Below, piece after piece: positions 1-64,000 of a stretch of DNA of 64,000 nt (within the stretch, counting starts at the first letter, position 1; each line of letters begins with the position of its first letter). The stretch is from positions 124,478 to 188,477 of the forward strand of contig JAGOBA010000006.1 of NCBI GenBank assembly GCA_017983635.1, given 5' to 3'. The stretch comes from Alphaproteobacteria bacterium (lineage in GTDB: Bacteria > Pseudomonadota > Alphaproteobacteria > Micropepsales > Micropepsaceae). The notes beneath the pieces are model-generated. The model worked only from the letters and a program-made list of their open reading frames with translations. It was not told where the DNA came from and ran no database searches. The position numbers and the translations under genes are program-made.

Positions 1-1
1 T

Positions 2-106
2 GTCGGCGGCATGGTTTTGGCGCGAACACTGCCAAGCTCGGAACTCGCGGAGGCCGTCCGCGGCGCGGCGTACGCACAGGGCCGGCGCATCCTGGAGCAA
101 GGCTGA
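2..106 (+). CDS. C-terminal end of a TetR-family regulator (partial)
   Basis: The reading frame is open from the window edge and stops with TGA at 104-106, giving the last 34 residues of a protein. The start VGGMVLARTL followed by a SELAEAVRGAA helix resembles the last two helices of TetR/AcrR regulators, where a small-residue/LAR segment is common. The DNA-binding half lies outside the window, so neither target nor ligand can be inferred. The family call rests on this short tail alone. Confidence 0.5.
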   Translation, partial: VGGMVLARTLPSSELAEAVRGAAYAQGRRILEQG

Positions 107-457
107 GCGGTGGCGATGGGTGACACGGAGACGCTTGCGCCGCCACTCGTTCATGGGGTTGCGCTGCTGCGCAGGATCGGCGTTTCGCGGACGCGGCCGA
201 TCGGTTCGCAGTAGCCCTCGGTCGCGCTGTCAACCGGTGGCGGTTGTTTGACCGCGGCGCGATCCGTGCCGGGTGGGACTGGATGGGGCAAGCTGTCCAT
301 CATGACGTCGCCACCCAGAGCTTTCGCCCATGGCGCCGTGCCGCGGTCGGCGCAGCTTCGATGCGCCGATAGCGTTCGTGCTTTTTGTGCGCGCGGGCGG
401 CGTCAAGAAAAATGAATCGCGTCACACTGGTGAGGCAATTGCTGAAGCTCAGAGCGC
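107..457. other. Intergenic stretch without a convincing gene
   Basis: About 350 bases separate the TetR tail from the end of the flagellar operon. A minus-strand frame at 303-151 could encode 50 residues starting MMDSLPHPVPPG, proline-rich and ending SSATP, but no clear ribosome binding site precedes it. A 20-codon plus frame near 411-473 is also likely chance. No strong hairpin or terminator was seen. Confidence 0.4.
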
Positions 458-877
458 CTAGACAGCCTGATTGAACGTCAGCGCCGAGGCGCGGCCTTGG
501 GGGGGGGCGTAGGTGCCGGTCTTGGCGTAGGCGGTTGGGGCTTCGCGGGCGGTTACGGCTTCGGCGACGGCTTTGACGAGGCCCTCGGTGACGTGGCGGA
601 AGCGGGTGAGCAGGCGTTGCTGCTCTTTCATGCCTTTGTGCAGGCGTTCGGTCGCGGTCTTCAGGCGTTGCTTCAGGTCGGCCGCGACGGCGGTCATCGG
701 GGTTGCTTTGAAGGCGCTCACCGCTTTGCCGTAGTTTGCGAGAAGGACGGCGCGGTCGCCTTCGTTTTGGGCGAGGGCGGAGGGGCGGTTGCCTTTCAGC
801 GTCGCAATGTCCTGTTCGATCAGGACCGCGAGCTTTGTCGTCAGCGCGATCAGTTCGTCGGCTTTGTCGGGGCTCAT
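458..877 (-). CDS. flbY: FlbY/FlgN-like flagellar protein
   Basis: This is a 139-residue, mostly helical protein with a leucine- and lysine-rich middle and no signal peptide or membrane segment. Its place directly after flgI and the rod-binding gene matches flbY in the Caulobacter flgI-cheL-flbY cluster, whose product resembles FlgN-type chaperones for hook-associated proteins. The start is the ATG whose first bases overlap the upstream TGA (ATGA at 877-874), implying translational coupling. Function is inferred mainly from position, length and helical composition. Confidence 0.6.
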   Translation of the reverse strand: MSPDKADELIALTTKLAVLIEQDIATLKGNRPSALAQNEGDRAVLLANYGKAVSAFKATPMTAVAADLKQRLKTATERLHKGMKEQQRLLTRFRHVTEGLVKAVAEAVTAREAPTAYAKTGTYAPPQGRASALTFNQAV

Positions 878-1182
878 TGGCGTTTGCCTTCTTGGATGGC
901 CAAGAGTTCGCGCTTCACCATCGAGGCCAGGCCCATGCCGCCTTGATCGGCGATCTGCTTGCCGATGTCTTGGATCATCATCGAGCGGAAGATCTTTTCG
1001 CCGGTGCCGCCGCCCATCGGGCCGTCGGTCTTCACTTCGGACCACATCTGCTCGAACATCTGCGCGATGAACACGGCTTCGAAGTCGCGCGCGGTTTTGT
1101 CGAAGTTGCCCTTGGCCGACGGCAGCTTGGGCTGCGTCGCGGCGAAGTTGGCGTTGGCGAGGTCGAGCGAGCCGAGGTTCAT
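874..1182 (-). CDS. flgJ: Rod-binding protein (FlgJ N-domain, CheL-like)
   Basis: The 102-residue protein corresponds to the rod-binding half of FlgJ. It has the characteristic core ARDFEAVFIAQMFEQMW followed by a Gly-rich PMGGGTGEKIFRSMM segment. In enterobacteria this domain caps the growing rod and is fused to a muramidase. Here, as in most alphaproteobacteria (CheL in Caulobacter), the muramidase is absent, so peptidoglycan must be opened by another enzyme. It begins one base after the flgI stop and overlaps the next gene by 4 bp, so all three are probably one transcript. Confidence 0.85.
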   Translation of the reverse strand: MNLGSLDLANANFAATQPKLPSAKGNFDKTARDFEAVFIAQMFEQMWSEVKTDGPMGGGTGEKIFRSMMIQDIGKQIADQGGMGLASMVKRELLAIQEGKRQ

Positions 1183-1183
1183 A

Positions 1184-2293
1184 TTACATCACCTCGATTT
1201 CGGCCTGCAGAGCGCCGGCCGCCTTGATCGCCTGAAGAATGGCGATCATGTCGCGTGGGCCGACGCCCAGCGCGTTCAGGCCGTTGACCAGCTGCTGCAG
1301 GCTGACGCCGGCGCGCAGCACGGTGAGCTTGCGATCGGTCGCTTCGTCGATCTGCACGTCCGTGCGCGGCACGACGGTGGTTTGGCCGTCGCTGAACGGC
1401 GCGGGCTGCGAGACTTCCGGGAACTCGGTGACGCGGATCGTCAGGTTGCCCTGCGCGATCGCGACGCCGGAGACGCGGACGTCGGAGCCCATGACGATGA
1501 TGCCCGAGGCTTCGTCGATCACGACTTTTGCGGGCAGGTCGGGCTGCACGCGCAGTTGTTCGATGTCGGTGAGCAGGCCCACCATGTTGCCCTGATAGGC
1601 GGTCGGCATCGCCACGCGCACGGTGCCGGGGTCGGTCGCGTTGGCGACTTTGGAGCCGACGAAGTTGTTGATTGCGTCGCTCATCCGTTTGGCGGTCGTG
1701 AAGTCCGGGTTGCGGAGTGCGAGGCGTAGCGACTTCAACGACGCGAGTTCGAATTGGATCTCGCGCTCGACGATCGCGCCGGCGGAGATGCGGCCTGAGG
1801 TCGGGACGCCACGGGTGACGGACGAGGCCTGACCTTGAGCGGAGAAGCCGGAGATCGCGATCTGGCCTTGGCCGATCGCGTAAACGTTGCCGTCGGCGCC
1901 GAGCAGCGGGGTGACGAGCAGCGTGCCGCCTTGCAGGTTCTTCGCATCGCCCAGCGCGCTGACGGTAATGTCGATGCGCGAGCCCTGGGTCGAGAACGGC
2001 GGCAGGTTGGCGGTGACGATGACGGCGGCGACGTTGCCGCTTGAGATATTGGCGCCGCGGGTGTTGACGCCCAAGCGCTCCAACATTGCCTGCAAGCTCT
2101 GCTGCGTGCCGGGTGCGTTGCGCAGGCTGTCGCCGGTGCCGTTCAGGCCCACGACCAGGCCATACCCCACCAGCATGTTTTCGCGGACGCCTTCGACGTC
2201 GGCGATGTCCTTGATGCGGGAATAGGCATGGGCGGCCGTTGCCGCGAATGCGGCGAGGCCAACGGCGGCGGCGATTGTCAGTACACGGCGCAT
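1184..2293 (-). CDS. flgI: Flagellar P-ring protein FlgI
   Basis: FlgI forms the periplasmic P ring around the flagellar rod. The 369-residue product has a Sec signal peptide (MRRVLTIAAAVGLAAFAATA, cleavage after AHA) and then the family hallmark RIKDIADVEGVRENMLVGYGL with GLNGTGD. The C-terminus has the usual LQQLVNGLNALGVGPRDMIAILQAIKAAGAL segment. Length is normal. The ATG at 2293 is chosen because it starts the signal peptide; longer in-frame versions only add low-complexity residues. A sigma54-type promoter lies about 40 bp upstream. Confidence 0.97.
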   Translation of the reverse strand: MRRVLTIAAAVGLAAFAATAAHAYSRIKDIADVEGVRENMLVGYGLVVGLNGTGDSLRNAPGTQQSLQAMLERLGVNTRGANISSGNVAAVIVTANLPPFSTQGSRIDITVSALGDAKNLQGGTLLVTPLLGADGNVYAIGQGQIAISGFSAQGQASSVTRGVPTSGRISAGAIVEREIQFELASLKSLRLALRNPDFTTAKRMSDAINNFVGSKVANATDPGTVRVAMPTAYQGNMVGLLTDIEQLRVQPDLPAKVVIDEASGIIVMGSDVRVSGVAIAQGNLTIRVTEFPEVSQPAPFSDGQTTVVPRTDVQIDEATDRKLTVLRAGVSLQQLVNGLNALGVGPRDMIAILQAIKAAGALQAEIEVM

Positions 2294-2333
2294 GAGTGCT
2301 ATCCCTTCGGGCGCAAGTATCCGACGGATGCTT

Positions 2334-2349
2334 AGCGAGGGTCGTGCCA
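2334..2349 (-). promoter_or_regulatory. Sigma54-type promoter of flgI operon
   Basis: On the minus strand the sequence TGGCACGACCCTCGCT fits the RpoN consensus TGGCACG-N4-TTGCW with one mismatch. GG and GC are separated by exactly 10 bases. Transcription would start near 2322, about 30 bases before the flgI ATG. Middle-class flagellar operons in Caulobacter use sigma54 with FlbD and FliX, and fliX lies immediately divergent here. Confidence 0.75.
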
Positions 2350-2506
2350 GAGAAGATCGACCGGTAAGCCGTTGAGTTTGTTGAGTTGGTGCTCGGCGGC
2401 GGGGAGGGTTTGATTGGCCGGGCGGCAAAAATTGCAGGGCTCTTTCAGCCGATCTTAACCGCGTTCGAGGATGCTGCAGGGGCCGAAGAAGGCTGGAAGG
2501 CTACTC

Positions 2507-2929
2507 ATGAAGGTCGATGGAACGCGACAGATCGAGACCGTGCGCACGACGCGCGTCCGGGCGCCTTCGGGCTTTGGCGGTGTGTTTGCGCCTGAAATGC
2601 CGGCCGAGACCCGTGCGACGTCGGCCGCGACCGGTGCGGCGCCGCTGGCGGGTGTCGATGCGCTGATCGCATTGCAAGAGGTGCCAAGCGCCACCACGGG
2701 CCGTGCGAAGGCCGCGCGGCGGGGGCGGGACATGCTCGACCTGCTGGACGACGTGCGGGAAGGGTTGCTCGACGGCGGTGTGCGGCGCAGCACGTTGCAG
2801 CGTTTGCTGCAGTTGGTCAGCGCCAATCGGGAGGAATTTCTCGATCCCGGCCTCGCGGCGACCTTGGACGACATCGAGCTTCGGGCCCGGGTGGAACTCG
2901 CCAAGCTCAATTTCGTGGACGCGGCGTAG
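2507..2929 (+). CDS. fliX: Flagellar assembly regulator FliX
   Basis: FliX is an alphaproteobacterial protein that couples assembly of early flagellar structures to activity of the sigma54 activator FlbD. The 140-residue product starts MKVDGTRQIETVRTTRV and ends with the typical helical tail LDDIELRARVELAKLNFVDAA. It is divergent from flgI, exactly as in Caulobacter. The ATG at 2507 is preceded by GGAAGG. TTAACC at about 2456 could be a CtrA half-site but is too short to call. Confidence 0.92.
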   Translation: MKVDGTRQIETVRTTRVRAPSGFGGVFAPEMPAETRATSAATGAAPLAGVDALIALQEVPSATTGRAKAARRGRDMLDLLDDVREGLLDGGVRRSTLQRLLQLVSANREEFLDPGLAATLDDIELRARVELAKLNFVDAA

Positions 2930-3064
2930 CCCTGCCGGGTTTGCCATTCGGCCATAAACCCTTAATTTCCTTTACTTTTTCCGTCGTTGAAGCCGTAGAG
3001 GCAGCGCCATATATTCCGGCCACTTTGGCAGCCTGCGTCGCGCCGAGGGAGGAAGAACAAAAAC

Positions 3065-3481
3065 ATGGGCGTCGTGCTTCCGACTGATTACCGGCCGTCT
3101 GACGACGAGCCGTTCATGAACGAGCGTCAGCGCGAATATTTTCGCCAACGCTTGAACCGCTGGAAAGACGAGATTCTTCGCGAGTCGAAGGAGACGTTGC
3201 ACAATCTGGCGAGCGATTCCGTACCGCATGCCGATCTTGCCGACCGCGCGTCGAGCGAAGCGGAGCGCGCGAACGAATTGCGCGCACGCGACCGGCAGCG
3301 GAAGCTGATCTCCAAAATCGATGCCGCGCTTCGGCGGATCGAAGAGGGGACGTACGGGTTCTGCGAGGATACGGGGGACCCGATCAGCCTGCGCCGGCTG
3401 GAGGCGCGCCCGATCGCGACGCTCAGCATCGAAGCGCAAGAGCGGCACGAGAAGCGCGAGAAGGTCTACCGGGACGATTAG
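3065..3481 (+). CDS. dksA: RNA polymerase-binding transcription factor DksA
   Basis: The 138-residue protein has the DksA architecture: an N-terminal helix, a coiled-coil arm (about residues 30-95) carrying DLADRASSEAER, and a C-terminal globular part GTYGFCEDTGDPI...RRLEARPIATLSIEAQERHE. The arm enters the RNA polymerase secondary channel and modulates promoter opening with ppGpp. Only one of the four zinc cysteines is present (CEDTG), a pattern common in alphaproteobacterial DksA. A GAGGAAG ribosome site lies upstream. It sits between flagellar genes, as in Caulobacter. Confidence 0.95.
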   Translation: MGVVLPTDYRPSDDEPFMNERQREYFRQRLNRWKDEILRESKETLHNLASDSVPHADLADRASSEAERANELRARDRQRKLISKIDAALRRIEEGTYGFCEDTGDPISLRRLEARPIATLSIEAQERHEKREKVYRDD

Positions 3482-3499
3482 GGATTTTTCACGCCAAGA

Positions 3500-3668
3500 C
3501 GCCAAGGCGCAAAGAAGAATCTCACACAATGAAACTATGAAACGATGACGTGCGCGCTCCAGGCGCGTAGCGCCGTTCCAACATCAACTTTGCGCCTTCA
3601 GCGCGAGAGTAGGCTGAGTTCATCGTTCCATCGTTTCATTGTGTGAGATTCTTCTTTGCGCCTTGGCG
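3500..3668. repeat. Long imperfect inverted repeat (two 49-bp arms)
   Basis: Arm 3500-3548 is the reverse complement of 3620-3668 except at two positions, with a 71-bp spacer. The arms carry the CGCCAAGGCGCAAAG motif followed by AGAATCTCACACAATGAAAC. Folded as RNA this would give a very long hairpin. It lies between the convergent ends of dksA and flgH. The adjacent TTTCACGCC.AGACGCC.AG motif (3487-3506) recurs inverted at 16181-16207, so this belongs to a dispersed repeat family. Confidence 0.9.
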
Positions 3669-3691
3669 TGGAGTACGTTGGAAAAGAAAAA

Positions 3692-3717
3692 GGCCGGGAG
3701 CGCTCCCGGCCTTTTCC
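3692..3717. terminator. Bidirectional rho-independent terminator
   Basis: A perfect 20-bp palindrome, GGCCGGGAGCGCTCCCGGCC at 3692-3711, is followed by TTTT on the plus strand and preceded by AAAAA, so it also ends in a T-run on the minus strand. It lies about 30 bases past the flgH stop and past dksA, and can terminate both converging transcripts. Confidence 0.88.
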
Positions 3718-3743
3718 TGTTCTGACGGCTGGTGGTGGCAGCG

Positions 3744-4490
3744 TCAGAAGGGGAACAGGATGTCGACGATCTGTTGGCCGTAACGCGGTTGTTGGACGTC
3801 GGTGATGTGGCCGCGGCCGCCGTAGGAGATGCGGGCTTCGGCCATCTGGGTGTGTTTGACTTCGTTCGTCGCGCTGATGTCTTCGGGGCGGACGATGCCC
3901 GAGACCGAGAGATCGCGCAGTTCGAAATTCACACGCACTTCTTGATGGCCTTCGAGGACCAGGTTGCCGTTCGGCAGGACTTGCGTCACGACGGCGGCGA
4001 CGGTGAGTTCGACTTGTTCCTTGCGATTGACCGAGCCTTGGCCTTCGCTGGACGAATCCGTGCCAAGGTTGATCGCGGCCTTCGGGTCGAAGCCGTCCGG
4101 CAGGAACTGGCCGGCGGCCGCGCCTTCGAGGCCAAGCAGGTTCGTGACGTCGGCTTTCTCTTCGCCCTTGCGGCTGCGCGAGGTTTGGTTCGAAACGACG
4201 GCCTTGTCGGAGATGTCGATCTTGACGGTCAAGATATCGCCGATCTTCGAGGCGCGTTGATCCTTGAAGAACGAGCGCGCGCCTGAGGCCCAGAGCGAGT
4301 TCGCCTGATGGAAGGCCACTTCCTGGCGCGGCATCGGCATTGTGATCTGGCGGTCGCCGCTGCGGTCGCGCGGGTCGATAATCGGTGTGAGTTCGGGGGC
4401 CTGGCCAACCGCGTTCAGGCGATCGACCGTGGTGCAGGCACCGAGCGATCCGGCGACGGCGAGAAGGGTGAGGGCGTTGGTCGTGCGCAT
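3744..4490 (-). CDS. flgH: Flagellar L-ring lipoprotein FlgH
   Basis: FlgH forms the outer-membrane L ring. The 248-residue precursor has a lipoprotein signal ending in the lipobox LGAC, so acylation is expected at Cys19. The family core is present: SLWASGARSFFKDQRASKIGDILTV and, at the end, ISYGGRGHITDVQQPRYGQQIVDILFPF. It is the last gene of flgF-flgG-flgA-flgH, 14 bp after flgA, and is followed by the terminator at 3692. Confidence 0.96.
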   Translation of the reverse strand: MRTTNALTLLAVAGSLGACTTVDRLNAVGQAPELTPIIDPRDRSGDRQITMPMPRQEVAFHQANSLWASGARSFFKDQRASKIGDILTVKIDISDKAVVSNQTSRSRKGEEKADVTNLLGLEGAAAGQFLPDGFDPKAAINLGTDSSSEGQGSVNRKEQVELTVAAVVTQVLPNGNLVLEGHQEVRVNFELRDLSVSGIVRPEDISATNEVKHTQMAEARISYGGRGHITDVQQPRYGQQIVDILFPF

Positions 4491-4504
4491 GGTTCTTGTC
4501 TTTC

Positions 4505-5227
4505 TTACTCGGCGGCCGCGAGCGTTGCGGCGGCGGTTGAAACGGAAGCTGTGCCTGCGGCGGTGACGCGAGCCTCGACGGTGCGGCGCGAGCGGGCGTT
4601 CAGGATCGAAATCGTGTCGCCTTTGGCACCGTCCGACTGCGCTTGACCTTGTGCGGTGAGCTCGATGCCCGGCAGCGAATAGACGAGTGTGACGAGATCG
4701 CCCTTTTTGATCAGGACCGCCTTTTTCACGTCGTAGGTGAAGAGCGGCGTGTTGGCGCGCAGCGCGCGGCGTGCGGTTTGGCCGGCGATGTCGTTCGCGG
4801 CCGTCAGCAGCGAGGCGCCCAGGCGATCGGCGGGAAGCTCGACCGTCGTCAGGTCGGCGGCCACGATCGTTTCGCCGGCAGCGATGTCGCGGTTCAGCGC
4901 GGGCGCGCTAACAACCGGCAGCGCGCTGCCGGTGAGGTTGGCGAGTTCCTGCGTGCCGTAGGCGCCGGTGTAGCTCAGCGTTGCGGCGAAGCCTTGGCGT
5001 TGCGGATCGTAGGTGAGAGCTGCGATCTCCCAGCGCGTTTGGGCGCCGGGGAGCGTGAGCTGAAACGCGGAGTCGGCGAGCGTGACGCGGTAGCGGCCCG
5101 GGGTCGGCAGGCGTGCTGCGATCGTGTCGGCGATGCGGGTCGCGATCGCGTCGGCCGGGACCGTCGTGTCGGCGACGGTGGGGCCTGCGGCGGCGAGTGC
5201 GACAGTAAGAGCGAAGAGGATGCGCAT
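4505..5227 (-). CDS. flgA: Flagellar P-ring assembly chaperone FlgA
   Basis: FlgA is the periplasmic chaperone for FlgI polymerisation. The 240-residue product has a signal peptide (MRILFALTVALAAAGPTVA) and a C-terminal SAF-like beta-clip region: RDIAAGETIVAADLTTVELP, then a middle helix and KKGDLVTLVYSLPGIELTAQGQA. The closing residues VEARVTAAGTASV follow the family pattern. It lies between flgG and flgH with short spacers, and its FlgI client is encoded nearby in another operon. Confidence 0.9.
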   Translation of the reverse strand: MRILFALTVALAAAGPTVADTTVPADAIATRIADTIAARLPTPGRYRVTLADSAFQLTLPGAQTRWEIAALTYDPQRQGFAATLSYTGAYGTQELANLTGSALPVVSAPALNRDIAAGETIVAADLTTVELPADRLGASLLTAANDIAGQTARRALRANTPLFTYDVKKAVLIKKGDLVTLVYSLPGIELTAQGQAQSDGAKGDTISILNARSRRTVEARVTAAGTASVSTAAATLAAAE

Positions 5228-5241
5228 AGATCAGTTCTCCC

Positions 5242-6030
5242 TTACCGCGACAGACGCGAGGTCATCGACAGCATTTCGTCGGAGACCGTGATCACTTTGG
5301 AATTCATTTCGTAGGCGCGCTGCGCCGTGATCAGCGAGGTGATTTCGGCGACCGCGTTGACGTTCGAGGTTTCCAAGAAGCCTTGCCGGATGACGCCGAA
5401 ACCGGTCGAACCGGGCGTGCCGGTTTGCGCAGAGCCAGACGCTGCCGTTTCGAGGTAGAGGTTCGAGCCTTGGGACTCGAGGCCCGCTTCGTTCGCGAAG
5501 ACGGCGAGGTCGAGTTGACCGACGACCGTGTCCGTTGTCTGGCCGGCCAGCCGCGCGGAGACTTGGCCCTGGGCGTTGACCGTCACGCTGGTCGCGCCGT
5601 TCGGAATCGAGATGCCGGGTTCGACGGTGTAGCCGTCGGGGGTCACGATTTCGCCCGTCGCGCTCAAGGCGAAGGAGCCGGCGCGGGTGTAGGCGGTTGG
5701 GCCGCTCGGCATGCGGACGCGGAAGAAACCCTGACCTTCGACCGAGAGGTCGTACGGGTTATCAGTCTGCGTCATGTCGCCTTGCGCCATGATGCGGTAG
5801 ACGGAGCCGGTTTTGACGCCGGTACCGACTTGGATGCCGGTCGGGATGATCGTGCCTTGATCGGACGACGGGGCGCCGACGCGCTCCAGGTTCTGGTAGA
5901 GCAGATCCTGGAACTCGGCACGCTGGCGTTTGAACGCCGTCGTGTTCATGTTGGCGATGTTGTTCGAGATGACTTCGACGTTGAGCTGTTGGGCCAACAT
6001 GCCGGTCGATGCGATGCTGAGCGATCTCAT
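5242..6030 (-). CDS. flgG: Flagellar distal rod protein FlgG
   Basis: The 262-residue product is a standard FlgG. It begins MRSLSIASTGMLAQQLNVEVISNNIANMNTTAFKR-like sequence, carries a 20-residue L-stretch typical of distal rod subunits (VGAPSSDQGTIIPTGIQVG), and ends with the conserved coiled-coil half ETSNVNAVAEITSLITAQRAYEMNSKVI. It is exported by the flagellar type III apparatus without a cleaved signal. It follows flgF by 16 bp. Confidence 0.97.
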   Translation of the reverse strand: MRSLSIASTGMLAQQLNVEVISNNIANMNTTAFKRQRAEFQDLLYQNLERVGAPSSDQGTIIPTGIQVGTGVKTGSVYRIMAQGDMTQTDNPYDLSVEGQGFFRVRMPSGPTAYTRAGSFALSATGEIVTPDGYTVEPGISIPNGATSVTVNAQGQVSARLAGQTTDTVVGQLDLAVFANEAGLESQGSNLYLETAASGSAQTGTPGSTGFGVIRQGFLETSNVNAVAEITSLITAQRAYEMNSKVITVSDEMLSMTSRLSR

Positions 6031-6046
6031 GGATCAGTCTCCTATC

Positions 6047-6775
6047 TCAAGCTTTGACTTCGCCGAGCCGTTGCACGGCGCGGCGGATCAGGTCGTCGGT
6101 TGCGTTCAGGGTTTCGCTGGAGTGCTGATAGGCACGCAGCACTTCGATCATCTTGGTCATTTCGGTCACGGCTTCGACGTTCGAGCGTTCGACCATGCCT
6201 TGCAGCACGCGCGCGTTTGCGGCCGGGGTCGGCGAGGCGGTCGCGGAGTAGAGGTTCTTGCCCTCTTTGCTGAGCGCTGCGGGCGGAAACGAGACGACGC
6301 GGAGCTTGCCGGCGATGCCTTGCGCGGTCGAAACGGTGCCGTCCTGGGCGATCTTGATCGAGGTTTCGCCTTGCGGGATCGTGATTTCGCCGCCGTCGGA
6401 CATGACGGTGTCGCCGTCGGAGGTGACGATGCGGCCGGTCGCGTCGAGCTTCAAATGGCCGTCGCGCGTGTAGCGTTCGCCGGCTTGGGTGCGAACGACC
6501 AGAAAGCCCGAGCCTTCGACCGCGACGTCGAGCGGTGCGCCGGTCTGATCCAACGCGCCCGGATTGAAGTCGCGCAGAACGCCCCAATCGCGCACGAACG
6601 AGATCTCGCTCGTCGCGGCGTTGTCGCCCGTCACGGGGACGAGCAGTTCCTCGAACACCGGCGTCTCACGTTTGAACCCTGCGGTCGACGTGTTCGCGAG
6701 ATTGTTCGCAATGATTTCCATATTTCTGCGCAGCGCCATTTGCGCCGACAGACCGACGAGCAATGCATTTTCCAT
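6047..6775 (-). CDS. flgF: Flagellar proximal rod protein FlgF
   Basis: This 242-residue rod protein starts MENALLVGLSAQMALRRNME and continues with the ANNLANTSTAGFKRE motif shared by flagellar axial proteins. It ends VERSNVEAVTEMTKMIEVLRAYQHSSETL. A GTG four codons upstream (6787) is possible, but family members start at MENALL, so 6775 is preferred. It is the first gene of flgFGAH, and a sigma54-type promoter lies about 57 bp upstream. Confidence 0.95.
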   Translation of the reverse strand: MENALLVGLSAQMALRRNMEIIANNLANTSTAGFKRETPVFEELLVPVTGDNAATSEISFVRDWGVLRDFNPGALDQTGAPLDVAVEGSGFLVVRTQAGERYTRDGHLKLDATGRIVTSDGDTVMSDGGEITIPQGETSIKIAQDGTVSTAQGIAGKLRVVSFPPAALSKEGKNLYSATASPTPAANARVLQGMVERSNVEAVTEMTKMIEVLRAYQHSSETLNATDDLIRRAVQRLGEVKA

Positions 6776-6831
6776 TGCGGCCACCACTCCGCTGGCACCG
6801 GCGTGACTGCCGGATGCCTAGCGCCTTCCAA

Positions 6832-6847
6832 AGCATCAGGCGTGCCA
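6832..6847 (-). promoter_or_regulatory. Sigma54-type promoter of flgFGAH
   Basis: The minus-strand sequence TGGCACGCCTGATGCT keeps the full TGGCACG -24 element. GG and GC are spaced by exactly 10 bases, and the -12 element is ATGCT. Predicted transcription starts near 6820, leaving a leader of about 45 bases before flgF. It is very similar to the element upstream of flgI. Confidence 0.78.
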
Positions 6848-7023
6848 ATGGTAAAGCGCGCGGAAACGCTTGATTTTGCTATGTAATCTTTCATTAAGGC
6901 GCGGCAATTGCCCGGCAAAAACTGCCGCGCGACGAACCGAAATTTAACCAGAATGGCTGCAATTTTAGCGAACAAGAACAGCGATCCGTCTGTACACGGA
7001 CTTTGGTGGGATCAAAAGCGCTC

Positions 7024-7635
7024 ATGGCCAGCGACAAGAAAGCCGACGACAAAGCAAAGACCGACGCCGAGGCGAAGCCGGATGGCGCCGAAGGCGAAGC
7101 TCAGGCCGAAAAGCCGAAGGGGCGCTTCGCGTTTCTGACGAAGTTTTTGTCGAAGAAGATGCTGATGTTCGTGGTGGCGCCGGTGGTGGCACTGCTTCTG
7201 ATCGGCGGCGGCGCCTATTTCTTCCTGTTCTCGGGCGGCGAGGCAGAAACTGCCGCGGCCGAGGGCGGGCACGGTGAGGGTGGGGCGCACGGCGAGGCGA
7301 AGGCCGAAGCGGAAGTACATCATCCGATCTTCTACGACGTGCCGGACATCCTTGTGAACGTAGCGAGCGGCGGTGACAAACCGGCGTTCTTGAAGCTTGC
7401 GGTCTCGCTGGAGCTTGAAGGCGAAGAGGAAGAGGCGACGAAGGCGGCGATCGAACCCGTGGTGCCGCGCGTTGTCGATCAATTGCAAACCTATCTGCGC
7501 GAACTGCGGGTCGAGGATCTGAGCGGGTCGGCGTCGATGTTCCGCTTGAAGGAAGAGATTTTGCGCCGGGTGAACCTCGCGGTCGAGCCGGTCAAGGTGA
7601 AAGACGTTCTGTTCCGCGAAATGATCATTCAGTAA
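7024..7635 (+). CDS. fliL: Flagellar basal-body associated protein FliL
   Basis: FliL surrounds the stator units and supports torque generation. The 203-residue protein has a charged Lys/Asp/Ala-rich cytoplasmic N-terminus (1-45), one membrane segment (MLMFVVAPVVALLLIGGGAYFF, about 47-68), a Gly/His/Glu-rich linker, and a periplasmic stomatin-like domain from YDVPDILVNV to the end VKDVLFREMIIQ. The ATG at 7024 is preferred over TTG/GTG codons just upstream. fliM follows after 14 bp, as in Caulobacter fliLM. Confidence 0.94.
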   Translation: MASDKKADDKAKTDAEAKPDGAEGEAQAEKPKGRFAFLTKFLSKKMLMFVVAPVVALLLIGGGAYFFLFSGGEAETAAAEGGHGEGGAHGEAKAEAEVHHPIFYDVPDILVNVASGGDKPAFLKLAVSLELEGEEEEATKAAIEPVVPRVVDQLQTYLRELRVEDLSGSASMFRLKEEILRRVNLAVEPVKVKDVLFREMIIQ

Positions 7636-7649
7636 CGGGTGCCCGGCAC

Positions 7650-8831
7650 ATGAGCGGCAACAAAGACGATCTCGACATGCAAGAAGCGGCGACGGCGCCT
7701 GAGGCGTCGGCGGACGCGACGCCGCCTGCCGCGGATGCCGCTGCGGCTGCGCCTGCGAACGGTGAAGCGCCGGCGGGCGGCGATGCCGAGGCCGATGCGG
7801 CAGCCTGGGAAGCGTCGCTCGGCGAGGGTGATGGTGCCGCGGCTGCCGAGGGCAGTTCCGAGCGCGTTTTGAACCAAGACGAGATCGACAATCTGCTTGG
7901 CTTTGACGGCGGCGGCGGCGGTGCCGACGAACGCACCGGTATCAAGGCGATCGTCAATTCCGCGCTGGTTTCGTACGAGCGCTTGCCGCTACTCGAGATC
8001 GTGTTCGACCGGCTTGTACGGTTGATGACGACGAGCTTGCGTAACTTCACGTCCGACAACGTCGAGGTCAGCCTGGACAACGTGTCGTCGGTGCGCTTTG
8101 GCGACTATTTGAATTCGATCCCGTTGCCTGCGATTTTGGCGGTGTTCCGGGCGGAAGAGCTGGACAACTACGGCCTGATGACGGTCGACTCGAACCTGAT
8201 CTATTCGATCGTGGACGTGCTTCTGGGTGGACGCCGTGGGACGGCTGCGATGCGCGTCGAAGGACGTCCCTATACGACGATCGAGCGCAGCCTCGTGCAG
8301 CGTATGCTCGAAGTCGTGCTGGCGGACCTGCAGGTTGCGTTCGAGCCGGTGTCGAAGGTTCGCTTTGGGTTGGATCGCATCGAGATCAATCCGCGCTTCG
8401 CGGCGATCGCGCGGCCGGCGAATGCGGCCGTGCTGGTGAAGCTGCGCGTCGACATGGAAGATCGTGGCGGGCGCGTCGAGCTGCTGTTGCCGTACGCGAC
8501 GCTGGAGCCGATCCGCGAGCTGCTGCTGCAGATGTTCATGGGCGAAAAGTTCGGCCGCGACTCGATTTGGGAAGGCCACTTGGCGACCGAGCTCTGGCGT
8601 ACGAATGTCGATCTTGAAGCCGTGCTCGACGAGATGCCGATGACGCTTAACGATGTCATGAACCTTGAGGTCGGGCAGACGTTGATGCTGAACGTCGGGC
8701 CGGAGGCGCCGATCGAGTTGCGCTGCGGCGGCGTCGGCTTGTTCGCCGGCCGCATGGGCCGCGTCGGTCATCAGGTTTCGGTTCGCGTGGAAAACGCAAT
8801 GCAACGGCGCCAAGCGCCGACGGGGGCGTAA
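7650..8831 (+). CDS. fliM: Flagellar motor switch protein FliM
   Basis: FliM is the middle C-ring protein that binds CheY-P and FliG. The 393-residue product contains the CheY-binding motif LNQDEIDNLLGF at 74-85, the central CheC-like domain with GGRRGTAAMRVEGRPYTTIE, and the FliN-like C-terminal domain ending in a basic tail. The EIDNLL motif is pushed inward by a 70-residue acidic, Ala-rich N-terminal extension. Enterobacterial FliM has this motif almost at the N-terminus. Confidence 0.96.
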   Translation: MSGNKDDLDMQEAATAPEASADATPPAADAAAAAPANGEAPAGGDAEADAAAWEASLGEGDGAAAAEGSSERVLNQDEIDNLLGFDGGGGGADERTGIKAIVNSALVSYERLPLLEIVFDRLVRLMTTSLRNFTSDNVEVSLDNVSSVRFGDYLNSIPLPAILAVFRAEELDNYGLMTVDSNLIYSIVDVLLGGRRGTAAMRVEGRPYTTIERSLVQRMLEVVLADLQVAFEPVSKVRFGLDRIEINPRFAAIARPANAAVLVKLRVDMEDRGGRVELLLPYATLEPIRELLLQMFMGEKFGRDSIWEGHLATELWRTNVDLEAVLDEMPMTLNDVMNLEVGQTLMLNVGPEAPIELRCGGVGLFAGRMGRVGHQVSVRVENAMQRRQAPTGA

Positions 8832-8834
8832 CAG

Positions 8835-9215
8835 GTGGATAGCACGCTGATTATCAATGGGGTCGTGATCGCACTTTTGGCGGCGACGATTTTCTATGCG
8901 TTCCGGCTGGAGCGCAAGCTTGAAGCGATGCGCAGTGCGCAAGCCGCGTTCGGCGACATCGTCCGGGAGCTGAATAGGGCGACTGCGCGCGCGGAGGCCG
9001 GCATTCAGGGTTTGCGCGCCACGGCGGAGACGTCCGGCCATTCACTGGACGACAAGATCAAGCGGGCGCGCAGCGTCTGTGACGAGTTGGGCATTCTGGT
9101 GCAGGCGGGGCAGCGGCTCGGCCAGCGCATCGAAACGATGCGTCCGGCGGGACCGGTGCGCACGCAATCGAATCCGGCCGGTGAGGCGCTTCGCGCACTC
9201 GGCGGTCTGCGGTAA
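8835..9215 (+). CDS. DUF6468-like single-pass membrane protein
   Basis: The 126-residue protein starts with a GTG (MDSTLIINGVVIALLAATIFYAF), has one N-terminal membrane helix at about 5-24, then a predicted coiled-coil cytoplasmic part (RKLEAMRSAQAAFGDIVRELNRATARAEAGIQGL) and a Gly/Pro-rich tail. It lies 3 bp after fliM and before motE. Small coiled-coil proteins of this kind, annotated DUF6468, occur at this position in alphaproteobacteria. In Caulobacter the flagellar positioning protein PflI is encoded in the same neighbourhood, but homology to PflI is not shown here. Confidence 0.6.
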   Translation: MDSTLIINGVVIALLAATIFYAFRLERKLEAMRSAQAAFGDIVRELNRATARAEAGIQGLRATAETSGHSLDDKIKRARSVCDELGILVQAGQRLGQRIETMRPAGPVRTQSNPAGEALRALGGLR

Positions 9216-9229
9216 AGGAACGAACTCAC

Positions 9230-10042
9230 ATGTCTTCGCGCGTACGTTTGCTTCCGGCGCTGATCGGCGCAGCCGGGGTGTTGATGGTTTTGCGGCTCGG
9301 CGCGATGGCGTCGGCGGCCGAAGAGGCGAAGCCTGCCGAGGGGGCGGAGCCGCATGCGGCGGAGACGCACGCAGCGGAACCGGCAGCCGAGGCGGCCGAA
9401 GCGCACGCGGAGGCCCCAACAGAGACAAAGACAGCAGATGCGACGCCGACGGCGGTTGCTGCGCCGGAGCCTGCAACGAGCGGGATCGCGCAGGCTCAAA
9501 CGAAGGGCGAGGCGCAGGTGCTTGAGAATTTGAGCGAACGACGCGCGGCGCTTGACGCGCGCGAACGCGACTTGTCGATGCGGGAGCAGCTGCTTGATGT
9601 GACCGAGAAGCGGGTCACGCAGCGGGTCGCGGAACTGAAAGATCTAGAGGCCCGGTTGAACGCGTTGCTGACGCAGCGCGACGAGCAGGAAGAGGTTCAG
9701 TTGACCTCGCTCGTGAAGACCTATGAGAACATGAAGCCGACGGATGCGGCGAAGATCTTCAACAAGCTCGACCGCGGTGTGCTTCTGAGCGTTGCGTCCC
9801 GTATGAAGCCGGCGAAGATCGGCGCGGTGATGGCGGCGATGGAACCGGCACGGGCACAGGAGCTGACGGTGATGCTGGCGAAGCGCATGTCGGTCGGCAA
9901 ACCTGTCGCTGCTGCCAACCCGGCACCTGCACCGGTTCCGGTCGCTGCGCCGGCGCCGGTTGAGGCACCGGTGACGGCACCGACCGAACAGCCGCAGGCG
10001 GCGGCGCCGCCGGCCGCTCCGGCTGAGGCACCACACGGCTGA
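9230..10042 (+). CDS. motE: MotE-like flagellar protein (MgtE N-domain)
   Basis: The 270-residue protein has a signal/anchor segment (VRLLPALIGAAGVLMVLRLGAMASA), a long Ala/Glu-rich low-complexity stretch to about residue 90, a coiled coil (about 95-150) and a MgtE-N/FliG-like helical domain (about 155-225) with PTDAAKIFNKLDRGVLLSVASRMKP-type sequence. It ends in an Ala/Pro repeat tail. In rhizobia MotE is a periplasmic chaperone for MotC; here the context is the fliL-fliM operon. The name follows this architecture and position. Confidence 0.75.
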   Translation: MSSRVRLLPALIGAAGVLMVLRLGAMASAAEEAKPAEGAEPHAAETHAAEPAAEAAEAHAEAPTETKTADATPTAVAAPEPATSGIAQAQTKGEAQVLENLSERRAALDARERDLSMREQLLDVTEKRVTQRVAELKDLEARLNALLTQRDEQEEVQLTSLVKTYENMKPTDAAKIFNKLDRGVLLSVASRMKPAKIGAVMAAMEPARAQELTVMLAKRMSVGKPVAAANPAPAPVPVAAPAPVEAPVTAPTEQPQAAAPPAAPAEAPHG

Positions 10043-10045
10043 TCC

Positions 10046-10060
10046 TTAACGCGGGTTTAA
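10046..10060 (+). promoter_or_regulatory. CtrA-type box TTAA-N7-TTAA
   Basis: TTAACGCGGGTTTAA is an exact TTAA-N7-TTAA match, followed by CC as in the extended TTAACC form. It lies 4 bases after the motE-like stop and about 50 bases before the TPR gene. CtrA controls early flagellar and cell-cycle genes in Caulobacter and motility genes in other alphaproteobacteria. A separate CtrA-controlled promoter for the TPR gene is inferred. Confidence 0.55.
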
Positions 10061-10108
10061 CCGCGGTTTCGCTAGGGTCGGCCGCTTGGGTTCGGCTTGG
10101 TTCTCCAC

Positions 10109-13100
10109 GTGTCGTTGCGTAGTTCACTCACGTTTGTCCTGACGACGGCTTTGGCGGCGAGCGCCCTGGCCGAGGACGCACTGCGCGCGAAGGTGAGCGC
10201 GAGCACGCAAGGCGGCTACGCGCGGTTGCTGTTCGATTGGCCGGAGCAGGCGACGGGTTCGGCGGAACTCAGCAGCGGCGTTCTGGTCATCAGTTTCGAT
10301 AAGAGTTTTCCGGCCGACGTCGATGCGCTGTCGCGCACGCTTGAGCCGTACGCCGCGTTGGTGCGCGCCGATCCTGATGGACGGGCGTTGCGCATCGCGC
10401 TCAAAGGGCCGGTGCGGTTGAAGTCGGCGGTTGTCGGCTCGCGCTATGCGTTCGATCTCATTCCGCCCTCGTTCAGCGGCGATCCGCCGCCGCCGGCTCC
10501 ACCGGCGAACATCGTGCAAGGGCCGCCGACGCTGACCGTGCGCGCGACGGAGCGCGAGCAGGTCACGCGGCTGCAGTTGGATTTTCCGGGCAAGGCCGCT
10601 TACACCGCGAAGCTTGAGGGTGGGAAGCTGCGGGTGACATTCGCGAAGGATGCGCGGGTCGATCTGAAGCGTTTTACCGAGGCGCCGCCTTCGTGGGTTC
10701 GCGGTGCGCGCTCGTTCTCGGCGGGTGGCAAGCTCACCGTCGAATTCGACGTCGATGCCGAGGCCGATTTTCGCGATGCGAGCACCGGCGATCGCGTCGT
10801 TCTCGAGCTCAGCAATCCAAAGTCTGACGCGCAGGTGATCGTGACGCCCGGCGCGCCGAAGGTGCTGATTCCGCAGACGGTTGCGGAAGAGGTCGCGCCG
10901 CCACCGCCGAAGATCGTGGCCGAGACGATTTCGTTCGCGCTGCCGCCGCGTAAGTCGGCGACGGCTGCGGCGATGCCCGCGCCGGTCTTGCCGCCGGCGG
11001 TGGATCAGAAGTTACAACCGACGCCGGTCGCCTATAGCGACGCGGCGGCGGTGCATGCGGCGGGCGTAGCGCCGCCGGTCGATGACGAACCGATTGTGTC
11101 GGCGGATCCAAGTCCGTTGCCGCCGACGTTGCGGCTTGGCCAGTCGGACCTGGGCGCTGCGCTTGCGCCGGCGCCGACGATTGCCCCGGCAACGCCGGGT
11201 CAGGCGCGGGCCGAGATCTACGGGTCGATGGTGCGGATCGAGTTGCCGTACACGAAGCTTCCGCCGGCCGCTGTGTTCCGCCGCGGGCTGGCGATTTGGG
11301 TTGTGGTGGCGACGGCTGAAGGCATGGATTTGAGTGCGCTTGGTCAGTTGCCGAACTCACCGCTGCGCGTGTTGTCGGCGCCGACGCAAGTGACATCCGG
11401 GGTCACGGCGTTCCGTTTGGAAGCGCCGGGGTCGATGACGGTGAGTGCGGCGGCGGCCGGCAATAGCTGGGTGCTCGCTGTCGGCAATACGGTTCCCGAT
11501 GTGCCGGCGCAGTTGCAGCTTGTGCGGCAGACGGTCGGGCCGAAGACGCAGCTGCGCGCCTTCCTGCCGGGGATCACGCAAGTCGTTTGGATCAAAGATC
11601 CGCAGGCCGAAGACCGGATCGCGGTGGTGCTGAGTTATGCGCCAGCGCGGGGTCTGGCGAGCGGGCGCAGTTTTGTCGAGTTCGCAGCGCTGCCGTCGCA
11701 ACAAGGTCTGGCCGTGCAAGCGGTGGCGGACGATCTCAGCGTCGCTGTCGAAGGCAGCGAGGCGGTGATCACGCGGCCCGTGGGTCTTAGCATTTCCGAT
11801 GCGGCGGTGGCGAAGGCATCGACCACGTGGGTGCCGGTGACGACCGGCGGCGAGAGCCCGGCGTTCGTCGACTTCGTCGCGTGGGGCAAGCCGGTGGCGG
11901 AGACACGCGCGGAGGCGGTGCGCAAGTTGATGCGGCTTTCGTCAGAAAGCCCGGGCGGTATGAGCCCGCCGCGCATGACGTTGGCACGTTACTACATCGC
12001 CGAGGGGTTTGCAGCCGAAGCGCTCGGCGTGCTCGCCAACATCGCGCGCGAAGACCGCACTTCGGAGGCCAATCCACAGTTCCGCGTCGCGCGCGCGGTC
12101 GCGAATATTCAGATGGGCCGTTATCGCGATGCGCTGACCGAACTCAGCATGGAATCGCTCGGCAACGATCCACATGCCGCGATGTGGCGCGGGCTTGCTG
12201 CGGCCGGTGCGCGCGACTGGCGTACGGCGCGCAGTAGCTTGATGGCCGCGCTTCGGATCGTGAACAGGTATCCGCCGAAGTGGGAGGGGCGCGCGCGCGT
12301 CGATCTCGCCAAGGCGGCGCTTGCGTTGAACGAACCAGCGAGCGCGATGCAGGCGCTGGCCGGCATGCCGCGTCATGCGTTGCCCGCGGACGTTATGGGA
12401 GATGCGACTGTCGTGCGCGCAGCGTTGGAAGTGGTTGCGGGTAAGCTGGATGCGGCGATCGCGCTCTACGATCAAGCGGCGGCGTCGCCCTACAAGCCGG
12501 CAGCGGCGAGGGCGAAGCTTGAAGGAACGGTGCTGAAGGCGGCCAAGGGGAAGCTCGGGCCTGCCGAGGCAATCGATGCGCTAGAGCGGCTACGCTTTCA
12601 ATGGCGTGGCGACGATATCGAGCTCGAGACTCTGAGGCAGCTCGGCAAGCTCTATGTCGAGAACAATCGCATTCGCGACGGTTTGAACACGATGCGGCTG
12701 GCGGTGCGGCACTTCTCGACGACGGACGATGCGCGCGCTACGGCGACGCAGATGGCGAAGATTTTCGAAAGCCTGTTTCTGGAAGGTAAGGCCGACAATC
12801 TGCCGCCGGTGCAGGCGCTGGCCTTGTTCTATGACTTCCGCGAGTTGACGCCCGCGGGCGCGCAGGGTGACGAGATGATCCGGCGGCTGGCGGAGCGGCT
12901 GGTCACGGTCGATCTGTTGCCACAGGCGGCGGAGTTGTTGCAGCACCAGGTCGACAATCGTTTGGACGGCATCGCGAAGGCCTCCGTCGCGACAAAGTTG
13001 GCACTGATTTACTTGCTCGATCGCAAGGCCGAGAAGGCACTCGCCGTCATTCGCACAACGAAACAGACGCGATTGCCGGACGATCTGATTGGGCAGCGCA

Positions 13101-13579
13101 ATCTGATCGAGGCGCGCGCGCTCGCCGACCTCAAGATGTACGACGCGGCGCTCGATACGATTGCGGCCGACTTGTCGCCGGAAGGCGAACGGCTGCGCGC
13201 GGATGTGCTGTGGGATGCGCAGCGTTGGGGCGATGCGGCGGCGCGGGCGGAGGAGTTGCTGGCCGCGCGCTATCAGGATTTGACGCCGCTCAACGAAATC
13301 GAGCGCAGCGATTTGATGCGAGCGACCGTTGCCTATTCGCTGGCCGGCGACGCGATGTCGGTCGAACGGCTGCGCACGCGCTTTGGGCCAAAGATGTCGC
13401 AATCGCCAGACGCGAAAGCGTTCACGCTGCTCACGCAATCGCCGGACGTCACCGACGACGACTACAAGAATGTGGTGAAGCGTGTGGCGTCGGTGGACAC
13501 GCTGGATGCGTTCCTGGCGGAGTTCAAGTCGAAGCACAGCGCGACGCCGGCGGCAGCTCCGGCGCCGACGACACATTAA
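10109..13579 (+). CDS. Large secreted TPR-repeat protein of flagellar locus
   Basis: This is a protein of about 1156 residues with an N-terminal signal peptide (SLRSSLTFVLTTALAASALA), beta-rich AMIN-like segments (about 25-260) and Ala/Pro-rich linkers. A C-terminal solenoid of TPR-like helices runs from about residue 600 to the end (for example YYIAEGFAAEALGVLANIA and RYRDALTELSMESL). Secreted TPR proteins of this size follow fliL-fliM in several alphaproteobacteria. A role in cell-envelope assembly of the flagellum or its placement is inferred only. The GTG at 10109 is chosen; a TTG at 10097 is an alternative. No enzyme motif was seen. Confidence 0.75.
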   Translation: MSLRSSLTFVLTTALAASALAEDALRAKVSASTQGGYARLLFDWPEQATGSAELSSGVLVISFDKSFPADVDALSRTLEPYAALVRADPDGRALRIALKGPVRLKSAVVGSRYAFDLIPPSFSGDPPPPAPPANIVQGPPTLTVRATEREQVTRLQLDFPGKAAYTAKLEGGKLRVTFAKDARVDLKRFTEAPPSWVRGARSFSAGGKLTVEFDVDAEADFRDASTGDRVVLELSNPKSDAQVIVTPGAPKVLIPQTVAEEVAPPPPKIVAETISFALPPRKSATAAAMPAPVLPPAVDQKLQPTPVAYSDAAAVHAAGVAPPVDDEPIVSADPSPLPPTLRLGQSDLGAALAPAPTIAPATPGQARAEIYGSMVRIELPYTKLPPAAVFRRGLAIWVVVATAEGMDLSALGQLPNSPLRVLSAPTQVTSGVTAFRLEAPGSMTVSAAAAGNSWVLAVGNTVPDVPAQLQLVRQTVGPKTQLRAFLPGITQVVWIKDPQAEDRIAVVLSYAPARGLASGRSFVEFAALPSQQGLAVQAVADDLSVAVEGSEAVITRPVGLSISDAAVAKASTTWVPVTTGGESPAFVDFVAWGKPVAETRAEAVRKLMRLSSESPGGMSPPRMTLARYYIAEGFAAEALGVLANIAREDRTSEANPQFRVARAVANIQMGRYRDALTELSMESLGNDPHAAMWRGLAAAGARDWRTARSSLMAALRIVNRYPPKWEGRARVDLAKAALALNEPASAMQALAGMPRHALPADVMGDATVVRAALEVVAGKLDAAIALYDQAAASPYKPAAARAKLEGTVLKAAKGKLGPAEAIDALERLRFQWRGDDIELETLRQLGKLYVENNRIRDGLNTMRLAVRHFSTTDDARATATQMAKIFESLFLEGKADNLPPVQALALFYDFRELTPAGAQGDEMIRRLAERLVTVDLLPQAAELLQHQVDNRLDGIAKASVATKLALIYLLDRKAEKALAVIRTTKQTRLPDDLIGQRNLIEARALADLKMYDAALDTIAADLSPEGERLRADVLWDAQRWGDAAARAEELLAARYQDLTPLNEIERSDLMRATVAYSLAGDAMSVERLRTRFGPKMSQSPDAKAFTLLTQSPDVTDDDYKNVVKRVASVDTLDAFLAEFKSKHSATPAAAPAPTTH

Positions 13580-14448
13580 GTCTGCTGAAAGTCCAATCCC
13601 AAATCCAAGCACTTGGCCGAGTGCGTGATCGCGCCTGAGGAAATCAGGTCGACGCCCGTCGCTGCGATGGCGGCGATGGTATCGGCGGTGACGTTGCCGG
13701 AGGCTTCGAGGGTGGCGCGGCCTGCCGTGCGTTTGACCGCTTCACGCAGGGTGTCGGGCTTCATGTTGTCGAGAAGGATGGCGTTCGCGCCCAGTTCTAG
13801 GGCTTTGTCGAGTTGCTCGAGGCTGTCGACTTCGACTTCGACGTGGACCATATGGCCGGCGTGGGCGCGCGCGGCCTTGATCGCGTTTGCGATGCCACCG
13901 GCGGCGACAATGTGATTGTCTTTAATCAAGATTCCATCGTCTAGGCCGAAGCGGTGGTTGTGACCGTCGCCGCAGCGTACGGCGTATTTCTGGATCGCGC
14001 GCAGGCCTGGCGTTGTTTTGCGTGTGCAGACGACACGTGCTTTCGTGCCTTCGCAGAGTTTTACGAGCTTAGCGGTCGCAGTTGCGACGCCGGAGAGGGG
14101 CCCCAAGAAGTTCAGCGCTACGCGTTCGCCGGTGAGGATAGGCCTCGCGGGGCCGTCGACGATCGCGATCGTGTCGCCACGGGCGACGTCGGCGCCGTCG
14201 CCGGCGCGGACGGTCACCTTGATCGTGGGGTCCATCAAGCGGAATGCGGTCAGTGCGAAGTCGAGGCCGGCGATGCGGCCGGGCTCGCGCGCGGCGATCA
14301 CGGCGTGCGCGGTGGCCGCCGGCGGGATCGTTGCCTGTGTCGTGAGGTCGCCGGCGCGGCCGAAGTCTTCGAGCAGGGCCGCGCGCACGGCCGGCTCAAT
14401 AATGAGCGGCGATAACGGTTCGACGGCGATGGCCGGCTTGATGCTCAT
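13576..14448 (-). CDS. nadC: Nicotinate-nucleotide pyrophosphorylase (carboxylating)
   Basis: NadC turns quinolinate and PRPP into nicotinate mononucleotide, the third step of de novo NAD synthesis. The 290-residue product has the full family core: RARVVCTRKTTPGLRAIQKYAVRCGDGHNHRFGLDD, then IKDNHI and the barrel strands VEVEVDSLEQ and ILLDNM. Its ATG overlaps the nadB stop (ATGA). Its stop codon shares a TTAA with the stop of the convergent TPR gene. Confidence 0.97.
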   Translation of the reverse strand: MSIKPAIAVEPLSPLIIEPAVRAALLEDFGRAGDLTTQATIPPAATAHAVIAAREPGRIAGLDFALTAFRLMDPTIKVTVRAGDGADVARGDTIAIVDGPARPILTGERVALNFLGPLSGVATATAKLVKLCEGTKARVVCTRKTTPGLRAIQKYAVRCGDGHNHRFGLDDGILIKDNHIVAAGGIANAIKAARAHAGHMVHVEVEVDSLEQLDKALELGANAILLDNMKPDTLREAVKRTAGRATLEASGNVTADTIAAIAATGVDLISSGAITHSAKCLDLGLDFQQT

Positions 14449-16046
14449 CGGACTGCCTGCAGGCCGCTGCCCAGTTTCGTGTCGCGCACCGCGAGGGCCA
14501 TGGTGGCCCGGATCTCGGCCAAGGTGACGAACGTGCGTTTCGCTTGTGCAGGGTCGGCCTTCGGGTAGTCGCTGCGGAAGTGGCCGCCGCGGCTTTCGGT
14601 GCGGTTGAGCGCTGCGCCGGCGATGAGGCTTGCGGTCGCGGTCATGTTGCGCATGTCAGGATCGGCGGCGTTCGATTTTTCAAGTTGGTCGATGACGGCG
14701 AGCGCTGCGATCAGGTCGCCGGCATTGCGTTCGAGGCCGACGTTCATGGTCATCGTTTTGCGCAGGGTGGTGACGGCCGGGCCGTTCGGCATTCCGCCGC
14801 TTGTTGGTGTTTGGTGATCGGGTTTCGGGTTTTGGTGGCGGTGCGCGATGCGTTCGACGTCGCGTGCTGCGCGCGAGCCGAAGACGATGGCTTCGAGCAG
14901 TGAGTTCGAGGCGAGGCGGTTGGCGCCGTGCGCGCCGGTGGAGGCGCACTCGCCGATCGCCCAGAGGCCGTCGAGGCTTGTGCGCGCGTTGTCGTCCACG
15001 GCGATGCCGCCCATGTGGTAGTGCGCTGCCGGCGAGACGGGGATGAGGTCGGTGCGCGGGTCAAAGCCGGCGGAGCGGCAGGTTTCGAACACGGTTGGGA
15101 AGGCATCCGGGAAGCGTGCGCCGATCGCTTGGCGCGCATCGAGGAAGGCTTTCCGGCCGGCTTTGATCTCGCGGAAGATGCCCCGGGCGACGACATCGCG
15201 CGGGGCGAGTTCGGCGTCCTTGTGGGCCGCAGCCATGAAGCGTTCGCCGCGGTCGTTGAGGAGGATGGCGCCTTCGCCGCGCAATGCTTCCGTGGCCAGT
15301 GGCGCGGGGTCGCGGCCGATCGCGAAGGCCGTCGGGTGGAACTGCACGAACTCCGGATCGGCGATCGTGGCGCCGGCGCGGGCCGCCATGCCGAGACCTT
15401 GGCCGCGCGCCTGCGGCGGGTTCGTGGTCACTTCGTAGAGACCGCCGACGCCGCCGAGTGCGAAGATCGTTGCGTCTGCACGGATCAGCACGGGTGAAGA
15501 TTTGTCGCTGAGCGCGTGGGCGTAGACGCCGACGACGCGACCGTTCTGCGTCGCGAGGTCGAAGGCGACAAGACCTTCGATGACGCGGATGCGCGGCTCG
15601 TTCTTCACCGCCTTGATCAGCGCCGCCATGATTTCGGCGCCGGCGCGGTCGCCGGTGACGCGGACGATGCGGTTCTTGCCGTGAGCTGCTTCGCGGCCGA
15701 GGACGAAGTTGCCTTTGGCGTCGCGGTCGAACGGCACGCCGAGGCGGGCGAGGTCGTCGATGCGCGAAGCCGCTTCGGTGGCGATGAGGCGCGCGATGCG
15801 GGGATCGACGGTGCCGGCACCGGCCGCTTCGGTGTCGCGGGCGTGGAGTTCGGGAGAGTCGTCAGGGCCTAACGCGGCGGCGATACCACCTTGCGCCCAG
15901 GTCGACGACGCGCCGGAGCCAAGCGAGGCGGCGGCCAGAACGGTGACGGGGCCTTTGATCTTCAGCGCCGTGAAGAGGCCAGCCAGGCCCGCGCCCACGA
16001 TGAGCACGCCGCCGGAGTCGATGACGTTGTCGGAGCGTCGGGTCAT
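14445..16046 (-). CDS. nadB: L-aspartate oxidase
   Basis: NadB oxidises L-aspartate to iminoaspartate with FAD. The 533-residue protein has the N-terminal dinucleotide motif VGAGLAGLFTALK (about 15-27), the SGASSTWAQGGIAAAL segment, the HPTAF motif and the substrate-domain motif AAHYHMGGIAVDDNARTSLDGLWAIGE. Near the C-terminus lies ESRGGHFRSDYP, conserved in the succinate dehydrogenase/fumarate reductase family. It is coupled to nadC downstream and separated from nadA by a repeat element. Confidence 0.97.
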   Translation of the reverse strand: MTRRSDNVIDSGGVLIVGAGLAGLFTALKIKGPVTVLAAASLGSGASSTWAQGGIAAALGPDDSPELHARDTEAAGAGTVDPRIARLIATEAASRIDDLARLGVPFDRDAKGNFVLGREAAHGKNRIVRVTGDRAGAEIMAALIKAVKNEPRIRVIEGLVAFDLATQNGRVVGVYAHALSDKSSPVLIRADATIFALGGVGGLYEVTTNPPQARGQGLGMAARAGATIADPEFVQFHPTAFAIGRDPAPLATEALRGEGAILLNDRGERFMAAAHKDAELAPRDVVARGIFREIKAGRKAFLDARQAIGARFPDAFPTVFETCRSAGFDPRTDLIPVSPAAHYHMGGIAVDDNARTSLDGLWAIGECASTGAHGANRLASNSLLEAIVFGSRAARDVERIAHRHQNPKPDHQTPTSGGMPNGPAVTTLRKTMTMNVGLERNAGDLIAALAVIDQLEKSNAADPDMRNMTATASLIAGAALNRTESRGGHFRSDYPKADPAQAKRTFVTLAEIRATMALAVRDTKLGSGLQAVR

Positions 16047-16084
16047 GCGTTGCTCCCGCTGATGATGGGCTGCAAGAAAGAGAT

Positions 16085-16266
16085 TGAACCGCCAAGAGCG
16101 CCAGGCGCCAAGGGAATGGCTTTGGCGCGAAGCGCCTGTTCACCGTTTGAATGGCGCCTGCGGCGCCGGGCGGCCTCGACTTGGCGTCTCGGCGTCTCGG
16201 CGTGAAACGTTGCGGCGTTTCCAGCGCAGCGCGGGTGATCGCCACGCAGAGCATCTTGGCGGTTCA
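16085..16266. repeat. Repeat element between nadA and nadB
   Basis: This 182-bp stretch is bounded by perfect 13-bp inverted repeats, TGAACCGCCAAGA (16085-16097) and TCTTGGCGGTTCA (16254-16266). Inside are GCGCCAA/TTGGCGC and a minus-strand copy of the TTTCACGCC.AGACGCC.AG motif (16181-16207) also seen at 3487-3506. It has no credible gene and looks like an intergenic repeat or small mobile unit lodged in the nad operon. Confidence 0.7.
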
Positions 16267-16284
16267 CATTTCTTGCGCCGTGCA

Positions 16285-17331
16285 TCAGTGCACCGCGGAT
16301 TTCGGTTTGCCTACCGCCAGCATCTTTTCGACAGCAGCGCGGGCGCGGGTGGCGATGGCGGGATCGACTTTGACTTCGTATTGCATCGTTTGCAGCGAGC
16401 GCAGGATCTTGGCCAGTGTGATGCGCTTCATGTGCGGGCAGAGGTTGCACGGGCGCAGGAACTCGACGTCGCGGTGCTGCGCCGAGATGTTGTCGGCCAT
16501 CGAGCACTCGGTCAGCATGACGACGCGGGCTGGGCGCTTCTTGATGACGTATTCGGTCATCGCGGCCGTGGAGCCCGCGAAGTCGCATTCGGCAACAACT
16601 TCAGCCGGGCATTCGGGGTGCGCGAGAACGATCGCGCCGGGATGGTCGGCCTTGAAGCGGCGGACGTCTTCGGCGGTGAAGCGCTCGTGCACTTCGCAAC
16701 GGCCATGCCAGGCGATGACCTTGATCTTCGTTTGGTTGGCGACGTTCTGCGCCAGGAACTTGTCGGGGATCATGATCACCGTGTCGACGCCGCGTTCTTT
16801 GGCGATCGACTCGACGACCGCGACCGCGTTCGACGAGGTGCAGGTGATGTCGCTCTCGGCCTTCACCTCGGCTGAGGTGTTGACGTAGGTCACTACGGGC
16901 AAGTTCGGGTACTTTTCCTTCAGCAGGCGTACGTCGGCGCCGGTGATGGAGGCGGCGAGCGAGCAGCCGGCTTCCATGTCCGGGATCAGCACCGTCTTGT
17001 CGGGCGAAAGTATCTTCGACGTCTCCGCCATGAAGTGCACGCCGGCTTGGACGATGATTTTCGCGTCGGTCTTGGCCGCTTCGCGTGCGAGCTGAAGCGA
17101 GTCGCCGACGAAATCGGCAACGCAGTGGAAGATCTCCGGCGTCTGATAGTTATGCGCGAGGATGACGGCGCCGCGCTCTTTCTTCAGGCGGTTGATCTCG
17201 GCAATCAGCGGCGCGAAGGACGGCCACTCGATCTCCGGCACGACGTTCGACACTTTCGCGTAGAGGTCGCGCGTGGCGGCTGCGACTTCCGGCGTGTATG
17301 CCAGTTTGGGTTCAAACGTGGGCCCCGACAT
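16285..17331 (-). CDS. nadA: Quinolinate synthase NadA
   Basis: NadA condenses iminoaspartate with dihydroxyacetone phosphate to quinolinate. The 348-residue protein has the family motifs [26 protein letters not shown] and [11 protein letters not shown]. Cysteines consistent with the [4Fe-4S] ligands lie in [17 protein letters not shown] and RPCNLCPHM. The ATG at 17331 is preceded by AAGGAG. The strong palindromic operator at 17344-17362 lies directly upstream of this ribosome site. Confidence 0.97.
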
Positions 17332-17343
17332 CGCTTGGCTCCT

Positions 17344-17362
17344 TATGCTCAAGTTGAGCATA
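17344..17362 (-). promoter_or_regulatory. Perfect 19-bp palindromic operator at nadA (probable NadQ site 1)
   Basis: TATGCTCAAGTTGAGCATA is a perfect palindrome around a central G. It lies just upstream of the nadA ribosome binding site, where RNA polymerase would open the promoter. A minus-strand TTGACA (17375-17370) could be the -35 element. NadQ, a COG4111 regulator predicted in alphaproteobacteria, is encoded nearby; assigning the site to NadQ is inference. Confidence 0.8.
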
Positions 17363-17406
17363 TATATGGTGTCAAAAACGGCGGCGCCAAGGCCGCCTGA
17401 CTCGGA

Positions 17407-17425
17407 AATGCTAGGATTGAGCATA
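17407..17425 (-). promoter_or_regulatory. Second nadA operator, imperfect (probable NadQ site 2)
   Basis: AATGCTAGGATTGAGCATA keeps one exact half-site (TTGAGCATA) and a degenerate partner. Its centre is 63 bp from the centre of site 1, six helical turns, so two bound dimers would lie on the same DNA face with the putative -35 box between them. Confidence 0.65.
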
Positions 17426-17555
17426 AGTCGAGTCAAGCGGGGGCCGGCAAATGGCGCGTGACCCAGCGTCGGTCACAGACATGCGGCGGCTGGGCAGGCG
17501 AAAGTGGGCGTTGTCCACCACGCTTCTTGTCTTCCTTGGTAAAAGTACTCTTTCG

Positions 17556-18512
17556 ATGAGCCGCTTCCTTGTTTTCGCCGTGCGCCGGAGCGTGATCCTT
17601 GGGTTGTTCGGCGTGGCGATGGTGATCGCCGGGGCGCTTGGCGCGCCGTGGCACTGGGTTTTCGATCTCACCGGGCAGTTTTTGTTGCCGGCGTTCGTGG
17701 TCGCGCTTGCGATTGTTCCGGTTGCGGCGTTTGCGCGCTGGCCGGGGCTCGCGGCAGCCGGCGCCGCAGCGGCAGTCGCCTGCTATGCGCTGACCTTTCC
17801 CTACACGACCGCGCCGTCCCCGGTTACGGGAGATCCGGTTCGCTTCCGCGTGTTGCTGTTCAATGTTTGGTACAGCAACCAGCGCCTGGCCGACGTGGCG
17901 CAGATGATTGCCAAGGTCGATGCCGATCTCGTTGTCATCATCGAGGCGCCGCAACGGGTGCGGAATGCGCTGCAGCAGGTTGGGTCGACCTACCCCTATC
18001 GCTTCGATTGCGCCGGTTCGGATTGCGACGCGTTGATGTTCTCGCGGGCACGGTTGTTGCCGCAAGAGGTGCGGGTGACGAGCGATCCCGATCATTCGCC
18101 CTATGTCACGGTCAGCACGGACATCGCCGGCTGCAAGTTGACGCTGCTCGCGACCCATATGACGCGGCCGTTTCCGAACCAACCCTATTGGGCGCAGCGC
18201 GCGCAGGCGCGGGAGATCGGCAGCGCCGTTGGTTTGATTCCAGGGCAGAAGTTGGTGCTCGGCGACTTCAACGCGGCGCCGTGGGGCTATGTCATGCGCA
18301 CGATCGCTGCGCGCGGCGGCGTCTCCGTGCTCACGGGGCCGGGCGGGACGTGGCCTTCGGTGCTGGTGCCGCAGCTGCGGATTCCGATCGACCATATGCT
18401 GGCGAGCCCAGGCTTGAGCTTCGTCTCGCGCGAGGTGTTGCCGCGGATCGGTTCCGATCACGCGCCGGTGCTGGCGGAGATTGCGGTGACGGATCGCTCG
18501 CAGTGCCGATAA
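17556..18512 (+). CDS. Endonuclease/exonuclease/phosphatase family protein
   Basis: The 318-residue protein has three N-terminal membrane segments (to about residue 85) followed by an EEP-fold catalytic domain. It begins RVLLFNVWYSN and contains DADLVVIIEAP, THMTRPF, LVLGDFNAAPW and, at the end, IDHMLASPG and GSDHAPVLAEI, which supply the Asn, Glu, Asp/Asn and Asp/His residues of the fold. The substrate could be a phosphodiester in nucleic acid, lipid or inositol phosphate. The start at 17556 is chosen because it begins the hydrophobic region; 17481 is an alternative. Confidence 0.8.
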   Translation: MSRFLVFAVRRSVILGLFGVAMVIAGALGAPWHWVFDLTGQFLLPAFVVALAIVPVAAFARWPGLAAAGAAAAVACYALTFPYTTAPSPVTGDPVRFRVLLFNVWYSNQRLADVAQMIAKVDADLVVIIEAPQRVRNALQQVGSTYPYRFDCAGSDCDALMFSRARLLPQEVRVTSDPDHSPYVTVSTDIAGCKLTLLATHMTRPFPNQPYWAQRAQAREIGSAVGLIPGQKLVLGDFNAAPWGYVMRTIAARGGVSVLTGPGGTWPSVLVPQLRIPIDHMLASPGLSFVSREVLPRIGSDHAPVLAEIAVTDRSQCR

Positions 18513-18515
18513 AGG

Positions 18516-20915
18516 CTAAGCCATCGTCGGCGAGCGTTGCGTTCTTGTTTGGCGCCACTTGTTTCCGTTCTCGGCAACCAGGTCGAGCTTCGAAATGAGC
18601 AACGGCGCGGAAATCGGTTTGGACACATAGTCGTCGGCGCCGGCTTCCACATAGCGTTCACGGTCGCCTGCCATGGCGTGGGCGGTCAGCATGATGATCG
18701 GCACGTCGCGTCTGGCGGTGTCGAGCGCGCGAATGCGGCGGATCGCTTCGATGCCGTCCATCTCCGGCATTTGCGCATCCATCAGCACCACGTCGTAGTC
18801 ATTCCGGCTTGCGGCATCGACCGCCTGACTGCCGTTTTCCGCAACGTCGACTGTGTGCTTCAGCTTCTTAAGCAACGCCAATTCAAACTCCTGGTTCATC
18901 TTATTGTCTTCGACCAAGAGAATTTTGAGTGCTCGCTTTGGCTCCGCCATGGTTGGTGGGGCCGTATCCGGTGCCGACGGTTTTGGCGGGGGAGTTGGAC
19001 GCTCTATATGCGTGGCGGTCTGGGCGCCGTAGAGCGCCGCCAGCGCTTGGGTCAGCTCGCGCTCGCGCACCGGCTTTTCCAGGATCGCGTCGAACATCGC
19101 GGATGACACGGTTGCGATCGATTCGCGGCCCGCCGCGGTCAGCAAGATCAGCAGCTTGTTGGAGATTTCCGGCGTCGAGCGGATCCTGCGCGCCAGCTCC
19201 TCACCGGAGATGCCCCGCATCATCTGTTCGATGAAGACGACGGAGTAGGGACGCTTTTGGTGCTTGGCGCGCTGCAGTTCCGCGAGTGCCGCAAAGCCGT
19301 CTTGCGCGAAATCGATGCTTAGTCCGAGCGGCGCAAGTTGTCCCGAGAGAACTTCGAGGTCGACCTTGTTGTCGCCGACCAAGAGGCAGCCGGCGTTGAG
19401 CAGGGAGACCGTGCGGGCGCGCGGCGCGCTTTGTTGCGTGCGGCTCACGGGGATGTCGAACCAGAATGTCGAGCCTTGGCCCTCCTGGCCCTTGGCGTCG
19501 ATCGTGCCACCCATGATGGTTACAAGCTGTTTGGAGATCGCAAGGCCCAGTCCCGTTCCGCCAAAGCGGCGCGTGAACGAACTGTCGGCCTGTATGAACT
19601 TCTCGAACAGCCGCGCTCGTTCGGCGTCGGAGATGCCGATGCCGGTGTCGGTGACTTCGAAGTGGGCGATCGAGTCGGCTGCGCCAGTGCCGCCGCGCAG
19701 AACCGTCAACTGAACCGACACCGAGCCGCGTTCGGTGAATTTTACGGCGTTGTCCAGCAAGTTCAAAATCACCTGGCGAATGCGCACCGGATCGCCGATG
19801 AAACGGCCGCGCGCCGAGGGCGCAATGTGGGCTTGAAGTTCCAGGTTTTTTTTCTTGGCTTTCACCGACAGCAGGTCGATCGAACTCTCCACGAGTTCGG
19901 ACAAATCGAACTCGATCTTCTCGAGTTCGATCTTGCCCGATTCCAACTTCGAGATATCCAAGATGTTGTTGATGATGGACAGCAGCGCATCGCTTGAGAC
20001 CTGGATCGTCTCCGCAAAGTGGCGTTGCTCGTCCGCCAATTTAGTCTCGAGCAACAAGCCGCTCATGCCGAGGATCGCGTTCATCGGCGTGCGAACCTCG
20101 TGGCTCATGTTGGCTAGGAACTCCGACTTCGCGCGATTGGCCGCATTTGCCTCGACCAGAGACGTTTGCAGTTGCGTCGAGAGTTTCTCAAGTTGGGCCG
20201 TGTGCGCCGAACGCTCCTGCTCGTGGCGGGTGAATTCGGCCGCGATCCGGTGGCCGTAAGCAAGGACGCATCCGACCATGACGATGATGAGCGCGCCGAA
20301 CATGTACTCGAAGTAGCCCAGGAACGACGCCGCGCCGACCTGCTCCTGGAAGTGGCGACGCTGGATGTTACGAACGTCTTGCGCCGTTGCCGCGATCGCG
20401 CGAGCGAGAGTGGCGAAACTGCGATCCATCGTCGCCATGCGGCGTCCGGCGGCGTCGGCGTTGTTTTCGCTGAAATAGGCAAAGATGCGATCCGCTTCGC
20501 CGATCATCTGCTGCATGGAATTGTCGATGCGGTCGATGCCGGAGCGCAGTTGTGTGCGCGCGGCGGAGTCGGGGAGTCTGTCTACGTCGCTGCGAAAGGC
20601 AGCGAGCCGTTCGCGAAATTGCACAAGTGCGGTTGCCTGGCGGGCGGACTCTTTGCCGACATTGTGGGAGTCGAAGACGTCGTTGCCGGGTGCGTTGACG
20701 TCACCGGCCGCGGCGGCAATATCTGAGAGGTCGGAGAGTTTGTTCGCCCAGCGCTGGTTCACTTCGACGGAGGAGCGAAAGATGCCCATGACCTCATGAC
20801 CGAGGTAGAGGCTGCCGCTGATGGCGCACAGATCGAATGCGGCCAACAAGTAGTACACGACGTGCCACTTCACCGGCCGGCGGCTGGGTTGCTTGACCTC
20901 GGTCTGAGTGGACAT
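18516..20915 (-). CDS. Hybrid sensor histidine kinase with two receiver domains
   Basis: The 799-residue kinase has membrane segments at about 18-38 and 198-220 flanking a helical periplasmic sensor. HisKA carries His272 in the motif [11 protein letters not shown]. HATPase motifs are N385/DNAVKF, DTGIGI and [10 protein letters not shown]. Receiver 1 (about 503-630) has Glu563 (FIEQMM) where the phospho-acceptor Asp should be, so it is probably a pseudo-receiver. Receiver 2 (about 663-785) is canonical, with EDN and [11 protein letters not shown] (Asp713). The phosphotransfer partner is not in the window. Confidence 0.95.
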
Positions 20916-21050
20916 CTGGCGATCCTCGGCGAGAGCGAGGACCTTAGAGCGGCGCGCGTAAATCCGCAGTAAGCGGTCCCCATCCGCAACGCCCGACGTT
21001 AGCCGGTCATCAAGGAAAAGTCGCCTGTTTCCGCGCTTTCGGCCGATTCT

Positions 21051-22028
21051 TCAGAGGCGGGCGCTGCGTTTGAGCGGGACGCGGACGCCGGGGGCGGGGC
21101 GTTCGCGGAGGACTTCGCGGCGGAAACGGAATTGTTCGGCGGGACGGCCGCCGGCTTTGGCGGTGCGTTTGCCGGTCCGTTCGACCAGGCCGCCGGTTTC
21201 GACGAGGCGGCGGAAGTTTTGCTTGTGCAGGTGGATGCCGGAGATGGCTTCGACGGTGCGTTGCAGGTCGAGCAGCGTGAAGGTTGCGTCCATGACTTCG
21301 AAAATGACGGGACGGTACTTTAATTTGCCCCGCAGGCGGCCCATGCCGGTCGCTAGGATGCGGCGGTGGTCGAACTGCATCGCCTCGCCGAAGCGCGCCT
21401 GCTCAGCGGCGGCGGGGGCGGAGGCCGGTAGGGTGCGTCCGTCGCGGCGGGCTTCGGCGACGAGACCTGCTTCGTACATGAGTTCGTAACGCTCCAGCAC
21501 TTTCTCTTCGTCCCAGTGCACGCCGTCGAAGCCGAAGCAGAGGCGGGCGCGTTCCCACCGCGCGTCGCGCTCGGCGGCGGCGGCCCAGGCTTCGAGGCGC
21601 GGGCGGATTACCGTGTCGATCATCGCCGGGCGTTGCTTGCGCCAATCTTCCCAAGGAAAGAAGTCGTAGGTCGAACGCCAGCGGCCAGAGGCGGAGCCGT
21701 CTTCGTTCGCACGCGTTAGGGCGAGATAGCCGACGGAGACGACGCGCGGACCTTCGCCGGGTTCGAGCACGTGGCGGCCGCGATCGCCGAAGGTGTAGAG
21801 TTGCTCCACATAGCCAAGCGACACGCGCGTTTGTTCTTCGACGAGGTTGCGCAGACCGATCTCGAGCGTGCGGTGATGCTCGGGCTCGAATGGTCCGAAC
21901 GGCAGACCGTCGGACGGTGCCCCCTTCGGATCACGCCGCACGACCAGCACTTGCGGCGTCTCGTTCGTCACCGTGATGACGCACGCGTTGAGGCCGATGA
22001 TGACGGTGTTGGGCTGGCGCGGGGGCAT
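21051..22028 (-). CDS. nadQ: NadQ-like Nudix-related transcriptional regulator (COG4111 type)
   Basis: The 325-residue protein has an N-terminal Nudix-like domain (about 5-200) whose Nudix box is degenerate (LEIGLRNLVEEQTRVSLGYV), so hydrolysis is unlikely. A C-terminal winged-helix-like region (about 225-325) contains FEVMDATFTLLDLQRTVEAI and GGRPAEQFRFRREVL. This matches the alphaproteobacterial NAD regulator NadQ, analogous to NrtR. The palindromes at nadA are the likely targets. The gene ends a three-gene operon, 4 bp after the phosphatase-like gene. Confidence 0.8.
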   Translation of the reverse strand: MPPRQPNTVIIGLNACVITVTNETPQVLVVRRDPKGAPSDGLPFGPFEPEHHRTLEIGLRNLVEEQTRVSLGYVEQLYTFGDRGRHVLEPGEGPRVVSVGYLALTRANEDGSASGRWRSTYDFFPWEDWRKQRPAMIDTVIRPRLEAWAAAAERDARWERARLCFGFDGVHWDEEKVLERYELMYEAGLVAEARRDGRTLPASAPAAAEQARFGEAMQFDHRRILATGMGRLRGKLKYRPVIFEVMDATFTLLDLQRTVEAISGIHLHKQNFRRLVETGGLVERTGKRTAKAGGRPAEQFRFRREVLRERPAPGVRVPLKRSARL

Positions 22029-22032
22029 GCGG

Positions 22033-22551
22033 CTACTTCAGTTCCACAGGCAGCTCGAAGAGGACGCCTTCGAAGACGACTTTCGGGGGCGACATGGCGT
22101 CGATGGCATCGACCATGCGGCCGTCGCGTTGGAGCAGGTGGTCGGCCAGCGCCACGATGCGCGGGTTCGGTTGCGCGTGCGGGGCGCGGGAGCGGAGCAG
22201 GTGGGCGATGTCGATTTCGCGGCCGGGCTCATTCAGCATGCAGGCGATGGTGAAGGCTGACGCCGTCGAGCGGCTGATGCCGGCCCAACAATGGATCAGC
22301 ATTGGCCGGCGGCGATCCCAGGTCTTAGCGAAAGCGATCAGGTCGCGGACGTGCACTTCGTCGGGCGGGGTGTGTTGAGGACTGCTCGAGGTGATATCGT
22401 GCATGCCGAGGCGCAGGTGACGGTGGCCGGAGATTTCCTCCGGCGTCGGCATGTCGTCGTGCGGGTCGAGCAGCGTGACGAGATGCGACGGGCGCAGGCG
22501 TGTGGTGACGCCGGGGACTTTGCTTTTCGGACAGACATAGATCGCGGGCAT
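22033..22551 (-). CDS. Tyrosine-phosphatase-like protein (COG5350 type)
   Basis: The 172-residue cytoplasmic protein carries the CX5R signature HCWAGISRSTAS (Cys88, Arg94) of cysteine-dependent phosphatases. An upstream Asp in LGMHDIT or LLDPHDD could be the general acid. It lies between an HD hydrolase and the NadQ-like regulator with 4-bp gaps on both sides. The substrate is unknown, and the link to NAD or nucleotide metabolism is inferred from context only. Confidence 0.8.
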   Translation of the reverse strand: MPAIYVCPKSKVPGVTTRLRPSHLVTLLDPHDDMPTPEEISGHRHLRLGMHDITSSSPQHTPPDEVHVRDLIAFAKTWDRRRPMLIHCWAGISRSTASAFTIACMLNEPGREIDIAHLLRSRAPHAQPNPRIVALADHLLQRDGRMVDAIDAMSPPKVVFEGVLFELPVELK

Positions 22552-22555
22552 CAGG

Positions 22556-23170
22556 TCAAGCCCGCATGTGGGTTGAAGGGAGCAAGGTCTTGAAGCGCTC
22601 GACGAAAGCGGCTTGGGCCTCGCGTGCGGGCACCGGCTTCAGCTTCAGTGCGGGCAGGCCGCGCGGTGCGCCGAAGAATTCCAGCGCTTCTTCGGCGGCA
22701 AAGCCTGCAAGTTGGGTCGCTTCGAAATAAGCAGAGGCTTTGTCGGCGCGTTTGATGAGCGCGGTCGTGTCTTCGGGAAGTTGCGCGGGTAGACCGAAGC
22801 GGACGTGGATCGCGGCGAGCAATTTGTTCTCCAGCGATTTGTAGTCGAGACCGACGGCGGCCTTGAACGGGCTGATCAGGTCGCCCACGACATACTCCGG
22901 CGCGTCGTGGAGGAGGGCTGCCAGGCGCCAGCGCTGCGCAATGCCGGGTTTGAGCAACGCAACAATGTCTTCGACAAGCATGCAGTGCTGTGCGACTGAG
23001 AACGCGTGGTCGCCGTAGGTTTGGCCGTTCCAGCGCGCGACACGGGCGAGGCCGTGGGCGATGTCTTCGATCTCGACGTCGAACGGCGAGGGGTCGAGCA
23101 GGTCGAGGCGACGGCCTGACAGCATGCGCTGCCAGGCGCGTGGCTGGGCGGCTCGTTGAAGTTTGGCCAT
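22556..23170 (-). CDS. HD-domain hydrolase (YfbR-like)
   Basis: The 204-residue protein has the HD superfamily residues expected of a YfbR-type metal-dependent nucleotidase: His55 or His62 in GDHAFSVAQHCML, and His88-Asp89 in ALLHDAPEYVVGD. A later DTTALIKRADKASAYFEA segment provides another Asp. YfbR enzymes act on deoxynucleoside 5'-monophosphates; whether this member does is unknown. It is the first gene of the operon with the phosphatase-like and NadQ-like genes. The ATG at 23170 is chosen by family start. Confidence 0.82.
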   Translation of the reverse strand: MAKLQRAAQPRAWQRMLSGRRLDLLDPSPFDVEIEDIAHGLARVARWNGQTYGDHAFSVAQHCMLVEDIVALLKPGIAQRWRLAALLHDAPEYVVGDLISPFKAAVGLDYKSLENKLLAAIHVRFGLPAQLPEDTTALIKRADKASAYFEATQLAGFAAEEALEFFGAPRGLPALKLKPVPAREAQAAFVERFKTLLPSTHMRA

Positions 23171-23283
23171 GGCGGCGTGGTAACCCTGTTTGCCGCACTT
23201 GTTGACCCCAGCCGCTTGATTCAAGTCAAGGAGGATGCGTCCGCGAAGGCCTAGATTTGTTATTGGCGAAAAGGAGGGTCCAG

Positions 23284-24150
23284 ATGGCTTATCGCAAAAT
23301 TCTAGTGCCGCTGATGGGCGGCGCACACGATTCACACATATTGAGTACGGCGTTCGAGGTTGCCAAAGCGTTCGGGAGCCACGTTTCCGGCGTCTTTGTG
23401 CGGCCCGATCCGAGCGAGGTTCTGCCGTATCTGGGCGAAGGCGTTTCAGCCGGCGTGATCCAAGAGATCATGGATGCGTCGCGCGATGCCGCCAACCGAG
23501 CGGCGGCGGTCGCGCGCGGGAATCTGGATGGGGCTGCGAAGGTTGCAGGTGCTTCCGTGTTCGACGCGGGACAGGCCGGCAACGGCGTCGGCGCATCGTT
23601 TCATGTGCGCGACGGGATGTTGGAAGATGTGCTGACCGAGGAGGCGCGGCTCTCGGATCTTGTGGTGTTCGAAACACCATCGCAAACCAGAGAGGCGATC
23701 CTGCAGAGCGCGATCGAGTCGGTGCTGCTCAATGGGCGCAAGCCGCTGCTGATCGTACCGCACCAGGCGTCGAAGATTGTCGGTGCCAAGGCTGCGATCG
23801 GTTGGGACGGCGGTGCGGCGGCGGCGCATGCGATTTCAGGCGCGATCCCGTTGCTCGCGCGTGCGGAAGGCGTCGAAATATTGAACGTCACAACCGGCCC
23901 GATCGATACGGTGCAGATGGACCGTCTGCGCGACTATCTGCGGTTGCACGGGCTCAGCGTGGTCGAGCACGGGATCAATCCGGGCAGTCAGAGCACGGCG
24001 CATGCGCTGATCGACGGGGCGCAACGCGCGGGTGCGGGACTGCTCGTGATCGGCGGCTATGGTCATAGCCGGCTTCGCGAAATGGTGCTGGGTGGCGTGA
24101 CGCGGCACGTGTTTGCGAACGCGACCATGCCCATCTTCATGGCGCACTGA
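23284..24150 (+). CDS. Tandem universal stress protein
   Basis: The 288-residue protein has two Usp domains. The first begins YRKILVPLMGGAHDS; the second ends with GGYGHSRLREMVLGGVTRHVFANATMPIFMAH, the G-X2-G-X9-G(S/T)-like nucleotide-binding tail. Tandem Usp proteins respond to stress and starvation, and their targets are rarely known. AAGGAGGG eight bases upstream fixes the ATG at 23284. A small conserved-looking gene follows after 11 bp. Confidence 0.92.
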   Translation: MAYRKILVPLMGGAHDSHILSTAFEVAKAFGSHVSGVFVRPDPSEVLPYLGEGVSAGVIQEIMDASRDAANRAAAVARGNLDGAAKVAGASVFDAGQAGNGVGASFHVRDGMLEDVLTEEARLSDLVVFETPSQTREAILQSAIESVLLNGRKPLLIVPHQASKIVGAKAAIGWDGGAAAAHAISGAIPLLARAEGVEILNVTTGPIDTVQMDRLRDYLRLHGLSVVEHGINPGSQSTAHALIDGAQRAGAGLLVIGGYGHSRLREMVLGGVTRHVFANATMPIFMAH

Positions 24151-24161
24151 GGGGTACGGTC

Positions 24162-24527
24162 ATGGCGATGTTTCATGTTCGGCTCGAGCTTGCACGTTCT
24201 AAGGAGCATCCAAACGGAAGTGCGCGTCACGGCTACGAGTTCGTGGCGCCGCTCGACGCGCAGGGGCACTTGAGCGCGGAGGAGTGGAAGAAGAGCAAGG
24301 CGAAGTGCACGGTGAGACGCTTCAGTGCCGGTGAGGGCGACGAGCACGGGTTGCTCATCGATGTCGGGCGTGGCTGGCACTTCGACTATGATGCGGGCAG
24401 CCGTGAGGACGACGAGCCGCTGTACAAACTCGACCGGCACACGATCAAGCAGGGCGAGTACCTGTCGATCACCGAGCACGATGGGGTGATGCGGACATTC
24501 AAGGTTGTGAGCGTCACGGCGGTTTAG
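24162..24527 (+). CDS. Hypothetical protein downstream of Usp gene
   Basis: The 121-residue soluble protein is rich in charged residues and probably beta-strand dominated (MFHVRLELARSKEHPNGSARHGYEF, then LDRHTIKQGEYLSITEHDGVMRTFKVVSVTAV). I do not recognise a family. The short 11-bp gap suggests co-transcription with the universal stress gene, so a stress-related role is possible but unproven. No signal peptide or membrane segment is visible. Confidence 0.75.
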   Translation: MAMFHVRLELARSKEHPNGSARHGYEFVAPLDAQGHLSAEEWKKSKAKCTVRRFSAGEGDEHGLLIDVGRGWHFDYDAGSREDDEPLYKLDRHTIKQGEYLSITEHDGVMRTFKVVSVTAV

Positions 24528-24631
24528 GATTCCCAAGCGTAAAGCAGCGGCCGGCATAGAGCGCTTGCCATGGGGCAGGGTCTTGCATCAGACTGACAAA
24601 TTGTCAGACCATTGAACGCGAGACTTTCGAC

Positions 24632-26446
<1,815 letters not shown>

Positions 26447-26450
26447 GGCT

Positions 26451-26480
26451 TGGCAGTCTTTGGCAGTCTTTGGTATTCTC
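26451..26480 (+). repeat. Three 10-bp tandem repeats upstream of parD
   Basis: The units TGGCAGTCTT, TGGCAGTCTT and TGGTATTCTC follow each other exactly, 20 bp before the parD ATG. A one-helical-turn period fits a ribbon-helix-helix operator, and autoregulation by ParD is inferred. Confidence 0.6.
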
Positions 26481-26499
26481 TCCGAAGCGAGGTTCGACC

Positions 26500-26739
26500 A
26501 TGGTTACAATGAACGTCTCTCTGCCGGAAAAGATGAAGAAGCGCGTGTTGGAACGTATTGCGCGCGGCAACTACGCCAACGCGAGCGATTACGTGCGCGA
26601 CCTCATTCGCCGGGACATCGAGGGTCGGTCGGCACTTGTGGCGGGACTTCGCAAGGGCGAGGCCAGCGGCGTTAGCTCCCGGCAAGTTCCGGAGATTTTC
26701 GCTGCCGTGAAGCGCGCGCGAGCACGCAAGAGTGCCTAG
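26500..26739 (+). CDS. parD: ParD-like antitoxin
   Basis: The 79-residue protein starts with the ribbon-helix-helix pattern MVTMNVSLPEKMKKRVLERIARGNYANASDYVRDLIRRD, typical of ParD. A flexible tail (SSRQVPEIFAAVKRARARK) would normally clamp the toxin. Its stop overlaps the start of a broken parE reading frame by 8 bp. The antitoxin itself is intact and the toxin is not, so this is probably an orphan antitoxin. Confidence 0.85.
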   Translation: MVTMNVSLPEKMKKRVLERIARGNYANASDYVRDLIRRDIEGRSALVAGLRKGEASGVSSRQVPEIFAAVKRARARKSA

Positions 26740-26950
26740 CTATCGGCTCTCTCGGGCAGCCGACAACGATGTTCAAGCGATCGCTCAATATACGCTGGAC
26801 AATTGGAGCGCGTTGCAGGCCGAGCGATTTGGGTCTGCACGCGGTATTCGAACGCGTTGCAAGCAATCCGTCGCTAGGTATCTCCAGCGGTGATGTGCGG
26901 ATGGTGTTGCCACGGCGCGCGCCGCGGCAAAGTTCCCTTGCGGCATTCTC
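26732..26950 (+). pseudogene. parE: Frameshifted parE toxin remnant
   Basis: From GTG 26732 the frame reads PSYRLSRAADNDVQAIAQYTLDNW...QAERFG, a clear ParE start, then loses homology and stops at 26893. The +1 frame from about 26828 continues with GLHAVFERVASNPSLGISSGDVR, the expected ParE middle, then degenerates. A single frameshift near 26826-26836 therefore separates the halves. The C-terminal strands of a ParE fold are not recognisable before the neighbouring gene. Confidence 0.8.
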
Positions 26951-26957
26951 CAGACCG

Positions 26958-28253
26958 CTAGTCGCGTTTACTCCCACCCCAGCGGAATGGTGTGCGCCAT
27001 TTCGGCGGCTCAATCTCGCCCCGGGACGATTTCAGCGCGAGGCCAATGATCGTACCGACAGCAATCGCGACAGTAAGATCGGCAAAAACGGTCAAAGTAG
27101 CCGTGATTAGCAGGAGCGCGAGATCGGCTCGCGGCAGGCTAAGGCGTGCGGGCCAACGGTGCGGCTCGCTCATCGTCCAAGCCGTGACGATCAACAAGGC
27201 GGCAAGCGCTGGAAGCGCAAGCCCCCCTGCCAACGGCGAAGCGAAGAGCAAAGCCCCAAGAATGAAAAGCGCATGGGCCATGCCGGCAACCGGTGTTCGC
27301 CCTCCAGCATTTACATTTGTTGCCGTGCGCGCGATGGCTCCCGTTGCCGGTAAGCCTCCGAACAAAGGTGAGGCGATGTTGGCCATGCCTTGTGCGATCA
27401 GCTCGGCGTCCGACCGATGCGCAGCACCTATCATGCGGTCGGCGACGATGGCCGAAAGAAGGGACTCGACGCCCGCCAAAAAGGCAATCGTCAGCGCCGA
27501 CGGCAGGAGACCCGCGAGCATCGCAAAGCTCATTGTTGGCAATTGAGGCCAGGACAGCCCTTGCGGTAGCGCGCCGTAGTGCCCAGCCACGGTCTCGACC
27601 GACGGCAGTGTGACCGCCGCAGCCGCGCTCGCAATGGCGACCACGATGACCAACCACGGAATTCTCGGTGCCAGCCGTCGCAACGTCAGCATAGCCGCGA
27701 TGCAAACGACACCCATACCCACTGCAGCCGCGTCGACCGTATTGCGCATGGCCCAGAGCCCTTCAACCTTGGGCACAAACGCCGCCGGTAGAGCCGCGCC
27801 AGTCATCCCGGCAAGGTCCTTCACTTGGGCGACCGCAATGACGATCGCGATGCCCACCGTGAACCCCTCAATGACGGGTTCTGGGACGTGCCGGATCAGC
27901 CGTCCGGCGCGTAGCAGCCCGGCAGCGAGCAGAATAATCCCCGCCATCAACGTTGCAAGGATCAGCCCGTCGTAGCCGTGGTCATGAATGATGGCATACA
28001 CCACCACGATGAAGGCACCGGTTGGACCGCCTATCTGAACCCGACTGCCGCCCAAGGCGGAAATGAGGAAACCGGCAACAATGGCCGTGACCAATCCAGC
28101 AGCGGGCTGCGCTCCCGACGCGATCGCAATGGCGATACTAAGCGGCAACGCGACCAATGCGACGGTCAGCCCTGCCAGCAAATCGGCTATGAACTGACGC
28201 AGGGAATAGTCGTTGAGAGTTGTCAATATTTTTGGCTTCACGCGGCACACCAT
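26958..28253 (-). CDS. SulP-family anion transporter without STAS domain
   Basis: The 431-residue membrane protein has about ten to twelve hydrophobic segments and the SulP features LRQFIADLLAGLTVALVALPLSIAIAIASG, SRVQIGGPTGAF and the later GVESLLSAIVADRM and GNG-like SPLFGGLPATGAIARTATN region. Family members carry sulfate, bicarbonate or dicarboxylates. It stops right after the membrane part (GEIEPPKW...), so the regulatory STAS domain is missing. The start is uncertain: 28253 (ATG) or slightly upstream. Confidence 0.88.
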   Translation of the reverse strand: MVCRVKPKILTTLNDYSLRQFIADLLAGLTVALVALPLSIAIAIASGAQPAAGLVTAIVAGFLISALGGSRVQIGGPTGAFIVVVYAIIHDHGYDGLILATLMAGIILLAAGLLRAGRLIRHVPEPVIEGFTVGIAIVIAVAQVKDLAGMTGAALPAAFVPKVEGLWAMRNTVDAAAVGMGVVCIAAMLTLRRLAPRIPWLVIVVAIASAAAAVTLPSVETVAGHYGALPQGLSWPQLPTMSFAMLAGLLPSALTIAFLAGVESLLSAIVADRMIGAAHRSDAELIAQGMANIASPLFGGLPATGAIARTATNVNAGGRTPVAGMAHALFILGALLFASPLAGGLALPALAALLIVTAWTMSEPHRWPARLSLPRADLALLLITATLTVFADLTVAIAVGTIIGLALKSSRGEIEPPKWRTPFRWGGSKRD

Positions 28254-28415
28254 ACATCGCGCCGTACCAGTGCACATCCGAAAAAGGCCCCAGAACTCGC
28301 CTTGGCACGTTTGAACTGCCGCCTCCTCCGTTCTTCGCCATGGCTGTCAAAAATACTCGTCATGGCCGCGCTTGACCGGTCAAGCACGGCCATGACAACA
28401 TTTTCTTGGTTTGCT

Positions 28416-28856
28416 CTAAGCGAAGCCCGTTCCAAGTTCCAACGGGGCGAATCTTACCAAGCGGCTCGTCTGAACGGCGGCTTGCCGATGGATGACGGCT
28501 TGTTTGTAGTCGGCGTCGGTGATCATGGCCAGGAAAGCGGCGGCGTTGGGGTAGAAGGCGATGAAGCCCAGGTCCCATTGTTCGCCGATGCTGCTGGGGC
28601 CGGTCACCATCGCTTCGAACTTGCCGCGCCAGATCGTCTTGCCGCCGACGCGGGTGAAGACGCGTTCGCTGGTGCGGCCGTACTCGGCGTAGGCTTGCTC
28701 ACCGGTGAGGCCGCGGTGCTCGTGGCCGTGGCCCGTTGGATATTGCGCACGGTCGCGATAGCGGATCAGGTTCAGCATGTTGATCGGCGTGTTGCGCGGC
28801 AGCGCTTTGAACGCGTCGAAGTTGGCGCGCGTCGGATCGATGAAGAATTCTTCCAT
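28416..28856 (-). CDS. DUF1330 domain protein
   Basis: The 146-residue protein begins MEEFFIDPTRANFDAFKALPRNTPINMLNLIRYRDRAQY and contains AYAEYGRTSERVFTRVGGKTIWRGKFEAMVTGP and WDLGFIAFYPNAAAFLAMITDADYKQAVIHRQAAVQTSRLVRF. These are standard features of the ferredoxin-like DUF1330 dimeric barrel family. Function is unknown. An 11-bp gap to the alpha/beta hydrolase upstream suggests a two-gene operon. Confidence 0.85.
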   Translation of the reverse strand: MEEFFIDPTRANFDAFKALPRNTPINMLNLIRYRDRAQYPTGHGHEHRGLTGEQAYAEYGRTSERVFTRVGGKTIWRGKFEAMVTGPSSIGEQWDLGFIAFYPNAAAFLAMITDADYKQAVIHRQAAVQTSRLVRFAPLELGTGFA

Positions 28857-28867
28857 GGGCTTGTTCC

Positions 28868-29734
28868 TCAGAGAAACGCGCGCAGTTCGGCGACGAACCT
28901 TTCGAACTGATCATGGTGCAGCCAGTGGGCAGCGTTTTGGAAGGTCATGACGCGTGCGTGCTTAAAGTGTTTGGCGCGGCCGTCTTTTTCCGGGTTCGAG
29001 GCCCAGCTTTCGGCGCCGTACATGAGCAGCGTCGGGCATTCGATGGCAGCCCAGAGCGTCTCGACGTCGCTTTCGGCCATGTCGAGCGGGCCGAAGACGC
29101 GCATGTAGGGATCGAACTTCCAGCTGTAGGTGCCGTCTTCGTTTTGGCTGACGCCGTGAATGGTGAGGTGGCGCGCTTGCTCGTCCGACAGGTGCTTGTT
29201 CGCTTCCTTCATGCGCATGAAGGCGTCGTCGATCGAGGGATAGCGATGCGGGCTGCGGCCGGCGACGCCGCGTTTGGCCTCGATCCAATCGCGCAGACGT
29301 TTGGCCATCGGGATCGCCATGCGCTCGGCGCGCATCTTGGGGCTGGGGCCGAGGCCTTCGATTGCGACCAGCTTCTTCACGTTCTGCGGATAGACGCCCG
29401 CGTAGCGTAGCGCGATGTTGCCGCCGAAGGAGTGTGCGACGATCGAGACCGGCGCGAGCTTCAGCTGATGGATCAGTTGCGCCAGGTCGTAGAGGTTGGC
29501 CATGCCGCTGTAATCGCCGTCCGGCGACCAGTCGCTGTCGCCGTGACCGCGCAGATCGGGCGCGATGATGTGCCAATCCTTGCGCAGCGCTTCGGCTGTC
29601 CAGTCCCAACTCCGCGAATGATCGCGCCCGCCGTGCAGTAGAATCAGCGGCGGCGCATCCGGGTTGCCCCAGTCAACATAGCGAAGACGGAGGCGCTGAG
29701 AGATGTAACTGTGCGAGGCGGGACCTGTGATCAT
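28868..29734 (-). CDS. Alpha/beta hydrolase
   Basis: The 288-residue cytoplasmic protein has the alpha/beta hydrolase layout. The oxyanion loop is LLHGGRDHS, the nucleophile elbow is VAHSFGGN (Ser102), PDLRGHGDSD is the usual strand-4 segment and AAHWLHHDQF (His270) gives the catalytic His. The acid is probably in LLMYGAESW. Substrate is unknown. It is the first gene of a pair with the DUF1330 gene. Confidence 0.9.
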   Translation of the reverse strand: MITGPASHSYISQRLRLRYVDWGNPDAPPLILLHGGRDHSRSWDWTAEALRKDWHIIAPDLRGHGDSDWSPDGDYSGMANLYDLAQLIHQLKLAPVSIVAHSFGGNIALRYAGVYPQNVKKLVAIEGLGPSPKMRAERMAIPMAKRLRDWIEAKRGVAGRSPHRYPSIDDAFMRMKEANKHLSDEQARHLTIHGVSQNEDGTYSWKFDPYMRVFGPLDMAESDVETLWAAIECPTLLMYGAESWASNPEKDGRAKHFKHARVMTFQNAAHWLHHDQFERFVAELRAFL

Positions 29735-29751
29735 GCGCGCTTCATAGCGTG

Positions 29752-29944
29752 TCAGGCGACCAAAGTGAAACCCGCGGCAGCGAAATGGTGGTCGAACGTG
29801 AAGGCCAGGCGGATGCGCGCTCGCTTCATGATGACGAAGCTCGTAGCGTCAACCGCCGAGCGTTTGTGCAGAGTGGGGCGTCGGAGAGGGGGCGAGCGCG
29901 ACCCAAGCGCCGCTGTCGACGAACGTCGGCTCGCGTTGCCGCAT
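29752..29944 (-). pseudogene. vapC: VapC-type PIN toxin with internal deletion
   Basis: The frame from ATG 29944 reads MRQREPTFVDSGAWVALA then HSAQTLGG and stops; this is the N-terminal edge of a PIN domain with its first catalytic Asp. The next frame then encodes DATSFVIMKRARIRLAFTFDHHFAAAGFTLVA, the C-terminal end of a PIN domain. The central 70 or so residues, with the second acidic residue, are absent. The toxin is therefore certainly inactive. It starts inside the vapB stop (TGATG). Confidence 0.85.
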
Positions 29945-30162
29945 CAGGGTTCGTCGTGGACGGTGTCGTGTCCAAGCGAGGTTCGCCGCGGCTCTCCGTC
30001 CCAAATGGCGACGGGGCCGCCGCTCTTCGGCTTGAGCACGGTTTTGCGCACAGCCTCACGCACCAAATCGGCGACGCTGCGGCCCGAACGTGCGGCCGCC
30101 TCGCGCAGGGCGGCGAGTTCTTCCTTGCGAAGAAGGACATGGGTCTTTTCCATATGTGTCAT
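29944..30162 (-). CDS. vapB: VapB-like antitoxin (ribbon-helix-helix)
   Basis: The 72-residue protein starts MTHMEKTHVLLRKEELAALREAAARSGRSVADLVREAVRK, the pattern of CopG/RHH antitoxins, followed by a Lys/Gly/Pro-rich toxin-binding tail. It is intact although the partner vapC is deleted. A later ATG (30153) is also possible. The inverted repeat at 30152-30185 overlaps the start region and probably serves in autoregulation. Confidence 0.8.
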   Translation of the reverse strand: MTHMEKTHVLLRKEELAALREAAARSGRSVADLVREAVRKTVLKPKSGGPVAIWDGEPRRTSLGHDTVHDEP

Positions 30163-30185
30163 CTTGCAGGAGATATGACACATAT
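30152..30185 (-). promoter_or_regulatory. Operator-like inverted repeat at vapB start
   Basis: ATATGTGTCAT (30152-30162) and ATGACACATAT (30175-30185) are exact inverted 11-mers separated by 12 bp. They flank the start of vapB, as expected for an RHH autoregulatory operator. Confidence 0.65.
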
Positions 30186-30195
30186 CAAGGCGGAG

Positions 30196-30390
30196 CTACT
30201 CGATCCGTCGGCCGTCGGTGTCGACGCGGATCGGGTAGCCGGCGACAAAGGTCTTTTGTACGTCGAGGATTTCGTCGACGGGGCGCTGGCGCTCGTGGGC
30301 GCTGATCGCGGACCAGGCGAAGGCGGTGCCGACGACGGCGCGCGTTATGGTGCCGATTGCGGTCGTGATGTGCGCGGAGCTTATGGCCAT
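30196..30390 (-). CDS. Small hypothetical protein
   Basis: The 64-residue product starts MAISSAHITTAIGTITRAVVGTAFAWSAI, a weakly hydrophobic segment that could be a membrane helix, followed by a polar tail (PVDEILDVQKTFVAGYPIRVDTDGRR). A strong GGGGAGAG ribosome site precedes the ATG at 30390, which supports translation. No family was recognised. It is not coupled to vapB. Confidence 0.5.
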   Translation of the reverse strand: MAISSAHITTAIGTITRAVVGTAFAWSAISAHERQRPVDEILDVQKTFVAGYPIRVDTDGRRIE

Positions 30391-30523
30391 GAGCGTCTCT
30401 CCCCTTATGCCGCAAGTGTGCGCCGGAGAGATTTCGATCCGCTTAGCGGGAGGTAAGCATTTGGTTACGATTGGCGACGGGGATCGAGCTTCTGAAGAGA
30501 AGAGTCTCGCTGAATTCCTAACC

Positions 30524-30544
30524 CTTCCCCCTCAAGGGGGGAAG
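30524..30544. repeat. C-rich/G-rich hairpin repeat
   Basis: CTTCCCCCTCAAGGGGGGAAG forms an 8-bp stem with a 5-base loop, just past the end of the acetyltransferase gene. Similar short C/G hairpins are dispersed in many alphaproteobacterial genomes. No T-run follows, so it is not called a terminator. Confidence 0.5.
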
Positions 30545-30564
30545 CGCTTCGTGAATTCCAATCG

Positions 30565-31494
30565 CTAAAGCGGCTTCACGAACCATAGGTGGTTGGTGGT
30601 GTAGCCCGCGCGGACGAGGAGCGCTTGCTTTGCGGTCCAGGCGGCGGGGCAAATGGCGAGGGCGGCGGTCTTGCCGCGTGCGATGAAGTCGTTTTCGGCG
30701 GCGGCGAGAAGTTCGGCCCCTGACGTTCCGGCTCGTTCGTGCCTCAGCGATGTGCCGAACGTGGCGTCGTGAAAGTCGTCGATGACGCCGACGGTTTGCG
30801 CGTCGGCGGTGATGGGAAGCTGGATCGGGCTTGCCGGTTGGGCGATGATAAAGCCTGGACCCGGATCGCTCATGAGCATCGAGCGGTCGCGCATGGTCAG
30901 GCTGAATTTCATCCAAAGACCGAAGCGCGTATCCGCTTCTGCGTGGGAGAGCCAGAAGTCCGGGTTTGCTTCGTGCAAACGGGCGCGCGCTTCGCGGTTG
31001 AAGGCGACCAACGCGGGGATATCGGATACGGCGGCGGTGCGGACCGCTTCGGCGGGCGTCGTGTTGGTGAGGCGCTTCGCCATATAGTGCACGGTTGGGC
31101 GATAGGCGTGCTGCTGCAACGCGGATGCCATCGCGCCGCCTGCGGGCGCTGCGCCGATCAGCTTGGTGACGCGGCGTTCGTGAAAGTGGGTTTCGGCGGC
31201 GGCGAGGATTTGTTCGGCGGCGCCCCCCGAGGTGGTCCAATGGCCCAGCATCACGCCGACGATGCCGCCTTCGTAGATCGGCGGCGGCGGGATGACGGCG
31301 ATGTGTATGGCGGCGGTGCCGTCCTCGAGGATGAGCCAGCCAAACTGTCCCTGCGGCGCATCAAGATCACGTCGGATGTGTTCGACGATTGCGTCTCGTG
31401 AAGCGGGCGGTAAGGCGCCGTCGGCCGGTCGCGACGCGTCGATCAATGCGGCGAGGCCTTCGATGTCGTCGGGTCGTGCGGGTCGGCTTCGCAT
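30565..31494 (-). CDS. GNAT-family acetyltransferase
   Basis: The 309-residue protein looks like two GNAT-type halves. The N-terminal half starts MRSRPARPDDIEGLAALIDASRP and has IGAAPAGGAMASALQQHAYRPTVHYMAKRL. The C-terminal half has AVSDIPALVAFNREARARLHEANP and GKTAALAICPAAWTAKQALLVRAGYTTNHLWFVKPL, close to the usual GNAT end. Acetyl-CoA loops are degenerate, so catalytic activity is not certain. Acceptor unknown. Confidence 0.65.
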   Translation of the reverse strand: MRSRPARPDDIEGLAALIDASRPADGALPPASRDAIVEHIRRDLDAPQGQFGWLILEDGTAAIHIAVIPPPPIYEGGIVGVMLGHWTTSGGAAEQILAAAETHFHERRVTKLIGAAPAGGAMASALQQHAYRPTVHYMAKRLTNTTPAEAVRTAAVSDIPALVAFNREARARLHEANPDFWLSHAEADTRFGLWMKFSLTMRDRSMLMSDPGPGFIIAQPASPIQLPITADAQTVGVIDDFHDATFGTSLRHERAGTSGAELLAAAENDFIARGKTAALAICPAAWTAKQALLVRAGYTTNHLWFVKPL

Positions 31495-31708
31495 GATGCG
31501 GTCGATGTTTGCAGTGCTGCTTATGGCGAAACCGTGCGCGCTCACGCCTGCGTTATCAACAAAGGATTTTTTGTGACAAAGCGGGAAATTCCAGGCTTCC
31601 TGCGGCGTGACCGCACGGGCGGGTTGCGCGGTACACCGCCTCGTTGCGGGGGATTTCCCGCGGCCGGGGCTATGTTGGCGTCGGTATGATTCGTCGGGGG
31701 AATTCGTC

Positions 31709-31903
31709 ATGAGCCTGCGTCGGCGCGTCGAGGACGCGTTTTTGGCAGAGTTCGTCGACAACGAGCGGCTGCTCGCGGCGGCGCGCCAAGGCAATCCCGA
31801 TCCTGAGATGATCGAGCGCTATGAAGCGCGCCAACTGGTGCTGAAGCCGATCGTGACGGAGATCGTCGTCGAGCGGAGCGGTCCCGCCGCCGAAGGCGAA
31901 TAG
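31709..31903 (+). CDS. Small hypothetical protein
   Basis: The 64-residue protein starts MSLRRRVEDAFLAEFVDNERLLAAARQGNPDPEMIERYEARQLVLKP. It is helical, acidic and has no membrane segment. GGGGGAATT lies upstream of the ATG. The composition looks like a real, soluble protein, but I do not recognise a family. It is convergent with the DUF6265 gene, 7 bp away. Confidence 0.55.
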   Translation: MSLRRRVEDAFLAEFVDNERLLAAARQGNPDPEMIERYEARQLVLKPIVTEIVVERSGPAAEGE

Positions 31904-31910
31904 GCTCGCG

Positions 31911-32420
31911 CTACAGCGGTGCGCGTCGGTAGACGAGTTTGGCTTCCTGCGATGTGCCGTCTTTCGATTTGATGCGGACCCAGTGCGTGACTTCCGCGGG
32001 GCCGGTGCGTTTGATCGTGAGACCGTCGAAGTACAGAGCGTCTCGTTCGACCGCAACGAGCGGGAAGTCGATGGTTTTGTCTTTCTCCTCCCAACCTTTG
32101 AAATCCGGATGGAAGTGCTTCACGCGGTAGACGAGCGAACCCTTCTCTTCGCGAATTTGCACGAGTTCGTAGAAGCTGGGTCCGTCCCGGCCGACCATGC
32201 GGAAGTGCCCGACCATGGCGTTGCCTGCGGGCGGCGACATCACTTCCTCGACGACCGCGCCGAAGCCTTCGCCCAGCCAGCGGCCGGCAACCCACTGGGC
32301 GTCCGCAATGGACGCCTTCGGCGAAGCGGCGCCCGGCGGCAATGTGCGCGTTTCATCGGCCGCTGCGGCCGCCGGCATCAGCGTTAGAACGATCGCGACA
32401 ATGACTCCGATGCGACGCAT
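31911..32420 (-). CDS. Secreted DUF6265-like protein
   Basis: The 169-residue precursor has a signal peptide (MRRIGVIVAIVLTLMPAAAAA) and a lipocalin-like beta-rich body. Features seen in DUF6265 proteins are WVAGRWLGEGFGAVVEEVMSPP, GHFRMV and FYELVQIREEKGSLVYRVKHFHPDF. Function is unknown, possibly binding of a small hydrophobic ligand. The ATG at 32420 follows GAGGAGA. Confidence 0.75.
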   Translation of the reverse strand: MRRIGVIVAIVLTLMPAAAAADETRTLPPGAASPKASIADAQWVAGRWLGEGFGAVVEEVMSPPAGNAMVGHFRMVGRDGPSFYELVQIREEKGSLVYRVKHFHPDFKGWEEKDKTIDFPLVAVERDALYFDGLTIKRTGPAEVTHWVRIKSKDGTSQEAKLVYRRAPL

Positions 32421-32531
32421 GGCGGTTTCTCCTCTCAGCAATGGCTCCGCCTGTATGACGAGCGAGGCCGGCGGCGATCGACAGGGGCGGAAAGATTCTG
32501 TTTCGAGGCGCCGGCAGGGTGAGCGCTGTGC

Positions 32532-33089
32532 TCATAGGTTTGAGTGCGGCCAAGCCGGTGCGCCCCAACCTTTCGCGTTGCGTAGGCGGATACCGCTGGC
32601 GTGGGCGGTGGACTTCCATGCATCGCGCAGCGGCAACAGGCTTTCGACGACGCGAAGTTCGACGTCCTGGCGCGCGAGGCGGCGGGGCAGGTCGGTCAGT
32701 TTGTTCCGGTGATGGGGCATGTGCGGCACGCGGGAGACCCACATCCCGACGTCGCCCGTGTCTATGAACAGGCGGTGGCGCAGAGCGTAGCGGCAAATGA
32801 TCGCCGTGTTCAGCCGCTCCAGCCAACTCGCTTCGACGTAGGCGATCGCGCGCGCGTTCGTGTCGAGCCAGCGTTTGCGATCGGCCTCGGTCGTGGCGGC
32901 TGTCGGCCAGATTAGAATGCGCGGGCATTCGCGCGGGAAGAGATAGAGGAAGCTGTGCGCCTTATCGATCGCCCAGACGAGCGGACCGTTGAGCCACTCC
33001 TGGCCCGCGCGACGCTCGACCGGCGTGCGAACCGGGCGCGGCTCGAAGTGCGCGATCGTCGGGTCATCGCTGAAATGGTAGAGGTACAT
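32532..33089 (-). CDS. DUF6886-like protein
   Basis: The 185-residue protein starts MYLYHFSDDPTIAHFEPRPVRTP and has the conserved GQEWLNGPLVWAIDKAHSFLYLFPRECPRILIWP segment. I associate this with the uncharacterised DUF6886 family. There is no signal or membrane segment. The pattern YHFS-D-x2-I-x-x-F-EPR resembles ADP-ribosyltransferase-fold or other small-molecule enzymes, but no catalytic triad can be assigned. Confidence 0.7.
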   Translation of the reverse strand: MYLYHFSDDPTIAHFEPRPVRTPVERRAGQEWLNGPLVWAIDKAHSFLYLFPRECPRILIWPTAATTEADRKRWLDTNARAIAYVEASWLERLNTAIICRYALRHRLFIDTGDVGMWVSRVPHMPHHRNKLTDLPRRLARQDVELRVVESLLPLRDAWKSTAHASGIRLRNAKGWGAPAWPHSNL

Positions 33090-33109
33090 TTATTTCGTCG
33101 GAGGCGTGG

Positions 33110-33676
33110 TTAAGGGCGTGGAGAGGCAATGTCTCTCGCTTGAGTTTGTCGTATGTAGATCGCGCAATCTCGTGCCTCGGGACCAATGTTTGGCAGGACG
33201 ATCGATCGCCGGCGCAGTTCGGACCAACAAAAGCCGCATTTCTCAAGGACGCGGATCGATGCTGTGTTTTCTGGATCGACGCGTGCGAACACAGTTGTGT
33301 TCATCGCATGTGCCAACGGATACGCCGCCTCCAGCGCCTCGGTCGCCAAGCCGCGACCGTGGAGCCGATATGCGAGCGCATATCCGATACTGACGCCTTC
33401 TTGCGTCGTCTTTAACGCGATGCGTCCGACGGCGCGCTCGTCGGCGTTCCTTTCGGTGATTGTGTAGGTCCAACGCGCGCTTGCGTCCCGTTCGGCGAGA
33501 CGAGCCGCGATGAACCGCTCTGCGTCGGCAAGCGACGTTTGGGTCGGAGCAATCAGAAAGCGCGTTACGCGTGGGTCGCCAGCGTACTCTTCGAGCATTG
33601 ACGGCGCATCGGAGGCACGAAGTTTGCGAGGGATGAGGCGTTCTGTTTCGACGTGTTGCGGCGGGGTGCGCTGCAT
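33110..33676 (-). CDS. GNAT-family N-acetyltransferase
   Basis: The 188-residue protein is a RimJ/RimL-like GNAT enzyme. ETERLIPRKLRASDAPSMLEEYAGDPRVTRFL at the start, IGYALAYRLHGRGLATEALEAAYPLAH as the acetyl-CoA loop region and ENTASIRVLEKCGF near the end are typical. It may acetylate ribosomal protein N-termini or small amines. The true acceptor is unknown. Confidence 0.88.
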   Translation of the reverse strand: MQRTPPQHVETERLIPRKLRASDAPSMLEEYAGDPRVTRFLIAPTQTSLADAERFIAARLAERDASARWTYTITERNADERAVGRIALKTTQEGVSIGYALAYRLHGRGLATEALEAAYPLAHAMNTTVFARVDPENTASIRVLEKCGFCWSELRRRSIVLPNIGPEARDCAIYIRQTQARDIASPRP

Positions 33677-34079
33677 GGGCGTTTCTCGCTTGGGGCCCTC
33701 TTGACTAGCGTCAGTCTAACGCGGCTTCCCTTGCGCGGCCCAGTTGAAGGTGAGAATCGTTGCTTTCGCAATTCAACCAATGCGGCGACACGGCGCTTGC
33801 CTTTTCGTACGATGTTCTTTATTTGTTCCACGTCATTCCACCGCTGTTTGAGCGGTCGGCTGCAACTTGAAAATTGAAGATGGTGAAGGGGTGCTCGCGG
33901 CGATGGGCTGTGTTGGCGGCGCTTTGGGCAATTTGGACAAGTGGCACAGGTGATGTGAGACAGCGACCCCTGTCTCACGTCGTTTGCGGTTTGGGGCGGA
34001 ACTCAGCCGAGATTCGGGCCATGCGCCGTCCAAATGAAGTGTCTCGCGACGCCGGCTGTCTCAGATGTGCCAGTTGGTG
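33677..34079. other. Intergenic stretch with one hairpin
   Basis: About 400 bases hold no gene I can support. The only clear structure is at 33955-33978: GTGAGACAG, a 6-base loop, then CTGTCTCAC, a perfect 9-bp stem. It could be a terminator for the ketoacyl synthase gene, but no T-run follows on either strand. Confidence 0.5.
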
Positions 34080-35204
34080 TCAGTGCAACTTCTTCACGAT
34101 CACGCTGCCCGCCGAATAGCCGGCGCCGAAGGAGCAGATGACGCCGAGGTCGTCGGGCTTCAGGTCGTCGGAGTATTTGTGGAAGGCGATAATGGAGCCG
34201 GCGGAGCTGGTGTTGGCGTAGGTGTCGAGGATGACCGGGCTCTCGCCGGGTTTCGGATCTCGCCCCAACACTTTGCGGGCGATGAAGTCGTTCATGTTGA
34301 TGTTGGCTTGGTGCAGCCACATGCGCTTTAGGCTTTCCGGCGCGATTTTCTCGTCGGCGAGGTGGCTCACGATCAGCTCGGCGACCATGGGGACCACTTC
34401 CTTGAAGACCTTGCGGCCTTCTTGGACGAAGAGCTTGTCGGGTTTGCCGACGCCTTCGGGCGCGGTGCGGTTCAGGAATCCGAAGTTGTTGCGGATGTTG
34501 TTCGAGAACTGGGTCTTCAGCCGTGTCCCCAAAATTTCCCAAGCGTGCGGGCCCTTCGCCTTGTCCTTCGGTTCGAGGACGATCGCGGTCGCGACGTCGC
34601 CGAAGATGAAGTGACTGTCGCGGTCGCGGAAGTTCAAATGGCCGGAGCAGATTTCCGGATTGACCACGAGCGCGGCGCGGGCGTTGCCGGCGCGGATCAT
34701 GTCGGCTGCGGCCTGCATGCCGAACGTGGCCGAGGAGCAGGCGACGTTCATGTCGAAGCCGAAGCCTTGGGTGCCAAGCGCGTTCTGCACTTCGACGGCG
34801 ATCGCGGGATAGGCGCGCTGCAGGTTCGAGCAAGCGACGAGAACGCAATCGATGTCGGCGGGTTTTTTGCCGGCGCGGGCAAGCGCTTCCTTCGCGGCGG
34901 TCACCGCCATCTCGGCCAGGATCGAGATCTGGTCGTTCGGGCGCTCGGCGATGCGGGGGCACATGATGTCGGGGTCGAGGATGCCGTCCTTGTCGACGAC
35001 GAAGCGGCTTTTGATGCCGGAGGCCTTGTAGACGAAGTCGACGCTCGACTCCTGCAGCGCCGCGGTGCGGCCGGCCGCGATGTCGGCGGCGTGCGTCGCG
35101 TTGAATTTCTTGACGTAAGCGTTGAAGGAGGCGACCAGCTCTTCGTTGCTGATCGCGTTGGGCGGCGTGTAGAGGCCGGTGCCGCTGATCGCGATTGCCG
35201 TCAC
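34080..35204 (-). CDS. Beta-ketoacyl-ACP synthase III family protein
   Basis: The 374-residue thiolase-fold enzyme has the KAS III triad: Cys156 (NVACSSATFG), His in MWLHQANINM and Asn in YANTSSAGS. It is longer than FabH (about 320 residues), with an insertion around HAADIAAGRTAALQESSVDFVYKASGIKSRF. The length and motifs match the Pseudomonas PA3286-type branch, which condenses octanoyl-CoA with malonyl-ACP. GTG 35204 is chosen as start because it begins the conserved AIAISGTGLYTP; upstream ATG at 35267 is an alternative. Confidence 0.9.
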   Translation of the reverse strand: MTAIAISGTGLYTPPNAISNEELVASFNAYVKKFNATHAADIAAGRTAALQESSVDFVYKASGIKSRFVVDKDGILDPDIMCPRIAERPNDQISILAEMAVTAAKEALARAGKKPADIDCVLVACSNLQRAYPAIAVEVQNALGTQGFGFDMNVACSSATFGMQAAADMIRAGNARAALVVNPEICSGHLNFRDRDSHFIFGDVATAIVLEPKDKAKGPHAWEILGTRLKTQFSNNIRNNFGFLNRTAPEGVGKPDKLFVQEGRKVFKEVVPMVAELIVSHLADEKIAPESLKRMWLHQANINMNDFIARKVLGRDPKPGESPVILDTYANTSSAGSIIAFHKYSDDLKPDDLGVICSFGAGYSAGSVIVKKLH

Positions 35205-35307
35205 GGTTCGGTTAACCCTCGTCAATGGTGTTTGAGGCTCTTTATCCCATTGCGCGCGGCCGTGCATCCCCCCAATGTGCGCCGCATTGTGCAGTGCAGT
35301 GGACGGT

Positions 35308-36015
35308 ATGGGCGAGCGAAACAAAGCGCTGGTTTTGTTTTCGGGCGGGCAAGATTCGGCAACGTGTCTCGCCTGGGCGCTCGCGCGTTTCGACGCTGTC
35401 GAGACAGTCGGGTTCGCCTATGGGCAGCGGCATGCGGTGGAACTTGAGGTGCGCGGGCGGTTTGTCGCCGGGTTGCGGGCACGGTTTCCCGCGTGGGGCG
35501 AGCGGCTCGGGGCCGATCATGTGCTCGATCTTTCGGTGATCAAGTCGCTGGGCGAGACGGCGCTGACGGGCGCGGGCGAGATCGCCATGGGAAAGAACGG
35601 CCTGCCCACGACGTTCGTGCCGGGGCGGAACATTTTCTTTTTCACGGCGGCGGCGGCGCTCGCCTATCGGCGGGGGATCAAGCATCTCGTCGGCGGCATG
35701 TGCGAGACGGATTACTCGGGCTATCCCGATTGCCGCGACGATACGTTGAAGAGTTTGCAGGCGTCGCTGAATTTGGGGCTCGACGCGCGGCTGGTGATCG
35801 ACACGCCGCTGATGTGGCTCGATAAGGCCGCGACTTGGGGCTTGGCGGAGGAGCTTGGCGGGGCAGCGTTGGTCGAGTTGCTGATCGAGGAGACGCACTC
35901 CTGCTATCGCGGCGACCGGTCGAAGCGGCACGCGTGGGGCTATGGATGCGCGGCGTGTCCGGCGTGCGATCTCAGGCGGCAAGGTTGGGAACGCTACCAG
36001 GCGGCGCGCGCATGA
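35308..36015 (+). CDS. queC: 7-cyano-7-deazaguanine synthase QueC
   Basis: QueC makes preQ0 from 7-carboxy-7-deazaguanine with ATP and ammonia. The 235-residue enzyme has the PP-loop FSGGQDSAT (11-19) and the zinc site CRGD... in [29 protein letters not shown]. It starts an operon queC-queE-queD-queF in which each start overlaps the previous stop. Confidence 0.97.
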
Positions 36016-36650
36016 CCTATGCGGTGAAGGAAATGTTCTACACGCTGCAGGGCGAGGGCATGCGCGCCGGGCGTGCCGCCGTGTTCTGCCGCTTTGCCGG
36101 GTGCAATCTCTGGAGTGGGCGGGAGCAGGATCGCGCGGAGGCGGTGTGCAAGTTCTGCGATACGGAGTTCGTCGGCACCGACGGTGCGGGCGGCGGTAAG
36201 TTCGAGCGAGCAGATGACTTGGCGGGCGCGATCGCTGCGAAGTGGCCACACGATAGCGGCGGGGCAAAGCGCTATGTCGTGTTCACCGGCGGCGAGCCGT
36301 TGCTGCAGCTGGACGAAGCGTTGATCATCGCGGTGCATGCACAGGGGTTTGAGATTGCAATCGAGAGCAACGGAACGATTGCGGCGCCGGTTGGTGTCGA
36401 TTGGATTTGCGTGAGCCCAAAGGCGGGGGCGCCTTTGGTGCAAAAACGCGGGAACGAGTTGAAGCTGGTTTATCCGCAGGTCGGTGCTGAGCCCGAACGG
36501 TTCGGCGATCTCGCGTTCGAGCATTTTTTGCTGCAGCCGATGTGGGGCGACAAGACGGCTGAGAACATGCGCTCGGCGGCGCGCTATTGCATGGAGCATC
36601 CGCGCTGGCGCCTCAGCGTGCAGACGCATAAGTGGATTGGGATACCGTGA
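36012..36650 (+). CDS. queE: 7-carboxy-7-deazaguanine synthase QueE (radical SAM)
   Basis: QueE converts 6-carboxytetrahydropterin to 7-carboxy-7-deazaguanine. The 212-residue protein carries the radical SAM cluster motif CX14CX2C in [21 protein letters not shown], which is the QueE variant, not the usual CX3CX2C. Other features are [11 protein letters not shown] at the N-terminus and [11 protein letters not shown]. The ATG overlaps the queC stop (ATGA at 36012). Confidence 0.97.
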
Positions 36651-37012
36651 CGCTATCTATCACCAAAGAGTTTCGTTTTGACGCCGCGCATTTTCTGCCG
36701 ACGGCGCCCAAGGGGCATCCGAATTCGCGGATGCACGGACATTCGTTTACGGCGGCAGTGACGTTGGAGGGAAAGCCCGATCCGACGAAGGGTTGGATCC
36801 GCGACTTTGGCGATGTCGATGCAGCGGTTTCCGATTTGCGGGCGCGGCTCGATCATCATCTGCTGAATGAGATTAAGGGGCTCGAGCTGCCGACGTTGGA
36901 ACGGCTGGCACGGTTTATCTTCGACGATCTTAAGGGTGCCTTGCCGGAGATCGCGTCGGTCACGGTCAGCCGTCATTCGCTCGGCGAGCAGGCAACGTAC
37001 CGGAGGGCGTGA
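36647..37012 (+). CDS. queD: 6-carboxytetrahydropterin synthase QueD
   Basis: QueD makes 6-carboxytetrahydropterin from 7,8-dihydroneopterin triphosphate. The 121-residue product has zinc-ligand histidines in FDAAHFL and RMHGHSF, and the conserved [10 protein letters not shown] and [12 protein letters not shown] at 36647 overlaps the queE stop (GTGA). An ATG at 36632 would add five residues. The downstream neighbour is queF. Confidence 0.95.
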
Positions 37013-37467
37013 TGGCGAAGGATAAACTCACGCAATTGGGGCAGGCGTCGAAGCTGCCGGGATCGCCGGACGAGGCGGTGCTCGAACGCGTGTCCAATCC
37101 GCATGGCGATAGCGACTATCTCGTGCGCTTCACCGCGCCGGAGTTCACGACGCTGTGTCCGGTGACGGGGCAGCCGGACTTCGCGCATCTGGTCATCGAC
37201 TATGCGCCGGGGAAATGGCTCGTCGAGTCGAAGTCGCTGAAGCTGTTCCTTGGGAGCTTTCGCAATCACGCCGGTTTTCACGAGGGTTGCACGCTCACCG
37301 TCGGTAAGCGCGTCGCCGAAGCGATCTCGCCGAAGTGGCTTCGGATCGGCGGCTATTGGTACCCGCGCGGCGGCATGCCGATCGACGTCTTCTGGCAGAC
37401 GGGGAAGCTGCCCAGCGGTTTGTGGGTGCCTGATCAGGGCGTGGCACCTTATCGCGGGAGAGGGTGA
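37012..37467 (+). CDS. queF: preQ0 reductase QueF
   Basis: QueF reduces the nitrile of preQ0 to the amine preQ1 with NADPH. The 151-residue, single-domain form has the catalytic [13 protein letters not shown] (Cys) and the [20 protein letters not shown] motif. The last part, [19 protein letters not shown], completes the family. Start ATG 37012 overlaps the queD stop, and its own stop overlaps the next gene. Confidence 0.97.
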
Positions 37468-38078
37468 TGGCGGCGTTTGAATTCTGGTTCGAGTTCGCGA
37501 GCACGTATTCCTACCCGGCGGCGCATGCGGTCGAGGCGGCCGCGAAGGCGCGTGGGGTTGAGGTGAAGTGGCGGTCGTTTCTGCTCGGGCCGATCTTCGC
37601 CGCGCAGGGTTGGAACGACTCGCCATTCAATATCTATCCGGCGAAGGGCACGTATATGTGGCGCGATCTTGCGCGCATTTGCGCCGCCCAAGGATTGCCG
37701 CTGAACAAGCCGTCGCAGTTTCCGCGCGGGAGTATGTTGGCGGCGCGCATCGCATGCCGGTTTGCGGATGAGCCCTGGGTAGGGGAGTTCGTACGGCGCG
37801 TCTATAGCGCGAACTTTGTCGACGATCTCGATATCGCCTCGCCGTTCGTGATCGGCAAGGTGCTCTCCGACATGGGGCAGGTGCCTGCGCCGATCATGCA
37901 AGCCGCGCAAGCTCAGGAAACGAAGGACGCGTTTCGCGTGCAAGCCGACCGTGCGGTTGCGCTCGGGATCATCGGCGCGCCATCGTTCGTGGTCGACGGT
38001 GAGGTGTTTTGGGGCGGGGATCGTCTGCAACAGGCGCTGGATTGGGCGACGGGGAAGCGCGCGGTCGTCGAACTCTAA
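37467..38078 (+). CDS. 2-hydroxychromene-2-carboxylate isomerase family (DsbA fold)
   Basis: The 203-residue protein is a DsbA-fold, kappa-GST-like isomerase: FEFWFEFASTYSYPAAHAVE at the start (Ser in place of a CXXC), WRSFLLGPIFAAQGWNDSP and IIGAPSFVVDGEVFWGGDRL at the end. Relatives isomerise hydroxychromene carboxylate with glutathione in naphthalene breakdown, but many act on unknown substrates. It starts on the queF stop, although a role in queuosine synthesis is not known. Confidence 0.9.
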   Translation: MAAFEFWFEFASTYSYPAAHAVEAAAKARGVEVKWRSFLLGPIFAAQGWNDSPFNIYPAKGTYMWRDLARICAAQGLPLNKPSQFPRGSMLAARIACRFADEPWVGEFVRRVYSANFVDDLDIASPFVIGKVLSDMGQVPAPIMQAAQAQETKDAFRVQADRAVALGIIGAPSFVVDGEVFWGGDRLQQALDWATGKRAVVEL

Positions 38079-38659
38079 CGTTTCGCCAACTTGGCGCATT
38101 CCTTGTGGCGGAAGCAGGCGGTGACGTGGTCGTTGACCATGCCTACCGCTTGGGCGAAGGCGTAGACGATCGTTGGGCCGCAGAAGGTGAAGCCTCGTTT
38201 CTTCAGTTCCTTCGACAGCGCTTGGCTCATGGGGGTTTCGGCAGGGACTTGTTTGATGCCGTCCCATTTGTTTTGCAGCGGTTTGCCGTCGACGAACTTC
38301 CAGAGAAAGCCGGAGAAACCGTCCGGTTCCTTCTCCATGACGTCGAGATAGGCGCGGGCGCTTTTGATCGCGCCTTCGATTTTGCCGCGGTGGCGGATGA
38401 TGCCTTCGTTCTGCAGCAGCTTGGCGATCTTGGGTTCGGTGTAGCGCGCGATCTTGGCGGGTTCGAAGCCGTCGAAGGCATTGCGGAAGTTCTCGCGCTT
38501 GCGCAAGATCGTGATCCACGAGAGGCCGGCTTGGAAGCCGTCGAGGATCAGCTTCTCGTAGAGTGCGCGGTCGTCATACTCGGGGACGCCCCATTCGTCG
38601 TCGTGATAGGCAACGTAGAACGGGTCTTGGCCGGGCCAGGCGCAGCGGGTCTTGGGCAC
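38075..38659 (-). CDS. tag: DNA-3-methyladenine glycosylase I
   Basis: Tag removes 3-methyladenine from alkylated DNA. The 194-residue enzyme has the conserved RCAWPGQDPFYVAYHDDEWGVPEYDDRALYEKLILDGFQAGLSWITIL start and the zinc ligands in the N-terminal Cys and the C-terminal NDHVTACFRHKEC. It converges with, and overlaps by 4 bp, the isomerase gene. Confidence 0.95.
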   Translation of the reverse strand: MPKTRCAWPGQDPFYVAYHDDEWGVPEYDDRALYEKLILDGFQAGLSWITILRKRENFRNAFDGFEPAKIARYTEPKIAKLLQNEGIIRHRGKIEGAIKSARAYLDVMEKEPDGFSGFLWKFVDGKPLQNKWDGIKQVPAETPMSQALSKELKKRGFTFCGPTIVYAFAQAVGMVNDHVTACFRHKECAKLAKR

Positions 38660-38675
38660 GACGGTTCCTTGGGTG

Positions 38676-39476
38676 TTAGGGATTGGTGGTTAGGGGATAG
38701 GGCGGGCGGCTGATGCTGACGGTGAGGCCGCCTGCATCTGCTTCGGCTGCGTTGTTCAGGCGATCGAGGCGGATTATCGCAAGGCCGTGCGCGCCGATGC
38801 TGCCCAGCATTTCGCCGAGTTCGGTGTCGCCGCGCTTGAGTGGCGTGCCGGGTGGTGGGAGCGGTGATGCAGCTTCGACACGCAAGATGCGGCGGCGGGC
38901 GGTGGCGCGGTGCTTCATGCGGGCCGTGAGTTCTTGCCCGACGTAGCAGCCCTTGTCGAAATCGACGCCGTGCAATTCTTCGAAATTGCAGTCGAGCGGG
39001 AATAGGGTTTCTGGCGGAAGGTCGCTTGAGTCCGGAACACCGAGTGCGATGCGATGGGCGTGGTAGGCGGTCTCGCTGCCGGTTGCTTCGACGGCCGTTT
39101 GGAAGGCCCGGAAGCCGAGTGCTGCGAGGCGCGGGTCGGCGAAAGCGCGGTCGACCGGTGTTGTCGAGGCAATGACGGCGACGTCGGAACGCTCCGTGAT
39201 CGTCACCTTGGCGCGAAGTTTGTACTTCCTGAGGCGCGCGGCGAGGTCGGGGGCGTGTTGCTTTGCGCAATCGAGGCGGAAGCCGCCGTCGGCGGCTGTG
39301 ACCAGAAAGTCGTAGACGATTTTCCCTTGCGGGGTCAGGAGCGCAGCATAAATCGCGTGGTTGCCGGATGCTTTCGTGACGTCGTTGGTGATCAGGCCCT
39401 GCAGGAAAGTGGCAGCGTCGGGGCCGATGACCTCAACGATGGTCCGGTCTTTCAGGTGGGTCGGAGTGAAACTCAT
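38676..39476 (-). CDS. ygfZ: Folate-binding protein YgfZ
   Basis: YgfZ uses tetrahydrofolate and supports Fe-S cluster maintenance. The 266-residue product has the GcvT-like fold and the family signature DKGCYVGQELTARM with its essential Cys. The N-terminus LTPQGKIVYDFLV is typical. It is 16 bp upstream of tag and divergent from the dihydroorotase gene. ATG 39476 is chosen by similarity of the N-terminus. Confidence 0.93.
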   Translation of the reverse strand: MSFTPTHLKDRTIVEVIGPDAATFLQGLITNDVTKASGNHAIYAALLTPQGKIVYDFLVTAADGGFRLDCAKQHAPDLAARLRKYKLRAKVTITERSDVAVIASTTPVDRAFADPRLAALGFRAFQTAVEATGSETAYHAHRIALGVPDSSDLPPETLFPLDCNFEELHGVDFDKGCYVGQELTARMKHRATARRRILRVEAASPLPPPGTPLKRGDTELGEMLGSIGAHGLAIIRLDRLNNAAEADAGGLTVSISRPPYPLTTNP

Positions 39477-39560
39477 AGCGATCAAGTAGGGTTTTGCCGT
39501 GCGCTTTGGCAAGGGCGGGGTGCTTGCGAAAACGGCGTCCGGTCTGTAGCGCTTACCCCC

Positions 39561-40898
39561 ATGAGCGAGACATTCGATCTACTTTTGAAGAACGGTACGG
39601 CGGTGACGCCGTGGGGCACTTTCGGCGCCGATATCGGCGTGCGTGCGGGTAAGATTGCCGCGATTGGTGCGCTGGGTTCGGCCAAAGCTGCGGCGGTGCG
39701 CGATGTGCGTGGGCTACATGTGCTGCCGGGGGCGATCGACAGTCAGGTGCATTTCCGGGAGCCTGGGCCGACGCACAAGGAAGACCTGGAAACCGGAAGC
39801 CGCGCGGCGATCCTGGGCGGTGTCACCTCGGTGTTCGAGATGCCGAACACCGCCCCGCCGACGACGAGCGCCGATGCGCTGAACGACAAGCTTGCGCGGG
39901 CGCGGGGGCGGATGTGGTGCGATCATGCGTTCTATGTCGGCGCGACGCCGGAGAATGCGGAGGCGCTGGCCGAGCTTGAGCGTATGCCGGGGACGGCGGG
40001 CGTGAAGATGTTCATGGGCTCTTCGACCGGCACATTGTTGGTCGCTGACGATGAGCACGTGGCGCGGGTCTTGAAGAGCGGGCGCCGGCGCGTGTCGGTG
40101 CACGCTGAGGACGAAGACCGCCTGAACGCGCGCAAGGGCGAGCGCATCGCGGGCGATCCGCGCTCGCATCCGGTGTGGCGCGATGCCGAAGCGGCGTTAC
40201 GTGCGACGCAGCGTCTGGTCGCGTTGGCGCGCAAGGCGGGGCGGCGGGTGCATGTGCTGCATGTTTCGACCGGCGACGAAATCGCGTTCATCCGCGCGCA
40301 CAAGGACATTGCGACGATCGAGACGACGCCGAACCATCTGACGCTGATCGCGCCGGACTGCTACGAGCGGCTGGGCACTTACGCGCAGATGAACCCGCCG
40401 GTGCGGGACAAGTCGCACTGGGATGCGATTTGGAACGGCGTGCGCGAGGGCGTCGTCGATGTGCTGGGCTCGGATCACGCGCCGCACACGCGGGAAGAAA
40501 AGGACAAGGGGTATCCGGACACGCCGTCAGGCATGACGGGCGTGCAGACGCTGGTGCCGGTCATGCTGGACCATGTGAATGCGGGGAGGCTGACACTCGA
40601 GCGGTTTGTCGATCTCATCGCACATGGGCCGCAGCGGATTTTCGGCCTTCAGGCGAAAGGGCGGATCGCGGTCGGATTCGATGCGGATTTCACGATTGTC
40701 GATTTGAAGGCGAAGCGCACGATCGAAAACAAGTGGATCGCCAGCCGCTGCGGCTGGACGCCGTTCGACGGCGTGACGGTGACGGGCTGGCCGGTTGGCG
40801 CGATCCTGCGCGGAGAGACCGCGATGTGGGAGGATGAGTTGCAGGGCGCGGCGCGCGGGGTGCCGCTCAAATTCCTGGAGACGCTTCAGCCTGCTTAG
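39561..40898 (+). CDS. pyrC: Dihydroorotase
   Basis: The 445-residue class I type dihydroorotase has the metal-binding HFREPGPTHKEDLETGSRAAILGGVT motif, HAEDEDRL, HVLHVSTGDE and the catalytic GSDHAPHT segment. It closes dihydroorotate in pyrimidine synthesis or acts on related cyclic amides. The family is close to RNase-like amidohydrolases, but the HxR-EPG and DHAPHT motifs favour PyrC. The convergent usg gene overlaps its stop by 4 bp. Confidence 0.93.
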   Translation: MSETFDLLLKNGTAVTPWGTFGADIGVRAGKIAAIGALGSAKAAAVRDVRGLHVLPGAIDSQVHFREPGPTHKEDLETGSRAAILGGVTSVFEMPNTAPPTTSADALNDKLARARGRMWCDHAFYVGATPENAEALAELERMPGTAGVKMFMGSSTGTLLVADDEHVARVLKSGRRRVSVHAEDEDRLNARKGERIAGDPRSHPVWRDAEAALRATQRLVALARKAGRRVHVLHVSTGDEIAFIRAHKDIATIETTPNHLTLIAPDCYERLGTYAQMNPPVRDKSHWDAIWNGVREGVVDVLGSDHAPHTREEKDKGYPDTPSGMTGVQTLVPVMLDHVNAGRLTLERFVDLIAHGPQRIFGLQAKGRIAVGFDADFTIVDLKAKRTIENKWIASRCGWTPFDGVTVTGWPVGAILRGETAMWEDELQGAARGVPLKFLETLQPA

Positions 40899-41158
40899 TG
40901 GATGCTGATCTCGTGCGCCACGTGGTTGATGTCGAGCGGGCAGAGGATTCCGCAAGACGCCACGCGGACCGAGTGCAGGCGGCCGTCGAGGTTACCTTCC
41001 CAGAACTTCAGGAACTTGTTCAGCACCGGAAACTTCGGTGCCAGGTCGAGTTCCTGCCAGAGAAAGGTCTGCAGCAACTTCGGGTGGTCGGGCATGTGGT
41101 AGAGGATTTCCGCCGTCGTCAGGCGGTAGCCCTTCAACATAAGATTCAACTGAGCCAA
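40895..41158 (-). CDS. usg: Usg family protein
   Basis: The 87-residue protein is a typical Usg: LMLKGYRLTTAEILYHMPDHPKLLQTFLWQELDLAPKFPVLNKFLKFWEGNLDG. The family is widespread in alphaproteobacteria, and in some it lies near trp genes (hence the name). Its function is unknown. Here it is next to dihydroorotase, not trp genes. Confidence 0.92.
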   Translation of the reverse strand: MAQLNLMLKGYRLTTAEILYHMPDHPKLLQTFLWQELDLAPKFPVLNKFLKFWEGNLDGRLHSVRVASCGILCPLDINHVAHEISIH

Positions 41159-41386
41159 CTTTCACTCCCGCAACTTGAATGAACGCCAACTGCGGCCACG
41201 GTTTCATCCGCGACTGAGAGAAGTTTGCGGCTGAATCCGTAAAGCAATGGTAGGCACGAGTTTGGAATCCTGTCGAGCGTGCGAGAATGGGACGCTTGAC
41301 GTTGGCGGCGAATTGCGGTGCCGTCGCAACAGTTTAGAGCTGCTAGCGCTTCGCTCCTGCGAGTGCCAACGTCCGAGGTCGATAAA

Positions 41387-42379
41387 ATGTCAGAGAAAAT
41401 ACGGTGCATCTTGGTAACCAAGTCCGACGCCGGACAGAAAGCGTCGATCACCGAGGTGGCCGATCAGGATTTGAATCAGGGCGACGTGACGGTGGCGATC
41501 AGCCACTCGACGTTAAACTATAAGGATGGGCTCGCGATCACAGGCGCGGCGCCGGTGGTGCGAAAGTTTCCGTTGATCGCGGGGATCGACTTTGCCGGTC
41601 ATGTCGCGACCTCTGCGGACGCGCGCTTCAAGCCGGGCGATGCGGTGGTGATGAACGGTTGGGGGATGGGCGAGACGCTGCATGGCGGCTACGCCACGAA
41701 GCAACGCGTGAAAGGCGATTGGCTTGTTCACTGTCCGCGTGCGTTGGCGACCTCGGATGCGATGGCGATCGGCACGGCCGGCTACACATCCATGTTGGCG
41801 GTCATGGCGCTTGAAGATTTAGGGCTGACGCCGTCGAAGGGGCCGGTGTTGGTGACGGGCGCGGCCGGCGGTGTGGGAAGTATCGCGATTGCGTTGCTTT
41901 CACGGCTTGGATTCAAGGTGATTGCGGCGACGGGCCGGGCACAAGAGGAAGCTTATCTGCGGTCGCTGGGCGCTGCCGAAATCATGGATCGGGCCGAACT
42001 TGGCGGCGATGTGCGGCCGTTGGCGAAGGAGCGATGGGCGGGAGCGATCGATTCCGTTGGTTCGAAGACCTTGGCCAATGTTTTGGCGGGCACAAGCTAT
42101 GGCGGTGCGGTTGCGGCCTGCGGTTTGGCGCAGGGGATGGACCTGCCGGGATCGGTCGCGCCGTTCATTCTTCGCGGCGTGACGCTGGCCGGCATTGACT
42201 CCGTCATGTGCCCCGGACCGCGTCGTGCGAAGGCTTGGGAGCGGCTCGGGCGCGATTTGGACGTTGCGAAGCTGCACGCGGCCGCAACGTCGGCCAGGCT
42301 TGCAGATGTCCTGACGCTTGCGCCAGAGATCCTCAAAGGTCAGGTTCGGGGCCGCGTTGTCGTGGACGTGCAACGTTAA
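41387..42379 (+). CDS. acuI: MDR oxidoreductase, acryloyl-CoA reductase (AcuI/YhdH) type
   Basis: The 330-residue zinc-independent medium-chain reductase begins RCILVTKSDAGQKASITEVADQDLNQGDVTV and has the conserved STLNYKDGLAIT and PLIAGIDFAGHV. The NADPH motif VTGAAGGVGSIAIALLSRLG and GTAGYTSMLAV match AcuI/YhdH, which reduces acryloyl-CoA to propionyl-CoA. Substrate is inferred from subfamily. Confidence 0.9.
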   Translation: MSEKIRCILVTKSDAGQKASITEVADQDLNQGDVTVAISHSTLNYKDGLAITGAAPVVRKFPLIAGIDFAGHVATSADARFKPGDAVVMNGWGMGETLHGGYATKQRVKGDWLVHCPRALATSDAMAIGTAGYTSMLAVMALEDLGLTPSKGPVLVTGAAGGVGSIAIALLSRLGFKVIAATGRAQEEAYLRSLGAAEIMDRAELGGDVRPLAKERWAGAIDSVGSKTLANVLAGTSYGGAVAACGLAQGMDLPGSVAPFILRGVTLAGIDSVMCPGPRRAKAWERLGRDLDVAKLHAAATSARLADVLTLAPEILKGQVRGRVVVDVQR

Positions 42380-42498
42380 GATTTCCTAAGAGAAGTGTTA
42401 ACTAGGTTCAGACACCTTGGGTCTCAGAACCGATTTCGGCGAGGCGCCGAAGACGGTAGTATCCAGGGTCACTTAACTTCACCCGGGGGCGGGCGCCA

Positions 42499-43173
42499 GT
42501 GAACGCAGGGATGGACTGGCTCACGCTGATTGCCGGTGGGCTGGTGATCGGCATCATTGCTGCGGCCCCAATCGGGCCGGCCAATATCATTTGCATCCGG
42601 CGGACGCTTGCCCATGGCCAGCTTAACGGTTTCTTGGCCGGGCTTGGCGCTGCGATCGGCGACGGGGTGTTTGCGGTGATTGCTGGCTTCAGCGTGAAGT
42701 GGGTCTTCGACGCGATCGAAGATATGGGCGTGGTGCTGAAGCTGCTCTCGGCGGCGTTGCTGATGTTCTACGGCGCGCGGGTCTTCATTTATGCGACGCC
42801 GCCGGAGATCATGCGCAACCCGGACGGCAGCATGCAGTCGGGCACGGTCGGCGATCTGGCCGCAGGCTTTGCAAGTACGTTCGCGCTTACAATCACGAAC
42901 CCGGCGACGATGGTCGGCTTTGCGACGATGTTCGCAGCCTTTCGCGAGGTGGTCGATTATCAGGTCAGTTCGATCGCGACGCTGATCTTGGTGTTGGCGG
43001 CATTCATCGGTTCGGTTCTCTGGTGGTTTACCGTGACCGCGGTCACCGGCATCTTCCACAAGACGATCGAGTCGGGCACGTTGAAACGCATGAACCAGGC
43101 CTCGGGGCTCTTCATCTTTGCGACGGGTGCGGCACTGCTCGGCTATGCCGTGTGGCAGCGTCTGTTCGCGTGA
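42499..43173 (+). CDS. LysE-family exporter
   Basis: The 224-residue membrane protein has six predicted helices and the LysE/RhtB features AAPIGPANIICIRRTLAHGQLNGFLAGLGAAIGDGVFAVIAGF and the central TNPATMVGF. It probably exports amino acids or related small molecules. GTG 42499 is chosen, and ATG 42511 is an equally good start. Its stop overlaps the start of the VOC-GNAT fusion (GTGA). Confidence 0.9.
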   Translation: MNAGMDWLTLIAGGLVIGIIAAAPIGPANIICIRRTLAHGQLNGFLAGLGAAIGDGVFAVIAGFSVKWVFDAIEDMGVVLKLLSAALLMFYGARVFIYATPPEIMRNPDGSMQSGTVGDLAAGFASTFALTITNPATMVGFATMFAAFREVVDYQVSSIATLILVLAAFIGSVLWWFTVTAVTGIFHKTIESGTLKRMNQASGLFIFATGAALLGYAVWQRLFA

Positions 43174-44156
43174 GCCGGCCGCCGTTTTCGCTCGCCGCCC
43201 TCGACCATGTCGTGTTGCGCGTGCCGGATATGGAACGGGCGCTGGCCTTCTATCGCGGCGTGTTGGGCGCTGAGATCGAGCGGCGGATCGAGAAGCTCGG
43301 CATCGTGCAACTGCGCGCGGGCGAGGCGATCATTGATCTCGTGGACGTGGCCGCCGATTGGCTGAAGGCGGAGGGTGCGAGGCCGTTCACGCCGGAGATG
43401 CGCAACGTCGATCATATCTGTGTTCGCATCGACCCGTTCGACGAGGCGGCGCTCGAGGCGCACTTGGCGGCGCACGGGGTTGCGATCATCGAGCGTGGGG
43501 TTCGCTATGGGGCGCAGGGCGACGGGCCATCGTTCTATGTGTGCGATCCGTTCGGCACCGTGATTGAACTCAAAGGGCCCGCGACGCCGATCGAGGCCGA
43601 TGAGCCCGTGCTCAAGACAGCGCGGCTGGTGTTGCGGCCAACGCGGCTTTCGGATGCAGAGGCGTTGCTACCGTTGTTTCAGGATCCGGAGATGATGCGC
43701 TATTGGGCGCACGGTCCGATCGCGACGATGGCGGAGATGCGCGAGATCATCGCGCGCAATCTGCCGCCGCGGAACCGGGCCGAGGCGTCGTTTGCGATTA
43801 CGCGCGACGGCCGGCGGGCGCTTGGTCTGCTCAATTTCTATGCCGAGCGGGACATGATGGCGGGGCTCGGCTACATCCTGGAGAAGCCGTCGTGGGGGCA
43901 GGGGCTGGTGGCGGAGGCGCTGCAGGCGGCGATCGACCACGGCTTCACGCGGTTGAAGCTGCATCGCATTTGGTTGGAGATCGATCCTCGCAACGATGCA
44001 TCGCTTCGTGTTGCCGAACGCGCCGGGTTTTCTGCCGAAGGCGTGTTCCGCAAGTCATTCTTCATGGACGGCACATACTACGACAGCGCGTTCTATGCGT
44101 TGCTGTTCGAAGAATGGCTCAAGACGCGCGGCGAAGACGGTCCATCCGGCCGATGA
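43170..44156 (+). CDS. VOC-GNAT fusion protein
   Basis: This 328-residue protein joins two folds in one frame. Residues 8-136 form a VOC/glyoxalase domain with plausible metal ligands His13 (LDHVVLRV), His82 (NVDHICVRI) and Glu133 (IELKG). Residues 147-318 form a GNAT acetyltransferase with the acetyl-CoA loop PSWGQGLVAEA and the end ENDASLRVAERAGF-like (here RNDASLRVAERAGF). No stop or start lies between them. It overlaps the LysE gene, so export and modification of a small amine might be linked. Confidence 0.88.
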   Translation: MSRPPFSLAALDHVVLRVPDMERALAFYRGVLGAEIERRIEKLGIVQLRAGEAIIDLVDVAADWLKAEGARPFTPEMRNVDHICVRIDPFDEAALEAHLAAHGVAIIERGVRYGAQGDGPSFYVCDPFGTVIELKGPATPIEADEPVLKTARLVLRPTRLSDAEALLPLFQDPEMMRYWAHGPIATMAEMREIIARNLPPRNRAEASFAITRDGRRALGLLNFYAERDMMAGLGYILEKPSWGQGLVAEALQAAIDHGFTRLKLHRIWLEIDPRNDASLRVAERAGFSAEGVFRKSFFMDGTYYDSAFYALLFEEWLKTRGEDGPSGR

Positions 44157-45093
44157 TCTGATCGGCGTCTGCGATCATGCGGGTGATGATCTCGGCGCAG
44201 GGCAGGATTTCGTGGATGGCGCCCGCGCCCTGACCGATCGCGAAGGCGGAGCGATCGCGGTTCAGGCCTTCGACCTGGCCGCCGATGCCGCCCATGACGC
44301 CGGCCTGATGCGAGTGCATCGCCTGCATCGGGAAGGGCTTGATGTCCTGCGGGCGGCGCTCCCAGTCGGCAACGTAATCGTTCTTGAACACGCGCATCGG
44401 CTTGCCGGAATACGCGCGGGTGATGATGGTGTCTTCGTCGGTGCAGTCGACGACGACTTGCTTGTACATGTCGCCAGCGTGCGCCTCGGTCGAAGCGATG
44501 AAGCGAGTGCCCATCCAAACGCCTTGCGCGCCGAGCGCTAATGCTGCGGCCAGACCACGACCGTCAACGATGGAGCCCGCCGCGACGACCGGGACCTTTA
44601 CCGCGTCGACGATTTGCGGGATCAGCGCCATGCCGGCGATCTTGCCGGTGTGGCCGCCGGCTTCGGTGCCTTGCGCGACCACGGCGTCGAGGCCGCCGTC
44701 TTCGCCGGCTTTCGCGTGGCGAACGGTGCCGCAGACGTTCATGACTTTGAGGCCTGCCGCGTGGAAGCGATCGACAAGATGGCGCGGCGGGACGCCGAGG
44801 CCAGAGATGAAGGCGGACGCGCCTTCTTCGATGATGATGTCAGCCGTCTTTTCGAGCGACTCCGGCACGGCCGCGAGGAGGTCGACGCCGAACGGCTTCT
44901 TAGTCAATTGGCGCACGCGGCGCATCTGCGTGCGGATTTCGTCAGGGCTGCGGCCGGCCATGCCGAGTGTGCCAAAGCCGCCGGCTTCCGACACGGCAGC
45001 GCAGACCTCCGCATAGGAGACGCCGCCCATGCCGGCGAGCAGGATGGGATGCTTGATGTTGAGGAGATCGCAGATCGGTGTGCGAATGGTCAT
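44119..45093 (-). CDS. Nitronate-monooxygenase-like flavoprotein
   Basis: The 324-residue FMN enzyme of the 2-nitropropane dioxygenase family has the TIM-barrel motifs HPILLAGMGGVSYAEVCAAVSEAGGFGTLGMAG, the signature VVAQGTEAGGHTG and the phosphate loop AAGSIVDGRGLAAALALGAQGVWMGTRF. It may oxidise nitronates or reduce enones. Its 3' end overlaps the VOC-GNAT gene by 38 bp, on the other strand. Confidence 0.88.
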   Translation of the reverse strand: MTIRTPICDLLNIKHPILLAGMGGVSYAEVCAAVSEAGGFGTLGMAGRSPDEIRTQMRRVRQLTKKPFGVDLLAAVPESLEKTADIIIEEGASAFISGLGVPPRHLVDRFHAAGLKVMNVCGTVRHAKAGEDGGLDAVVAQGTEAGGHTGKIAGMALIPQIVDAVKVPVVAAGSIVDGRGLAAALALGAQGVWMGTRFIASTEAHAGDMYKQVVVDCTDEDTIITRAYSGKPMRVFKNDYVADWERRPQDIKPFPMQAMHSHQAGVMGGIGGQVEGLNRDRSAFAIGQGAGAIHEILPCAEIITRMIADADQIIGRMDRLRRAS

Positions 45094-45204
45094 GGGTTTC
45101 GTCCAGTGTGGAGTTCCGATATGGTCTTATTGTGCGCGTCCAACGAAGCGGCCACAAGCCCTCCGGTCGCCATTGCGGACTGGCGATGTGCTGGCTATAG
45201 TCTG

Positions 45205-45220
45205 GATATTAGCGAATATC
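45205..45220 (+). promoter_or_regulatory. Operator-like inverted repeat before the Phd-like gene
   Basis: GATATTAGCGAATATC (6-bp arms, 4-bp spacer) lies 14 bp before the antitoxin ATG. The octamer TCTGGATA also recurs directly around it. The position fits autoregulation by a Phd/YefM-type antitoxin. Confidence 0.55.
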
Positions 45221-45234
45221 TGGATAATGGCGAT

Positions 45235-45510
45235 ATGAGCAAAGTCCAACGCGTTTCCTCAAGCGAGTTTGCCGGAAAGTTCGGGCATTGGTCGTTTGCT
45301 GCCCAGGCCGCTCCCGTCATGGTGACGGATCAGAAAACCGGCGTGGTGAAGGGGTACTTCGTCTCGGCTCACGAGTTTTCCGCCTACATGAAACTGCGCG
45401 ACCAGCTTCCCAAGACAGGCTTCGTCTGGGACATGGATGCTAACATGGCGGCTGAGCTTGAGAAGCCGTTGCCGCGCAATTATCCCGGCAAACGCGCGCG
45501 AAAGAAGTAG
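45235..45510 (+). CDS. Phd/YefM-like antitoxin
   Basis: The 91-residue protein starts MSKVQRVSSSEFAGKFGHWSFAAQAAPVMVTDQKTGVVKGYFVSAHEFSAYMKL, matching the Phd/YefM pattern of strand, helix FAGKFGHW, then the VTDQKTG-x-V-KGYFVS hairpin. The C-terminal Lys-rich part would bind the toxin. Its stop immediately precedes the toxin ATG, so the two form one operon. Confidence 0.75.
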   Translation: MSKVQRVSSSEFAGKFGHWSFAAQAAPVMVTDQKTGVVKGYFVSAHEFSAYMKLRDQLPKTGFVWDMDANMAAELEKPLPRNYPGKRARKK

Positions 45511-45942
45511 ATGGTCAAGCGGGCTGCACCACAAGTCGGCGAGGTCATTTCCTATTGGTTTCTTTGGTTTAGCGAACACGAGGTGGGCGAGGAGTCGGGG
45601 CGCAAACTTCGACCCTGTGTCGCAATTGCTACGCTACAGAATGTGGAGGGAGCGCCGCGGGTTGCTGTTGTGCCGATCACGCATCGTCTTCCCGGGCCAA
45701 GCCGAGACACGGTCGAGATTCCGCCGCAAGTGAAAGCACAGATGGGGCTCAGTGTCTCGCGCTCTTGGATCATCTGCGACGAGTTCAACGAGTTTGTCTG
45801 GCCCCGTTTCGACATCGGCGAGACAGCCGGCGGCAAGCCAACGTTTGGATTTCTGCCGCGCGGTTTAATTGCGCTCGTGCGAGAGCGGGTAGCAAAGGCG
45901 CGAGCGCGGGGCGCCCTCAAATCAATCTCACGAGACGCGTGA
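45511..45942 (+). CDS. PemK/MazF-like toxin
   Basis: The 143-residue protein starts PQVGEVISYWFLWFSEHEVGEESGRKLRPCVAIATLQ, the GE-x-x-x-Y/W start and KLRPCVAIA segment of PemK/MazF-like toxins, and later has VAVVPITHRLPG and SRSWIICDEFNEFVWPRFDI. Most members are mRNA endoribonucleases. It is longer than typical MazF and carries an extra WFSEHEVGEESG loop after the first strand. It pairs with an upstream Phd-like antitoxin, not with a MazE-type one. Confidence 0.72.
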   Translation: MVKRAAPQVGEVISYWFLWFSEHEVGEESGRKLRPCVAIATLQNVEGAPRVAVVPITHRLPGPSRDTVEIPPQVKAQMGLSVSRSWIICDEFNEFVWPRFDIGETAGGKPTFGFLPRGLIALVRERVAKARARGALKSISRDA

Positions 45943-45949
45943 GCCGCCG

Positions 45950-46090
45950 CCGGTTCCCACGTCGGGTGTGCGGGGGTCTGAACCCACAGAGCACACCCGA
46001 GGCCGCGCTTTCGCGCAAGAAACGGCGACGGCCCCGTTTGAGACCATCCTTGGTGGACAGGTTTCGAACCTGCGCGTGCCCGACGGCGAC
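45950..46090. other. Dense inverted repeats, possible structured RNA
   Basis: Between two convergent genes, TCGGGTGTGC (45962-45971) pairs perfectly with GCACACCCGA (45991-46000). Further stems are GCGC-TTTC-GCGC, AAACGG...CCGTTT and CAGGTTTCGAACCTG. CGTCGGG (45960-45966) can also pair with CCCGACG (46079-46085), an alternative to the first stem. There is no tRNA: the T-arm-like minus-strand segment has no matching acceptor. It may be a terminator region or an unassigned RNA. Confidence 0.45.
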
Positions 46091-46131
46091 CGGGATTGCG
46101 ATGCTCGCCCGGGCCTTAGGCGACCTGGAGC

Positions 46132-46935
46132 TTACGGGGAATCCGTGTCGTCGCCAAGATCGACCGGAGGCATCGTCGTTGTCGCCTTACCCGCGAAGTC
46201 GAAAATGATGGTGTGGCGGCCTTCGGCGGACTGCATCGCTTGCATGGCGCGGAGTTGCATGAGCTCGGGATTGCCGTGGGCGATGCGGGCGGCGTTCGCG
46301 AGCGCGCGCATCGCCGCGACTTCGCTGCGGGCGCGCTCGAGCGTGGCCGCCGACATCTTGTGCGCGATCGCGTTGGCGGCGTAGGCATCGCGTAGTTCTT
46401 TCGCAATCATGATGTCACGGACGACGACCTTGCTGAGTTTGAGCCCTGCCTGTTCGAAGCGTTCGACGTTCGCGGCGCGAACGAGTTCGGGCAGCGCGTC
46501 GCGGCTTTGGATGATCTCGTCGAGCGTGTAAGTGGCGGCGGCTTCGCGAATCGGCAACTGGATCAGCGGATAAATGGCGTTGACGACATCGTGTTGCGAC
46601 GCGACAGGGAACACGCGCACGAGCTTGGCTGGATCCTCGATCTGGAACTCGGCCATCACGGTGATCTTGAAGCCGAGCGCGTCGCGGCTGAGGACTTCTT
46701 GCGCGGGGACCGTCAGGAACTGTGGTCTGCGATCGAACACCAACCAGGTGCTGGGCGGCGCGAAAAAGCGGTAGGTGCCGGGCCCCAGCGTGCGTTTGAA
46801 GCGGCCGCCGTTGTAGAGCAGGGCGGTCTGCCACTCGAAGATCGTCACCTTTGTGCGCATGCCGGCGACTAAGGCGATTGCGAGCAGCAATGCCACGATG
46901 CCAACGGTCACGACGATGGTGTCGGTTTCGCTCAT
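46132..46935 (-). CDS. Slipin (stomatin-like SPFH protein)
   Basis: The 267-residue protein has an N-terminal membrane segment (VTVGIVALLLAIALVAGM) and an SPFH/band 7 domain with TIFEWQTALLYNGGRFKRTLGPGTYRFF, PAQEVLSRDALGFKITVMAEFQIEDP, and the oligomerising helices VERFEQAGLKLSKVVVRDIMIAKELRDAY. Such proteins form membrane-bound rings and scaffold. It lacks the associated NfeD protease partner here. Confidence 0.88.
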   Translation of the reverse strand: MSETDTIVVTVGIVALLLAIALVAGMRTKVTIFEWQTALLYNGGRFKRTLGPGTYRFFAPPSTWLVFDRRPQFLTVPAQEVLSRDALGFKITVMAEFQIEDPAKLVRVFPVASQHDVVNAIYPLIQLPIREAAATYTLDEIIQSRDALPELVRAANVERFEQAGLKLSKVVVRDIMIAKELRDAYAANAIAHKMSAATLERARSEVAAMRALANAARIAHGNPELMQLRAMQAMQSAEGRHTIIFDFAGKATTTMPPVDLGDDTDSP

Positions 46936-47055
46936 TTCCCTCTGGCGGATTGTGGTGACGCCCGCGGCCCATGATGGCTCGATGCGCGGGCGTACTCAAG
47001 TTGGCGCCGCGCAACCTTTAGGCTAGTGTGGCGAGCCATCTGTGCTGGAGAAGTC

Positions 47056-47490
47056 ATGCCACGCGGTCTTTCCCTGATTTACTTGGTTTTGCTGTTGGCC
47101 ACCGCCGGGGTGAGCCGCGCCGATGTTCCGGATAGTGGGCCGCCCTACACGGATCAGCAATTCTTGGCCTTGGCGCCGGAACGGCTGCCGATCGAATTCC
47201 GCAATCCCAAACGACTGTCGGATTGGTGGGCGCGAGCGCCAGCCTATCTTCGGCAGCACATGCTAAACTCCAAGAGCGAGATGTGGTGGCCGATCATTCA
47301 GTGCAACTACATGGGGTACAAACCCAACGAAGTGGGGGATCTGAACTCGGCCAAGTGCGAGCGCCAATCCTACGAGAACAGTCAACGCGGCAAGAAGAAC
47401 TGGAGTCCCGACGGGCAATGGATCGGACCCTCCGAAGAGTGCCGCAAGCGCGACAAGCGCTCGCAGTGGGGCGAACTGATCTGCGATTGA
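47056..47490 (+). CDS. Secreted hypothetical protein
   Basis: The 144-residue precursor has a signal peptide (MPRGLSLIYLVLLLATAGVSRA) and a mature part with IEFRNPKRLSDWWARAPAYLRQHML, CNYMGYKPNEVGD, and four Cys that could form disulfides. I do not recognise a family. The ATG at 47056 is preceded by GGAGAAG. It ends back-to-back with the Hsp70 gene (TGATCA shared). Confidence 0.65.
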   Translation: MPRGLSLIYLVLLLATAGVSRADVPDSGPPYTDQQFLALAPERLPIEFRNPKRLSDWWARAPAYLRQHMLNSKSEMWWPIIQCNYMGYKPNEVGDLNSAKCERQSYENSQRGKKNWSPDGQWIGPSEECRKRDKRSQWGELICD

Positions 47491-48744
47491 TCAGCCGTAG
47501 CGCGCCCGCGCTTCGAGCGTCAGGCCGAGAGCCACCGAGAGGAAGTCGTCGCCGCGTTTGACGGGGGCGGTTGGAATTTCGCTTGCGATCACGCGCTCGA
47601 TGGCGGGGACGAGGCTTGAGCCTCCGGTCATGAACACCGTGTCGATGGCGTCCGCTTCGATGTCGGCAAGGGCGAGGCAATTCCAGACCGCGAGGCGCAG
47701 GCGCGTCAGTTCGTTTGCAATCGTTTCGTCGAAGGTTTCGCGTGTTGCAGGTGCGGCGAGGCCGGACTCGATGAAGGCAAGGGCGATGTCGGCGCTGTCG
47801 TGCGCGGTGAGTTCGATCTTGGCGCCTTCGACGGCGAAGGCGATGCGGTGGCCGAGGTGCTTTGTCAGCACGGTGAGGAGCCGGGCGGTGCGTTGCGGTT
47901 CGACGGCGAGGCGGTGAATCTCTTGCGCGTCGCGCACGATCTTGGGCGTGTAGCAAAGGTTGATCGTCGGCCACCAAGCGAGATCGGCGTAGATGGAGCG
48001 CGGCATCGGCAGTTGCTTGTCGATGAGTTCGGTGCCAAGGCCCAGCGTCGGCATCACTGCTGCCATGCTGAGGTTGCGGTCGAAGTCGGTGCCGCCGACG
48101 CGCACGCCGGTGTTCGCTAGAATGTCGTCGCGGCGGTCGCTGCGTCCACGGCGGTTGGGGCCGATACGGACGATCGAGAAGTCGGAGGTGCCGCCGCCGA
48201 TGTCGGCGACCAGGATCACTTGTTCGTTCTCGGCGGTCAGTTCGTATTGCGCCGCGGCTGCGACGGGTTCGTAGACGAAGGAGACGTCTTTGTAGCCGGC
48301 CTGACGGGCGAGCTCGGCGAGCTTGTCTTCCGCGCGTCGATCAGCGGCGTCGTCGCCCTCGACGAAGCGCACGGGGCGGCCGTGCACCACCGCGTCGATG
48401 GGGGAGCCGAGCGCTTCTTCGGCCTTTCCCTTCAGGTGACGCGAGAACATCGCGATCACGTCGGTCAGCGGGATCGAGCGTTTCGAGAGCGCGGTGCGTT
48501 CGTTGATCAGCGTCGTCGAGAGGATCGTCTTCAGGCCGCGCATCAGCCGGCCGTCGTTGCCGTTGACGTAGGCGTCGACGGCGTTGCGGCCGTAGAGCGG
48601 CTTGTCGCGCTCGGCGAAGTCGAAGAAGACCGCCGTCGGCACCATCGTGGCGCCGTTTTCGAGCGGGGCAAGCGCCGCCGCATTGCTTTTGACGATGCCG
48701 ATCGCCGAGTTGGAGGTGCCGAAGTCGAAGCCTGCTGCGCGCAT
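47491..48744 (-). CDS. Hsp70-family protein (YegD-like)
   Basis: The 417-residue protein is an actin-fold ATPase: MRAAGFDFGTSNSAIGIV (phosphate 1), LVADIGGGTSDFSIVRIG (phosphate 2) and MTGGSSLVPAIERVI (adenosine loop). It lacks the C-terminal substrate-binding domain of DnaK, as YegD does. The client and partner are unknown. ATG 48744 has better spacing from the AAGGGG than 48750. Confidence 0.9.
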   Translation of the reverse strand: MRAAGFDFGTSNSAIGIVKSNAAALAPLENGATMVPTAVFFDFAERDKPLYGRNAVDAYVNGNDGRLMRGLKTILSTTLINERTALSKRSIPLTDVIAMFSRHLKGKAEEALGSPIDAVVHGRPVRFVEGDDAADRRAEDKLAELARQAGYKDVSFVYEPVAAAAQYELTAENEQVILVADIGGGTSDFSIVRIGPNRRGRSDRRDDILANTGVRVGGTDFDRNLSMAAVMPTLGLGTELIDKQLPMPRSIYADLAWWPTINLCYTPKIVRDAQEIHRLAVEPQRTARLLTVLTKHLGHRIAFAVEGAKIELTAHDSADIALAFIESGLAAPATRETFDETIANELTRLRLAVWNCLALADIEADAIDTVFMTGGSSLVPAIERVIASEIPTAPVKRGDDFLSVALGLTLEARARYG

Positions 48745-48856
48745 GGTCATGTCCCCTTTTTTGCTCACGAGGGGCATTCACTTAGTACGCGTTTCATGGG
48801 CTTGCCAGACTGTTTCTTTTGGCTACAATCGAGGAGCCAATACGGATGCGACGGCG

Positions 48857-49726
48857 TCAGTCGAGCACCAATTCGGTTTCCCGATATCCCTGCAAGTACA
48901 ACGCGGCGCTCAGATCGCTGTGGTCGAGGCGCGCGTGCGCGGCCGCGGCGACCACGGGCTTGGCGCGGTAGGCGATGCCGAGGCCTGAGGCTTCGATCAT
49001 CGCGAGGTCGTTGGCGCCGTCGCCGATCGCGAGCGTGTCTTGGAGCGCGATGTTGCGTTCGCGGGCGAGCCGGGTGAGCGCATCGAGCTTCGCTTGGCGG
49101 CCGAGGATCGGCTCGCGCACGGTGCCGGCGAGCTTGCCGCCGGTCACATGAAGTTCGTTCGCTTGGTTCGTCGCAAAGCCAGCGGCGTCGGCGACGCGCT
49201 CGGTGAAGAACGTGAAGCCGCCGGAGATGAGCGCGGTCATTGCGCCGGCTGCTCGCATGGTGCGCACGAGGATCTTGGCGCCGGGGTTCAGTTGGACCCT
49301 TTGGTCGAAGACCTGTTGCAGGGTCGCTTCCGGAAGGCCCTTCAGGAGCGCCACCCGTTCGCGCAAGGCGCTTTCGAATGCGATCTCACCGCGCATGGCT
49401 TTTTCGGTGATTGCCGCGATCTGCGGTTTTACGCCGGCAAAGTCGGCGATCTCGTCGATGCATTCGCAGCCGATGATGGTCGAGTCCATGTCGGCGATGA
49501 GCAGGCGCTTGCGGCGGTGCGCGGTAGGGACGATGTTGACGTCGACCGCTTCGTTCGCGAGTTCGGTTCGAACGGTGGTGACGACGGTGGGGTCAGCGAC
49601 TGCAAACTCGCAGGCGGTGCCGGGCGAGAGCCAGTGCGGTGCAGCATTGAGGGCTTTGCTCGCGACCGTCACGGCCTTGTCATGCAAACTCCCGAGCGCG
49701 GCAGTCAAAACCAGCGTATGATTCAT
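48857..49726 (-). CDS. serB: Phosphoserine phosphatase SerB
   Basis: SerB makes serine from phosphoserine. The 289-residue HAD enzyme has motif I LLIADMDSTIIGCECIDEIAD, motif II ALISGGFTFFTERVA and motif III/IV ALQDTLAIGDGANDLAMIEASGLGIAYRAKP. The N-terminal 95 residues are an ACT-like domain. Its ATG overlaps the possible miaA ATG on the other strand in the palindrome CATG. Confidence 0.96.
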   Translation of the reverse strand: MNHTLVLTAALGSLHDKAVTVASKALNAAPHWLSPGTACEFAVADPTVVTTVRTELANEAVDVNIVPTAHRRKRLLIADMDSTIIGCECIDEIADFAGVKPQIAAITEKAMRGEIAFESALRERVALLKGLPEATLQQVFDQRVQLNPGAKILVRTMRAAGAMTALISGGFTFFTERVADAAGFATNQANELHVTGGKLAGTVREPILGRQAKLDALTRLARERNIALQDTLAIGDGANDLAMIEASGLGIAYRAKPVVAAAAHARLDHSDLSAALYLQGYRETELVLD

Positions 49727-50672
49727 GGAGGTGAGCTTCGCGGCGTTGGGAGTTCGATTGCGTACGTTCGATGCGGTTCTTATTGCAGGGCCAACCGCCA
49801 GCGGCAAGTCGGCGTTGGCGCTTAGCCTGGCGCGCGACTATGGCGGCGCGGTGATCAATGCCGATGCGATGCAGGTCTATCGCGAGCTGCGCATCGTCTC
49901 GGCGCGGCCAGACGCGAGGGAAGAAGCGCTGGCGCCGCATTACCTCTACGGATTTACCGGCGCGCTCGAGCCGTTCTCGGTCGGGCGGTGGCTTGAGGCG
50001 GCAAGCGCTGCGCTTGAGGATGTACGCGCAAAGGGCTTGCTGCCGATCATCGTGGGCGGGACGGGGCTCTACTTTGCGGCGCTGCTGAACGGGCTTTCGC
50101 CGATACCGGAGATTCATGCCTCGATCCGGGTCGAGGCGCGGCAGAAGCTGACGGAACTCGGCAACGAGCGCTTCCATGCGGAACTTTCGGCACGCGATCC
50201 GCAGATGGGGGCGCGGCTCAATCCCGGGGACAGTCAACGTTTGGTGCGCGCGTGGGAAGTGATCGAGGCGACGGGGCAGTCGCTGGCCGAGTGGCAGGCG
50301 CTCAAAGGGACGCCGGTGCTTGAGGGCGATCTGGCGCGGTTTGTGCTGAAGCCCAACCGCGAGTGGCTGATCGCGCGGATCGCGAGGCGCTTTCAAACGA
50401 TGATGGAGGCGGGTGCGCTGGACGAGGTTCGCGCGCTCAGCGGGATCAGTTCGGACCTCCCGGCGGCGCGGGCGCTGGGCGTGCCGCAGTTGTTGGCGCA
50501 TCTTGAGGGGCGGTTGACGCTTGAGCAGGCGGTCGAGCAGGCGGTCGCACAGACGCGGCAGTATGCAAAGCGGCAGATGACGTGGTTCCGGCATCAGATG
50601 CCGGACTGGCGCGTGATTGAGCGCAGCGATGCGCTGGGGATTGCGGAGCTGATCGGCGCGACGTTGGAGTGA
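49725..50672 (+). CDS. miaA: tRNA dimethylallyltransferase MiaA
   Basis: MiaA adds the dimethylallyl group to A37 of tRNAs reading U-starting codons. The 315-residue product has the P-loop LIAGPTASGKSALALSLA, then INADAMQVYRELRIVSARP, the HYLYGF and IIVGGTGLYFAALLNGLSPIPEI motifs and the C-terminal RQYAKRQMTWFRHQMPDW. The start is uncertain. ATG 49725 abuts serB; TTG 49758 is preceded by GGGAG and gives a more typical N-terminus (RTFDAVLIAG). Confidence 0.93.
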   Translation: MEVSFAALGVRLRTFDAVLIAGPTASGKSALALSLARDYGGAVINADAMQVYRELRIVSARPDAREEALAPHYLYGFTGALEPFSVGRWLEAASAALEDVRAKGLLPIIVGGTGLYFAALLNGLSPIPEIHASIRVEARQKLTELGNERFHAELSARDPQMGARLNPGDSQRLVRAWEVIEATGQSLAEWQALKGTPVLEGDLARFVLKPNREWLIARIARRFQTMMEAGALDEVRALSGISSDLPAARALGVPQLLAHLEGRLTLEQAVEQAVAQTRQYAKRQMTWFRHQMPDWRVIERSDALGIAELIGATLE

Positions 50673-50673
50673 C

Positions 50674-51048
50674 CTAAGCCAAGATCAATCCGCAGTGCTT
50701 TTCAAAATGGCGGTAGTCGCCGTCGCTGGCTATCAATGGTGTTTGATGGTCGATGCAAACCTGCGCGATCAGGATGTCGGGCAATCGCGCTTTGAGACCA
50801 AGGGCCAATATCTTGCGGCGCGTTTTGCCCGCACGTTCCCAATAACCATCGAGTATCGGCAATAGCGGCAACGCTGCTATCACTGGTTCGATCGCGGCGG
50901 ATGCTTTTGGGTAGCTTAAGAGTTCCGTCACGACAACGGGCGGCAAGAACAGCTTGTCGTTTGCAATTGCGTCCGCGACGGCGATGGCATCGCGCGACAC
51001 CTCGCCCTGGAAATAGGCGACCATGCTGGACGAGTCAGCCGCAATCAT
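50674..51048 (-). CDS. vapC: VapC-type PIN-domain toxin
   Basis: The 124-residue PIN domain has the acidic residues Asp5 (AADSSSMVAYFQG), Glu (PPVVVTELLSYP), Asp in RLPDILIAQVCIDHQTPLIA and a terminal ASDGDYRHF. Such toxins are Mg-dependent RNases. The start overlaps the vapB stop (TGATG). All key residues are kept, so unlike the loci at 26.5 and 30 kb this pair looks active. Confidence 0.9.
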   Translation of the reverse strand: MIAADSSSMVAYFQGEVSRDAIAVADAIANDKLFLPPVVVTELLSYPKASAAIEPVIAALPLLPILDGYWERAGKTRRKILALGLKARLPDILIAQVCIDHQTPLIASDGDYRHFEKHCGLILA

Positions 51049-51251
51049 CAGTCTTCGCCGCGAAGCTCATCGATAGGGAATTCGAACTTTACCTTGCCGC
51101 GAAGCTTTTCAAGTTCGCGGTAGGTATGCGCCCGCTTGAGGAGTTCCAAGCCTCGGCGGACGGTTTCGGTGACACCTTCGCCGGTCTCTTTTTGGGCATC
51201 TGCCAAAAGTTTGGTAGGCAAGTGGACGGTGATTTTTCTGATCTGCTCCAT
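51048..51251 (-). CDS. vapB: VapB-type antitoxin
   Basis: The 67-residue protein begins MEQIRKITVHLPTKLLADAQKETGEGVTETVRRGLELLKR, a strand-helix-helix pattern of ribbon-helix-helix antitoxins, with a C-terminal KVKFEFPIDELRGED tail. ATG 51251 is preferred over an upstream start that would add 20 residues. An inverted repeat 12 bp upstream is a probable operator. Confidence 0.85.
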   Translation of the reverse strand: MEQIRKITVHLPTKLLADAQKETGEGVTETVRRGLELLKRAHTYRELEKLRGKVKFEFPIDELRGED

Positions 51252-51262
51252 GCCAGCATTCG

Positions 51263-51278
51263 TACCATAATCGTTTAT
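51263..51278 (-). promoter_or_regulatory. Operator-like palindrome of vapBC
   Basis: CCATAATCGTTTATGG has exact 6-bp arms with a 4-bp spacer and lies 12 bp upstream of vapB. Autoregulation by VapBC is expected. Confidence 0.6.
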
Positions 51279-51355
51279 GGCATTCAAGATGCTCTTGACG
51301 CAGTGCAGCATGTTGGGTTAGGGTTTTCGTAACAATCTTGCTGGAAAGTGCCGAT

Positions 51356-51406
51356 ATGTGGAATTTTGTGCTTGTAATTTGTTACGCCGCTCACCCCGTG
51401 ACCTGA
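51356..51406 (+). CDS. ilv leader peptide
   Basis: A short frame MWNFVLVICYAAHPVT (16 codons plus stop) begins at ATG 51356, with GGAAAG upstream. It contains consecutive Val-Leu-Val-Ile codons at 51368-51379, the amino acids made by the operon it precedes. A terminator follows at 51438. This matches transcription-attenuation leaders for branched-chain synthesis genes. Confidence 0.8.
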   Translation: MWNFVLVICYAAHPVT

Positions 51407-51437
51407 TCTGCAGGTCCTGGCGAAGCGGCGTGTTCGA

Positions 51438-51462
51438 GGCCCCCGACGGGGCCTTTTCTTTT
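51438..51462 (+). terminator. Attenuator terminator before ilvB
   Basis: GGCCCC-CGAC-GGGGCC followed by TTTTCTTTT is a strong terminator 30 bp before ilvB. CCCCGT at 51394-51399, in the leader peptide, can pair with ACGGGG at 51446-51451. ACGCCGCT (51384-51391) pairs with AGCGGCGT (51424-51431). These give alternative folds. A ribosome stalled on the Val-Leu-Val-Ile codons would leave both free. Confidence 0.8.
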
Positions 51463-51492
51463 GTCCAAAGCTGAAACCGAAGAGTTGAACCC

Positions 51493-53253
51493 ATGAGTGG
51501 ACCACAAGACCCGACCGGCGCCGAGATCGTGATCCGCGCGCTCAAGGATCACGGTGTCAGGCACATCTTCGGCTATCCGGGCGGGGCAGTGTTGCCGATC
51601 TACGACGCGTTGTTCCAGGACGAGGGCATCGAGCACATCCTCGTGCGGCACGAGCAGGGTGCGACGCACGCGGCGGAAGGCTATGCGCGGTCGACGGGCA
51701 AGCCCGGCGTCGTGTTGGTGACGTCGGGGCCGGGGGCCACCAACGCGGTCACGGGGCTAACCGATGCGTTGATGGACTCGATCCCGCTCGTTTGCATCAC
51801 GGGGCAGGTACCGACGCATCTGATCGGCATGGATGCGTTTCAGGAGGCCGATACCGTCGGCATCACGCGGCCGTGCACGAAGCACAATTGGCTCGTCAAG
51901 GACGTGCGCGATCTGCCGCGCATCATGCATGAGGCGTTCTATATCGCGACGACGGGCCGGCCGGGACCGGTGGTGATCGACATTCCGAAAGACGTGCAGT
52001 TCAAGCGGGGACCCTATGTCGGGCCCTCGAACATCAAGCACAAGACCTATCAGCCGAAGGTGAAGGGTGATCTGAAGAAGATCGAACAGGCGGTCGAGAT
52101 GATCGCGGCGGCGAAGCGGCCGGTGTTCTACACGGGCGGCGGGATCATCAACTCCGGGCCGCTGGCGACGCAGTTGTTGCGCGAGTTCGTGCGGATGACG
52201 GGTTATCCGATCACGTCGACGTTGATGGGCCTTGGCGCCTATCCCGCGTCGGACAAGCAGTGGCTTGGCATGTTGGGCATGCACGGCACCTACGAAGCGA
52301 ACATGACGATGCACGGTTGCGATCTGATGATTGCGCTGGGGTCGCGTTTCGACGACCGGGTGACGGGGCGGCTCGATGCATTCTCGCCGAACTCGAAGAA
52401 GATCCACGTCGATATCGATGCGTCGTCGATCAACAAGAACGTGCGCGCCGATGTCGGGATCGTGGGCGATGCGGCGTTTGTTTTGGAGGACATGATCCGG
52501 CTGTGGAAGGCCAAGCAGCTGAGGCCCGATCGTGCGGCGCTGAGCGCCTGGACGATGCAGATCGACGGGTGGCGGGCGCGCAAGTGTCTCGCTTACAAGC
52601 CGTCAACCGATGTGATCAAACCGCAATATGCGATCGAGCGCCTATATGAACTAACGAAGGGGCGCGACACCTATATCTCCACCGAGGTCGGGCAGCACCA
52701 GATGTGGGCGGCGCAGTTCTACAAGTTCGAAGAGCCGAAGCGTTGGATGACGTCGGGCGGACTTGGCACGATGGGTTATGGTTTGCCGGCGGCCGTGGGC
52801 ATCCAAGTGGCGCATCCCGGCTCGCTCGTCATCGACATTGCAGGCGAGGCCAGCGTGCAGATGACGATGCAAGAACTCTCGACGGCAGTGCAGTTCGATC
52901 TGCCGATCAAGATCTTCATCCTGAACAACAAATACATGGGCATGGTGCGGCAGTGGCAGCAGTTGCTGCATGGCGGGCGCTATTCGCATTCCTATTCGGA
53001 GGCGTTACCGGATTTCGTGAAGCTGGCGGAGGCCTATGGCGCGGTCGGTATTCGCGCGACGAAACCGGAGGAACTCGACGACAAGATCAAGGACATGATC
53101 TCGGTCAACCGGCCGGTGCTGTTCGATTGCGTGGTCGATCAGCACGAGAACTGCTTCCCGATGATTCCGTCGGGGGCGGCGCATAACGAGATGATTTTGG
53201 GCGACGCAACGAGCGACCCGACGGTCAGCGAAGCGGGAAAGGTGTTGGTCTGA
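51493..53253 (+). CDS. ilvB: Acetolactate synthase large subunit
   Basis: The 586-residue TPP enzyme has FGYPGGAVLPIYDALF, the catalytic Glu in LVRHEQGATHAAEGYARSTGKPG, the FAD region ALGSRFDDRVTGR and the TPP motif IAGEASVQMTMQELSTAVQFDLPIKIFILNN. The last motif has GEAS instead of the usual GDGS, which still ends with a TPP-binding N. It condenses pyruvate with pyruvate or 2-oxobutyrate. Expression is probably controlled by the leader upstream. Confidence 0.95.
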   Translation: MSGPQDPTGAEIVIRALKDHGVRHIFGYPGGAVLPIYDALFQDEGIEHILVRHEQGATHAAEGYARSTGKPGVVLVTSGPGATNAVTGLTDALMDSIPLVCITGQVPTHLIGMDAFQEADTVGITRPCTKHNWLVKDVRDLPRIMHEAFYIATTGRPGPVVIDIPKDVQFKRGPYVGPSNIKHKTYQPKVKGDLKKIEQAVEMIAAAKRPVFYTGGGIINSGPLATQLLREFVRMTGYPITSTLMGLGAYPASDKQWLGMLGMHGTYEANMTMHGCDLMIALGSRFDDRVTGRLDAFSPNSKKIHVDIDASSINKNVRADVGIVGDAAFVLEDMIRLWKAKQLRPDRAALSAWTMQIDGWRARKCLAYKPSTDVIKPQYAIERLYELTKGRDTYISTEVGQHQMWAAQFYKFEEPKRWMTSGGLGTMGYGLPAAVGIQVAHPGSLVIDIAGEASVQMTMQELSTAVQFDLPIKIFILNNKYMGMVRQWQQLLHGGRYSHSYSEALPDFVKLAEAYGAVGIRATKPEELDDKIKDMISVNRPVLFDCVVDQHENCFPMIPSGAAHNEMILGDATSDPTVSEAGKVLV

Positions 53254-53798
53254 TGACGAAGCAACCGGGTTCCGCCTATTTCCTAGTGGACGCCAAGGGG
53301 AAAGAAATCCGCACGACGCTGTCGGTGCTGGTCGACAACGAGGCCGGCGTTTTGGCGCGCGTGATCGGGCTCTTCTCCGGGCGCGGGTACAACATCGAAA
53401 GCTTGACGGTGGCGGAGGTCGATCACCTCGACCACACGTCCAGGATCACGATCGTGACCTCGGGCACGCCGGAAGTGTTGGAGCAGATCCGTCATCAGCT
53501 GGAGCGGTTGGTGCCCGTGCATAAGGTCGTCGACCTCAGCACGGAGAAGCCGGGGATCGAGCGCGAAATGGCGTTGGTCAAAGTGTCGGGCACCGGGGAC
53601 AAGCGCGTCGAGGCGATGCGGTTGTCGGAGGTTTTCCGGGCGCGGATCATCGATACCACGCATTCGAGCTTCGTGTTTGAGCTCACGGGCAATCAACAGA
53701 AGATCGATGCGTTCGTCGATCTGATGAAGCCGCTGGGTCTGGTCGAGGTTTCGCGGACCGGCGTTGTCGCCATCAGCCGCGGTGGGGAAGCAATGTGA
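53253..53798 (+). CDS. ilvH: Acetolactate synthase small subunit
   Basis: The 181-residue regulatory subunit has an ACT domain (TLSVLVDNEAGVLARVIGLFSGRGYNIESLTVAEVDH) and the C-terminal domain with IIDTTHSSFVFELTGNQQKIDAFVDLMKPLGLVEVSRTG. It binds valine and controls the large subunit. It starts on the ilvB stop (TGATG). Confidence 0.96.
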   Translation: MTKQPGSAYFLVDAKGKEIRTTLSVLVDNEAGVLARVIGLFSGRGYNIESLTVAEVDHLDHTSRITIVTSGTPEVLEQIRHQLERLVPVHKVVDLSTEKPGIEREMALVKVSGTGDKRVEAMRLSEVFRARIIDTTHSSFVFELTGNQQKIDAFVDLMKPLGLVEVSRTGVVAISRGGEAM

Positions 53799-53872
53799 GC
53801 GCCGCCCTTAAGAGGCACCGGCGCGGAAGCCGTGGAGCCCTCCGCGCCGTGCTCCTCCCCGCTTGTCGCCGG

Positions 53873-55534
<1,662 letters not shown>

Positions 55535-55535
<1 letters not shown>

Positions 55536-56008
55536 TGCAACGCCCGGCGATTCCAGTGCCGCCCCACGCCGGGGGTTGCCTTTGCGGGGCCGTGCGTTAT
55601 CGCTTCAACGCGCGGCCTTGGGCACTCAATGCGTGCCATTGCTTGGATTGCAAGAAGCTGACCGGGGCCACGAACCTCTTGATGATCTTGGGGCCACGCA
55701 ACGCTTTTTCGTTTGAGGGTGCGGTCGAGCGCTATCGCAAGCGGGCGGATTCGGGCAACGAAGTCGACATCGTTCGCTGCGCATCGTGCGGTGTGCGCTT
55801 GTGGCATGAGCCGGTGAGTGCGCCGCAACTCGTTATCTTTGCGGCGGGCACGCTTGATGACCCGAGCTGGGTGGTTCCGACGTCGCATATCTTCACGCGC
55901 AGCGCGTCGCCGGGCGTCGTCATTCAAGATGACGCGTTGGTGTTGCGCGACGGGCCGACAGATCGCGTTGCCATATTCGATGCGTTCAAGCGCATTTACG
56001 GCGCCTGA
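55535..56008 (+). CDS. GFA-family (CENP-V-like) zinc protein
   Basis: The 157-residue protein has the GFA zinc motifs GGCLCGAVRYRF, ACHCLDCKKLTGA and RCASCGVRLWHEP. GFA proteins bind glutathione adducts such as S-hydroxymethylglutathione, but many have other roles. It starts on the ilvC stop (TGATG), so it shares its transcript. Confidence 0.88.
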
Positions 56009-56217
56009 TGTTTCGGCGTGCGGGCAGCTGGGTTTTGCTCGGCGCCGGCGCTGTCGTCCTTGGGTTCAGCGTCGTTTGGCTCGAAGAAGCGTTCGCTATC
56101 CCCAGGAACATCATGCAGTGGCTCTGGATTGTCGTGATGCTGGGCGCGCTCGGGTTTGCCGGGTGGACGGGGTGGGGCTATTACCGCGCCACTCGCGATG
56201 ACGACGAATGGGAGTGA
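56008..56217 (+). CDS. Small two-helix membrane protein
   Basis: The 69-residue product has two hydrophobic segments ([21 protein letters not shown] and [24 protein letters not shown]) and a short acidic tail. The ATG overlaps the stop of the GFA gene, and the purT start follows 5 bp after. Function unknown. Confidence 0.65.
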
Positions 56218-56221
56218 GACG

Positions 56222-57406
56222 ATGCGCATTGGGACGCCGCTATCACCGAACGCCACGAAGGTGATGATGCTTGGAGCGGGCGAGCTCGGCAAAGAGGTCG
56301 TGATCGAGTTGCAGCGGTTGGGCGTCGAGGTAATCGCGGTCGACCGTTACGCGAATGCGCCGGGGCATCAGGTGGCGCATCGCTCGCATGTGATCGATAT
56401 GACGGACGCGAAGGCTGTGCGCGATCTGGTGTTGAAAGAGCGGCCGCATCTGATCGTGCCGGAGATCGAGGCGATCGCGACGGACGAGCTTGTGCGGATC
56501 GAGGCCGAGGGCCTCGCGCGGGTGATCCCGACCGCGAATGCGGCGCATATCACCATGAACCGCGAGCGCATTCGCCGGCTTGCGGCGGAAGAGTGCGGGC
56601 TCGCGACATCGAAATACGCGTTCTGTTCGTCGCTGGAAGAGCTGCAGGCGGCGATTGCTGGCGGGGTCGGGTATCCGTGCTTCGTGAAGCCGGTGATGTC
56701 GTCGTCGGGCAAGGGGCAGTCGAAGATCAAGGAGCCCGATCAGGTCGCGAAGGCGTGGGACTATGCGATGGCGGCGGGGCGGGTCCGACAAGCGCGCGTC
56801 ATCGTCGAGAGCGAGATCAAGTTCGACTTCGAAATTACGTTGCTGACGGTTCGGCATGCGGGCGGCACGTCGTTCTGTGAGCCGATCGGACATATTCAGG
56901 TCGACGGCGACTATGTGGAGTCGTGGCAGGCGCAGCCGATGACGAACGTGGCGCTGGAGCGTTCGCGCGCTATGGCGAAGGCGATTACGGACAAGCTCGG
57001 CGGAGCCGGTATCTTCGGCGTGGAGCTGTTCATCAAGGGCGACGAGGTTTGGTTCTCCGAAGTCAGTCCGCGGCCGCACGACACGGGCTTGGTGACGCTC
57101 GTCTCGCAGCATCAAAGCGAATTCGCGCTGCATGCGCGGGCGATCTTGGGGTTGCCGGTCGATACCTCGCTGCGCGTGGCAGGTGCGAGTGCGGTGATCT
57201 ATGGCGGGATGGAGGCGAAAGGTATCGCGTTCGACGGCGTTGCTGCGGCGTTGACGGTGCCTGGGAGCGAGGTGCGGCTGTTCGGAAAGCCGGAGGCGTT
57301 CAAGAAGCGGCGCATGGGCGTTGCGTTTGCGCGAGCTGAGACGGTCGATGTCGCGCGCGGGCGGGCGAAGGAAGCGGCAGGGCTCGTCCGGCCCGTGGCG
57401 ACATGA
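56222..57406 (+). CDS. purT: Formate-dependent GAR transformylase PurT
   Basis: PurT forms formyl-GAR from formate and ATP, a folate-free step in purine synthesis. The 394-residue ATP-grasp protein has [59 protein letters not shown] and the metal/ATP segment [27 protein letters not shown]. Length is normal. Overlap with the next gene is ATGA. Confidence 0.96.
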
Positions 57407-58137
57407 CGGGCGAGCCGGTTCGTCACATCTTCGATCAAGAGACGCTGCGCGCGCGTCTGCGCGATTACAACGTCGTCGTGTTCCAGATCGCGTCGAGCTT
57501 GGTGACGAGCGGCGTTCTGGCGCTGGCCGCGATCGTGTTGATCGACATTCTTTATGCCGAGCGGGATCAAACCGTTCTGCTGCTGCTGTGGCTAGCATCG
57601 TTCGTGTTTGCGGTCGTGGCGTTCGAGCGGCAACTCTATCTGCCGCTGGCGACCCCGCGCGGCGGCGTGAGCGATGTGTGGCCGCTGATGCTGTTGGGGT
57701 TGGCCCAGTTCATGAGTTTCGCCTGCCTGTTGCAGCGCGCGTCGGGCGACGCGCCATGGCAGCTTTGGTATTTTTCCTGGGCGGCCTGTTCGATCATGGG
57801 TGCGGCAACCGTTTGGCAGGCGGCGCGGTTCGCCAGCCTCGATGACTATGCACCGGAGTCAAAGCCCGTCGGCCAGATCTTTGCAGCGTGGCTGCGCCAA
57901 GACTTGCGCGAGCTTACGGGAATGGTTGTCGTGAGCCTGGCGGTTTGTGTCGTGGTTGCCGTTGGCGTTCTGCCTGCGCCGGCACTGTTCTGGCTGACGG
58001 TTGGGGTCGCGCTGATGAACGTTGCAGCGAATTCTTTCTTGATACGGCGCGACGGCCGGCGGTTCTGGCAACTCTACGCCACTGTCTATGATATGCGCTC
58101 AACCCCTGAGACCGCGAAGATATCTGCTCAATCTTGA
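57403..58137 (+). CDS. Multi-pass membrane protein
   Basis: The 244-residue protein has about six hydrophobic segments (for example [68 protein letters not shown]). There is no recognised domain. It overlaps purT by 4 bp and runs 10 bp into the PhyH gene on the other strand. Confidence 0.6.
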
Positions 58138-58901
58138 GTTGAGCGCTCGTGATGCCAGCGCAAGGGCTGCGGCAAGGCTTCTGCGCGCGCAAATTCAAGA
58201 TGGATGACACGGCGGTGGCTCGGAGATCGTGCCGGCGACGAGGCGTGCAGAAGTAGCGGCCGCATGAGAAGCGCTGAGCCCGACGGCGCCGTGCAGACTG
58301 CTTCGCCGCTTTTCTCTCTCGTCGCCTGAATGCGGTCGCGGGAGAGGCGGCCGAGGCGGTGACTGCCGGGAATAACGCGGAGCGGACCGTTATCGGCGTG
58401 GCTGTCGTCGAGGTGCAGGCGGATCGTCAGCATGCCGGCGAGCAGGGCGGCGGGTGGCTCGACATGCGGGACGCCTGCCTTTACCGACCACGGCCCCCAA
58501 CCCTCCAAATCGTGGCGCTCCGCCACGGCAATCGTTAGGTCTTGGTGCCACAACACGGGCCAGTTGGCTTCGGGTATCTTGTCGAAGAAGAGGGCGCGGA
58601 CGGGGATGGCGTCGGGCCCCACGATGGGTTCAATCAGATCGCGCACAGCGCCGTCGGCGGCCAGTCTTCTCACCTCCGGCAGGGCGAGCAGGTTGCGGCC
58701 GCCGTAGGTGCTGCCCCGGCGCTGGATGCCATCCGTGCCGCCGCAGACGGCCGCTCGCAGGCGCTCGATTTCGTGGGTTGGTATGACGTTTGGGACGATG
58801 GCGAAGCCGTCCCGATCGATCGCCGCGCCCGCGTCCGGCTTGGTTTTGAGCACCTGAGTCCTTTCTGTCGAAGGGCCAAAGATTGTTCGGAAGTCTAGCA
58901 A
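58128..58901 (-). CDS. Phytanoyl-CoA dioxygenase family protein
   Basis: The 257-residue Fe(II)/2-oxoglutarate enzyme has the facial triad His119 and Asp121 in LWHQDLTIAV and His219 in LLLHASSPARSPSHRR. The sequence GPLRVIPGSHRLGRL is typical of PhyH-like enzymes. The substrate is unknown and may be a small metabolite. Confidence 0.88.
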   Translation of the reverse strand: MLDFRTIFGPSTERTQVLKTKPDAGAAIDRDGFAIVPNVIPTHEIERLRAAVCGGTDGIQRRGSTYGGRNLLALPEVRRLAADGAVRDLIEPIVGPDAIPVRALFFDKIPEANWPVLWHQDLTIAVAERHDLEGWGPWSVKAGVPHVEPPAALLAGMLTIRLHLDDSHADNGPLRVIPGSHRLGRLSRDRIQATREKSGEAVCTAPSGSALLMRPLLLHASSPARSPSHRRVIHLEFARAEALPQPLRWHHERSTQD

Positions 58902-59054
58902 AATCGTGTGGTTTGTCGTTGCCCCCTGGGGTGATTCGATCTATTGATTCTCCAACAACGGTGCGGGTTTAGACTGTGACTTTCACGAGGTCTTAACGGC
59001 ACCGTCTTATGGTGAACGCTGGCAAGCCAGGCTGGCGCGTGAGGCAAGACAAGT

Positions 59055-59183
59055 ATGCGTGCAGGTAGCACATCGAATGCGACCGCGGGGGCCTTGGCCC
59101 ACGTCGCGCGTTCGTGCGCCTACGCGCCGTCTCACCTGTCTCTTCGGAACGACCTCGGACTACTTCTTCTTAGCTGCCCCTAG
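59055..59183 (+). CDS. leuA leader peptide
   Basis: A 42-residue frame from ATG 59055 ends with DLGLLLLSCP and a TAG stop at 59181-59183. The last codons include CTC-GGA-CTA-CTT-CTT-CTT, a cluster of five Leu codons. It lies 117 bp before leuA. Leu-rich leader peptides control leuA by ribosome stalling in many proteobacteria, so attenuation is likely here. A clear SD before 59055 was not found. Confidence 0.65.
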   Translation: MRAGSTSNATAGALAHVARSCAYAPSHLSLRNDLGLLLLSCP

Positions 59184-59237
59184 GCACGCAAACGGCCGCG
59201 ATCGAAGCCCAACGGCGACGCGGACGGTGCTTAGGGG
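59177..59237 (+). promoter_or_regulatory. Leader hairpin next to the leuA leader stop
   Basis: CCCCTAGGCAC (59177-59187) pairs with GTGCTTAGGGG (59227-59237) over 11 positions, one a G-T. The stem begins inside the last codons of the leader peptide. No T-run follows, so it would act on translation or with Rho, not as a simple terminator. Confidence 0.5.
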
Positions 59238-59300
59238 AGCAAAGTAAAAGACCCGGGCGAGGATCCGAAACCGCTGTCCAGCGGGCTTAGAGAAGAGACA

Positions 59301-60857
59301 ATGCCTAGTTCGAACCGAGTGATAATTTTCGACACCACATTGCGCGACGGCGAGCAATCGCCGGGTGCTGCGATGAATCTCGAAGAGAAATTGAAGATCG
59401 CCGACATGCTCGAAGAGCTTGGCGTCGATGTCATCGAAGCGGGTTTTCCGATTTCGTCGAATGGCGATTTCGAGGCCGTGTACGAGATCGCCAAACGCGC
59501 GAAGAAGTCCGTGATCTGCGGGCTTGCGCGCGCCGGCGTGAAGGACATCGATCGTGCCGCCGAGGCGTTGAAGCCGGCGAAGCGCGCGCGCATTCACACG
59601 TTCATCTCCACCAGCCCGGTGCACATGAAGCACAAGCTGCAGATGGAGCCGCATCAGGTGCTTGAGGCGGTGGTCGGCAGCGTGACGCGGGCGCGCAACC
59701 ACGTCGAGGACGTCGAGTGGTCGGCGGAAGACGCGACGCGCACGGAGTTCGATTTCCTCTGCCGCTGCGTCGAAGCCGCGATCAAGGCGGGTGCCACGAC
59801 GATCAATATTCCGGACACCGTCGGCTACGCCATTCCGGCGGAATACGGCGCGTTGTTCCGGGCACTGATCAATAAGGTGCCAGGGGCGGAGAAGGTCAAC
59901 TTCTCGACCCATTGCCATAACGATTTGGGACTGGCCGTTGCCAACTCGCTCGCCGGCGTTGCCGCCGGGGCGCGGCAGGTCGAGTGCACGATCAACGGGA
60001 TCGGCGAGCGGGCCGGTAATGCCGCGCTTGAGGAAATCGTGATGGCGTTCAAGGTTCGCGCCGACATTCTGCCGTTTTCTTCCGGCATCGATAGCGCCTC
60101 GATCTCGCGCGCCTCGAAGATGGTGTCGAACGTTACAGGCTTTCCGATCCAGTACAACAAGGCCATCGTGGGTAAGAACGCCTTCGCGCACGAGTCGGGC
60201 ATTCATCAGGACGGAATGCTGAAGAATACGCAGACCTACGAGATCATGACGCCGGAGTCGGTGGGCGTCGCGAAGACGTCGCTGGTGCTGGGCAAGTTGT
60301 CGGGGCGGCACGCGTTCAAGGATAAGCTCGAGGCGATGGGCTACGAGATGGGCGGCAATGCGCTCGAGGAAGCGTTCAAGCGCTTCAAGGATCTGGCCGA
60401 CAAGAAGAAGCACGTGTTCGACGAGGACATAGCGGCCTTGGTCGACGATGAAATCGCCCGCGGTCAGGACCGCATTCAGTTCGTGAACATGCGCGTCGTG
60501 GCCGGCACGTTCGGGCCGCAGAGCGCGGAGCTTGAATTGTCGGTCGACGGCACGACGCGGCTTGGCGTGGCGCGCGGCGACGGCCCGGTCGACGCGATCT
60601 TCAATGCGATCAAGGCGCTGTTTCCGCATGAGGCGCAGCTTGTGCTGTTCGAAGTGCATGCGGTGACGGAGGGTACGGACGCGCAGGCCGGCGTGACCGT
60701 GCGACTTGCGGAGGACGGCAAAAGCGTCACCGGGCGCTCATCCGATACCGACACGTTGGTGTCTGCGGCCAAGGCTTATGTACACGCGTTGAATAAGCTT
60801 CTCGTGAAGCGACAGAAAGCGGCGCCTGAGGCGCTGGTCGCGATGAGAGGCGTTTGA
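59301..60857 (+). CDS. leuA: 2-isopropylmalate synthase
   Basis: LeuA condenses 2-oxoisovalerate with acetyl-CoA, the first committed step to leucine. The 518-residue protein has the barrel motif IIFDTTLRDGEQSPGAAM, the metal ligands STHCHNDLGLAVANSLAG and NGIGERAGNAALEEI, and the C-terminal LeuA regulatory domain from about 390 that binds Leu. ATG 59301 is preceded by GAGAAGAG. Confidence 0.97.
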   Translation: MPSSNRVIIFDTTLRDGEQSPGAAMNLEEKLKIADMLEELGVDVIEAGFPISSNGDFEAVYEIAKRAKKSVICGLARAGVKDIDRAAEALKPAKRARIHTFISTSPVHMKHKLQMEPHQVLEAVVGSVTRARNHVEDVEWSAEDATRTEFDFLCRCVEAAIKAGATTINIPDTVGYAIPAEYGALFRALINKVPGAEKVNFSTHCHNDLGLAVANSLAGVAAGARQVECTINGIGERAGNAALEEIVMAFKVRADILPFSSGIDSASISRASKMVSNVTGFPIQYNKAIVGKNAFAHESGIHQDGMLKNTQTYEIMTPESVGVAKTSLVLGKLSGRHAFKDKLEAMGYEMGGNALEEAFKRFKDLADKKKHVFDEDIAALVDDEIARGQDRIQFVNMRVVAGTFGPQSAELELSVDGTTRLGVARGDGPVDAIFNAIKALFPHEAQLVLFEVHAVTEGTDAQAGVTVRLAEDGKSVTGRSSDTDTLVSAAKAYVHALNKLLVKRQKAAPEALVAMRGV

Positions 60858-60892
60858 GAGAGTCATAACAACAACCAGCGGCGGATGCTTGA

Positions 60893-61972
<1,080 letters not shown>

Positions 61973-62046
61973 TCTATTGTCGGGCTGGCGCGCAGATTCG
62001 GGGGAATGCGCGCCTTGGTTGATGAAGCAAGGATGACGAGTTGGCG

Positions 62047-63006
62047 ATGGCGTGGGACCGCAGACGCCGCAGAGCCTCAGATTCAGGTCCGTTCGCGTTC
62101 ATCGCGCAGAACTTGACGCTGGCTGCGCTCACGGTCGTGGCGCTTGGCGTTCTGATCGTCGCGCGGGCGCAAGATGGCTTGTTCGAGTCGACGCGCGAGG
62201 CGCTGAACGATGCCAGCGTTCCGGTCATGGAATTGTTCGCCGCGCCGTCGGCCGAGTTCAAGCGCTGGAGCGAGGGCGTCGGCTCGTTCTTCTCCGTGTA
62301 CGAAGAGAACCAGCGCTTGCGCGAAGAGGTCGAGCGGCTGCAGGCGGCAAAGAGCCAGCTCGCCGATATGCAGCGCAAGGTGCAGCGCTACGAGCAGCTC
62401 TTGAAGGTGCCCTCAGATGCGTCGGTGACGTCCGTCGCCGCGCGCGTGATCGCGGACGCGACGGGGCCGTTCGTGCATACCGTTTTGATCAACGCCGGGC
62501 GCAACGACGGGGTGGCGAAGGGGCAAGCGGTCGTCGACGAGCGCGGGCTCTTGGGCCGGGTGATCACGACGGGTAATCGTTCGGCACGGGTGTTGTTGCT
62601 GACCGATCTGAACAGTCGCGTGCCGGTGATGATCGAAGGCGCGAACCTGAAAGCGATTTTGGCGGGCGACAACTCGGGACAGCCGGTGCTGGAGTACTTG
62701 CCGCCGGGGTCGCGGATCACCGCCGGGGCGCGCGTGATCACGACACCGGACGGCGGCGTGTTTCCGCCGGGCGTTGCGGTCGGCGTGGTCGCGAATGCGA
62801 AGGCGCCGCGCGTGGATCTCTTCACCGTCGAAGGGCGGGCGGACTTCGTGCGCGTGATGAAATACACGGCACCGGTCGACGTCGACAACGCGGCGCCGGA
62901 GCCGCTGCCGGGCACGATCGATCCGACGAAGCCGAAGACCACGCCTGCGCCGACGGCGGCCCCTGCGGCGACCGCCGCGCCGGCGCGTCCCATCCCGGCG
63001 ACTTGA
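62047..63006 (+). CDS. mreC: Rod-shape determining protein MreC
   Basis: The 319-residue protein has one N-terminal membrane helix (LTLAALTVVALGVLIVARAQDGLF), a coiled coil (ENQRLREEVERLQAAKSQLADMQRKVQRYEQLL) and the beta domain with DGVAKGQAVVDERGLLGRVI and VITTPDGGVFPPGVAVGVV. It ends in an Ala/Pro/Thr-rich tail of about 35 residues. ATG 62047 is preferred over TTG 62041. Confidence 0.95.
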   Translation: MAWDRRRRRASDSGPFAFIAQNLTLAALTVVALGVLIVARAQDGLFESTREALNDASVPVMELFAAPSAEFKRWSEGVGSFFSVYEENQRLREEVERLQAAKSQLADMQRKVQRYEQLLKVPSDASVTSVAARVIADATGPFVHTVLINAGRNDGVAKGQAVVDERGLLGRVITTGNRSARVLLLTDLNSRVPVMIEGANLKAILAGDNSGQPVLEYLPPGSRITAGARVITTPDGGVFPPGVAVGVVANAKAPRVDLFTVEGRADFVRVMKYTAPVDVDNAAPEPLPGTIDPTKPKTTPAPTAAPAATAAPARPIPAT

Positions 63007-63009
63007 GCC

Positions 63010-63543
63010 ATGATCGAGTATCTGCAAGTCGCCGTCCTTTGGTTGTCGCGCCGGCTTTGGCTGTCGCTGCCGTTCTTGATGACGGCGGCAGCGATGGTGG
63101 TGACACTGGCGCCGATGAATTTGCTGGGCGGAAAGGTTCCAGCTCCTGACATTGCTCTCGCGGCGGTGTTCTTTTGGGCGATCTACGGCCCGGGGTTCTT
63201 GCCGCCGTGGGCTGTGTTCTTGTTGGGCCTGGGGCAGGACTTCACCAGCGGGACGCCGATTGGGTTTTGGGCGCTGATCTATTTGCTCGCCTATGGGTTC
63301 ACGCTCTCGCAGCGTGTGTTTTTCATCGGACGGACCTTGCGCGGCGTGTGGTTGGGCTTTGCGGTGGTTGCGTTCCTAACCGCGGCCGTGACGTGGTTTG
63401 CGGGTTCGATCGCCTATGCGCGCTGGCTGCCGGCGGGCGATATCTATCTTCAGGCGCTGATTTCTGTTGCCGTGTTTCCGCTGGTGTCGAAGGTGTTCAC
63501 GCTGATGCGGCGGATGCTGACGACCGCGCGCGAAGCGATATGA
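63010..63543 (+). CDS. mreD: Rod-shape determining protein MreD
   Basis: The 177-residue membrane protein has five predicted helices and the MreD features APDIALAAVFFWAIYGPGFLPPWAVFLLGLGQDFTSGTPIGFWAL. It bridges MreC and the RodA/PBP2 complex. It lies 3 bp after mreC and 13 bp before mrdA. Confidence 0.94.
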   Translation: MIEYLQVAVLWLSRRLWLSLPFLMTAAAMVVTLAPMNLLGGKVPAPDIALAAVFFWAIYGPGFLPPWAVFLLGLGQDFTSGTPIGFWALIYLLAYGFTLSQRVFFIGRTLRGVWLGFAVVAFLTAAVTWFAGSIAYARWLPAGDIYLQALISVAVFPLVSKVFTLMRRMLTTAREAI

Positions 63544-63556
63544 GGGGCCGCCGGTC

Positions 63557-64000
63557 ATGATGGACGGACGCGACAGTGTTCGGTACCGGGCGTTCACGCG
63601 ACGCACCGCGATGCTGTCGGCGGGGACAGTTGGGATATTCGCGCTGCTGACGGGGCGGATGTTTCAGCTTTCGGTCTTGCAGCGCGAGCAGTTTGCGATG
63701 TTGGCCGAGGACAACCGCGTCAACCTGCAGCTGATCGCACCGCGGCGGGGCCGGGTGTACGACCGCACCGGCGTCGAGCTCGCGAACACGTCGCAGAACT
63801 TCCGCGTGTTGATCGTGCCGGAGCAGGCGAAGAACGTGCGCGCCGTTCTGGAGAAGCTTTCGCAGTTGATCCCGCTGTCGCCGCAACGCATTCAGCGCGT
63901 GCTGCGCGACGCTGCGCGCGGGAAGCCGTTCAACCCGGTGTTGGTCGCCGAGGGTCTTGAGTGGGCGGACTTTGCAAAGGTCAATATCAACCAACCCGAT
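63557..64000 (+). CDS. mrdA: Penicillin-binding protein 2 (N-terminal part)
   Basis: The frame continues past the window end. The 148 residues seen include one membrane helix (TAMLSAGTVGIFALLTGRMFQLSVLQ) and the PBP dimerisation start FAMLAEDNRVNLQLIAPRRGRVYDRTGVELANTSQNFRVLIVPEQ. This is the PBP2 of rod-shape elongation. The transpeptidase active site is beyond the edge. Confidence 0.95.
   Translation, partial: MMDGRDSVRYRAFTRRTAMLSAGTVGIFALLTGRMFQLSVLQREQFAMLAEDNRVNLQLIAPRRGRVYDRTGVELANTSQNFRVLIVPEQAKNVRAVLEKLSQLIPLSPQRIQRVLRDAARGKPFNPVLVAEGLEWADFAKVNINQPD

Follow-up and report, generated by a model that had tools for sequence, protein, structure and literature searches.

A NadQ operator at a fixed distance behind a terminator-like hairpin in the nadABC leader of Micropepsaceae and other Alphaproteobacteria

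Two copies of one palindrome, one perfect and one degenerate, stand before nadA in this Micropepsaceae genome. Which protein binds them, why is one copy degenerate, and how do they relate to the DNA that lies between them? We addressed these questions in a window of 64,000 nucleotides (the whole stretch of DNA analysed), where the genes and control elements discussed below lie on the minus strand, and in the nadA upstream regions of relatives. The latter comprised 83 loci of the same family and a distant set, which combined 60 loci sampled across the class in NadQ-bearing genomes with 80 named GTDB loci (e.g. Shinella, Rhizobium, Phyllobacterium, Afipia, Rhodoblastus, Parvibaculum). The distant counts of the hairpin, of the adjacent- and far-site classes and of the opposite-strand control exclude six loci that match members of the family set.

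The regulator and its two predicted operators

The perfect copy, O1 (17344-17362, centre 17353), is a 19-bp palindrome of 9+1+9 bases, TATGCTCAA-G-TTGAGCATA, and the imperfect copy, O2 (17407-17425, centre 17416), reads TATGCTCAATCCTAGCATT on the nadA strand and agrees with the motif at 14 of 18 positions. Our sequence check agrees with the initial annotation on both sites and on the 63 bp between their centres. O1 is the sole match in the window at up to three mismatches (0 in 100 shuffles) and, in a search of the whole 4.6-Mb genome, the sole match at up to two, with one more three-mismatch site elsewhere. That O2 is a chance match can be rejected, as two sites stand upstream of nadA in 81 of the 83 family loci. 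In this genome O1 adjoins the Shine-Dalgarno sequence of nadA (AGGAG, 17339-17343; start codon ATG, 17331-17329), and an RNA copy of O1 folds into a hairpin beside the ribosome site (17339-17362).

A NadQ-like protein encoded nearby had been proposed as the regulator. Such a gene, nadQ, lies 3.7 kb upstream of the nadA control region (21051-22028, minus strand). Its product aligns over nearly its full length (residues 6-321, E 1.3e-81) with the NadQ structure PDB 7q91, which we take to be the Agrobacterium protein, and the alignment takes in the winged-helix region LHKQNFRRL. The NrtR winged helix PF21906 is found at the C-terminus (residues 243-302), while NF050029 (NrtR) reaches 56.8 bits against a cutoff of 400 and covers the C-terminal part only; no Nudix Pfam domain was matched in the protein, whose N-terminus is unlike that of ADPR-type NrtR. 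By homology, nadQ encodes an ortholog of the crystallised NadQ (COG4111).

The portions of the regulon literature available to us give ttATRCTCannntGAGYATaa before nadABC as the NadQ consensus (Leyn et al. 2016, PMC5343134) and cite NadQ as an ATP-responsive repressor, the response to ATP being reported for the Agrobacterium protein (Minazzato et al. 2022, via PMC11452294, PMC12421817). O1 fits this consensus exactly, and O2 fits it except in the right arm. In addition, all 20 matches at up to two mismatches in the family genomes searched sit, by coordinates, just upstream of nadA. Since the motif match, the orthology of the regulator and the confinement of matches to the region upstream of nadA all concur, the regulator proposed in the initial annotation is soundly assigned, and both palindromes are supported as predicted NadQ operators for nadABC. 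Moreover, because O1 is the only genomic match at up to two mismatches, NadQ seems to control this one operon here and not its own gene.

The operon consists of nadA (quinolinate synthase, 16285-17331; NF006878, TIGR00550, PF02445), nadB (L-aspartate oxidase, 14445-16046; NF005701) and nadC (quinolinate phosphoribosyltransferase, 13576-14448; TIGR00078). It had been described as split, and a gap between nadA and nadB is indeed present (16047-16284), but its cause is the insertion of a 238-bp dispersed repeat that is absent from most relatives examined; in close relatives the gap measures 7-40 bp. The repeat has 15 full or partial matches in the genome, and its inverted repeats, TGAACCGCCAAGA, are perfect over 13 nt (16085-16097 and 16254-16266). 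Its appearance is that of a REP- or MITE-type element inserted into the nad operon.

A promoter on O2 and a hairpin before O1

An independent scan of the window places a promoter, TTGACT-17 bp-TAGCAT (17436-17408), over O2. Its -35 element (17431-17436) belongs to the sole promoter-like match in 17200-17600, its -10 element (17408-17413) is common to the right arm of O2, and transcription is predicted to start at 17401, about 7 nt after the -10. The distal operator thus sits between the -35 and -10 elements. Across the family O2 is asymmetric, with T at arm position 12 in 69 of 81 loci and G in 2, which gives TAGCAT, and O1 is symmetric, with G at that position in 81/81. The sequence CTTGAC upstream of O2 is kept in about three quarters of the 81 loci, and TTGAC stands 16-17 bp from TAGCAT. 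The right arm of O2 doubles, on this comparison, as the predicted -10 of the nadA promoter, and O2 would be imperfect because that arm must also act as a promoter element.

The initial annotation had placed the -35 elsewhere, at a TTGACA between the two sites. This hexamer is present (17375-17370 on the nadA strand), but as a -35 it can be rejected: its T's end the U-run described below, no -10 lies at a usable distance, and it is not conserved as TTGACA outside the genus.

Between O2 and O1 lies a candidate intrinsic terminator, a GC-rich stem followed by a U-run, which would presumably terminate transcription in vivo. The hairpin GGCGGC-CTTGGC-GCCGCC (17380-17397, predicted +5 to +22) and the TTTTT after it (17374-17378) form the best-ranked terminator-like site (17397-17374, GGCGGC-CTTGGC-GCCGCC-GTTTTT) both in 8000-27000 and in 17200-17600. 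Under a strict criterion, by which the 3' end of the stem lies 12-22 bp before O1 and at least five T's occur in the following tract, hairpin and U-run were found in 70 of 83 family loci and 63 of 131 distant alphaproteobacterial loci, where shuffled sequences lead one to expect 2.0 and 2.2. Control anchors gave hairpin rates of 1.3% in the window and 1.8-2.5% at other places upstream of nadA; on the opposite strand of the same stretch, a hairpin occurred in 6/83 family and 2/130 distant loci. The 13 family loci and many distant far-site loci that fail the criterion include some with degenerate hairpins visible by eye. In the family, T occupies positions -15 to -12 relative to O1 in 90-94% of loci.

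The stem itself varies while its pairing is kept: in a per-sequence count, its bases swap among C-G, G-C and A-T. A MAFFT alignment of 40 hairpins registered the stems poorly, so pairing was scripted in fixed columns and per sequence. Fixed-column pairing in the family is 68%, against at most 54% for every slide of 1-3 columns, and lies above all 500 permutations, a test whose weight is limited by the relatedness of the sequences. The strength of the hairpin is moderate (median dG -10.9 and -8.3 kcal/mol, mostly 5-7 U in 8). Between U-run and O1 (17363-17373 and equivalents) lies a G- and C-rich stretch, with G at -9/-10 and CCC at -8 to -4 in most hairpin loci. The hairpin loop, CTTGAA, can be rejected as a -35, as it is conserved in the family only and variable elsewhere.

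Of the 70 family hairpin loci, 66 carry a promoter-like TTGAC/TAGCAT pair ahead of the hairpin, where 2.8 would be expected, and 31 of the 63 distant ones have a promoter-like match there (4.5 expected). In 65 of the 66 family loci with a promoter call, the predicted starts place the hairpin at +2 to +13 (mode +5). A comparison of 17200-17600 with Rfam gave nothing up to E = 1, and hence no known riboswitch or leader. In Shinella and Rhizobium, a promoter read by eye as CTTGCA-N17-CTAAAT stands just before the hairpin; in nine loci of this type the promoter is without a NadQ site, and the sole operator found lies behind the terminator.

It is conceivable that the hairpin serves as an insulator against read-through from upstream, with nadA transcribed from a second promoter that overlaps O1 and is repressed directly by it. 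TATRCT in O1 does resemble a -10, O1 follows an ATATA run in the family, and nadQ lies upstream in the same direction in many relatives. We consider this reading quite unlikely: the conserved promoter sits upstream of the hairpin, promoter-like matches between hairpin and O1 are few (8/70 family and 5/63 distant loci), and outside the family no conserved -35 is found upstream of O1, on which ground we reject a second promoter there. In this genus, moreover, the upstream gene is divergent, which leaves no close co-directional gene to insulate from; for the same reason we reject the hairpin as the terminator of that neighbour.

Readings of the rigid distance

Comparison of the nadA upstream regions across relatives shows which distance is rigid. 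In 115 of the 133 hairpin loci, 16-18 bp separate the end of the stem from O1, a distance with an sd of 1.3-1.5 bp. O2 and O1 are 60-74 bp apart in the family (63-74 in the genus; sd 2.8 bp) and 54-121 bp apart outside it (sd 14 bp). As read from these sequences, the conserved unit is hairpin, U-run, 16-18 bp and operator. Among 398 Pseudomonadota genomes, a T-run with a perfect site was found in 3, before nadA each time.

The initial annotation had emphasised a different spacing, the 63 bp or 6.0 helical turns between O1 and O2, as a same-face geometry for two NadQ dimers that bind cooperatively or loop the DNA. Family spacings do cluster moderately at 62-66 bp (R = 0.44), but 18 of 81 family loci have spacings of 67-70, the spacing varies without phase outside the family (R = 0.12), and some relatives have O1 and lack O2. 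Six-turn looping can be rejected on the spacing, and we regard same-face cooperation as highly improbable.

A second architecture bears on the role of the hairpin. In this arrangement the two sites are 20-32 bp apart, and the hairpin is found in 0/23 such loci, against 43/66 far-site loci outside the family (Fisher p 8e-9). Fifteen loci with NadQ site starts 24-28 bp apart have the promoter over the first site, without a terminator hairpin.

We lean towards the reading that O2 blocks initiation and that NadQ bound at O1 is a roadblock that stalls RNA polymerase on the terminator. Steric repression at O2 follows from its position: NadQ bound between the -35 and -10 elements would prevent the polymerase from binding. 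A polymerase that starts nevertheless would transcribe the hairpin at about +5 to +22 and then the U-run, with NadQ on O1 directly ahead and holding it on the terminator. Instead of pushing the repressor off, the stalled polymerase would then be released by the promoter-proximal hairpin. Once NadQ leaves in its response to ATP, the polymerase would read through the terminator and nadABC would be made. The evidence for the coupling of terminator and roadblock is correlational, and the loci that fail the strict hairpin criterion weigh against it. Three observations together favour it: the distance between hairpin and O1 is fixed, an RNA sensor would not fit, and loci in which O1 abuts the promoter do not have the hairpin. 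Indeed, only a few bases separate the predicted start from the hairpin, too few to hold an aptamer or leader peptide, so that among the rigidly placed elements O1 alone could gate it.

The same elements could act separately, as two independent steric operators and a constitutive, leaky attenuator, with O1 as a plain roadblock and a hairpin that lowers basal nadA expression or, as a stem, stabilises the 5' end, none of them cooperating. Every element is ordinary when taken alone, and the moderate strength of hairpin and U-run suits this account; since it leaves unexplained both the fixed distance across Alphaproteobacteria and the lack of a hairpin where O1 adjoins O2, we judge it rather unlikely. 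The geometry also raises a difficulty for the coupled roadblock. Release usually takes place about 8 nt past the stem, a point that here falls 9 bp before O1, where polymerase would overlap bound NadQ; forward translocation, and hence termination, might be hindered. From this collision one could argue that NadQ at O1 opposes termination by blocking forward translocation, or that a polymerase paused on the U-run excludes NadQ from O1 in a kinetic switch. Either effect is very unlikely in our view, as it would make little sense for the regulation of this operon if NadQ promoted read-through at one site while repressing at O2.

Known systems and significance

The regulator, the operator consensus and the targets are already known in kind: the NadQ (COG4111) regulon of Alphaproteobacteria, in the portions of its literature available to us, has the same regulator family, operator consensus and nadABC targets, and those portions do not mention a leader terminator, an overlap of O2 with the -10 or a fixed distance between terminator and O1 (PMC5343134; PMC11452294). 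In the literature searched, we found no precedent for NadQ regulation in a leader or for a coupling between a roadblock and an intrinsic terminator, and to our knowledge the conserved, rigid unit of terminator and repressor site is undescribed.

Related elements are familiar from several systems. Repression by DNA looping of the lac and gal type uses two operators of one repressor around a promoter. The nadA region likewise has two operators around its promoter, but their spacing is unphased among relatives. Biosynthetic operons with premature-terminator attenuators (PMC2965389; TRAP, PMC3913778) also carry an intrinsic terminator in their 5' leader; the nadA leader, in contrast, could not accommodate an aptamer, a leader peptide or an antiterminator, and the candidate control is a DNA operator 16-18 bp further on. 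LacI, PurR, GalR, CcpA and CodY have been reviewed as roadblock repressors (PMC10310618), and as in those systems the operator is predicted to lie downstream of the start, in the path of the elongating polymerase, with O1 from about +40 relative to a start placed by the -10. The known cases differ in that release from LacI, CcpA and CodY roadblocks is credited largely to Mfd, whereas here the proposed roadblock stands directly behind a conserved intrinsic terminator at a fixed distance.

This difference may matter. LacI roadblocks 30-60 bp from the promoter allow more read-through than distant ones, a difference that the authors relate in their discussion to sigma factor retention and to a weaker action of Mfd (PMC4132739). 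A built-in terminator would remedy such a leaky promoter-proximal roadblock and make it tight. More tentatively, it is possible that across Alphaproteobacteria a repressor bound to DNA 16-18 bp past a hairpin near the promoter makes polymerase stall on the U-run; whether transcription terminates in the leader of the NAD operon would then be decided by a DNA operator and not by an RNA sensor. The Rhizobium- and Shinella-type loci would offer the cleanest test cases for roadblock control. The degenerate look of one operator copy, for its part, would be explained by the -10 element that O2 holds. If the coupling is real, a DNA-binding protein would gate attenuation here with no RNA sensor involved, and the terminator would offer a natural route to free polymerase that has stalled at a roadblock close to the promoter; a search for this pattern of hairpin, U-run, fixed gap and operator could then be extended to other repressors.
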